A stretch of DNA of 64,000 nt from Siphonodentalium dalli (taxonomy: Eukaryota > Mollusca > Scaphopoda > Gadilida > Siphonodentaliidae): NCBI GenBank assembly GCA_032622095.1, contig CP136061.1:218642373-218706372 (forward strand), in the 5' to 3' direction. Position 1 is the stretch's first letter; every line of letters starts with the position of its first letter. The notes beneath the pieces are model-generated. The model was not told where the DNA came from. It worked only from the letters and a program-made list of their open reading frames with translations, and ran no database searches. Positions 1 through 64,000 of this stretch are shown one piece after another. The translations under genes and the position numbers were made by a program.

Positions 1-1680
1 TCTAACGTGGACAAGATACATACCAAACAACTCCCGAATATACTGATATATATTTCTATATTGAAAATCTCACCAGTAACCCCTTTGAGCTATGTGTGCA
101 CATATTCATGTCTGGTGCTAAATTTTCTATTTTGTTTTGATGTTTTTTTAGCAGCCATGCATGTTCATCTTTTTTATCATTGTTGTGCATAGTTATGCAT
201 ACATATTTTTCACATTATTGTTGCCTTATATCAGATTCTATACACATCTCACTGAAATCCATTTATCAATACAATAAAAGAAATCATTATATTTATTAAT
301 GTTTTTTTTCCAATGTCAGATCACAATTTGGCACTCAAAGATAAACGTGTCAGATTAGGTCACATTACCCGGTAAGATAGCAGATGTTCATTCCATTTGG
401 TTAAAGGCACGGGCGGCGTTCGTTGCAGAAATATGCATATTTGTTCAAATCGCCATCAACGGAAGGAATATTAAAATATATATAGTTTTGTTCATATGCC
501 AAACATAATCAGCGCGTAAATAGTATATTGTCGCCAAGGGTGCATTTACACTGATATAGAACTGTATACAGATATGTATGAAGTCACGTGTCGCGCATTA
601 CTGTGATCACAATACGATTACTAATAGTGAACGCGCGCTGATCAGTACTCTGGTAATTGACAATTCACTACGAGTCGTTTCAGTTTAGGCCAGACATAAA
701 AATGGATCTACTATCAGCAGACAACAGCGACAATTCCAATGACAATGTTGACCAAATGTAGGACAATATTGTTTTATTAAATTAACTAGCAGTTTTTGAC
801 TGGCCACGGGGAGGGATCAGGACACAAGATCATTTTCAACCTATTGTTGGTTTGGAAATTACAGCTGATGTCGTGTCAGGTATGAAATTTCCTGTCCGTG
901 TTCAATATTCGAAACACACGGGTTGAAATGACAACGAAAACTAAAACACATTCGCCAAGCCCGAGTAACAATTAATCAAAACTGATTTGCCTGTCGCAGT
1001 GCTTCGGCGTTGACCGTGACGTATAGCGGACACGATTTTTGCTCACACGAACTAATACCGTTTTCTTTCTGTGTGCATTTCTATATCAACCCGTTTACAC
1101 CAGTCTGCGTGTAGATCTATGTGCAGTTATATAGCAATGTAAATGCACCCCAAGACGTACGATGGTGTACGTAAACAAGAACCTTCTCATGTTACAGAAG
1201 TTTTGCTTCTGTTTACATAACACAGCGCAATTATATTGGTTAATCACACACAAGTGATATAAACGCTCTTTATTATTTCCATATCAGGAAAACAGTAACA
1301 AATAACGCTCTTTGTATTTACCATATCCGGATCTAAACAAAAGCCAGGTTATGTAACGTTTTTTTTATTTTGTTTACATAACAAAGGAAAAACACTTGAC
1401 AATAACATACTGTTTATGCCATATTTCTGATGGGTATTTGAACAAAGTCTGTCTATATTTTACTACTCTTTCTGTTTATGGCGGTTTTTGACGGATTTGA
1501 ATATTTTAACAGCATACCCATGAACAGCCAACGCCGCCCGAATCTTTAAGCCCACTCAAAGGCTCAAAGCCTTCGCATTGGGTACAGGTGAAAAATGTTG
1601 AAATGATTATGTAAATAATATTTAATTACTGTAAAAGGACTTCACATATTGTCTTCCAGCACTGTCATACTAGCGATATC
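1..1680. other. AT-rich stretch, nothing recognised
   Basis: No ORF with recognisable similarity, no RNA gene and no clear element boundary. The segments near 1215-1390 contain repeated TGTTTACATAAC and AACGCTCTTT motifs. Confidence 0.5.
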
Positions 1681-1984
1681 ACATTTATTGCAAACATATC
1701 ACACTTGAAAAAATTTGCAGGAAGGTATGCCGTTTTTTTGCATCTAGCATTTTCTGGGACCCACCACCCCCAAACCTGCGAGAAAAAAAAATTAGTCCCA
1801 ATGTTTTGACACCCACCTCCCACCCCCTAAATTTCACTAAAATTGGTCTAAAATCGCATAAAACTCTACTGATATCACTCACATGACAGGGAATGATCTC
1901 AATTAGTTCAAATAACAGTTTAACCTGTTTCAGAGGCTGTTTTAATTGGAGAAAAAAATGGTTTATAAATTGCTGATCATCTGT

Positions 1985-3225
1985 AAACCTAGGTCATTGT
2001 GCAGAATATATACACAAAATTTCATAACGTCTAACTATGGTTAACTACTTATGTCAACCAGCCCATTATCTAACATATTCCATACCACTTATGTTAGTCT
2101 ACTTTAGGCGACACCAATTTTTAAGTCTGGTTTACGAACATGTGGGGAGAAAAAAAGTAGATGCAGGAGGGGAAAAAATAAAAATAAAAAACATTGTCCC
2201 CCCAATTTATATCAAGTAAATCGTGGAATTTTACATAAATTTTACAAAAATTGTGAAAAAAAAAAATTTGAATGAAATTCTGAACCAAACAAGACATTTC
2301 TTGTCATGAAATACATGAAAATATGGATCTGTAAATGATCATAAGCAGAACCGGATGCGACAGCACATGAAAATCAGTACGCGTGTAACAAAATTTGGGA
2401 GAAAAAAGTTTAATTTTTTTTCATGAAATGGAAAAAAAGTTGTAGGAGGTGTTCGTAAATCAGACTTAAAAATTGGTGTTGCCTTAGCAACTTATTATAT
2501 TAAACTAGCTGAAACAGGCTCCCTTTGTGAGCCTATATTCAGCATCGGAGATACCTGTGCATGGCCCCCTTGTGGGACTTTTGGTTGAACTCGGTCCAGG
2601 GGTCTGAGAGAAAAATCCGGACAGATCCTACTGGTTTATATATATATAGATGACAAGCGTCGTCACAGCACTATACCAGACTTGGATACGTTCGGTCTTG
2701 TGAGAGATCATCTTGAGTTGAAAGACGTGTAAATAATTCACTGATTGGCTTGATGCACTGATGACAGATATTTTCTACCCATTGATAGTCACATTAATGT
2801 TTGATACAGTTGCTCGCTCTTTTTACATGAACACAATGATCTAGGCATTAGTTACATCGGGACAAGTTTACTTATATATGCAAACTTAGGTCATTGTACA
2901 GGATACATACAATTTCATAATTTCTAACCATTTCCCGATTAGTCTGTCAACACTTTTGTTAGTCTACTGGAGCAACCTCTGTTATAATAAATGACAAACA
3001 GTCACTATGCCAGACTTGGATATTTTTTGCGTTGTGAGAGTAACAGATCGTATGAGTTGGTAGACATGCAAATATTTCACTGATTGGCTCGATGCACTGA
3101 TGAACAGTCTGATGACAGTTAAATGCTGGCCATTGATAGTCACATTAATGTTTGAGACAGTTGCTCGCTCTTTTTCCATGCACACAATCATGGCTTTAGT
3201 TACATCAAGACTAGTTTATTTCTTT
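1985..3225. repeat. Tandem segmental duplication
   Basis: Copy A (1985-2880, interrupted by a MITE and ~150 extra bases) and copy B (2881-3225) share the order AGGTCATTGT, TTAGTCTACT, CCAGACTTGGATA, CTGATTGGCT and TGATAGTCACATTAATGTTT, with many substitutions between them. Confidence 0.85.
2107..2483. mobile_element. 377-bp MITE with TTA target duplication
   Basis: Inverted ends GGCGACACCAATTTTTAAG (2107) and CTTAAAAATTGGTGTTGCC (2483), one mismatch; the inverted match continues through TTTACGAACA. TTA flanks both sides (2104-2106 and 2484-2486). The tandem copy B has the uninterrupted site TTAGTCTACT-GGAGCAAC at about 2959. Suggests PIF/Harbinger type. Confidence 0.85.
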
Positions 3226-3945
3226 CAGTTTTCATTTCTCGAATCTACTTTCCGAAGGGTATCGGGAAGGAATTTTTTCACACCACCGCCCCATATTCAA
3301 CATGCCATATAGCTCAATGTCATCTCTACTAAGGCCCATATGAGGTCCCAGTAACATATATAAATATGGTGTTTTTGCCAGTTATAAATTCTTATAATAT
3401 GTTTTAAACTGTTACAAATGTCATATAAGGGCACAAAAGGTCTTTAGTAAAAAAAATTGCATGAGGTTGTAAAAAACGCGTTTTTTGCCCCTCAGGCCAC
3501 CCACCACCCCGGCATTCTCGAGAAGTGTCTGCAGTGAAAATTTTGCTGAATGAAACTTAATTTTCCCGAATGAGCTCGACTAAGATTGTGTTTTTCTCCA
3601 GAACTGATGTGTGAACTTTCTCTGAAATACTGTCACAGCATAAATAGGCACTGCTTATCATATACGTCTTCCGTTGATTGGTGTAACTTCTAAATTGACT
3701 ACTTTTAACTAATTAGACTATAGTCCTGGTATTGGGAACTCTATAAATTGTTATAGCCCGGTGTGCGGTTTACTGACGCCCGCACCGGGGTTTACATAGT
3801 AAAGTATCACTATTTAGTTCTCACCATAAGAATTTTCTTTAGATTTTGCAGGTTTTCAAACTGGCCTAATATCAGTAAACAAAACAATACATGCAGTCAA
3901 TGACTGTGGAGTCGAGTCGCTCTCCCGACTGTAAGACTGGTAGTT

Positions 3946-5018
3946 GGGGGGGGGGGGGGGGGGGGGGGGTAGTTGCAAAATCGTTCACTTTGTGATAGAA
4001 GCGCCAAACTTTCAGAGTTAATTGTTTAGTGGTTGGTGAGTATCACTAAACTGGCTGGTTCCATATTTTGGAGGTCAACTGACCTTTAATTTTACCTTGA
4101 CCTTTTTGAAAATCTCAGTTTTTGGGTTGGGTGGTTTATGCCATCCTTTTCTTGTGAAAATCGCATCTTCTCAGTTTCTCAATGCAATAATAGTTGGGAG
4201 GTGAACACGCTTAATTTGGGCCAAAACATATCCAAATTTTCATAAGATGGCCGCCGGAAGTTGAAAAATATGACATTTTTTCACAAATATCTTCTGGATA
4301 AATTCATGCTGTTTGGAACTGGTTGAGTAATGCAACTTTATTTTGTGTTTTGTATATTAACTGATCATTGGAGCAATTAAATATGGAATTATTGGGGTCC
4401 TAGCCCGATACCTCAAAAATTTGATTTTACAGAATGCGGTATAAAATTTCACAAAAAATCACAATTGGGATTCTAGACATATTTCAACAAGAAATGAACA
4501 GAACTTTGTAATGTAAGTGAGGCATATCATTACCTATGAATATTCCAAAATTCTTACTTTGGCTCAAAATGGCTGCCAATATGGCCGCCAAAATATGGAA
4601 AATGGTAAATATTACACCAGCGTGTCCTGCAATCGCTTACAAGTTGTGGTTGATGTATAAAATTGGCTATTCTGCATTCTATACATGGCCATCTTGGATG
4701 GTGAGTTTCAATTTTAGCTCATAAAAGTGTCATTATGTCTTAGCTTTACGAAAATATTTACATTTGTATACATTATACTTGATTTCCCGCTATAATTTGC
4801 ATAAAACTGATAAATAAAACATATCGTCTTTTTTAGGGGGTGTTCTACTTCCGGTCAATTTTTTTTCCAAGTTCCACTCATTGAAAAGCTGGAACCAGCT
4901 AGATTCTCATTTAGAATATGTTAAACTACATCTGTGCCAATTTTGGTGCTTCTATCAAAATGTGAACGATTTTTAGGTTTTCATGTAATTACCCCCCCCC
5001 CCCCCCCCCCCCCCCCCC
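3946..5018. mobile_element. 1.07-kb inverted-repeat element bracketed by poly-G and poly-C
   Basis: A 24-nt G run (3946-3969) and a 27-nt C run (4992-5018) are followed inward by inverted arms of about 110-130 bp. Both arms contain ATCGTTCAC, TGATAGAAGC and CTGGTTCC in mirror order. The interior has ATGGCCGCC-type repeats but no transposase. Confidence 0.65.
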
Positions 5019-5699
5019 ACTATGGGAGTCCGAAGACTACAACAGGCAAGTAGTTCTAAACAGGGACATAGCTGGAGGTTCTCCGATGAGCAGGGGTCAA
5101 TTGCACCTCATTCACAAATCTCATACCCCCCTATACCCTTTTTTAAACACAACCATGCACACTGGTGGTGGTGGGACACTGTCCAAAGTTCACAAAATTC
5201 CTTTCGCACATCACTCTTAGCTTCGAATTTTACAAGCGGTACTTCAATTAAGCTCTCCAACATTTGGAATTTCCAACCTGACATCCACGATAAAGTTAAT
5301 GGCACCTGATGACAAAATCGGTCATTTTAAAAATAAAGCCGACATATTTGACAGAGCATATTCACACCTTTCCAGAAGAGATATTGGTCTAATTTTGATA
5401 CATGGGAATGGGGTGATAACGAGATTAAGGTAATACATGTAACCATTGAATCTCGGGATGACAGTCATGACGTCTAATAATTTTTGGAGAAGAATATGAC
5501 GATTCACGCAAAGCGTTGTCTTTCGTTTCTTATAAAATCAAAGGTAAGACGGCTATGCCCCATTATTTTATACCATATGAAACTTCTGCCAATTAGCTAC
5601 GTTCTAATATAACACTCATCGCTGTTGGTTGCATTGTTTTTTTTGTATCAAATTTAGGCATAAAAATCAACACCCCCTAAAGCTAAGAGGCGTCGGGGT

Positions 5700-6440
5700 G
5701 CATGTGGTATAAGCCACACAATGAATGCACGATTATGTGCCAAATTGCGTAATTAACACACACAACGGCCGTCGATCTACATAGTGGAACATTAAAGTAA
5801 CAATATCAGATAATGTACCTCCTGACTCGAGTTTTTTTTATAAATTTTAGACCCCCCCCCCCCCCCCAAAGATAATCTAAAACGCATTTTGCCTTCTTCC
5901 GGAAGGCAAAAAAGAAAATGTTGTAAGGGTGGAGATAATTAGTGTATACGGTAATTTCGTTCCGTCTTGGTTTAAAAACTGGCACAATAACCCCAAGATG
6001 GCTGCCAATATGGTGGCCGGTATACAGGTGGGAATTGTGAAATTTGTAAGAACGCACGATTACTTGCCAAATGAGTAAACTAACACAACGGCCGTTGATA
6101 AACTGCCACACTATTATTTAGTATCCCGATCCATCGACTAGAACATTTAAGTGAAAATATTACACAATACACTTCCTGGCTCAATGTTTTTATCAAATTT
6201 AGTTAGTTTAGTCCAAAAATAATTGAAAACCTATTGTTATCATCTTCTCGAAATGCATAAATAAATTAGTGTAGCGTGGGTGGAGATAATAGGTATATGC
6301 GATAATTTCATGCCGTCGTGGGTTACTACATGACCTACTAACCCCAAGATGGCTGCCAATACGGTGGCCGGTATATGGATGGAAATTGTGAAATATGTCA
6401 TGTCGCAATTAGCACCACCATCGCAATGCAATGTCTTATA
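5700..6440. repeat. Three diverged tandem units of ~345 bp
   Basis: Units recur around 5725, 6050 and 6390. They contain AACGGCCGT, GAACATT, a T-rich stretch (followed by poly-C in the first unit), and CCCCAAGATGGCTGCCAA with GTGGCCGGTATA in the two fullest copies. Confidence 0.75.
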
Positions 6441-6449
6441 AAAACCAAT

Positions 6450-8040
6450 AGTCCCATCATATTCATTGCGTTTTGCAATATTAGGACGTAACGGTAACCA
6501 GTTATATTAAAATGGCAACCAGATTGGTGCCCACGAGTGAGAGGATTGACAAAAAACAAACAAAAAATGTTTGCATTGAATCGTTCTCAAGTAATATTTG
6601 TTCTTTGAAATCGATGGCATGCCATGCAAATTATTTCACAATAAACATGATTGGTATAAGGCAGATCGCTTTCGAAAAGTTGATCGACATTGTGAGTCTG
6701 TGACTGCCTTTGAGAAATGAATAAAGGAAATACGTTGATTATATTAAATCCAACATAGTATTTAAGCATATATACTTAGGAACTCTATAATCTATTGCTA
6801 TTTGTATCAAAATGCGACCGCGATTAACAGAATTAACCAATTCGGATATATATCTCATCAAATAATTCATGTTGCTATGAATCGTTAGTTATACCCTCTA
6901 TCAACGAGGCGTGGTTACAAGAACGGAGCTACCGATACATTGGCCATCATGTATACCGTTCTAAAAGTAAGTTTAAATGGATCTCATTGACAAATAGCAA
7001 TTGCTGCCCAAAGTCCACAAGAGGACATATCCAGCAAATTATCAAAGCCTCACGTCATACAGGTTCGTTCAGTTTCATCATCCCACAAAAGACTCGTTGA
7101 ATTTTGTATACTAACATTTACCACATTATTACACTTATTTCGCACACAAGGAGATGGAAACCTGGTTCATTTTCCTTTTGTAGTTTGTCAGTTGCTTACC
7201 GGGTGGGAGGTATTTGCTTGTACTAGCAGTCAATAAGTTGCAGAGCAAAATCAAGGCTCTAGCCTCTAAGCCGCATTTCCTACAACGAACAAGCGATGTG
7301 GTAAATCACCTAAAACCGTCAAACTATGTTCCTATATATTTCGAGTTGTGTGTTACTCTGTATGGTATGATACTGAAGCGTCGAGTCACCCCATGTGTCC
7401 TCGTGATTTCCAGAAGTGACTGAACAATTGCTCGTAATAATCGGTACCCCCAATATGGACTTCTATCCCATGCTAGAGGAAGTCATATTACCCATATATT
7501 GTTGGTAGGATTACTTCTCGACGGCTGTATATTCAGAAAACAACATATAGATTGGAGTATTTGAATGGAGTTTTATCATGAACACTGATAGATTTTGGAC
7601 TTTTGGTGTCTGACATTTTGCAATTATTTGTATACATGCCATACCACAGGTTTATACCAGGAAGCATATAACAACTTTCTAGATAAGCCCAAAAATAATA
7701 TGGGTAGGGAGGGACCTGCTGATGCCAGCAGGTCGGATGTCTGAAAACATACCATATTTTGATTATGGCCGTTCATGTTTTCAGCATTATAATTCCACCC
7801 ATCCCGTCATATCCAACGCCAGATGTGTTGCAGTCAAATTCAGACGCATCTACAATTATCCCACTATGTGCGACGTGAGCGGACCATACCCTGATATTAT
7901 ATTGTGGTAGTGTTTGATGTGCATATGGCTAAGAACAAAATGGGGATCATGAGTATTGGTGCAATTTGTCGCTGCATCTCAGAAATGACATTATAGCAAC
8001 AACTTCTGTACAGACCAAAATCTGACCTATGGATAACTCA
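6450..8040. other. No gene recognised
   Basis: Short ORFs only, none with recognisable domains; no clear repeat boundary. Confidence 0.45.
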
Positions 8041-8047
8041 TCCATAA

Positions 8048-9670
8048 CGAGAGGCCGATCACAATCGGCAGATATTTAACCCATACCTTGGTGATGGCGA
8101 TTAGCTATAACTGATAATTTGTCAAAGATATGATCACAGGAATCCATATATCAGTACCCAACTTGAAATCAAAAGCTCAAATAATCTGTCTTAAGATGGG
8201 TTAAAGTATTTGGGGTGGGGAGGAGTAGCTTTAAATATAATAACTCTGTCCCTATTCACCCAAGGACCTCTCACTGTGAGATCCAAAGGTTTAGTGATTT
8301 CGGAGGACATGTTTAGGAGTTTAAGTTAACTAATTGGAAGCAAAAGTGATAAACCCTTATCTCCGCCACTTTTGACCTGCCAGATATTTAAAATTCATTC
8401 ACTTCTAAAGAGTAATTCTAATTTGTTGACAAGCCAGACTGCTTAGAACAACATACATGTATGGGTTTCTATCTCATATTTAAATTGTACTTTAATTACC
8501 CCCCCCCCCCCCCCCAATTCTCCCAGTTGTTATTTGTTTATCAAATATTATCAGACCTGACCTGTGTAATAATGAATTCTTATATTGTTAGGAACATGCA
8601 AGATTAAGTGTATGGTTTTCAAAAATATATTTAGTTTATACAATACAAAAGTGTTATCTATATAAATGTTATACATACATAATATGAGGAGGATGCTGGC
8701 CCCTATGACCCCTAAATCGAAACAGATTATCATAGTTCATATAAAAGAAAGTAAGTTGCCCTCAATCAAATGGTTTCACACATTACAATGTTTTACAAGT
8801 GGCTTGGACACTAAAATCCATAGCCTTCAATGTTAAATATTTTAAGCGCTCTGTGGCCCCTAAAATTCAATCAACCATGACAATATGAACACATGGGAAA
8901 ATAAGGTTCCTGGAAATATTAACAACATCTATCATCTTGATTTTTAAAACAAGGCATCACTTACAATAATCATGTAGATTTATCTGCCGGTTACTTATTG
9001 CATAGATAAATCAAATTGGCTATCAGCCATTATATTAATTTCACATTGAAGCATGTGCCTGAAGGGTTAATATATTTTTCAAAAGTAAATTAATCAGTCA
9101 ATACCAAAATCAACAGAAGTGACTAGTGTGCAAAGATAACCATATATAAGAGATACGAGGAAGAGTCATTGTACATTATAGCATATGTCTATGGGAACCT
9201 TGGATATTTTCTAAGCAGATCAATGGGATATAGAAGACACTTTATATTTAAGTGAGGGACCCCTTATCACACCCTGTAATGAAATTTCAATCATAGGAGA
9301 AACAAGAGTTTCATGCTGCCATTAATCAAATTTGACAGATGCCAGCAGTGTTGTTTATCTTTGACTTCATCTAACCAAAGGCCAGAGCTCTGTACAATAT
9401 GTCATCACTCAATTAATAACAAGATTTCACTTGGAATGCAACATTTATAAATGTACTCTCATACAATCTGGATATTGAATGTTCATAATGGGAATTAATT
9501 GATATCATTATATTGCATGCAACTATTGCAATAAAATCTTCATATTTTCAAAACAGGACATCACACCTAACTAATGGTACAAAACTGAAACAAATAAAAG
9601 TGTCAATGACATTTTTTTAAAAATAAATTTTGTTTGTTATTATTATAAAAGTTTAAAAAAAAAAAAAAAA
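8048..9670. repeat. Long copy of a hairpin-headed repeat family
   Basis: Head AACGAGAGGCCGATCAC followed by the hairpin GCCGATC-AC-GATCGGC (one change here). The 8048-8300 and 9335-9640 parts match 26231-26480 and 26495-26800, so the second locus is an internally deleted relative. Another head occurs at 59246 and a short one at 11871-11935. Ends near GTGTCAATGACA and an A run. Confidence 0.75.
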
Positions 9671-9689
9671 AAATTAATTTGGTTTTCAA

Positions 9690-10075
9690 ATTTTCTTTCT
9701 CGAAAAAGGGTCATAACTCCTTTAAATTAAATGGGATCAAACCCATATTCAAATTCAATCGGTATTTTGGGATGAGAAACTCACATACCAAATTTGGTTC
9801 CAATCAGATAAAAAATGTTTGAATTATGACAGCAAGTCGAAAAAGGGCCATAACTCTGGAAAAAAACAATTCTGATCAAACCCATATTCGGACTCGATCT
9901 GTATTTTGGGCTGAGAAACCCATATACAAAAATTGGTTCCGATCAGATAGAAAATGTTTGAGTTATCGCATTATGCGTAAAGTGTCTACGGACAGACGGA
10001 CAAACGACGAGTGGTCAATCCGGACGTCGACACTATGTGAACCATACTATATGGTATAGGTACACATAAAAACTG
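9690..10075. repeat. CCATAACTC-family repeats with palindromic tail
   Basis: Two units (CGAAAAAGGGTCATAACTCC; GGGCCATAACTCTGG), then GGACAGACGGAC and the tail ACCATACTATATGGTAT with an A-rich end. The same tail occurs at about 14120, 30565, 31710 and 60835. Confidence 0.8.
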
Positions 10076-10079
10076 CGAA

Positions 10080-11480
10080 TGTGCTGAGCGAAATCAGTAA
10101 CTAGACACGATAGCTGTAGTTTAGTATTTACTGAACAGCGTGCAATGAGTACAATCGGGACCATGTGGGGATGAGCGATTATTCGCCATAATTTTTTCCA
10201 CCCATGTTGCCTGTAGGAAAAGAAGAATATTGAATACAGCCCAACTGATACATTAATGACATGGGTTTTGCGTTTCAATCACCAATGGCACTTGCAAAAT
10301 CAGCTGGTCCCCTTATACCTGGTCTGAATATGACCCGTCCAAATGTACCGTAATGCAGACAAGGTTACGTTTCCACCAAGTTGGAAACATTTGATATTTC
10401 TGAAGGTTATTGCGTTCATATATTACAAATAAAGCGGACCTTCTTGGTGAATTTGTTCAATGGAAACTACATAATAAAGTTAAACACACAAGAGGCGATT
10501 CTCATTCTGGACATGACTATTCTTACGTTTATCACTGATCAGATAACTTTTCGGAAGATGCAAAATCTTAACTTATTTTGTACGACGAGCGCTCTTTTCT
10601 GAACCTCATCTTCTTTTTCACTAGTCAATGAAAGCGGCGATGGTGATTTAGGGTTTGTTATCACGCCGTCTTCTGTTGGTCGAAGCTATTGGCTCCACAT
10701 CGACAACAATGGTATATTTTATATATAACATATTAATGGAGGCACTGACTCAGAATCAGTATCATTACTTTAAATGTGGTTGCTTCAGTGAGTGTGAAAT
10801 GATCGAAATGATCATGTATTTATCGGAATGACACATTGAGATGTTACTCATCTTTTTCGCTCAATCAAGTCGGGAATGCGAACCTGCGCCAACCTTGTCT
10901 AGCCCAGACTTCGATGATGGTATCCACGACTTATCCACCTCATATGTACCACAACATTTGGCAGCATGTGAAATAATGTTCATTGAGAAAGACTGACCTT
11001 CTATTGTCGGGTTTAAGTAATTTCATATAATTTATTATGTCAAATGTGACTGCCATAAATAACTATCAGGCAATCAATGTATTACTGTTACTCGGTTCCT
11101 ATTAATCTTCAAATACCTCGTTCAAATTGCCAGAGTTGAAGGGACATGGATTATACTTGAGCACAAATGCTCATGAAAGCAATATTCGACAATCCTGGGT
11201 ACCATTCTGGTAGCAATTTTAAATAGAATAGCGCATCATTATGTCCTGGAGTAACCTGATACAATGAATATAATACTTTGGGTTGTATCACTGTGTAGGA
11301 ACTGTTCCATCGGAAGTCGTTCTATCGCCCGTATTGTGATGGTTCTTGACTGATTTGTTACGGTTCCGTATGATTAACAAGAGCATCGCTAGGGCGTGGC
11401 AAAATACGCCCTTTAGTCATTTCGAATTGTACTACCGCAACAATAAAATAATACTTTGAGCTTACATTTGAAGAAAATCT
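10080..11480. other. No gene recognised
   Basis: An ORF at 10381-10602 has no recognisable motif. Nothing else seen. Confidence 0.4.
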
Positions 11481-11870
11481 GATATACCCCTAATTCCAAT
11501 GCCAAACTGCAGTCAAATTCTAAGTCGAAAAATGGCCGTAACTCATGTAAAAATAATTAGACAGAACCTATATTTGAACTTCGCCTGTAGTTTTAGCTGG
11601 GAAATACACATACCAGCTTTGATCAAATAATCAAAACTGGAGTTATCGGTCGGAAACCGAAATGTTATGAAATTGGTCAAATTCTAAGTTGAATAAAAGG
11701 TCGATAGACCTCATGTCCGCCTCTAAGCGTCGGCTTGATACGACCGTTGTTTGCGCATAAAATCCTGTCTTTAGTGCTAGTAAACCTACATACCAAATTT
11801 AATTTCATTCAGTACACATTTACTAAAGTTATCATCCGGAAACCTCAAATTGGCAAAAAATTTAAGTAAA

Positions 11871-11935
11871 CGAGAGGCCGATCACGATCGGCAGATGTTT
11901 AACCCATACCTTGGCGACAGCGATGAGCTATTTTC
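11871..11935. repeat. Short head fragment of the hairpin-headed family
   Basis: AACGAGAGGCCGATCACGAT and the following TTAACCCATACCTTGGCGA match the heads at 8048, 26231 and 59246. Confidence 0.8.
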
Positions 11936-13430
11936 ATATATCCTTACCCCATCCTTTTCATGAGTGCAAAACTTTAAACAATTCACACCTTACTATTAAT
12001 TCACAAGTGATATCACACTTATTGGGCACCTTGCTCACATTAACACAATGTTAACACAGACGTGGCTTTGATTTCAACCTATTAGTGACTCCAACACAGA
12101 TACATGAATGTCTTATAGAGTTATAAGGCTAATTAAGCTCAATCCATAGTCGGAGAGAAGCACCATAGCTGTTAAATATCAAATAGTTAAGGAATTAGGT
12201 AGATAAACATCATAGCAACTCAATTTATGTATTTATTACATTGGAACATGAGACATTACATATTGTGTGTTTTTTTTATTATCATTGCTATTTTTTTGTT
12301 TATTATATTTTGTGTCAGCTGCATATTAAAAATTCATAGCAACCTATTAATATTTCACCACTAAAAAACAATCAATAACTGATCAACTATAGAAGTGAGG
12401 GATGTATAGACCTGGATATAAAATATGATTGCTAATGATTGGATATAAATGTAAATTTTCTTGTAAGTTGATCATTAGAAAGATATGTTTGTGAACAGTT
12501 TAAATATAATTAAAGTTAAGGTTAATATTATCACAACCATTCGATCGATACCAAAATCTATACAGGTGAAGAATGTGTCATGATTATCACAGATGTGATT
12601 ATTTATAGAGTAATCATGCAAAAAATATTTAGCTATCACATTGTGTCAACAGGATTGGTGAAGGATGTTAATATATTTAAGCAAATAAACCAAATGACCC
12701 TCACTATGCAGGTTAGAGGTGTGTTATTATAAACTGTGCCAGAACTATAAACATAATCAATGGAAATATTTGAGTTATCAAATTGGATAGTAAGGGGTTA
12801 ATCTTACCCAAACTAATGAACTGATAAACACAGAGTAGTCAACAAAAAGCATTTCATTGGATTTAGAGTCTCAAGAATCCCAGCACTGTTAATATTATCC
12901 TGTAGCCCAAATGCAATTGAGGGAATTTCAAATAAGACATATCCTCTAATGATGAATATTCAATTGGTCATTTCTTGAAACACTGACTGAACCTGGCTCA
13001 AAGTTAAAGTGATAATTTAATATATGTCTATCAGATAATATGAGTCAATCGAATGGGTTAATTTTAATCCCAAATCCATGCAAGTTAAAAGTGGATCACC
13101 ATCAACATGTACATAGAATAGGAGAATGATCAAATAAAAAACATCAGAAGACCATATGATGTGTGCAGAGGGTTAATCATTTTCAATGACATCATATGAT
13201 GGAACTAAGGAATGCTGTATAATTATTTTCTAAGTTATAACAACAGTGTCTCTGTTAACAATAATGCCATGAACTGCGTGGTTTCAACAGAGAACAGAAC
13301 TGGAATAAAGAGTCTAACATCAATTACAGTTTGACAGATGTTTATAAGTCTGCAGCCACCAGTGGAACTATCAGGTCACTGTGTCCCAAGCAATAAATTA
13401 TCTCCTTCCAATAACACAGGTGTGTGTTGT
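11935..13430. other. AT-rich stretch without recognised gene
   Basis: No ORF above background. Phrases such as GATACCAAAATCTATACAGG recur at about 12550, 13655 and 13802 and belong to the neighbouring repeat family. Confidence 0.45.
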
Positions 13431-13469
13431 CTTGTTCTATTCAAATTTAATAGTGCATGGAAAAGAGGT

Positions 13470-16400
13470 ATGAATTATAAAGGGCCATAACTCTGTTAAT
13501 GTATACCGGATCAAACCCATATTCGCACTTTATCTGTATTTAGGGGTCAGAAATTCATATACCAAAATTGGTGTCGATCAGATGAAAAATGTTTGAGTCA
13601 TCCTGGCTTGGATGAATTCTATTTAAAAACGAGAGTGGAAAGGGTTAACTAAACAATACCAAAATCCATACAGATGAAGAACGTGCTAAGAAAGACCTAG
13701 GTAAGAAATATGAGGCAGATCAGAAGTAAATTGTTTGACTTCGATTCATCGGATAGCATTTGTGAGCAGGGTTAATTATTTTCTAAACCGATCAACCAAT
13801 CGATACCAAAAACTATACAGGTGAGCCATGTGTCATCATAAACCTGCATATAAAATATGAATACAATGGGTAAAAAAATACATGAGTTATGGCATCAGAT
13901 AGAATATGACCAGGTATGGATGGAAAGTGTTAATCATTTCTAAACCGATCAACCGATCGATACCAAAAACAATACAGGTGAGGGGTGTGTCATCATAAAA
14001 ATGCACATAAAATTTGAACATGATCCGATAAAAACTACTCAAGTAATCGAATCGGATAGCAAGTGTCTACGGACGGACGGACGAACGACGGATGGTTGAT
14101 CCGGACGTCGGCATTATGTGTACCATACATGGTATGGGTACACATAAAAAGGGACATAACTCTGGTGAAAATTGGCGGGCGGAACCCGAATTCGAACTTG
14201 ACCTGTGTTTTGCTGGGAGAAAGACACATACCAACTTTGGTTCAGATCAAATAATCCAATCTGGAGTTATCGGTCGGAAACCAAAATGTTAACAGACGGT
14301 CAAATTCTAAGTCGAAAAAGGGCCGTAACTCATGTAAAAATAATTGGACGGAACCCATATTCGAACTTGGCCTGTAGTTTTAGCTGGGAAATACACATAC
14401 CAACTTTGGTTCAGATCAAATAATCCAAACTGGAGTTATCGGTCGGAAACCAAAAATGTTAACTCGAAAAGGGGGCATAACTCTGGTGAAAATTGGCGGA
14501 CGGAACCAGAATTCGAACTTGACCTGTCTTTTCTGCTAGTAAACCCACATACCAAATTTAATTTAATTTGGTTCACTCTAACTAAAGTTATCATCCGGAA
14601 ACCTCGGACGCACGGACGCACAGGCTGATTATAATAGTCCTCCGAACCCGTTGGGTCGGCGGACAAAAAGGGGGCATAACTCTGGTGAAAATTGGCGGAC
14701 GGAACCAGAATTCGAACTTGACCTGTCTTTTCTGCTAGTAAACCAACATACCAAATTTAATTTACTTTGGTTCACTCTAACTAAAGTTATCATCCGGAAA
14801 CCTCGGACGCACGCACGGACGCACGCACGGACGTGCTGATTATAATAGTCCTCCGTGTTGACCCGTTGGGTCGGCGGACAAAAAGGGCCGTAACTCATGT
14901 AAAAATAATTGGACGGAACCCATATTCGAACTTGGCCTGTAGTTTTAGCTGGGAAATACACATACCAACTTTGGTTCAGATCAAATAATCCAAACTGGAG
15001 TTAACGGCCGGAAACCAAAAATATTAACAGACGGTCAAATTCTAAGTCGAATAAAAGGTCGGTAGACCTCATGTCCGCCTCCAAGAGTTGGCTTGATACG
15101 ACCGTTGTTTGCGCATAAAAACCTGTCTTTAGTGCTAGTAAACCTACATACCAAATTTAATTTCATTCAGTACACATTTACTAAAGTTATCATCCGGAAA
15201 CCTCAAATTCTAAGTCAAAAAGGGACATAACTCTGGTGAAAATTGGCGGGCGGAACCCGAATTCGAACTTGACTTGTGTTTTGCTGGGTGAAAGACACAT
15301 ACCAACTTTGGTTCAGATCAAATAATCCAAAGTGGAGTTATCGGTCGGAAACCAAAAATGTTAACAGACGGTCAAATTCTAAGTCGAAAAAGGGCCGTAA
15401 CTCATGTAAAAATAATTGGACGGAACTCATATTCGAACTTGGCCTAAAACTTTAGCTGGGAAATACACATACCAACTTTGGTTCAGATCAAATAATCCAA
15501 ACTGGAGTTATCGGTCGGAAACCAAAAATGTTAACAGACGGTAAAATTATAAGTCGAATAAAAGGTCGGTAGACCTCATGTCCGCCTCTAAGCGTCGGCT
15601 TGATACGACCGTTGTTTGCGCATAAAAACATGTCTTTAGTGCTAGTAAACCTACATACCAAATTTAATTTCATTCAGGACACATTTACTAAAGTTATCAT
15701 CCGGAAACCTCAAATTGGCAAAAATTCTAAGTAAAAAAGGGACATAACTCTGGTGAAAATTGGCGGGCGGAACCCGAATTCGAACTTGACCTGTGTTTTG
15801 CTGGGAGAAAGACACATACCAACTTTGGTTCAGATCAAATAATCCAAACTGGAGTTATCGGTCGGAAACCATAAATGTTAACAGACGGTCAAATTCTAAG
15901 TCGAGAAAGGGCCGTAACTCATGTCAAAATAATTGGACGGAACCCATATTCGAACTTGACCTGTATCTTTAGCTGGGAAATACACATACCAACTTTGGTT
16001 CAGATAAAATAATCCAAACTAGAGTTATCGGTCAGTAACCAAAAATGTTAACAGACGGTCAAATTCTAAGTCGAATAACTCTGGTGAAAATTGGCGGGCG
16101 GAATTCGAACTTGACCTGTGTTTTGCTGGGAGAAAGACACATGCCAACTTTGGTTCAGATCAAATAATCCAAACTGGAGTTATCGGTCGGAAACCAAAAA
16201 TGTTAACAGACGGTCAAATTTTAAGTCGAAAAAGGGCCGTAACTCATGTAAACATTATTGGACGGAACTCATATTCGAACTTGGCCCGTATCTTTAGCTG
16301 GGAAATACACATACCAACTTTGGTTCAGATAAAATAATCCAAACTGGAGTTATCGGTCGGAAACCAAAAATGTTAACAGACGGTCAAATTCTAAGTCGAA

Positions 16401-17010
16401 AAAGGGGCATAACTCTGGTGAAAATTGGCGGACGGAACCAGAATTCGAACTTGATATGTCTGTTCTGCTAGTGAACCCACATACCAAATTTAATTTAATT
16501 TGGTTCACTCTAACTAAAGTTATCATCCGGAAACCTCGGACGGACGGACGCACGCACGCACACACAGGCTGATTATAATAGTCCTCCGAACCCGTTGGGT
16601 CGGCGGACAAAAAGGGGCATAACTCTGGTGACAATTGGCGGACGGAACCAGAATTCGAACTTGGCCTGTCTTTTCTGCTAGTAAACCCACATACCAAATT
16701 TAATTTAATTTGGTTCACTCTAACTAAAGTTATCATCCGGAAACCTCGGACGCATGCACGCACACACGGACGCACAGGCCGATTATAATAGTCCTCCGAA
16801 CGTGGGTCGGCGGACAATAATAGGAAGGAACCCATATTCGAACTTGGCCTGTATCTTTAGCTGGGAAATACACATACCAACTTTGGTTCAGATCAAATAA
16901 TCAAAACTGGAGTTATCGATCGGAAACCAAAAATGTTAACGGACGGACGGATGGACGAACAGACAGACAGACGGACTGATTACATAATACGACCTTTTTT
17001 CAAAAAGGGC
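13470..17010. repeat. Large array of ~170-bp CCGTAACTC/CATAACTC units
   Basis: More than a dozen units with GGGCCGTAACTCATG or GGGGCATAACTCTGG, then ATTCGAACTTG, ATACCAACTTTGGTTCAG and GTTATCGGTCGGAAACC. Several sub-blocks end with GGACGCACGGACG and the hairpin CCGAACCC-GTT-GGGTCGG (14644, 16588) before AAAAAGGGG. The long ORFs on both strands here are repeat artefacts. Confidence 0.9.
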
Positions 17011-19780
17011 GTATAAAAATCACGCATAATTATAGATATATTGAATGTATTATAATTTCCTGAATGAATAGAGCTGCAGAAGTGCAGTATTATCGAAACG
17101 TGAACTCTAGGTCACAATTAATTCGGAATTAGCGAGTTAACATGTTATCACTGAAACGAATTCTCAACACGAACACCGACTCCGAGTGTAAAGTATACAC
17201 GTGTTATTCATCTGTAAAATAGCTGAGAAAATATCCCGATAGCGGTTGATAATTTGGAACAGTAGCCTCGTAATCAACACGTGTGTGTGTTACAGTTCTA
17301 TTTCAAGCCAATCATGGCTGTGGCGGTTCTATACATACGATTTATTCGAACGATTTTTGCACTTTGGGCCGAATATTGTCTTGTGTATCTGACATTTTAA
17401 ACCAGATAATGACTGTATGCCATTTACATAATACAACAGGTATATTAAGAAATAATATAATAAATACCTAATACTAATAGTAAGTGACATTAATTGACAG
17501 AAACCATATATTGAACGTCCCGAGGGGTGTACTATCACAATCATGCCTGCCTATATAAATACCAATGGTAAAAGAAGTCTACTCAGGATATTATGAGATG
17601 TTATTCATTTAATTAATATAGGGCCATGATTGAAAGATCCAGGTGGGACAATGTTTCGATGCCAGGACCAACATATTTCCTCCTCGAAAGTCGCGCCTAA
17701 GGGACATTTACGCATGTTCGTCGCCCATGCAGGCATAAACATATCTTATGAAATCACGGTCAACTGAATCATTGGTATGTTATGGAGTGGCCGGGGGATA
17801 TGCGTGGTGGGGAGGGTGTGGCTTGGACAGGGAGGGATGCTTAATTGGTGTATGCCCCAAACTTTTGTCAAATTTTTCAACAGTTGCAAATTTCATACCT
17901 TACACTACATTGGTTGGAAATTTCACACCAACAATATGTTGAAATTGTTCCCTTAAGTTTTATTTTACAACAATGACTGAGGAAAGTCCCTCCTTATGTA
18001 CATACATGTACACACATTGTAATAATAATGTGTTCGTTTAATTGTCCACCGCGCTCATTTAAAATAATATTAACAATATTCAATTCCTATCTAATCATCG
18101 TGGCCGACTTCTCTCAGGTCGACTTCACGTCGGGTCGTCTTCGTATTTGGGTCTACATATGGGGTCGACATCACATGGGCCCGTCTTCATTTGTACTCTT
18201 TTGACCAATAGTCACATGATTTAGTAAAACTTCCATTGGCTGATCGAGTTACTTTTAAAGGTTTAAAATTGGTACCCGTATTTACGTTCAGGAATACCAC
18301 CGGGGATGCGTGACTACTCATGCCCAAGACCAGTTGCCCCGGGGGTGATCTTGCATGTTCGGGGCGACTGCTATACTAGTTAAGTCAAAGGCGGGTGACC
18401 AAATAATTTTTGCTTTCACTTCATCCAATTTTTATTTTATTGAATATTACAAAAAATAGCCTTTACTAGTATAAAACAATTTTTCCCTCTTACAGGCGAG
18501 TGGATACAATTAATTCATGAGTGGTTGTAATCAGGTATCTCTTAACAGGAATCTGAGTGGCTTGGCTTCACTGTCCAGAGGCTTAGAAGTTAGAACAAAC
18601 CCTGAGTGATTGCCGGTCAGATTATCCCGAACAGCAGAACAAGTGCGATAGAGAAATAACGAATTCTGGCACCTAACCTATATAATCAGCATCCAGCAAG
18701 TGGATGCCCAGCATAAACTTGAACAATGTGTGGGTGTCAACAAACTTCAACTACTAACGTCTTATTTTTTGGCTTTTTGCTGATTAAAATGCACCTGCGA
18801 AAATAGACAACATAAAATACAAGACAGATAACTCTATATATCCCGTCTACGCTCACGCTTTCCGAAGTCCAGCGCTATGAAATTACAATATAGTTAACCG
18901 GCTATTGATTCATGGAAATGTTAGGCCTGCAATACGCGTTATTTTTCAAACTAGCTGGCGACTTGTTGAATTTTGATAGGCGAGACACAGGTTATTGAAT
19001 AAGCATAGGAAGGCAGTGTAATTTATAGAAATTGATGACAATGGTGCACATTTCAACTTAATGCATATTGTTTTGTTTATCTTTGGTTAATTTCACGACA
19101 TGGTCAGTTTGAACCATTATCTTGCCAAATATTAGCCATAGTATTACCCGTATAAAAACCGATTAAACGAGGAGAGAACCGACTCGATCAGGAGAGAACC
19201 CAAACAAATATCAAAATTCACGGTTTTCGTCGTTATGACACACACAACGGAATGTTCGTTATTATTACGCTCGTTTGGGCCACCGATTGTGAGGGGAATG
19301 GAAAAATCAATCGAATTATCAGCTAGATGGCTCCAAAATTGTGTTTTAACTGTCAAAAAGTCGCGAAAATGTATAATTTCGATTATAAGTCTGAACAGTC
19401 ACAAATCAGTCAAGAACCATCACAAACCGGCGATAGAATGACTTCCGATGTAACAGTTCCTACACAGTGGGTCGTATGAGATATTGTATGGCAGCGATGA
19501 TTGTGATTAAGTGAAACATGACATATTTCACCATTTATTCCGAATACCGTATTGGCAGCCATCTTGGGGTTAGCAAGCCATTTTGTAATGCAAAAATGAC
19601 ATTGAATTATTGTACACACCAAATATTTCTGCCGTGGTACATTCTGCGCTTCTGCAAGAATGACAAAAATGACTTGTAGATTATTTTTTTGAAGAAAAAT
19701 ACCTAAATTTTATGCCATGACAAATTTCATGATGATCAGACAAACAGTACGACCTGTAGCCCGTGCTAATTTTTTATAAG
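17010..19780. other. No gene recognised
   Basis: Only short ORFs. A local pattern of GTCGACTTCACGTCGGGTCG near 18110-18190 is noted but not understood. Confidence 0.4.
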
Positions 19781-20520
19781 TCGAAAAAGGGGGATAACTC
19801 CACAAACAAATGTCTGACACAGCTCACAATCACAGGTTCCCATGTTACTAAATAACTGTTCCAAGTTTTAAGAAAATTGACTGGAAAATGTTGTAATATA
19901 AGCTCGGACAAAATTATGCATTTTGACAAATATTTCTAAGTCGAAAAAGGGGATAACTCCATTAAAAATAAAAGGCCGCTCGGCCACAGTGTCACCCGAA
20001 CCGGTGGCTTCATTTGGAGCGGAGGCTTTGTAGAAGTATACTGTATGGATAAGACACTTGTGCATTGTCTCATTACTGACATGCATACAAATAACCAAAT
20101 CTTTAAAAAACTCATAAAGTCAAAATATAACCTCAAATTGGCATAAAATGAAGAAAATTTGAATTTTCTAAGTCGAAAAGCCCATAACTCTGAGAAAAAT
20201 CATCGGTTCAAACTCAAATTCGAACTTGACCTGTATCATGTTATGACTGATCCACATAAAAACGGTATTTGCAATTAAAGGATCCAAACTTGAGATATCA
20301 TCCGGAAACCGAAAAAGTGAGAAATTTTCTAAGTAAAACAAGTCGAAAAAGGGCCACAACTCTCGCAAAAATGGGCGGAGCATACCCATATTCGAACTTG
20401 ACCTGTACATAGGGCTGATAAACTCGCATACCAAATTTGGTTCAGATATGCATGATCACACAAACTGAAGTTATCACCCGGAAACCAGAAAATTACAAGA
20501 TTCTAAGCAAAATGAAAGTG
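19780..20520. repeat. CCATAACTC-family units
   Basis: Four units starting TAAGTCGAAAA (19782, 19938, 20168, 20341), with GGGATAACTCC or CCATAACTCTG, CGAACTTGACCTGTA and ATCATCCGGAAACC. Confidence 0.8.
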
Positions 20521-20532
20521 TCAATGACACTG

Positions 20533-23131
20533 TAGCTCAACTTGGAAAGGGAATAATTTAATGTATTACACTCAATGGAGCGATTAGGAATGTGGAAAGT
20601 TGAATGTCTAATACTAGTTTATAGACATGAAGAGAAAAGTAAGATCCAAGATGGCTGCTGGCGGCCATGTTTTCGGCCGAATGACCCCAAAATGATTGTA
20701 TCCCATCTACATGTCATCGTTAACATCCATGACAAATGTTATGATAATCAGACTAAAGGTACGACCTGTAGCCCATGCTAAACAATTTAGTCATACAAAG
20801 AGTAAAATCCAAGATGGCTGCTGGCGGACATGTTTTTTGCCGAATGACACCAAAATGACTCGTTCCAATCTACATGTCATTATTAACATTCATGACAAAT
20901 TTCATGATGATCAGACTAAACGTACGACATGTAGCCCATGCTAAAGAATTTAGTCATACAAAGAGTAAAATCCAAGATGGCTGCTGGCGGCCATGTTTTT
21001 GGCCGAATGACCCCAAAATGAGACGTTCCCATCTACATGTCATCGTTAACATCCATGACAAATTTTAGGATGATCAGACGAACAGTACGACCTGTGGCCC
21101 GTGCTAATGGATTAAATTTTGAAATCCAAGATGGCCACTGGCGGCCATGTTTTTTGTCCGAATGACCCCAAAAGGACTCGTTCCCATCTACGTATAATTG
21201 TTAACATCCATGACAAATTTTATGAAGATCTGACCAAAGCTACGACCTACAAATTTCATGATGATCAGACGAACAGTACGACCAAAGGTACAACCTGTAG
21301 CCCATGCCAAAGGATTTAGTCATGCAAAGAGTAAAATCCAAGATGGCCGCTGGCCGAACGACTCCAAAACCACTCGTTCCCATCTACATGTCAGTGTTAA
21401 CATCCATGACAATTTAATAAAGATCAGACCAAAGGTATGACCTGTAGCCCACGCCAAAGGATTTAGTCATGCAAAGAGTAAAATGCTGGTGGCCATGTTT
21501 TTTGACCGAATGACCCCAAAACGACTCGTTCCCATCTACATGTCATTGTTATAATTCATGACAAATTTCATGACCATCTGACCAAAGCTACGACCTGTAG
21601 CCCGCACCAAAGGATTTAGTCATGCAAAGAGTAAAATCCAAGATGGCTGCTGGCGGCCATGTTTTTTGACCGAATGACCCCAAAACGACTCGATCCCATC
21701 TACATGTCATTGTTATCATTCATGACAAATTTCATGATGATCAGACGAACAGTACGACCTGTAGCCCGTGCCAATGGATTGAATTTTGAAATCCAAGATG
21801 GCCAGCGGCCATGTTTTTTGGCCGAATGACCCCACAATGATTCGTTCCCATCTACATGTCAATGTTCATGACAAATTTTATAAAGATTAGACCAAAGGCA
21901 ACCTATAGCCCGCGCCAAAGGATTTAGTCATGCAGAGAGTAAAATCCAAGATGGCTGCTGGCGCCATGTTTTTTGGTCGAACGACTCCCAAAATCACTCG
22001 TTCCCATCTACATGTCAATATTCATGACAAATGTCAGTGTTAACATACATGACAAATTTCATAAACTTCCGACCAACACAATTTCATGATGATCAGACGA
22101 ACAGTACGACCTGTAGCCCGCGCCAATGGATTGAATCTTGAAATCCAAGATCGCTGCCAGCGGCCATGTTTTTTGGCCGAATGACCCCAAAATGACTCGT
22201 TCCCATCTACATGTCAATGTCAACATTCATGACAAATTTCATAAAGATCAGACCAAAGGTACGACCTGTAGCCCGCGCCAAAGGATTTAGTCATGCAAAT
22301 AGTAAAATCCAAGATGGCTGCTGGCGGCCATGTTTTTCGGCCGAACGACCCCAAAATCACTCGTTCCCATCTACATGTCATTGTTAACATCCATGACAAA
22401 TTTCATGATGATCAGGCAAACAGTACGATCTGTAGCCCACGCCAATGGATTGAATCTTGAAATCCAAGATGGCTGCCAGCGGCCATGTTTTTTGGCCGAA
22501 TTACCCCAAAATGACTCGTTCCCATCTACATGTCAATGTCAACATTCATGACAAATTTCATAAAGATTAGACCAAAGGTACAACCTGTAGCCCGCGCCAA
22601 AAGATTTAGTCATGCAAAGAGTAAAATCCAAGATGGCTGCTGGCGGCCATGTTTTTTGGCCGAACAACTCCAAAATCACTCGTTCCCATCTACATGACAG
22701 TGTTAACATCCATGACAAATTTCATAAACTTCCGACCAAAACAACGACCTGTAGCCCGCGCCAAAGGATTTGGTCATGCAAAGAGTAAAATCCAAGATGG
22801 CTGCTGGCAGTCATGTTTTTTGGCCGAACGACCCCAAAATCACTCGTTCCCGTCTACATGTCATTATTAACATCCATGACAAATTTCATGATGATCAGAT
22901 GAACAGTACGACATGTAGCCCGTGCTAATGGATTGAATTTTGAAAATGTTTTTTTCTGAATGACCCCAAAATTAATCATTCTGGTCTAAATGTTGATGTC
23001 AGCAGCTATGACAAATTTCTTAATGATCCGACCAAAGGTACGACCTGTAGCCTGCATTGTTGACGCCTTACGTACACACGCACGACAAAGCCATGGCAAT
23101 AGCTCAAACTTTACAAAGTAAAGTTGAGCTA
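20533..23131. mobile_element. Pearl-like tandem-repeat element 1
   Basis: Inverted ends TAGCTCAACTT (20533-20543) and AAGTTGAGCTA (23121-23131). The right end adds an internal hairpin (TAGCTCAAACTT...AAGTTGAGCTA). Inside are about 14 copies of a ~163-bp unit (CCAAGATGGCTGCTGGCGG, ATGACCCCAAAATGACTCG, CATCTACATGTCA, GTACGACCTGTAGCCC, GATTTAGTCATGCAAAGAG). Short inverted ends around a ~160-bp tandem core match the bivalve Pearl elements, now linked to Helentron-type elements. No Rep/helicase gene is present. Confidence 0.75.
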
Positions 23132-23415
23132 AAAAAGGGCCATAACTCTCGCAAAAATGGGCGGAGCAAACCCATATTCGAACTTGACCCGTATTTTGGT
23201 CTGATAAACTCACCTATGAAATTTGCTTTTGATCTAATAACCGAAACTAAAGTTATCTGGAAACCATTTCCGGACGCACAGACGGACAGACCCCGAAATT
23301 ATTTTTTTTCGGGTGACAAAAAGTCGGACGGACCTCATAATCACAGGTTCCCATACTACTAAATATCTGCCAAGTTTCATGGAAAATGATTAAAATGAAA
23401 GTGTCAATGACACTG

Positions 23416-25704
23416 TAGCTCAACTTAGGTAGGGGAATAATTTAATGGTCTAAGACAGACAAGATTTTTTTGGCTGAACGACCCCCAAAATGACTCGTTC
23501 CCATCTACATATCAATGTCAACATTCATGACAAGTTTCATAATGATCGGATCAGGGATGTGGTCTGTAGGGTGTGCCAAAGGATTTAGTGATGCAGAGTA
23601 AATTCTAAAATGGCCACCGGCAGCCATGTTTTTTTGCCGAATGACCCCAAATTGACTCGTTCCCATCTACATGTCAATGTCAACATCCATGACAAATTTC
23701 ATGAAGATCAAACTAACAGATCGGTCTATAACCCATGCTAATGGATTTTGTAGAAATATTTAGTCATACAAAGAGTAAAATCCAAAATGGCCATTAGTGG
23801 CCATATTTTTTGCCGAATGACGCGTTCCGGTGGCCATTTTAGAATTTACTCTTTGCATCACTAAATCCTTGATGATCCATATGAAGTTTGGCTATGATCA
23901 GATCAGGGATGTGGTATGTAGGCGACACTCCACAGTTTTGAATGATCAGTAGGAGTTATTTTATAGATATAAAGTACTAGTGGTTTCTGGCACCATTCAT
24001 GTGGCATGTATATTGTGACAAGGTGGGATATGAATTTGTGTAATTTTAGAAGGTGTTCTAGACTAATGACAAAATTAAGTGCAAGTGACCTTGACCCCAC
24101 CCATAGACAGCAGTAGCGTTTTCTGCGAAACAGTGGCTCTAGATACTGGGTCAATTTTTAAGCACCCAAAATTTGTCATTGCATCAAAAATTGATTTTCT
24201 GGAAAATTTAACGGCGAAAGTTTGAAAAAATTTCACATTGATGTTGGAAGCCAGAGGCCTTTAAACCAACATAGGTGACCATGCTTGAAAAAATCTGGTA
24301 TTCGTGCCTCTTGGGTATGAAAATGCAATATTTTGGTCATTTTTTGAATAAAAATCACATTTTCGATCAAAAGATCAAGGGCCATAACTCTTGATAGCCC
24401 ATATATTATGGAAATTATGTATCAAATTCTGAATGCCTATTCTGTACTAATTTCAGGCATATATATATTGTCTATATGGTTTGGGATCATAATCCAGATA
24501 ACTTTCAATGAATCTATGGGCCCCCTATTTCTGGGCCCATACCTGTTGAAACTATGGAGTGTCACCGTAGGGTGTGTCAAAGTATATTTAGTGATGCAAA
24601 GAGTCAAATCCAATATGGCTGCCAGCGCCATGTTTTTTGGCCAAATGACTCGTTCCCATCTGGAGGTCACCCTGATGATCCATATGAAGTTTGGTGATGA
24701 TCGGATCAGGGATGTGGTCTGTAGGATGTGTCAAAGGATTTAGTGATGCAAAGAGTAGAATCCAAGATGGCCACCAGCGGCCATGTTTTTTGGCGATTGA
24801 TCCTAAAATGACTCGTTCCCATCTACATGTAAATGTCAACATTCATATGACAAATTTTATGATGATCAGACAAACAGTACAGCCTGTAGCCCGTGCCAAT
24901 GGATTCAAATTTGGCCATGTTTTTTGGCCGAATTACCCCAAAATTATTCGTGCCAAACTAGGGGCCACCCCAATGATGAATATGAAGTGTGGTGATGATC
25001 GGATCAGGGTTGTGGTCTGTAGGGTGTGTGAAAGTATTTCGTGATGCAAAGAGTAAAATCCAAGATGGCTGACAGCGGCCATGTTTTTTGGCCAAATGAC
25101 TCGTTCCCATCTACATGTCAATGTCAACATTCATGACAAATTCCGACCAAAGATTCGACCTGTTGCCCGCGCAAAAGTATTTAGTGATGCAAAGAGTAAA
25201 ATCTAAGATGGCAGCCATGTTTTTTGGCCAAATGACCCCAAAATGAATCATTCCCATCAAGAGGTTGCCTGATCCATATGAAGTTTGGTGATGATCGGAT
25301 CAGAGATGTGGTCTGTAGGATGTGTCAAAGGATTTAGTGATGCAAAGAGTAAAATCCAAGATGGCCACCAGTGGCCATGTTTTTTTGGCTGAATGATCCT
25401 AAAATGACTCGTTCCCATCTACACGTAAATGTCAACATTCATGACGTATTTTATGATGATCCCACAAACAGTACAGACTGTAGCCTGCGCCAATGGATTT
25501 AATTTTGAAATCCAAGATGGCCACCAGCAGCCATGTTTTTTGGCCGAATGACCCCAAAATGACTCGTTCCCATCTACATGTCAACATTCATGATAAAGAT
25601 CAGACCAAAGATACGACACGTAGCCCGCGCCAAAGCAAATTGTTGACGGACACACGGACGCCAACCCATGGCAATAGCTCAATCTTACAAAGTAAGTTGA
25701 GCTA
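23416..25704. mobile_element. Pearl-like tandem-repeat element 2
   Basis: Left end TAGCTCAACTT (23416) preceded by GTGTCAATGACAC just as in element 1; right end AAGTTGAGCTA (25694-25704). The core units are more diverged and irregular, often with GATCGGATCAGGGATGTGGT in place of the element-1 variant. Confidence 0.7.
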
Positions 25705-26230
25705 AAAACAACAAAACTCCAGGCAAATTTGTGTCCACGGAAAGACTATGGACAATCCGATTCAAGTATACAACCCACCCCCACCACAAAACACGTAACA
25801 TTTAAGCAGACATGAGACCCTGGAGTTTGTTACTCAATCTGTTAGTTCATCTTCTCCTGAAATCTTATTCTCAATACCCTATATATTCCAAAACCCATGT
25901 AATGTCCGATTTATCTACTGTCAAAACACCGATATTACCGGTAACCCAAAATCCAAGGAAGAATAAAAGGTCGGCTGACCACAGTGTTCCCCGACAACGT
26001 GGCAAGTCAATGCCGCTTTGTTAAAGAAATAAAAAAAAAATGTTGAAATGTTCAAAGTCGAAAGGGTTATTAATTCCGTAAAAAAATAATTCCCCCCCCC
26101 CCCCCCCGTCATCTATATACATGTTGCACATCTCCAATATGTGGGTAACAATACTCTTGAAGTTTCAAATATCTACGATCAAAAGAGGAGTTGATTACAC
26201 CATGAAGGTACCCTCATTCAGAAAATTATA

Positions 26231-26800
26231 AACGAGAGGCCGATCACGATCGGCAGATGTTTAACACGCACCTTAGCGCTAGCGATTAGCTATAACTGAT
26301 AATTGGTCAAAGATATGATCACAGTAATACATATATCAGTACCTAACTTAAAATCAAAAGCTCAAATAATTTGTCTTAAGAAGGGGTTAAAGTATTTGGG
26401 GTGGGGGAGGAGTCGTTTTAAATCTCATAACTCTGTCCCTATTCACACAAGGACCTCTCACTGTGAGATCCAATGGTTTAGCCATCAATCAATTTGACAG
26501 ATAGGATAAACAATTATCCAGGCAGCGGGTTGTTTATCTTTACCTTTATACAACCACCCCCTGGAGCTCTAACATATGTCATCACTCAAATAATAACAGA
26601 TTTCGCTTGGAATGACATCTATTAAAGGTACTCTCATATCCTCTGGATATTGGATGTTCACAACTTCAAATGGCAATTTATTGATATCATTATATTACAT
26701 GCAACTATTGCAATAAAATCTTCATATTTTCAAAACAGGACACAACACCTAATTAATGGTATACAACTAAAACAAATTAGTCAATGACAAATTTGTTTTT
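26231..26800. repeat. Internally deleted copy of the hairpin-headed family
   Basis: Shares both ends with 8048-9640 but lacks about 1 kb of its middle. Head hairpin GCCGATCACGATCGGC is perfect here. Confidence 0.75.
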
Positions 26801-27039
26801 AATTAAATATTTTTTTTATTATAAAAGTTTTTCAATATTTTTTGCATGTTGAATTGAGCGAGGAAATTCAGTCTAAAAAAAATTTGAAAAATCAAAATTT
26901 CAAATAAAACAAGACAGTCAATGACTGTGGGGTCGCTCACCAGACTGCAAAGACTGATAAGACTGGGACTCTGGAGACCACAACAGTCAGAACTTTTCAT
27001 AATCACTTTAAAAGAAGTAGATATCTAAAGAGTTAAATC

Positions 27040-27970
27040 TAAAACAAAAAATTTGGAGTTATGTCCCTGGCCCCGCCCACATTTGACCCAGTGACCTGAT
27101 TTGAACAAATCTGAACCCCAGTTACCCAAGGATCCTTCATACCAAATATGAACCCATATAGCCTGATGGTATTTGAGAAGAAGTCACTTTAAGAATACTA
27201 TGGAGGGAAAGAGTTATGGCCCTGGCTTCGCAACTATTTCAAGTGAACTCATTTGAACAAATCTGAATGTGAGTCACCTAGGGAACATCCACACCAAATA
27301 TGAAACCATTCGGTCTTATTGTTCTGAAGATGTTTAAAAGAATTACTATGGTGGGAAAGAGTTATGGCCCTGGCTTCGCAACTATTTGACCCATTTGGTC
27401 TTATGGTTCCAGAGGAGAAGATGTTCAAATAATTGTTGTCGGACGGATGCACGGACAGACGATGGACGGACGAGGAGTGATTACTATAGCTCCGGCGGAG
27501 CACAGGTAGGGTGGCTGGTTGATAATTAAATCTCTTATCTCCGCCCCTATTTGAACAAACATGAATCCCCATCTATGAGATCCATTCATTTGGTAATTTC
27601 AGACATTAGATTTTAAGAGTTGAACTTAACTGATTTTCCTAAAATGACCCCAAATCTGAAAAAATCTAAACCCCAGTCACCGAAGGACCATCCATACCAA
27701 ACATAATCTAAATAGTCCAGATGGTTCTTGAGAAGAAATTGTTTTAAGAATTACTATGGAAGGAAAGAGTTATGGCCCTGACTTCTCACCTATTTGACCT
27801 GATGAACTCATTTGAACAAATCTGAATGTGAGTCACCTGGGGGACATCCACACCTAAATATATAAACCCATTTGGTCTTTAATATGTATCTGGAGAAGAA
27901 AACAATTGATGGACGGATAGAGACATATTGACAGATGGATGGATGGGAGAACAGTCTGAAATAGAGACTG
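27040..27970. repeat. GAGTTATGGCCCTGG repeat family
   Basis: Repeated GAGTTATGGCCCTGGCTTCG, CATTTGAACAAATCTGAA, CACCCAAGGA-like and CCATACCAAATAT motifs at ~150-180 bp spacing. One block ends with GGACGGACGAGGAGTG and the hairpin GCTCCGGCGGAGC (27490). Confidence 0.8.
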
Positions 27971-28084
27971 ACAAATTAAATCCAATATACCCCCCAAGTT
28001 TTCTTTGCAAAATCAGGGTATAATGAGTTCAACTGGATACTGGTGGTTAAGAACATAATATTCGAACAGACAAGCCTGAACATA

Positions 28085-39900: not shown

Positions 39901-42900
39901 GAATGCCTTCAAAGACCTTCAGTCGCTCCAAAGCCTCCTTACCACGGTGCAGCTTATGTGGCAACATTCCTGAAATACGCAACAATAATAAAACAATGTC
40001 AAAATGGAGTTCTCTTTCATTTGAATTATTTTATTCAACACGATACTTCCTTGGAGCTGAACGATCATTCCACACAAATGACGCAAAGATGGCATATTTC
40101 AAAATTTACCAAACATAAAGCTACATCCTTAGGCTGATAAAAAGAATCTGTTTTCTTAATTTTCTTTTATGTAAATATTTATTTCAGCTCATAAAGATAA
40201 AAAAAAAATTGCTTTCCATTTATAACTGAGCATGTCGACCTTTGTTTGACTTTCCCAGTTTAAAAACCAAATTTTGTTATAAACCATGGATTTCCCAAAA
40301 TACGTCACACTGGCTGTTTTTAAAGTGGTAATTGGAGCATGCAATCATCCTTGTTTCTTTGCAATTAATACACAATAACAAAACGCTGAGGGACTGTTGT
40401 ATTTTGACAGTAAATGCAAACTCTGAATAGACATTCCTTCTACTTGTAAAGTGTATTTTGAATTGAGAAATTGCCTCCGAACAACACCAAGAGAGCCCAG
40501 TCACAGCTGAGCTTAACCTTTTCAATACAACCACTGAAATAAACCAATTTAGATTGTTGTGTTCGTTGGGAACATCTCAGAGACAGAGTCATAGGAAAGC
40601 GAGTCTGATTTGTGTGATATCAAACCATGCTGAATGAGGTAAAGTTAATGTTGCACATGTTTTGTCACCACACAATTTAAGGATATAAGATGTACCTCAG
40701 ACATAATGTTTCTATGATGTCTAAAACAAACATGTGTCTTATTATACTTTCCAATTGGCATCATGTTTACTAAGGTTCACTCACCAAATTTGTTGAAGTT
40801 CAGACTAAAAATATATAGGTGTACATGTACATAAAAAGTATGGGTAGAATAAGTGAGGAAAATTGTTTAGTCAGAACTTCCCAACAACTGTGCCAAGTAT
40901 GAACTCACAATGGGGAAACAAGGTTAATATACACAATTACTACATTTATTAGAACAGCTAAAAACAAATTAAAAATAAAACACTCCATCCCTCATTGATT
41001 TAAAAAAAAATTGCCCGAGAGCCAAAAACAATTTCTGTTTGGCCTAACGTTTTGAAGATAAAAATTTGAATTATTGGATATGCAATGTATGTGTCATCTT
41101 GTCGCTTACAAGCAAGGAAGCAGAGTGGTATTGTTTCAAATCGATTTTCTTTTCTACAAACCTTTAACAGCTTTCCAGAAGATCTTGCTTGGAGCTCTGA
41201 AATGGTATGGTCCACGTTTGGGATTGACATTACATCTCTTTCTCAGGTATTTCAAGTATTTGACTGAAAATAAAGGCATTCCTTTTATTTATTGTACAAT
41301 TTTATAGATAGGTCCAGCTTGAATGAATGCCAGAGACGAGTAAAAATTTGCAAAATGTTTGAAAGCGAATTCAATGATTTTGAAGGGCAATAATGCATCA
41401 TTTCAAACAGGTGAAAGGTTATATAGCAAGTGGTTGGTTGTAGGATGCATGTATGTGTGCACTATTGCTTACAAAAAATGTTTCTAAATGGGTGACTGTT
41501 AAAGGGGTACTGTATGCCATTTTCAATAAATTTCCGGTGATAACAACGATCTATTATCGATACTATATAGAAACATAAGTAATTTTAGTCGAAGATGTAT
41601 TCTGTAAACGCTCAGGTTAATAGGCTATCTTAAAATTTAATAATTAATAATTTAATATAAATTGATTTATGGCTGGAGCCATAAAATGGCGTAAATTAAA
41701 ATACGAATTTCCGTGTACAAAACGTAATCAAATTATAATTGAGGGATACTGGATTAGTAAACCCATTGCACACACGGTCGTTTGAAACATTATGCTTATA
41801 CGGGGAGAAAACTCAAGCCACTCATTGACTAGTGACGATACAATAACTTAAATGAGTATATGGGACTACTATGCATATAATATAATTTTTATTTGATTCA
41901 TTTGGTTGAAAACTGTACAAAAATTACTCGACAACGACAATTTGTATTTTTGCATTCCGGTAAATTTGCCATCCGTAACACTACTTCGTACTCAACAGAC
42001 TTTCAAAGGATGGAAAAGTTGTTACCTTATTCTCCGACTCGGAGAAAAGAACAAATATCTTTCCATGAATGATGGTCCATGAATATTCACCCCCTAAATA
42101 TATCAACGATTTTCAATTTAGGGACAATCAAAAACATTAAAGTGATGTGAAGCACTCCGGTATGGTGATCAAATGGAAATGGAGAATAATCTTGTTCAAA
42201 GTAGTAATTTTTACAAATAGTACAACACTGCTCAGTGTAAGCAACCCACTTTAACGAGGTGTAATACCGCGGTGTAATACCATGTGATACCGCCAATTCG
42301 CGGTTGCACTACAGTGCCGGAACGTTCGCGGTACCACCGCATTACCAACGGCAACGAATGCTTGTACCGAAAGTTTTATCATACAGGGTCGGGGTGGGTG
42401 AGTCCGAAGAGGCCCGAAAAAATGAGTTTGTGCAAATTTTTTCTATTCACATTTTTGCCCTTGTTTTAAGATGTTTTCAAATATATTTATTAATAATTGT
42501 GTTCTAAGGCAGGTTATGGCCTTTACAGACACTTAGGAACAGGGCAGGTATAAGATATAAGTAATACAGGGGAGATCTTCCAAAAACATACCTATACCGG
42601 GTGGGGTGGGTGCATCTCAGAGGCCTGAACAAAATTGTTTGTGCAAATGTTTTTCAACCCACATTATGGACATTGTTTTAAGTTGTTTTCACTAATAAAT
42701 GTGTTCTAACATAGATTATGACCTTAACCAACACTTAAGAACATATGTGGGTCAATATTGAAAAAAGGTGCAAAATGGTGTTACTTGGGTTGACATGAAC
42801 ACATGTCAGTTAGCACACTAATAACCTGGAATAATTGTATTTATTTGTGATGGTGGTATCATGGGGGGTTACTTAAAATTGTTATAAGTGAACTTATTGA

Positions 42901-45900
42901 GATTCCAAATTTATTCCAAGCTCAGTATTAGAGCCACATACCAGTTTTATTGATGTTACTGGTCATACCAACCTAATTTCATGAGAAATTCTCAAGATAA
43001 TTATATAGCAAATGATAGGTATTTATTATTTTTATTTATCACAAAACTCTGCTCTTTTTGAAATAAATCACAAAAACATATGACAAGACATCATATTTCA
43101 GATTTTTACTTGTTTTGCACCGTTACTGATTTCTGTGTCATTGGTGTTACCATGTTGATAATCCTCCTTAATAAGATGATAAGAATCAGTCTAGGATAAG
43201 AAAACGCCACTGGTTGGTAGAATATTTCAAGGTAATTGCTTGGAAAGATAAAGTGGTGGCATCAACTGTTTATGTTTTTCAAAATTTATTACAGAGTTTC
43301 AAAATGTCCTTGAGTATGTTAATTGCTTGTCATTGGTGTTACCGCAATATGTTAAACATTCTGTTATAGAACAAAACAGATTTATATGCATTTTATACAT
43401 TAAATGATTCTTAGAAAAGAAATTGAGAAATGGCAAACAAAATTCCTTGACTTCTATCTGAAAATTTCATTTTACCTAAAAAATGTCATTGGTGTTACCG
43501 TCATTGGTGTTACCACAAAAAGTAACACCAATGACATTACAAATATAAATCATCATAATTTGTTCTTAAGTTGCCAATGAAATAGTCTCGAAGATATTTT
43601 CTTGGTTTTGGACCTCTATATACAAAACAAATCAGTTTTGTTAAAAATTGAAGAAGTGTTAAAGTTAAAATTATAAAGTGACAAGACAATTAATGTGTTA
43701 ATGTCCACCGGGGCGTGGCTTAATCTCTGTTAGGGAGGGGTGTTCACCTTGGAATTTCCCCCACCCCATTGAACCAAACCAAACTCACAAGTTTGTGTAG
43801 TTTCATTTGCATTTGCACCTCCTCCCCCACTTGGGTTCTTTGATTTTCCCCCAACTGTTAACTGTTCCCTCACAAGCCTGGACAGTAGCATATTCTAAAT
43901 GGATCCGTAGTCTTGTGGACATTAGTCAGGGGAGGAACATAATCCACTGGGCTAGTATTCATGAGACAATTTTGAGATCTGATCTAGGAAATTGCAAAAT
44001 CCTAAAATAAAGTGGTCTAACGGCAGGTGAATTCACGTACACCCCAATTTGTTTTTCTTAAATTAATTAGAAGTTGTTCACTGGCCACATGGTAGGGAGC
44101 AGGAGACACTCCAGGCCATGGGTTGGCCAGTGGGAGAAAATATTGAAATCTGAACATGATGGAAATTGCAAAATCCTAGCATATATAGACTGTCATCACT
44201 CTTTCCATTGTTTGAAATTTCCAACCTGACACCGCCCCTGAGGTTGGAAAATTTCCAACCGAATGAACCGATGGCTATGTCAGTCCAAAATTTTGAGAAA
44301 AAAACTAGAAAGATAGGCAAAGTTTGGTCTAAATACAGCTAATTCCCCACTAATAAATTGTTGGAAAATCAAACTCGGAGTACAATTTAAACCTATTGTT
44401 GGTGTGAAATTTCCAACTACAGGGGTAATGTGTCAGAAATGAATTTTCCAACTGTATAAATCTGATTATATTGCAGTCATACTGCTTGATGCAACACATG
44501 TATAGCTAATAGCCAATTTTTAGTGTTCACACACCTGTGGTACTATTATTTCCCTTTTAAATGTTATGTATCTTGTTATCTGTTTGAAATATTGCTATAT
44601 TGGGCAATTCCATGTTGGAGAGAAAAAAATGCATTTTTTTTTAAAGAATTGGTCTTTTTTCTGACATTGTCCCTTTTGAAGACATTATATAAAAGGATAG
44701 AAAAATGTGAATTTTGTTATCTCCAAAACCATTCTGAATGGGACGTCCGTTACCTTGGAATCGCCCTATTGTGTTTTTTAAAGGAAGGGAGAATGATTTC
44801 TAAAGGAAAATCCAAAAATGTCATTGGTGTTACCCTCATGTCATTGGTGTTACCGTAATAAAATGCATCTCCTAAGAAAACCAGTGAGGATTGTTTCTCT
44901 CCTTTTTTCTGCCACAGGTAGAGACAAATAGACTTGATCTCCTACCTATAGTTTGATTGGGAAAATATTCATGACCACATTATTTGCAAAAACAAACAAA
45001 GACCAAATTTATAACATTTTATCATATAACAGCGATAACAGACCATAGCTTAACATGTAGATCATTCTCCATATGTCTCATATGTGGAAGTCAGTAGGTA
45101 TGACCTACCTGTTAAGCATGATGAGTTTTGGTCAGAATAACTTTTCTGTTTATAGGGCATTACACCATTGGTTGATAGTAACACAAATGACAAACATTTG
45201 GCTCATGGTTGGTTCATTATGGTTGCCATAGCAACCACGGTGACATTTTAGCACTGCTGCACATGTTTCTTGTACCTGCCAACCATGTATAATGATAATG
45301 AGTATTTAACTTTCTTCAGTATTCTAGTTTCAAAATTAGTTTTTTATTTACTCGAAATGCACACTTTTGAAATATTGACCCATGTAGGTATAAGATAAAG
45401 CACTCTCTAGTGTCAAATAAAAGTGACGACTGAATAGGAGTGCTGGTTTGCATTTCACCTCAAATTAATATTGAATAGTTCCCGATAGTGCTGGCATTTT
45501 CACTCTGGCATGTCTAATGACCAAATAATACTAGTGCTGCAGAGTGCTGGCTAACAAAATACCTCAAATTAAAAAATAAACATGCCAGCCTGTTTATTTG
45601 GCTCCAAAGAGTGATACTTATATACTATATAACTCATTGCAGGTATGGCTATAAGGGGTTATGATATGGTTGGTGGCAACTTTTTGGGAACAGTGAAGAA
45701 GTCATTAATTAGTAACTGGACTATTTATGTAACAAGAGTCTCATATACCAAATATTGTTGAAATTGGTTAGTATTTGCGCGAGTTATCGCGCTATCAGTG
45801 AAAAACTTAACTTAACGCGGTATTCTGGTTGTATCACCGCGGTAAGTACCGGCCCATAACCTCGTTAAACAGGTCGCTTAATAAGAGCATAGCTGTGTAT

Positions 45901-48900
45901 CCAAATTGACAACACACACGGTCATTGTTATATATGAAATAAATGCATTGACTCTCGATGAAATCGTTTTCGTTAGTTTATCGCCGATAGATGCGTCCTG
46001 AATAGAGTAGTAAATATTTACAATTGAGCGTAGTTCTGACGATGTTTTCTATGGAGTTGTACGGTCGATTTGCTTAAAATTTTCCGGCAATATTAGTAGA
46101 ATGTGACATTCCTCCAGTTGTCATGGCGCCTGGATACTAACTTATAGGTTTCACGCACCCGAACAAGTACATAATATGTCTTTAAGGGAAGATGAATGCC
46201 CATCAATAACATTGAGGGAGGATAAATGCCGGCGTATAGCGAAGATGTTAGAAAGTCAAAACTATTTTGTGGTTGTGTTTTGAATCTCTGAACTGTTAAA
46301 CAATTGCCAAATAAATCTGATTTCTGTGAATTATGGCATAACAAGCTTGAAGGGGTACGCATCTAAGAAGCTTTTGTCGAGTTTTTTGGCAGTCGAACCA
46401 AACTTCTGCCAATAAGGTGCACAACTCCGGGGAAAAAAGTTGGACGGTGGTATATTATTGCAATAGACCTATATATCAAATATCAATTTAATTCGTTAAT
46501 ATTTCATTGAGTTATCGTACTAACGATGATAAAATTGTGATTAAAATAGACAAACTAAGACCCATAACTCCGGAATTTTTTTTCGGACAAACCAGGTTTT
46601 CGAACTCGTCCGAGATATTGTTGCAATAGACTCATATACCAAATATTGTTTAAATCGGTTAATATTTCATTGAGTTATCTCGCCAACGGTGATAACATTG
46701 CTAAAAATAGACAAACTACACATGTAAGACCCATAACTCTGCGAACAAAATTCGGACAAACCAGGTTTTCGAAATCATCCGAGATATTGTTGCAGGAGAC
46801 TCATATACCAAATATTGTTGAAATCGGTTAATATTTCATCGAGTTATCGCGCTAAACAGTGATAAAATTGCTAAAAATAAACAAACTAAGACCCATAACT
46901 CCGGGAATTTTTTTTGGACAAACCTGGTTTTCGAACTCGTCCGAGATATTGTTGCAAGAGTCTCATATACCAAATATTGTTGAAATTGGTTAATATTTGC
47001 ATGAGTTATCGCGCTATCGGTGAAAAACTAACTAAAAACCATCTGAGATGGATAACTCTTGTTAAAAAGTTTGGACGTGACCCATTTTCTACAGGCAGTC
47101 AATAGTCATTGGGAGCAACTAACATAACAAAAAATTTTTGAATCCGTTCACAAATGTCAAAGTTATAAGGCATTCTTTAGGCCCGCCCGCCCCTCGTCAA
47201 ACCATAAGTCGAGTTTTGAAAAACTCGACTAAAAACTGACAGGGATTTTTAGTGGGAATCCTACAAATATTAGGATTTTATGAGCCTCAGAAATATTTGG
47301 TATCGTTAGCATTGTGTTTGCTTTTTGAATCTCTGAACAGTAAACAAATTGCCAAATAAATTTGATTTCTGTGAATTATGGCATAAAACTGACGGGGATT
47401 TTTATTGGAAACCTACAAATATTTGATGAGCCTCAGAAATATTTGGTATCATTAGCTTCAAATGATGTAGGTAAGATAGATAATCATCACTGGCTCCAGA
47501 CAAAATTAACATCAGGGTAAGAAGAAATCAATATCACCTGTCAATACAAACGAGTCTGGGAATGTAGTATGTGAATACAAATACTGCTCAACTTACAATG
47601 AGGCCTAAAATTAGACTGGTCTAAATAGCATGCGATGGTTGTTTTTTTTTTTTTGCGAAAATTTATTAGTTCAAGAGAGTACATGTTGTATGTTATTTAC
47701 CTGGTTGGAAATTTTCATAAATGCCTGTCTAAATTCAAGTTGATAAGACAAGCTTAACTGGGCCATCTCTTATACCATTGGATTATATAAGATTACTACA
47801 TTTGAGAATCTATTAAATTGTACATTTTATTTTTTTTACCGTGTCATAGGTAAATTGAGGCCATACCACAAACATTAATATAGTTTTACGGACACAGAAA
47901 CATATATAAAACAATGTAAGTTAAAAAACATTAGAATGTCAGTATATCAATGCCATCTGACATTGGCACAACTTTTGGCATCATCACAACCAACATTACG
48001 AATATCCTGTTCAAAACTGAATTTTTCCAATAAATATTATAACAAACTTGTTTCAACATGAGCCTTGGGGAGAAATTATTGTCATTTGATTCATATGATG
48101 TAGGCAGGTAAGATGTAAATCATCACTGGCTCAAACTTGGAATTTATCTCGTCAGCCCAAGCTATATTGTAACACATTGTGACCAGCATACATTTAGCAG
48201 CTACTTTATAACTTTAACCCGATGATCCATGCCCAAGTTGCAAGCTGAAATTTTCATATCGACCCGTATGGAGAAAATTATGAAATTTCCAAGTCAAACA
48301 AGGGCTGTAACTCGGGTAGAAATGAATGAACGAAACCCATAGTGGGTATCCTTGCGCCCCCCCCCCCCCCCCCCCCAACCTGTGCCATCACCATGAAAAA
48401 GGACAACGAAATCTGATAATTAACAGCCAAGTTACAAGGTGATATGTTCAGAGGGACTGACTGACCGATGGACACCCCCTCCTACAGGGGTTGGAGGCAT
48501 AATATTCTTGAAATCAGAAGGTCATTTATTTCATGCTACAGTCAATGTAGGTAAGGAAATATTTTCATCACATTCCAAGGTATTCAGGAAGACCTCCACT
48601 TGGGGACACTGAATCATTCAGAAATGAAATTTGTGTAATTATTGTTTCCGATTGATGTATTTTAAGTCATCAACCAAAGATCGGGGAAATGTTTTTTTTT
48701 TCAAACTGACATTTAAGCTATCGCATTTTAATTTATTAACTATGAACAATCCGAACATATAATATAAAATAACCTAAATGTTATCTATACTACAGCAAAA
48801 AAAAAAAAAATTTAACACCCAAACAGTTCCAATTATATAAATTATTAAATAATATACATGTGCCAAAACTTGCTCAAATGTGTCAACAATGTAACACCCA

Positions 48901-51900
48901 GCACAGTAGGTAATTTTGATTTAGCATAGGCAATGTCAAAAATGCCAAATATTTTTCTACTTATCATATTTTGACATGAACATATCACTTATAAATATGG
49001 CGATTCTGTACAAGACAATAACTTGAGAAAACTATTTTGTGGTTGCATTTTGAATCTCTGAACAGTAAACAAATTGCCAAATAAATTTGATTTCTGTGAA
49101 TTATGGCATAAAACTGGAATCCTACAAATATTTGACGAGCCTCAGAAATATTTGATATCATTAGCTTCAAATGATGTAGGTAAGATAGATAATCATCACT
49201 GGCTCCAGACATAATTAGCATCAGGGTCAGTCGACGTAAACATCTCCGTAATAATTATAATATTGTCAGATGAATTTATATGATATACTGAGTCGAAATT
49301 TATGTCGACTGCATCAGGGTGAGAGGAAATCAAGAAGAACACCTGTCAATACAAACAAGACTGGGAAGTATCTGAAAACACTCGGTAATATGTGAATACA
49401 AAAACTGTTGAACTAACGAGGCCTAAAATGAAACTTTGGTCTAAATAGCATGGGATGGATTTGTTTCTTTTTGCAAAAATATTCCCAGAAAATAAAATTA
49501 AAGTTGACAAGACAAGCTTACCTGAGCCATCTATTCAATGTATTCATATACAATTGGATTATATAATACTACTACATTTAAGCATGTCATCACGATGCAA
49601 AGACAACAAAATCCGATAATTATCACCTGATTTACAAGGTGATATGTTCAGACGGATACAAAATTCCACGTGAAACCAGGGCCACAACTCTGGTAATAAT
49701 TAGTGGACGCAACAGTAGTATGTGGGTATCCATTCCCCCAACCAGTGCTACCACCATGAAAACGCACAGCAAAATCTGATAATTAACAGCCAAGTTACAA
49801 GGTGATACATTCGGACTGACAGATGGACACCTCGTCCTATGGGGGGGGGGGTCGGGGCATATCCTTGAAATCGGAACTCGAAAGATAATTTATTTCATGC
49901 TACAGTCAATGAACGTAAGGAAATATTTTCATCACATTCCTAGGTATTCAGGAATACCTCCACTTGGGACACTGAATCATACAGAAATGAAATTGTGTAA
50001 TTATTGTTTCCGATTGGTGCAAGCCATCAACAGCAGGTCAGAGAAATGTATTTTTTTTTTCAAACTGACATTTAAGTTATTACATTTTAATTTAGTACTA
50101 TGAACTATAAAACATTTACAGTAAAATTGTGTCAACTATGTACACACAGCATGGTAGGTATATTCGATTTAGCATAGGCAATGTCAAAAATGCCAAATAT
50201 TTTTCTACTTCTCATATTCTGACATGCAGTAACATATCACTTATAAATATGTCTATTCTGTACAAGACAAATTGACTTGAGAAGACTGTTTTGTGGTTTC
50301 GTTTTGAATCTCTGAACAATAAAACAATTGCCAAATAAATTGGATTTCGGTTATTATGACATAAAACTGAAAACTGATTTTTATTGGAATCCTACAAATA
50401 TTAGGATATGATGAGCCTCAGAAAAATTTGGTATCATTAGCTTCAAATGATGTAGGTAAGATAGATAATCATCACTGGCTCCAGACAAAACTGAGGTGTG
50501 ACTACGGATACCCCCCTGTTTTTAAAATACTAAGATGTTTCACATGTCAGTAAACATTTAGTTAAAATAATAAAATAACAGTTCCCATTGCAGGTGTACA
50601 ACCATAACCCTAATCTTAAACCTATTGACCGAAAAATGTAGGAATAAAAGCTCGGACAAAAGTATACATGTTGCGAAAAATTTCTAAGTCGAAAAAGGGG
50701 GGGATAACTCCACGAAAAAAAGTCCGACAGACGTCATAATCGCAGGTGCACAGATTCCCATGGTGGTTGATGTCTGTGCCAAGTTTCACGACAATTGATC
50801 AAAAAACGACAGAAAAACTCCGGACAAATTTGTGTCCACGGACAGACAAACTGACTCCAATATACCCCACCTAACTTCGTTGCGGGGGGTTATAACTAGA
50901 GGTGTGACTGCAGGTGCACAGGTTCCCATGGTGGTTGATGTCTGTGCCAAGATTCACGGAAAATGATCATAAAACAACTGAGAAAACTCCTGACAAATTT
51001 GTGTCCACGGACGGATGGACGGACAAGCTGATTCCAGTATAATTAACATCAGGGTGAGAGGAAATCAAGAAGAACACCTGTCAATACAAACGAGTCTGGG
51101 AAGGATCTGAGAACACTTAACTTACAATGAGGTCTAAAATTAAACTTCGTTCTAAATAGCATGTGATGGATTGGTTTGTTCTTTGCGAAAAAATTCAGAC
51201 GATATTGATTAGAAGAGATTTTTTTTCTGAAATTGACATATGATACTTTCATAACACCTTTTAGTTTACTTGCTTAGAAATTTACATAAATGCGTGTTTA
51301 AATTTAAGTTTATATAAAAGGTCCAAAAAAAAAAAAACGTCTGTTTCCAGTACCCGGCCTGGCTGAGATTTTCTTGCCGTCCTCATTTTTATTTTTTATT
51401 TTCACGAAGTCCATAGTAACCTGTCTGAGTTAATGGCTATGGTTTTCCCCAATACCAACAGCAGAACTAACGACCAAACGCATACACACCCGAGTCGCCT
51501 GATGCATGTGTAGGCCATGTGCGCGATCGCGCATTCTTGATATAAATAAGACAACTAGGTCGGCCATGCTACGAAGTGAATACCGTGGCGTAAATCAAAC
51601 TCTACCCTGACTGGTCACTATGGAAATCCCCCCCCCCCCCGTCTTTTGTGGGCTGTGTATTTTTAAAAGTACAATGTATTAATTATACCGGTAGCTCCCT
51701 TAACTTCCTTCGCCTAATTGGGGGCAAAACTTTCCTGAAAGACCATCTGTTTGCGACAAAATTAAACAGTGAAAAGCATGTGCGTTTTTGGCGGGAAAAT
51801 GAGTCCGTATTACGTTATCAGTCCTAGAAATTAGCGTCGTCAAAAGCTGAAATCACCATCACCATTGACAAGACGAAATCGTCGTCAAAGATTAAAATGC

Positions 51901-53524
51901 ATTGGCAATCCTTGAATATTCACATAAAACCGATTTTAACCCACTTTAAATAAACAACTGTCTGTTATGAATGACACAACTGGGTCACTGTGTCAACAAC
52001 CAAACGCATCAGTGGGTTACGTGAATAAACTCTAACTATTTACGACAGACTCTCTTTGATGTTTTCTGACCAAGTATCAGATACCACTGATAGACACAAC
52101 TTGCACTGTATATTTCTGATCATCTGATGTGCATACATGTACTGTAAGGACTATTTGATAACTTGCTGTTAATTACACTGAAAGTTGGCAGGTGATCAAT
52201 TCTGCTATTTAAAACTTTCCGGGATTGAAACAAAATAAGTCGGAAATAGGTGACTTTAAACCACAATACAATTTAGTGATTTAGTAATATGGACAAGTTG
52301 TCACTGTCAGAACAATAATGATCATAATGTGAAGAGAAATAACAGGGGATGAAAATACAACATGTTTTATTGAAATGGCAAGTATTTATTCCATAAAACG
52401 ATCTCTCTCTCAACACCAAACACCTTGAATTTTGCATCGGCAGTGATGCATAGATTGGCATAAAATGTGTAAACTCAGGCCCAATCTACACCAGAGATGA
52501 ACAAAACATGTTTATTCCTGCATATCCAAGAACAGTCAGTAACATTGTTCTGGTCACATGTAATTTGTAAATAAAGGTATCAGATGCTACTGTTGCATTG
52601 TGGGCTGGTAGCTGCATGGACTACATGTATCTAAGAGGAATAACTCTAAACCCATGGCCATAGCCTAATACATTGAATTTTCACACTGGAGCACATACTA
52701 GAGCTAGAAAATATCTTGCAACACCTAATACATGACATAATAGTCCAGCAAGCTGCATAATATATTACCAGTTAGCATGTATAAAAGCATGCCAATTTTA
52801 TAATACATGTTAAAAGGGTGTACTACACTATTTTATCACTTTCAAATGGCCGGTTTAAAAAAAAAAACTCTAAAAAAAAAAAAAAAACCCTGCCTGCCTA
52901 CCTGGAAAATTTTCCCCATGTTATCAGTGATGTTATCGGAAACATACATGTTTTTTTTTGGCCTAAGACAAGCTGACCATATACAATTGGATTATATAAG
53001 ACTATTACATTCGAGAACCCTGTTAAATTGTTTTCTATTTTCTATTTGTTTTTTTTACCTTTTCATTGATGCCCTACTACATACATTAGTAGTTTTACAG
53101 ACAGAGAAACAAATTAAATGAAGTAAGTTGAAAAACATTAGCATGTCTATTATATCAATGCCATCTGACATTGCCACAACAAACATTCCATCTTATTCAA
53201 AACTAACTTTTTCCAATAAATATTATAACAAAATTGTTTCAACTTGAGCCTCAGGGATAAATTATTGTCATTTGATTCATATGATGTAGGTAAGATGTAA
53301 ATCATCACTGGCTCAAACTTGGAATTTATCTTTTCAGCCTGAGCTATATTGTAACACATTGTCATTGTGACTAGCATACATTTAGCTCTTACTTTATAAC
53401 TGCAGAATTCTAATGGCCCATAGCAGTTCTCTGAAACACATCCTGATTGTTCACTTACGTTTATTCCTGATGAAGGACCCTGAGATATTGATTCCCTCAC
53501 ATCTGACAACTACAATACGCTGAC
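33897..53524 (-). CDS. RPL13A: RPL13A, 60S ribosomal protein L13a (uL13), spliced, 5' end missing
   Basis: Structural protein of the large cytosolic ribosomal subunit. Five exons on the minus strand join in phase: 53524-53459, 41263-41162, 39969-39824, 37113-36991, 33980-33897. All introns have GT donors and AG acceptors. The joined product (about 173 residues visible) follows the family along its length: [12 protein letters not shown], then [10 protein letters not shown], then [11 protein letters not shown], then HEVGWKYQ, then a Lys/Ala-rich C-terminus ending FGHC. The family is about 200 residues long, so roughly 28-30 N-terminal residues (the DGRGHLLGRLA part) are missing; I searched 53525-64000 for them without success. 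Visible introns are 11.9, 1.2, 2.7 and 3.0 kb, long for a ribosomal protein gene, enlarged by snoRNA duplication and transposons. It is not a processed pseudogene, because introns are present and the frame is open. Confidence 0.96.
34146..35080. mobile_element. TIR transposon with 3-bp TAA target duplication
   Basis: Ends GGCCATAGGAAGTTGATTC (34146) and its near-inverse (35080) form TIRs of about 37 bp, continuing through TTTCTCAGACAC. TAA flanks both ends (34143-34145 and 35081-35083). A 3-bp TWA duplication suggests the PIF/Harbinger superfamily, but no transposase is visible. The right end lies only 12 bp from the Mutator-like element. Confidence 0.78.
34347..34858 (+). pseudogene. Broken ORF carried inside the 34.1-35.1 kb TIR element
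   Basis: Two overlapping frames appear to be one former gene broken by a frameshift near 34635. The first half starts with ATG at 34347 and reads [20 protein letters not shown] onward through [17 protein letters not shown] and [17 protein letters not shown]. The second continues [20 protein letters not shown] then [17 protein letters not shown] and ends with a charged stretch before TAA at about 34858. About 170 residues in total. The Cys cluster (CNYQCGC...CIQC) could bind metal. I do not recognise the family. It is antisense to RPL13A. Confidence 0.45.
35093..36025. mobile_element. Mutator-like non-autonomous element
   Basis: Long terminal inverted repeats of about 100 bp (35093-35196 and 35925-36025), starting TAGTCCAAGTCTTCTC, with only a few mismatches. 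Flanked by a perfect 9-bp target duplication TATAGGACC (35084-35092 and 36026-36034). Long TIRs with 9-bp duplications are the Mutator (MULE) hallmark. The ~730-bp interior is AT-rich with no transposase. Located in the last RPL13A intron. Confidence 0.85.
36991..37113 (-). CDS. RPL13A: RPL13A exon (fourth visible)
   Basis: 123-nt exon (41 codons, phase 0 at both ends), acceptor GTCTTTCAG, donor GTAAGC. It encodes [16 protein letters not shown] followed by a basic helix rich in Lys ([19 protein letters not shown]). HEVGWKYQ matches the conserved family motif. Confidence 0.95.
38229..39716. mobile_element. hAT-type DNA transposon remnant in an RPL13A intron
   Basis: Inverted ends TAGGGCTGCAAC (38229) and GTTGCAGCCCTA (39716) are typical of hAT elements. 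They are flanked by an 8-bp near-duplicate ATATTGAT (38221-38228) / ATATTGAC (39717-39724). Subterminal regions hold further inverted pieces around TCGCGAT. The 1.5 kb interior lacks a full transposase. A short plus-strand ORF (39489-39692) has HFGF...[14 protein letters not shown], like the start of a BED zinc finger. Confidence 0.85.
39489..39692 (+). pseudogene. BED-finger-like transposase fragment
   Basis: 68-codon ORF inside the hAT remnant. SHVCKHFGF followed about 20 residues later by CKVGKSC resembles the start of a ZBED/hAT BED domain, but the second Cys pair and the His-x-His end are absent. It sits at the right end of the element, reading outward, so it cannot be the start of an intact transposase. 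Internal deletion is the likely reason. Confidence 0.4.
39824..39969 (-). CDS. RPL13A: RPL13A exon (third visible)
   Basis: 146-nt exon, acceptor TATTTCAG, donor GTAAGA, ending in phase 0. It encodes [10 protein letters not shown], then [19 protein letters not shown], then [17 protein letters not shown]. The [11 protein letters not shown] block is diagnostic of uL13. This is the largest visible exon. Confidence 0.97.
39970..41161 (-). other. RPL13A intron without recognised element
   Basis: 1.2 kb AT-rich intron. One weak C/D-like pairing of motifs (40694-40765) was judged insufficient. No transposon ends seen. Confidence 0.6.
41162..41263 (-). CDS. RPL13A: RPL13A exon (second visible)
   Basis: 102-nt exon between a TTTTCAG acceptor and a GTTTGT donor. 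It completes the split Leu codon from the previous exon and reads [17 protein letters not shown] followed by [16 protein letters not shown]. The [10 protein letters not shown] motif is a family signature. It ends with one base of a Gly codon. Confidence 0.95.
41264..42250 (-). other. Start of the 11.9-kb RPL13A intron, unannotated
   Basis: AT-rich, contains a local GCTGGAGCCATAAAATGGC region but no gene, snoRNA or clear element end. Confidence 0.5.
42255..45864. mobile_element. Possible TTAA-type DNA transposon
   Basis: TTAA-CGAGGT at 42251 and ACCTCG-TTAA (the AACCTCGTTAA at 45858-45868) would form a short TIR with TTAA target duplication, as in Kolobok or piggyBac groups. GC-rich CCGCGGT motifs lie just inside both ends. 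No transposase ORF is visible and the TIR match is only about 7 bp plus TTAA, so this is tentative. Confidence 0.35.
43137..44854. repeat. Seven copies of a 15-bp motif GTCATTGGTGTTACC
   Basis: Direct copies at 43137, 43329, 43485, 43500, 44820 and 44840, plus an inverted copy at 43522-43535 that forms a hairpin with the copy at 43500. Two pairs are tight tandems. Spacing is irregular. The role is unknown. Confidence 0.85.
46380..47215. repeat. Tandem array, ~170-bp units with CATAACTC core
   Basis: About four units, each with CCCATAACTCCG, TTTTCGAACTCGTCCGAGA, TCATATACCAAATATTGTT and GAGTTATCGCGC. A related partial unit lies at 45720-45830. It belongs to the wider CCATAACTC repeat superfamily in this window. 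Confidence 0.8.
47280..47310 (-). pseudogene. Truncated SNORD34-like 3' half (lineage I)
   Basis: Holds the box D half (CTGAGGCTCA on the minus strand and the adjacent AAATATTT) of lineage I. The guide and box C half are missing; the sequence jumps to an unrelated join next to another duplicate block. Confidence 0.7.
47428..47496 (-). ncRNA. SNORD34: SNORD34-like box C/D snoRNA (lineage I)
   Basis: Box C GTGATGA at 47490-47484, box D CTGA at 47436-47433, five-base-pair terminal stem GAGCC/GGCTC. Guide TTACCTACATCAT then TTGA. Probable C' box AATGATA follows the D'. Confidence 0.84.
48060..48132 (-). pseudogene. Decayed SNORD34-like copy (lineage III)
   Basis: Matches the copy at 53246-53314, including GAGCC/GGCTC and box C. 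Box D reads CCAA instead of CTGA, and a short insertion splits the guide (CTTACCTGCCTACAT). Probably non-functional. Confidence 0.75.
48507..48579 (-). ncRNA. SNORD34: SNORD34-like box C/D snoRNA (lineage II)
   Basis: Box C GTGATGA at 48571-48565, box D CTGA at 48517-48514. A seven-pair terminal stem CTTGGAA/TTTCAAG (one G-U) closes it. The guide TTCCTTACCTACATTG gives the longest match to the 28S CAAUGUAGGUAAGG region in the window. Outside the guide it differs completely from lineages I and III, so it is an old duplicate or an independent origin. Confidence 0.82.
49137..49205 (-). ncRNA. SNORD34: SNORD34-like box C/D snoRNA (lineage I)
   Basis: Box C GTGATGA at 49199-49193, box D CTGA at 49145-49142, stem GAGCC/GGCTC. 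Guide and D' as in the 50413 copy. It lies in a duplicated block that also carries GAATCTCTGAACAGTAAAC upstream on the plus strand. Confidence 0.84.
49864..49943 (-). pseudogene. Decayed SNORD34-like copy (lineage II)
   Basis: Closely similar to the RNA at 48507-48579, with box C intact (49935-49929). Box D has become CCGA, the guide core reads CTTACGTTCATTG, and extra bases separate box D from the guide. Not expected to work. Confidence 0.75.
50413..50481 (-). ncRNA. SNORD34: SNORD34-like box C/D snoRNA (lineage I)
   Basis: Terminal stem GAGCC/GGCTC, box C GTGATGA at 50475-50469, box D CTGA at 50421-50418. Guide CTTACCTACATCAT precedes a D'-like TTGA. Nearly identical to the copies at 49137 and 47428, with one base change near box D. 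Confidence 0.84.
51240..52960. other. Intronic stretch without recognised gene
   Basis: Contains poly-A and poly-C runs (51328, 51630). A segment at about 52855-52965 with CCTGCCTGCCTACC and GGAAACATACATG resembles part of the hAT-type element at 39400-39475. No ORF or RNA recognised. Confidence 0.5.
53246..53314 (-). ncRNA. SNORD34: SNORD34-like box C/D snoRNA (lineage III)
   Basis: Minus strand: terminal stem GAGCC/GGCTC at 53314 and 53246, box C GTGATGA at 53308-53302, box D CTGA at 53254-53251. The internal guide CTTACCTACAT is complementary to the near-universal 28S AUGUAGGUAAG, the SNORD34 target (human 28S U2824). 69 nt long; human SNORD34 is about 66 nt. Confidence 0.84.
53459..53524 (-). 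CDS. RPL13A: RPL13A exon (first visible)
   Basis: 66-nt exon after a TTTCAG acceptor (intron base 53525 upward) and before a GTAAGTG donor (53458-53452). It starts in phase 2 and ends in phase 1, encoding (G)[21 protein letters not shown]-(L), the strongly conserved uL13 segment. A SNORD34-like RNA begins about 145 nt downstream of its donor. Confidence 0.95.
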
Positions 53525-53709
53525 CTGAAAATAAGCAGACAAATATCGGTATTCAGAATAAATAATTTGAATTGTCCACTGTCCAGTCAATTTACTATAA
53601 CAGTTGTCTGAACGCTGATCTGGAAAAGACTTTATATCCATTTAAATAATTTTAGACCACACTGCCCGTTTAGTATGTTCACGTTGAATTATGTTTTAAT
53701 TTATGTCTG

Positions 53710-53790
53710 TCGTTCCTCAGATAGTAGTGCATGTGAAGGTCATAATCATTGCACTCATACAAGCGGTGTATAGGCATCATCATGTGACCT
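53710..53790 (-). ncRNA. SNORD33: SNORD33-like box C/D snoRNA, copy 1 (B subtype)
   Basis: Box C ATGATGA at 53783-53777 and box D CTGA at 53720-53717. Next to box D lies the guide CATGCACTACTAT, complementary to the universal 18S GGUGGUGCAUG stretch with G-U wobbles. The fifth base before box D is A, facing the residue equal to human 18S U1326. Lies in the RPL13A intron, same strand, 0.19 kb upstream of the 53.5 kb exon. Confidence 0.82.
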
Positions 53791-54258
53791 GATAGACATA
53801 ATGGAAAGATAGCACAAGTGTTCTTATATTATACATACATGTATCTAAAAAAATAAATACAAGTTCATTCAAATAATAATGTCAATGCACTTTCACACAT
53901 AAGTGTCAACTCAATAACACTAAAGCTTTAATATGCGCGAGGGAATAATTTTAAATATAACATGAAACTGTTTTGTTTTTTTATATTATAGCACTGCACA
54001 CAAACATATAGCATGAAGTATGCTTTTGATTAAGAAACATGATGATTGGTCAACATTCAAATGAATTATTAATGAAAAGGACAGGTGTTGGCCAAAATAT
54101 CTTTCCGATCAACTATAAAGTTTCAAGTCAAAACAAACTTAGAAAATGGCAAGACCGCACTGAGGTGGAAAAACAGGAAACGAAATACATTAGAATAAAA
54201 TATATGAATTATTCTCTCGATATGAACTGTTCTATGTAGTGTTGTTACTTTGTCTGTA

Positions 54259-54336
54259 GGTCTTCAGATGGTAGTGCATGTATATGTCATAATCATTGCA
54301 CTCATACAAGCGGTGTATAGGCATCATCATGCGACC
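54259..54336 (-). ncRNA. SNORD33: SNORD33-like box C/D snoRNA, copy 2 (A subtype)
   Basis: Box C ATGATGA at 54330-54324, box D CTGA at 54267-54264. A terminal GGTC/GACC stem closes the RNA at 54336 and 54259. The guide-plus-box ACATGCACTACCATCTGA is, as I recall human SNORD33, identical over 18 nt. A 2'-O-methylation guide for 18S U1326 is expected. Confidence 0.85.
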
Positions 54337-54704
54337 TGATAGACAATGGTAAGATAGCACAAGTGTTCTTATATTATACATACATGTATCTAAAAATATA
54401 TTCAATTTTATTAAAATGATAATGTCAATGCACTTTCACAAGTGTCAACTCAATAACACTAAAGCTTTATAATATGTGTGAGGGAATAATTTATAACATG
54501 AAATTGTTTTGTTATTTTTTATATTTATATAGCACTGCAAACATACAGCATGAAGTATGCTTTTGATTGTCCACTGTCCAGTCAATTTACTATAACAGTT
54601 GTCTGAACACTGATCTGGAAAAGACTTTATATCCATTTAAATCATTTTAGACCACACTGCCCGTTTAGTATGTTCATGTTGAATTCTGTTTTATGTTATG
54701 TCCG

Positions 54705-54786
54705 TCATTCCTCAGATAGTAGTGCATGTGAAGGTCATAATCATTGCACTCATACAAGCGGTGTATAGGCATCATCATGTGACCTG
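54705..54786 (-). ncRNA. SNORD33: SNORD33-like box C/D snoRNA, copy 3 (B subtype)
   Basis: Box C at 54778-54772, box D at 54715-54712, B-type guide (CTACTAT before box D). No GGTC/GACC stem; GTCT and AGAC a little farther out could pair instead. 448 bp from copy 2. Confidence 0.8.
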
Positions 54787-55153
54787 ATAGACATAATGGA
54801 AAGATAGCACAATTGTTCTTATATTATACATACATGTATCTAAAAAAATATATACAATTTTATTCAAATAATAATGTCAATGCACTTTCACAAGTCTCAA
54901 CTCAATAACACTAAAGCTTTAATATGTGTGAGGGAATAATTTATAACATGAAACGTTTTTTTTTTTATATATATATTATAGCACTGCACACAAACATATA
55001 GCATGAAGTATGCTTTTGATTAAGAAACATGATGATTAGTCAACATTTCAAATGAATTATTAATGAAAAGGACAGGTGTTGGCCAAAATATCTTTCCGAT
55101 CAACTATCAAGTCAAAACAAACTTAGAAAATGGCAAGACCGCACTTGAGGTGG

Positions 55154-55318
55154 AAAAACGGGAAACGAAATACATTTAGAATAAAATATATGAATTATTC
55201 TCTCGATATGAACTGTTCTATGTAGTGTTGTTACTTAGTAACAACACTACATAGAACAGTTCATATCGAGAGAATAATTCATATATTTTATTCTAAATGT
55301 ATTTCGTTTCCCGTTTTT
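55154..55318. repeat. Near-perfect 82-bp-arm palindrome in the snoRNA array
   Basis: Arms 55154-55235 and 55237-55318 are inverse copies around the base at 55236 (GTTACT-T-AGTAAC). The right arm is an inverted repeat of the A-unit sequence, after which the unit resumes at CTTTGTCTGTAGG. Confidence 0.9.
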
Positions 55319-55340
55319 GCACTTGAGTACTTTGTCTGTA

Positions 55341-55418
55341 GGTCTTCAGATGGTAGTGCATGTATAGGTCATAATCATTGCACTCATACAAGCGGTGTAT
55401 AGGCATCATCATGCGACC
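55341..55418 (-). ncRNA. SNORD33: SNORD33-like box C/D snoRNA, copy 4 (A subtype)
   Basis: Box C at 55412-55406, box D at 55349-55346, GGTC/GACC stem at the ends, A-type guide CTACCAT. It follows the 165-bp palindrome at 55154-55318, which makes this unit about 94 bp longer than its sister units. Confidence 0.84.
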
Positions 55419-55784
55419 TGATAGACATAATGGTAAGATAGCACAAGTGTTCTTATATTATACACATCTAAATAAATATATACAATTTTATTAAAATGAT
55501 AATGTCAATGCACTTTCACAAGTGTCAACTCAATAACACTAAAGCTTTATAATATGTGTGAGGGAATAATTTATAACATGAAATTGTTTTGTTATTTTTT
55601 ATATTTATATAGCACTGCAAACATACAGCATGAAGTATGCTTTTGATTGTCCACTGTCCAGTCAATTTACTATAACAGTTGTCTGAACGCTGATCTGGAA
55701 AAGACTTTATATCCATTTAAATCATTTTAGACCACACTGCCCGTTTAGTATGTTCACGTTGAATTATGTTTTAATTTATGTCTG

Positions 55785-55866
55785 TCCATCCTCAGATAGT
55801 AGTGCATGTGAAGGTCATAATCATTGCACTCATACAAGCGGTGTATAGGCATCATCATGTGATCGG
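55785..55866 (-). ncRNA. SNORD33: SNORD33-like box C/D snoRNA, copy 5 (B subtype)
   Basis: Box C at 55858-55852, box D at 55795-55792, B-type guide. The internal sequence equals the other copies; only the region outside box C (GATCGG) has changed. Confidence 0.8.
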
Positions 55867-56326
55867 ATAGACATAATGGAAAGATAGCACAAGTGTTCTT
55901 ATATTATACATACATGTATCTAAAAAAATATATACAATTTTATTAAAATGATAATGTCAATGCACTTTCACAAGTGTCAACTCAATAACACTAAAGCTTT
56001 ATAATATGTGTGAGGGAATAATTTATAACATGAAACTGTTTTTTTTTATATATATTATAGCACTGCACACAAACATAGCATGAAGTATGCTTTTGATTAA
56101 GAAACATGATGATTAGTCAACATTTCAAATGAATTATTAATGAAAAGGACAGGTGTTGGCCAAAATATCTTTCCGATCAACTGTAAAGTTCAAGTCAAAA
56201 CAAACTTAGAATGTGCCAAGACTGCACGGAGGTGGAAAAACAGGAAACGAAATACATTTAGAATAAAATATATGAATTATTCTCTCGATATGATCTGTTC
56301 TATGTAGTGTTGTTACTTTGTCTGTA

Positions 56327-56404
56327 GGTCTTCAGATGGTAGTGCATGTATAGGTCATAATCATTGCACTCATACAAGCGGTGTATAGGCATCATCATGT
56401 GACC
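56327..56404 (-). ncRNA. SNORD33: SNORD33-like box C/D snoRNA, copy 6 (A subtype)
   Basis: Box C at 56398-56392, box D at 56335-56332, GGTC/GACC terminal stem, A-type guide CTACCAT. Confidence 0.84.
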
Positions 56405-56772
56405 TGATAGACATAACGGAAAGATAGCACAAGTGTTCTTATATTATACATACATGTATCTAAAAATATATACAATTTTATTAAAATGATAATGTCAATG
56501 CACTTTCACAAGTGTCAACTCAATAACACTAAAGCTTTAATATGTGTGAGGGAATAATTTATAACATGAAATTGTTTTGTTATTTTTTATATTTATATAG
56601 CACTGCAAACATACAGCATGAAGTATGCTTTTGATTGTCCACTGTCCAGTCAATTTACTATAACAGTTGTCTGAACGCTGATCTGGAAAAGACTTTATAT
56701 CCATTTAAATCATTTTAGACCACACTGCCCGTTTAGTATGTTCATGTTGAATTCTGTTTTATGTTATGTCTG

Positions 56773-56854
56773 TCATTCCTCAGATAGTAGTGCATGTGAA
56801 GGTCATAATCATTGCACTCATACAAGCGGTGTATAGGCATCATCATGTGATCTG
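56773..56854 (-). ncRNA. SNORD33: SNORD33-like box C/D snoRNA, copy 7 (B subtype)
   Basis: Box C at 56846-56840, box D at 56783-56780, B-type guide CTACTAT. 448 bp from copy 6, the same interval as other A-to-B steps. Confidence 0.8.
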
Positions 56855-57308
56855 ATAGACATAATGGAAAGATAGCACAATTGTTCTTATATTATACATA
56901 CATGTATCTAAAAAAATATATACAATTTTATTCAAATAATAATGTCAATGCACTTTCACAAGTGTCAACTCAATAACACTAAAGTTTAATATGCATGAGG
57001 GAATAATTTATAACATGAAACGGTTTTGTTTTTTTTATATTATAGCACTGCACACAAACATATAGCGTATGCTTTTGATTAAGAAACATGATGATTGGTC
57101 AACATTTCAAATGAATTATTAATGAAAAGGACAGGTGTTAGCCAAAATATCTTTCCGATCAACTATAAAGTTTCAAGTCAAAACAAACTTAGAATGTGGC
57201 AAGACCGCACTGAGGTGGAAAAACAGGAAACTAAATACATTTAGAATAAATATATGAATTATTCTCTCGATATGATCTGTTCTATGTAGTGTTGTTACTT
57301 TGTCTGTA

Positions 57309-57386
57309 GGTCTTCAGATGGTAGTGCATGTATAGGTCATAATCATTGCACTCATACAAGCGGTGTATAGGCATCATCATGTAACC
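57309..57386 (-). ncRNA. SNORD33: SNORD33-like box C/D snoRNA, copy 8 (A subtype)
   Basis: Box C at 57380-57374, box D at 57317-57314, A-type guide. One base of the terminal stem differs (GGTT on the 5' side), which still allows a G-U pair. Confidence 0.82.
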
Positions 57387-57763
57387 TGATAGACATAATG
57401 GAAAGATAGCACAAGTGTTCTTATATTATACATATCTAAATAAAAATATACAATTTTATTAAAATGATAATGTCAATGCACTTTCACAAGTGTCAACTCA
57501 ATAACACTAAAGCTTTATATTATATAAATATGTGTGAGGGAATAATTTATAACATGAAATTGTTTTGTTATTTTTAATATTATAGCACTGCACAAACATA
57601 CAGCATGAAGTATGCTTTTGATTGTCCACTGTCCAGTCAATTTACTATAACAGTTGTCTGAACGAACGCTGATCTGGAAAAGACTTTATATCCATTTAAA
57701 TCATTTTAGACCACACTGCCCGTTTAGTATGTTCATGTTGAATTCTGTTTTATGTTATGTCTG

Positions 57764-57845
57764 TCATTCCTCAGATAGTAGTGCATGTGAAGGTCATAAT
57801 CATTGCACTCATACAAGCGGTGTATAGGCATCATCATGTGATCTG
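57764..57845 (-). ncRNA. SNORD33: SNORD33-like box C/D snoRNA, copy 9 (B subtype)
   Basis: Box C at 57837-57831, box D at 57774-57771, B-type guide. Copies 9 and 10 are consecutive B units, breaking the A/B alternation. Confidence 0.8.
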
Positions 57846-58218
57846 ATAGACATAATGGAAAGATAGCACAAGTGTTCTTATATTATACATACATGTATCT
57901 AAAAAAATATATACAATTTTATTAAAATGATAATGTCAATGCACTTTCACAAGTGTCAACTCAATAACACTAAAGCTTTATAATATGTGTGAGGGAATAA
58001 TTTATAACATGAAATTGTTTTGTTATTTTTAATATTATAGCACTGCACAAACATACAGCATGAAGTATGCTTTTGATTGTCCGCTGTCCAGTCAATTTAC
58101 TATAACAGTTGTCTGAACGAACGCTGATCTGGAAAAGACTTTATATCCATTTAAATCATTTTAGACCACACTGCCCGTTTAGTATGTTCATGTTGAATTC
58201 TGTTTTATGTTATGTCTG

Positions 58219-58300
58219 TCATTCCTCAGATAGTAGTGCATGTGAAGGTCATAATCATTGCACTCATACAAGCGGTGTATAGGCATCATCATGTGATCTG
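58219..58300 (-). ncRNA. SNORD33: SNORD33-like box C/D snoRNA, copy 10 (B subtype)
   Basis: Box C at 58292-58286, box D at 58229-58226, B-type guide. 455 bp from copy 9, and its flanks are almost identical to those of copy 9, so it looks like a recent unit duplication. Confidence 0.8.
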
Positions 58301-58758
58301 ATAGACATAATGGAAAGATAGCACAAGTGTTCTTATATTATACATACATGTATCTAAAAAAATATATACAATTTTATTCAAATGATAATGTCAATGCACT
58401 TTCACAAGTGTCAACTCAATAACACTAAAGCTTTATAATATGTGTGAGGGAATAATTTATAACATGAAATTGTTTTGTTATTTTTTATATTATAGCACTG
58501 CACAAACATACAGCATGAAGTATGCTTTTGATTAAGAAACATGATGATTGGTCAACATTTCAAATAAATTATTAATGAAAATGACATGTGTTAGCAGAAA
58601 TATCTTTCCGATAAACTATAAAATTTCAAGTCAAAACAAACTTAAAATGTGGCAAGATCGCACCGAGGTCGAAAAACAGGAAACGAGCTACATTTAGAAT
58701 AAAATATATGAATTATTCTCTCGATATGATCTGTTCTATGTAGTGTTGTTACTTTGTA

Positions 58759-58836
58759 GGTCCTCAGATGGTAGTGCATGTATAGGTCATAATCATTGCA
58801 CTCATACAAGCGGTGTATAGGCATCATCATGTGACC
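58759..58836 (-). ncRNA. SNORD33: SNORD33-like box C/D snoRNA, copy 11 (A subtype)
   Basis: Box C at 58830-58824, box D at 58767-58764, GGTC/GACC stem intact (CTGAGGACC on the 3' side), A-type guide. It ends the contiguous array. Confidence 0.84.
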
Positions 58837-58869
58837 TGATAGACATAATGGTCAGATAGCACAAGTGTT

Positions 58870-60719
58870 ATATATTATAGTTTATACGCATCGCAAACAA
58901 TTTAATTTTAATTCAAATAATTACTGTCCATTCTATATAAATTAGACCGTATTTCATTCCAAACAACTTGCGGTCTAAGGACTCTCAATGTTAAAATTAT
59001 TTCAAAAGGGAGAAATCGAGCCAATGAGCAGCGAACAATGTGTTGCTTGACCAATGAATAGTTTCCTGCAAATTCAATTAATATTCACTTATTCTGCGTT
59101 ATTTGACTGCAATCTCATTAAGTTATCGAATAAACTACATGTTAGCATAGTGTATCTTAACTGACCAACAAATTGTATGTTCAAAATCAAAACTAACATG
59201 CATGTTCGTTTGGAACTCGGGAAATTCTGACGTCAAGTTGAGCTAACGAGAGGCCGATCACGATTGGCAGATGTTAACCCATCCCTTGGCGATGATTTTG
59301 AACCGATTTAAACAAATTTGGTGTGGTGATTCGGGGTACCATTGGCAGAGTTATAATGATGTTAGTTTTTCAAATTTGTTTAACTTAAAAATAAATTGTT
59401 TTTACTTATTTAAAAAAATTAAAGGGACACATTGGGAACCATTTTATCAACTTGTATCATAATCATCAATATCTAAATGAAAACAAATGAAAGAGTCAAT
59501 GACATTTTTTTTATTATTATTATAAAAGTTATAAAAAAAAAAAATCTTTCGAAAAAGGGTCATAACTCCTTTAAAATAAATCGGATCAAACCCATATTCG
59601 AACTCACTCAGTATTTTGGGATGTGAAACTCACATACCAAATTTGGTTCCAATCAGATAAAAAATGTTTGAGTTATGGCAGAATGTGTTAATTCAGAGTG
59701 GAAAAAGGGCCATAACTCTGTAACAAAATCTCGGATCAAATCCAAATTCAAACTCGATATGTATTTTGGGCTGAGAAACCCATATACAAAATTTGGTTCC
59801 GATCGGATAGAAAATGTTTGAGTTATCGCATTATGTACTCGCATACCAAATTTACATACATCTCAATTTTATTAAGTATCAGGAATGTTGAGAAGGGTTC
59901 ATTTTAACTACAAAAGTCCATACTGTACAATCGAATGGGATATAATAGGAGAATGACTACATGAAAAATATGCAAAAGCATAAAATTGATGACTAGGGTT
60001 AACAATTTTAACTCTATAAAATTAGGGGACTGTATGTCACTTGAACAATGCATTGATAGGCTAAATCTGACAAAGAGCTGCCTGGGAGTCCTGAGCCAAC
60101 AGGGTCCACACACTATGGAAATACAATAAACAGATGGCTAGCAGCAGTGAGTATCAGATTTCATTATCAATAATAGAGTTTAACTCTAGTCTCTTTCTCA
60201 CAGATACCACAGTTAATTATAAGCTGCTTCTGGTTATATGTTGTAAGCAAATCTCAAATCGGTTTAATTCTAAGTTAAAACGGGGCCATAACTCCGGTAT
60301 AAAAAACAGGATCTGACCCATATTCAAACTCGATCTGTATTTTGAGTTGACAAACTCACATACCAAATATGGTTCCTATCAGATGAAAACTAGTAGATTT
60401 ATTGAAGCATGCATGAATTCTATGTCAAAGGGCCATAACTCCATTAAAAATAATCTGATCAAACCCATATTCGAACTCGAACTGTATGTTAGGTGGAGAA
60501 ACTGACATACCAAATTTGGTTCTGATCAGATCATTTTTTTTTAGTTATCATAGAATTCGTGAATTCTAAGTCGAAAAAGGGCCATAACTCCGTAAATAAA
60601 ACTCCGATCAAATCCATATTCGAACTCGATCTGTATTTTGGGCCAAGAAACTTACATACCAAATTTGGTTCCGATCAGATAGAAAATATTTCAGTTATCG
60701 CACCATGCGTAAAGTGTCT

Positions 60720-60777
<58 letters not shown>

Positions 60778-60945
60778 GGACGGACGGACGGACTAACGAC
60801 GAGTGGTCAATCCGGGCAACGACACTATGTTTACCATACTATGGTATGGGTAAACATAAAAAAGGGGATCCCCTTCAATTCTGAAATCAGTTAGAATGTC
60901 ATCAGACATAGTTGAAAGTAATGCGATGGAGTCTGGATATTTATC
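58870..60945. repeat. Inserted CCATAACTC-family repeats separating snoRNA copies 11 and 12
   Basis: Begins near the hairpin head GCCGATCACGATTGGC (about 59252), followed by units with GGTCATAACTCC and CCCATATTCGAACTC at 59550-59830 and 60270-60700. It ends with a (GACA)n/(GGAC)n run and the palindromic tail around CCATACTATGGTATGG at 60834. 58870-59240 holds nothing recognised. Confidence 0.75.
60719..60793 (+). repeat. (GACA)n/(GGAC)n microsatellite
   Basis: About 14 GACA units followed by GGAC units, at the place where related elements carry shorter GACG runs; followed by a hairpin tail. Confidence 0.95.
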
Positions 60946-60949
60946 AGAC

Positions 60950-61445
60950 TGTGTATTGTTACAAGTGTCACGTCAATAACACTAAAGCTAAATATGAGCG
61001 AGGGAGGAATTTATAACTTGAATTTTTTTTTTTTATATTAAAACTTTATTTTAAAGAATTCATTAACTCCAAGAAAAGTGCATGTGTTTAAATAGCACTG
61101 AATACAAACACAGCATGAAGAATACTCTTTGGTTAAGAAACATGACAATTGGTTCATCAGCAACATTTCAAAGCATTATTAATGAAAACGACAGGTGCTA
61201 GCCGAAATATCTTTCTGATCAACTATAAAGGTTAAAGTCAAAACAAACTTAGAACGTGGCAAGACAACACTGTGGAAGAACTAGCTACATTCAGAAAAAA
61301 ATATAAATTATTATCTCGATAGGATCGGTTCTATGTAGTGTTGTTACTTTGTCTCTAGGTCCTCAGATGGTAGTGCATGTATAGGTCGTAATCATTGCAC
61401 TCATACAAGCGGTGTATAGGCATCATCATGCGACCTGATGGACAA
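60950..61445 (-). repeat. Diverged outlying A-type snoRNA unit
   Basis: Contains AATAACACTAAAGCT, the AAGAAACATGA block and the snoRNA in the same order as array A units, but with many substitutions and small indels. Separated from the array by the repeat insertion at about 59240-60870. Confidence 0.8.
61358..61435 (-). ncRNA. SNORD33: SNORD33-like box C/D snoRNA, copy 12 (A subtype, isolated)
   Basis: Box C at 61429-61423, box D at 61366-61363, GGTC/GACC stem and A-type guide all intact. It is 2.6 kb beyond copy 11, separated by inserted repeats, and its flanks have diverged more than those of the array. The snoRNA body has stayed nearly unchanged, which suggests selection. It may be the oldest copy. 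Confidence 0.86.
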
Positions 61446-63190
61446 ATGTTCACTAGCACAAGTGTACAAATTTTGTGCAAGGAATATAGTTATAATTCAA
61501 TTCTGCTTAAAATAATGACTGTTAGAACTGCCACAAGTTTCAAATTAACGACACTCTCACACGGCATCGATTATAAATGTACTTCAGTGCATGTCGAGTA
61601 ATCCAATGTGTCCCATGCGATGCTCCAGTGCGAAGGGAAGTAATTCAATACCCAGCAATATATATGGCGGTACTTGGTCAGAAATCGCTCAATAATCATT
61701 ACAAATGCGAGTGTCATAACATAAGGCGTCATTTGCATCATGTTTCGGGATGATCAGTAAGGATATTATGCAGTCAATAATTATATTGAAAATATTGGGA
61801 AATCTAAATCTGCTCAGTTACAACTTACTTAACTCAGTATACTTAATTAGATGTCAAGGATCTTGGGAGTCCAGAATGGTGTGTACCATAATGATTGCTA
61901 CATAATTATGTGGTTATCGTAATCTCCCTTCTGTTATAGTCAAATGTTTTGAAGACTTTTTCGATAATATATTAGAAAAATTCACAGGAGTCTACAAGTG
62001 TGGGAGGTTTCAATAATTTATTGAATCTTTGCGATAATTTTGAATGAAATCGAACCTTAGGTAGCAATACACGATTTCATGGCTTGTATGAGGGCTGAAA
62101 AATATTATTTTAAGCATATAAGGGCTATAACTCTCAGTTTGGCCTCTATTATACCTGGGAGTAATGGTTTGATGGTTTAATTATTTTATAAAGGTACCAT
62201 ACATGTAGTATACAAAATGGGAGAATGTTTGAATACAAAGTATGTTTATGGAATCTGATGTCGGCCAGCTCTGTGTGGTACTCCACCGGAAAAGAGCTTG
62301 ATTTCTCTCCCTTGAAAACAGTCGTCTGCACTTGGTAGAATTTTTTTTTAAATTGATACGATAAGTTTAAAAAAAAAATTAATATCTGACATATATCTAG
62401 TCTCTATCAGCTCATAAGGTGATTATAGACTGACATTCGCTCTGTCATGGTTAGCTATGCGACCGAAGACGGCCAATTTTAGGCCAACAAATGAAGATTT
62501 TCCAAAGTCGGTCTAAGGGAGATAATTCGACTTGTGATGAGGTAATTCATGCCAAAAGACAGATGGATTATGCTCTGACCATTTCTGTATCTTGTAACGA
62601 AGCACTCATGTGCTGTTTATCAATGACCATGGTGCAGCAGAAGGTTGTAGTACAGTACCCCCCTCAAAATGGTGAAAATGGCCAGAAATAGTGTATTGCT
62701 ACCTCAAACATGATTTCACATCGAATTGAATCTCGAACATCAGAGTAAACAAATAAAAGTGTAAAGTACACATATTTTCTTTGTGGGAAAGTAGGTAGAG
62801 AACAGGAAGTGATCAGATGGCTTTCATACGAAGAGTTCTCCAAATTTGTGAAAATCAAATATATCGAGTACAGCAAACAAAATTTATCCAAAATTCCACA
62901 AGAATCATAATTCTGATAGGGAAGCCCTGCTTACATTTATTGTGTCCAAAAATCAACATATAAAATATGGGCAGGATTCTCTATTCGGAAGGTTCATTAT
63001 TCGGAAGGTTTTTATTTCTGGGCGAATTTAGCCAGAAATTAATCAAAAGTTAGATACCCCCCCCCCCCCCCCCCCCCAAAAACCACATTAATTATTAATT
63101 ATACAACAGTGTCATTTACAGTATTCCTGTTATGCATTATTATCTATTACATGACTATCTACATATTTATTTATTATTATATTATAAAGT
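61446..63190. other. No gene recognised near the right end
   Basis: If copy 12 is intronic, this is the continuing RPL13A intron. I searched the minus strand for the missing DGRGHLLGRLA exon and did not find it. A poly-C run lies at 63058-63077. Confidence 0.45.
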
Positions 63191-63192
63191 TA

Positions 63193-63355
63193 TTATACAA
63201 TGTTGTGTACAGTATGTGTTTTTCTTGTACGAGTCCAGGTTGTGGTGAAAAGTCATATTGGACGAGACACGGCAGTGTCGAGTCCAATATGACTTTTTCA
63301 CCACAACATGGACGAGTACAAGAAAAACTCATACTGTACACAACATTGTATAATG
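63193..63355. mobile_element. Foldback element
   Basis: Arms of about 77 bp pair around GACAC-GGCA-GTGTC (63266-63279), with few mismatches and one single-base indel. Arms contain TGTGTACAGTATG and TTGGTGAAAA-like segments and GTCATATTGGAC. A related single arm lies at about 63618-63672. Confidence 0.75.
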
Positions 63356-63605
63356 ACATTTTTATTATCCATCTGTATGTTTATCCAAATTTTGGGAATA
63401 AAACTTTTGTGGTTATTTTTGGTATTTGTCGGCACTTAAATCTCTATAAAAGCCTGTATATTGATCATCAGAAAGCATGATTTGGAAAAGTAAACACGGA
63501 AGTGAGAAAAAAAAACTCAATGCGGAAGTGAAACGTCTGCTAAAATCCATCAGTGTTGCGCGCGCATCACAATTTCACGATTCATTTAGCAAGAGAGTTA
63601 ATTTG

Positions 63606-63613
63606 TGACGTCA
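63606..63613. promoter_or_regulatory. CRE-type palindrome TGACGTCA
   Basis: Perfect CREB/ATF consensus about 40 bp from a CpG-rich GCGCGCGC stretch at 63558. It could mark a promoter, but no transcript start is identified. Confidence 0.25.
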
Positions 63614-64000
63614 CGGAGTCCCAATAAAAAAGTGATATTGTACAGTCGGGAGTCCAAAATGACTTTTTCCAGGACTATCACGTGGCGGCTTTTGCCCAAT
63701 CGGAAATGGGGTTAGTTAAGGGATGGATAATAATATATTATTTATCTTGTTTACTGAAACTATTTATAATACATTGCGTAACGTAAATATGTATTGAGAA
63801 ATAATGTCATACGTAATGACATTAAATCTTGTGGAAATCTACTAAAGAAAAGCACATTTTATAATCGTTTTAATGTTTCAAGTTATTTCCTGCATAAAGA
63901 AAGAGTCTTCGAGATAGACACCTCTCAATTCTTTAGACACCTCTCAATTCTTTAGAATGTATAATTAACCATTAAAATAACTTGAACCGTCGGTACAGCG

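Follow-up and report, generated by a model that had tools for sequence, protein, structure and literature searches.

Organization of the RPL13A locus

The DNA analysed here, a window of 64,000 nt on contig C1, carries the ribosomal protein gene RPL13A on its minus strand. In particular, exon 3 (53459..53524, minus strand) is a match to a protein query, and it is followed on the same strand by exon 4 (41157..41264), exon 5 (39820..39976) and exon 6 (37000..37116), all with approximate ends, and by a last coding exon at approximately 33906..33986, a weak tblastn match (E 0.23); this numbering of exons and introns presumes one further upstream exon, which was not located. Intron 2 is 17,026 bp long, is of the GT-AG kind and lies in phase 1; its window part covers 53525..64000 (minus strand, ends read from the sequence) and it runs on to position 6550 of L001, the DNA directly past the window's end. 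A search of the assembly found no second RPL13A copy. A match to Ribosomal_L13 (PF00572) on contig C9 covers 38 positions and has an internal stop.

This single 17-kb intron contains 13 box C/D snoRNA copies in tandem, 12 of them inside the window, where they span 53717-61429 on the minus strand, the strand of RPL13A. All 13 sit between two RPL13A coding exons, as located with an RPL13A protein query; the exon matches and splice sites bear out the initial annotation, which had assigned the array to one intron of this gene. It had also counted twelve copies on the host strand, each running from ATGATGA to CTGA over a span of exactly 67 nt: every one of the twelve was recovered with that span, and the real count is larger by the copy that lies outside the window.

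The copies fall into two unit types, A (n = 7) and B (n = 6), in alternation. The type B copies, all on the minus strand and given with their RF00133 scores, are u01 (53717..53783, 40.4 bits), which is closest to the host intron's 3′ splice site, u03 (54712..54778, 39.2 bits), u05 (55792..55858, 44.1 bits), u07 (56780..56846, 39.4 bits), u09 (57771..57837, 39.4 bits) and u10 (58226..58292, 39.4 bits). The type A copies in the window, also on the minus strand, are u02 (54264..54330, 54.8 bits), u04 (55346..55412, 53.4 bits), u06 (56332..56398, 53.5 bits), u08 (57314..57380, 51 bits), u11 (58764..58830, 53.4 bits; upstream flank diverged) and u12 (61363..61429, 48.5 bits; both flanks diverged). 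The 13th copy, u13, starts 136 bases beyond the window (L001:136-202, equal to C1:218706508-218706574; 46.1 bits). Among these units are four A-B dimers, each roughly 1 kb long, which share 96.5-97.3% identity with one another throughout their length, and about 2 kb of other DNA separates u12 from u11. Unit u04 contains an inverted repeat with 86-nt arms that are 99% complementary around a 1-nt centre.

Further snoRNAs accompany the array. Intron 3 (41264..53458, minus strand) houses SNORD34 copies at 53244..53316 (RF00147, 42.5 bits), 50412..50483 (38.2 bits), 49135..49207 (39.9 bits) and 47427..47498 (38.6 bits), together with a decayed fifth copy at 48058..48134, which has an insertion, has lost box D and scores 26.3 bits, under the cut-off. 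A third, SNORD34-like family is represented at 48508..48578 (27.1 bits for SNORD34, also under the cut-off; all six on the minus strand) and by two intron-2 copies, L001:4179-4251 and L001:4854-4926, in which a 7-bp terminal stem was read by eye. Even with E values of up to 1 allowed, SNORD35 had no match in window positions 20000-64000, L001 or L002. Overall, the core picture of the array in the initial annotation stands, but it lacked the 13th copy, the A/B dimers and the weaker character of type B, as well as the SNORD34 copies of the next intron, which lie outside the interval it described, and the copies on contigs C7 and C8, some of which are damaged.

Family assignment and guide sequence

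SNORD33 resides in an intron of vertebrate RPL13A and guides methylation at 18S Um1326. The proposed SNORD33-like identity of the array is supported by the Rfam family RF00133 (SNORD33/SNORD32), whose gathering cut-off is 44 bits. Covariance-model scoring with cmscan, a check suggested in the initial annotation, places 7 of the 12 window copies at or above this cut-off (44.1-54.8 bits), but the other five stay at 39.2-40.4 bits (E 0.0006-0.0011). All seven type A copies, u13 included, exceed the cut-off (46.1-54.8 bits); among type B only u05 does (44.1 bits) and, because five of its six copies fall below (39.2-40.4 bits), we name type B SNORD33-like only. The cut-off is itself a poor indicator of function, since it is passed by the C7 copy whose box D is damaged, as well as by two copies on C8.

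All 13 copies have an RUGAUGA box C and a CUGA box D. Before box D, all seven type A copies have the RF00133 consensus guide CAUGCACUACCAU, from which the guide differs by a single base, the fourth upstream of box D, in all six type B copies, creating an extra G-U pair beside the target base. The organism's own 18S sequence was not found in the assembly, and the guides were paired with an assumed 18S stretch around the equivalent of human U1326. With this stretch the guides pair over 13 nt, with a single G-U for type A and two for type B, at duplex energies of -22.5 kcal/mol (A) and -20.2 kcal/mol (B) that none of 2000 shuffled guides matched in either case. The claim of an 18S-complementary guide adjoining box D holds to the extent of this 13-nt pairing with the assumed 18S stretch, but the exact complement of GGTGGTGCATG is absent from the window. 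A second guide before a possible D′ box was considered and dropped: for the two D′ placements tried, its pairing with the assumed stretch comes to -14.9 and -12.9 kcal/mol, and 177 and 231 of 2000 shuffles pair equally well.

A motif scan for box C, box D and a stem of at least 5 pairs, from window position 33501 to L001:10000, yielded six matches on the minus strand, all of them type A array copies, versus 0.6 in random sequence; on the plus strand there was one match versus 0.25.

Structure of the array copies

The inner stem has five pairs in six type A copies, four in u13, and three or four of five in type B. An external stem, UGUCU/AGACA, has all five pairs in 9 of the 12 array copies counted (u04 is outside the alignment), four pairs in u12 and u13, and gaps in u11; on C8, the form UGUAU/AUGCA occurs in three of the four copies counted, two of these three being near-identical. 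The structure alignment, A1, covers 17 of 22 copies, leaving out u04 for its palindrome and the damaged copies c8_91969185, c8_91988091, c8_92010603 and c7b, and the stem counts thus lean towards intact copies. The whole structure is 86.1% paired in the alignment, compared with 27.5-42.3% when it is slid. Covariation is modest, as the number of pairs changed on both sides was equalled by 164 of 500 shuffles, and nine array copies and one C7 copy, folded together with their flanks, were no more stable than shuffles (z from -1.83 to 0.23).

Conservation of bodies and flanks

The snoRNA bodies are more conserved than their flanks in most of the groupings tested, eight body/flank comparisons having been made in total. 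In particular, the six type B bodies are identical, with 0 of 67 columns variable versus 48 of 351 in the flanks (p = 1.3e-4). Among u11-u13, 6 of 67 body columns vary versus 31 of 90 flank columns (p = 1.2e-4), a contrast that is inflated by misaligned old flanks. For the recent type A copies by themselves the contrast is not significant (p = 0.16, or 0.13 once u04 is excluded). The earlier statement that the body stays constant while the spacers differ is correct overall and now has numbers attached, but it does not reach significance for these recent type A copies.

Related copies elsewhere in the genome

Contigs C7 and C8 together carry nine related copies among the matches listed. Intact boxes and guide are present in 13 of 13 copies in RPL13A versus 4 of 9 elsewhere (p = 0.005, with recent duplicates treated as independent); two C8 copies have a shifted ATGATGA yet fail on the guide. 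Flanking DNA is common to the first of the C7 copies and several of those on C8, among the matches listed, and two spacer probes matched only at places on C1 and at one place on C7, in a search that skips very common words. With regard to a mobile-element origin, duplication at the DNA level therefore fits better than retroposition. No convincing RPL13A exon turned up on C8 among the matches listed. The longest C8 reading frames, among those listed, look transposable-element-like by eye.

Function and origin of the array

From its sequence, the array is probably a dosage array, built from a genuine methylation guide of the SNORD33 type whose predicted target is 18S Um1326. It would have grown through unequal crossing-over between units, with the bodies maintained by purifying selection; each copy would bind the C/D core proteins, aided by the terminal and external stems, and direct 2′-O-methylation at the 18S U matching human U1326, the fifth base upstream of box D. 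Less certainly, the inner copies may be freed by cleavage of the stretches that separate the units or by processing independent of splicing, and they would need such release because they are cut off from the intron's free ends and are distant from the customary position close to the branch point. The dosage reading is favoured by the intact boxes and guide of all 13 copies, the Rfam match, the host and its splice sites, the greater conservation of the bodies, the paired external stem, the guide-duplex energies and the near-identical dimers. Against it we count the weaker inner stem of type B, its second G-U by the target base and the five of its six copies below the cut-off, as well as the recent A copies without significant contrast, the folding stability that does not exceed shuffles and the modest covariation.

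The chief competing view, to which we give roughly a quarter of the weight, is that most of the array is a neutral tandem repeat, where unequal crossing-over and gene conversion homogenise the copies and one or a few of them yield snoRNA, for example u01, near the splice site, or else those of type A. The likeness of the four dimers over their whole length agrees with this, as do the recent A copies without significant body/flank contrast and the structural weakness of type B; however, neutrality does not sit well with B bodies that have 0 of 67 variable columns against 48 of 351 in their flanks, with u11-u13 bodies that remain similar despite drifted flanks, or with 13 copies among which no box or guide has been lost. 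That misassembly inflated one or two real copies into the array is very improbable: tandem repeats are difficult to assemble and u04 carries its 86-nt-arm inverted repeat, but the four dimers differ from each other by 2.7-3.5%, the flanks of u11-u13 have diverged, and about 2 kb of other DNA intervenes between u11 and u12.

A less probable proposal than neutrality, though compatible with the dosage reading, is that the end-trimmed intron persists as a very large sno-lncRNA studded with snoRNPs and gathers C/D proteins, capped by u01 at the 3′ side and, at the 5′ side, by either u13 or one of the SNORD34-like copies. Two snoRNAs per intron are a described route to sno-lncRNAs (PMC11028025), and intron 2 holds 13 SNORD33-like and two SNORD34-like elements; guide function, however, accounts equally well for the constraint on the bodies. 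More broadly, we tentatively raise the possibility that intron 2 gives rise to a giant many-bead sno-lncRNA with 13 SNORD33-type RNPs, or else that the animal can efficiently release many snoRNAs from one intron of a ribosomal-protein gene by endonucleolytic cleavage. Animal genes are described as having predominantly one snoRNA per intron (PMC11028025), an arrangement from which either outcome, if true, would depart.

Comparison with known systems

In human, the SNORD33-family copies occupy separate RPL13A introns. The cluster there packs two such copies and a single SNORD34 into no more than 1 kb (PMC4378963). The array resembles vertebrate SNORD33/SNORD32A (RF00133) in its boxes C and D, in the guide CAUGCACUACCAU before box D and in an RPL13A host shared with SNORD34, but differs in having 13 copies of two alternating types in one intron. 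Other tandem arrays are those of SNORD115/SNORD116 and of rat RBII-36. The precursor transcript whose introns hold the SNORD116 copies is repeated, and RBII-36 lies in introns that recur in tandem within a non-coding gene (PMC8162545); unlike these arrays, all copies here are in one ribosomal-protein intron, between two coding exons, and the rRNA guide is kept. The sno-lncRNAs described carry two snoRNAs in an intron (PMC11028025), and the likeness to them and to intronic clusters is the presence of more than one snoRNA per intron, here 13 of one snoRNA and two SNORD34-like elements. Suberites sponges have a cis-duplicated snoRNA in RPL13A (PMC3412847), likewise a duplication within this gene, but of the H/ACA class and with two copies in neighbouring introns. 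In the titles and abstract openings of the open-licence literature, no comparable array appeared among the matches listed. With 13 intact copies in a single intron of an apparently single-copy ribosomal-protein gene, the array makes testable both selection on snoRNA dosage at one rRNA site and how many snoRNAs one intron can release. Across 60 mammals, C/D snoRNA families are described as having expanded or contracted little above the family level, with SNORD116 named as variable (PMC13197249).

Copies of the SNORD33-like element and their host intron

Twelve copies of a 67 nt box C/D element, each spanning ATGATGA to CTGA, lie on the minus strand between 53717 and 61429 of the window, matching the count in the initial annotation, and a thirteenth (u13; 46.1 bits with RF00133) lies just outside it at L001:136-202, L001 being the adjoining stretch of contig C1. 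The proposed SNORD33-like identity is borne out by cmscan, which assigns the window copies to RF00133 (SNORD33/SNORD32); 7 of the 12 reach the gathering score and the remaining 5 score 39.2-40.4 bits. A one-copy query against the whole assembly (2.23 Gb, 9 contigs) returned 21 matches (13 in the array, 6 on contig C8 and 2 on contig C7), and closer inspection of C8 yielded a seventh copy there. The model search of the assembly, whose counts are lower bounds, gave at least 11 places above the RF00133 cut-off, of which the array accounts for 8, C8 for 2 and C7 for 1.

The host exons were mapped by tblastn with the human RPL13A protein. Matches on the array's strand lie at L001:6549-6626 and at window positions 53454-53525, 41157-41264, 39755-39976 and 37000-37116, with a weak one at 33906-33986 (E 0.23); for the exon near 39.9 kb there is in addition a Pfam Ribosomal_L13 match of 20.8 bits, below the cut-off of 23.8. 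The array intron extends from 53525 to L001:6550 (17,026 bp, phase 1), with splice sites read from the sequence as AACG/GTATGT and TTTTCAG/GTCAGC. All 13 copies fall inside it, as expected from the earlier claim of one RPL13A intron; its designation as intron 2 presumes one further upstream exon, which was not located. A whole-genome protein search gave 5 matches, all on C1, and found no second RPL13A. A Ribosomal_L13 (PF00572) match of 38 positions with an internal stop lies at C9:135441593-135441706. About 190 nt separate the last copy's box D from the 3′ splice site; in vertebrates, most C/D snoRNAs occupy a conserved site upstream of the acceptor, optimally ~50 nt before the branch point (PMC8162545).

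Unit types and body conservation

The units alternate between two types. Type A (7 copies) carries the guide CATGCACTACCAT and an inner terminal stem of five pairs in six copies and four in u13, while type B (6 copies) carries the guide CATGCACTACTAT and a stem of three or four pairs. From the intron's 3′ end, where u01 lies, the order is B A B A B A B A B B A A A. Among these units are four A-B dimers, 988-1080 bp long, with a mutual identity of 96.5-97.3%, and u10-u11 shares 88-89% identity with them across the compared part; flanking sequence is more diverged around u11-u13, and ~2 kb of other sequence separates u11 from u12. The dimer pattern suggests unequal crossing-over of an A-B dimer. 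At ~58931-60952, a ~2-kb interruption of an array unit contains GGGCCATAACTCC-type repeats together with a run of (ACAG)n. Unit u04 contains an inverted repeat (55150-55322; 86-nt arms, 99% complementary, 1-nt gap), which probably accounts for a sub-threshold MIR6024 match at 55179-55293.

Conservation was measured as variable gap-free columns in the 67-nt bodies versus their flanks, across eight groupings. In type B, 0/67 body columns vary versus 48/351 in the flanks (p=1.3e-4), and 0/67 versus 22/353 when u01 is omitted (p=0.02). The contrast is 1/67 versus 13/250 for type A copies u02, u04, u06 and u08 (p=0.16), 1/67 versus 19/346 for u02, u06 and u08 (p=0.13), and 1/67 versus 86/323 when u11 joins these three (p=1.8e-7). 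For u11-u13 it is 6/67 versus 31/90 (p=1.2e-4), for type A without u04 6/67 versus 47/100 (p=6.8e-8), and for all 13 copies 7/67 versus 45/66 (p=2.6e-12). Because the flanks are barely alignable in some groupings, where alignment error inflates the contrast, type B gives the cleanest comparison; the annotated picture of almost constant bodies and differing spacers is upheld, though recent type A copies alone show no significant contrast (p=0.16). All 13 copies share the same first 41 nt of the body. Both boxes and the guide are intact in 13/13 RPL13A copies versus 4/9 elsewhere, although the p-value of 0.005 is only a guide, as the copies are related.

Guide pairing and predicted structure

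The type A guide is identical to the RF00133 consensus. No 18S sequence was found in this assembly, which may reflect a gap, and pairing was calculated against an assumed 18S target stretch. Type A forms a 13-nt pairing of -22.5 kcal/mol and type B reaches -20.2 kcal/mol; for each, 0/2000 shuffled guides matched that energy. The target base is the one facing the fifth nucleotide before box D; here this is the U of GGU, which we take as 18S-U1326, the predicted target in this organism. 18S-U1326 is the target listed for SNORD33 (PMC6466398).

Outside the inner stem, an external stem UGUCU/AGACA forms five of five pairs in 9 of the 12 array copies counted, and reads UGUAU/AUGCA in 3 of the 4 C8 copies counted. 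With 17 of the 22 copies (13 in RPL13A, 9 on C7 and C8) aligned, 93.6% of external-stem and 78.8% of inner-stem cells are paired, and the whole structure is 86.1% paired versus 27.5-42.3% once slid. Shuffles reached the observed values in 12/500 cases for cells paired, 20/500 for the covariation score, 164/500 for pairs changed on both sides, 96/500 for cells changed on both sides and 408/500 for further pair types, giving modest support for the structure. No excess folding stability was found in the ten stretches folded.

Copies on C7 and C8

In the tree of 22 copies, the C8 copies group with c7b, one of the two C7 copies (0.98), and this group joins type B (0.91); the first C7 copy falls among the recent type A copies, and support at other nodes is mixed. 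The C8 copies form a loose cluster of seven at C8:91960208-92017633, spaced ~2.6-20 kb apart, where 3 of the 7 are damaged, no host gene was recognised and reading frames resemble transposable elements. Single copies at C7:130296683 and C7:29085260 both have a damaged box D; the former retains type A flanks.

Proposed function and neighbouring families

The element's sequence, its host and its multiplication are directly observed, as is the body/flank contrast in most groupings. We somewhat favor reading the tandem copies as an array that raises the dosage of a functional guide, whose snoRNAs would be released from the intron. The genome is presumably an animal's, perhaps a mollusc's to judge from its repeats. 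Animal genes predominantly carry one snoRNA per intron, and an intron with two can yield a sno-lncRNA because exonucleases halt at the outer snoRNPs (PMC11028025). The inner copies of the 13 might be freed by cuts between units or by splicing-independent processing; alternatively, they may remain joined within a long RNA. SNORD115/116 and rat RBII-36 are also tandem C/D arrays, but lie in repeated introns of non-coding hosts (PMC11028025, PMC8162545). The RPL13A-internal duplication known in sponges involves an H/ACA snoRNA (PMC3412847). Across 60 mammals, C/D families varied little in copy number above the family level, with SNORD116 variable (PMC13197249). No array of the present kind is described among the literature matches listed.

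The next RPL13A intron (41264-53458) contains several copies of SNORD34 as well, all within 47427-53316: four score above the Rfam cut-off and a fifth is decayed. A third, SNORD34-like C/D family (27.1 bits, below cut-off) has one copy in intron 3 (48508-48578) and two in intron 2 (L001:4179-4251 and L001:4854-4926).
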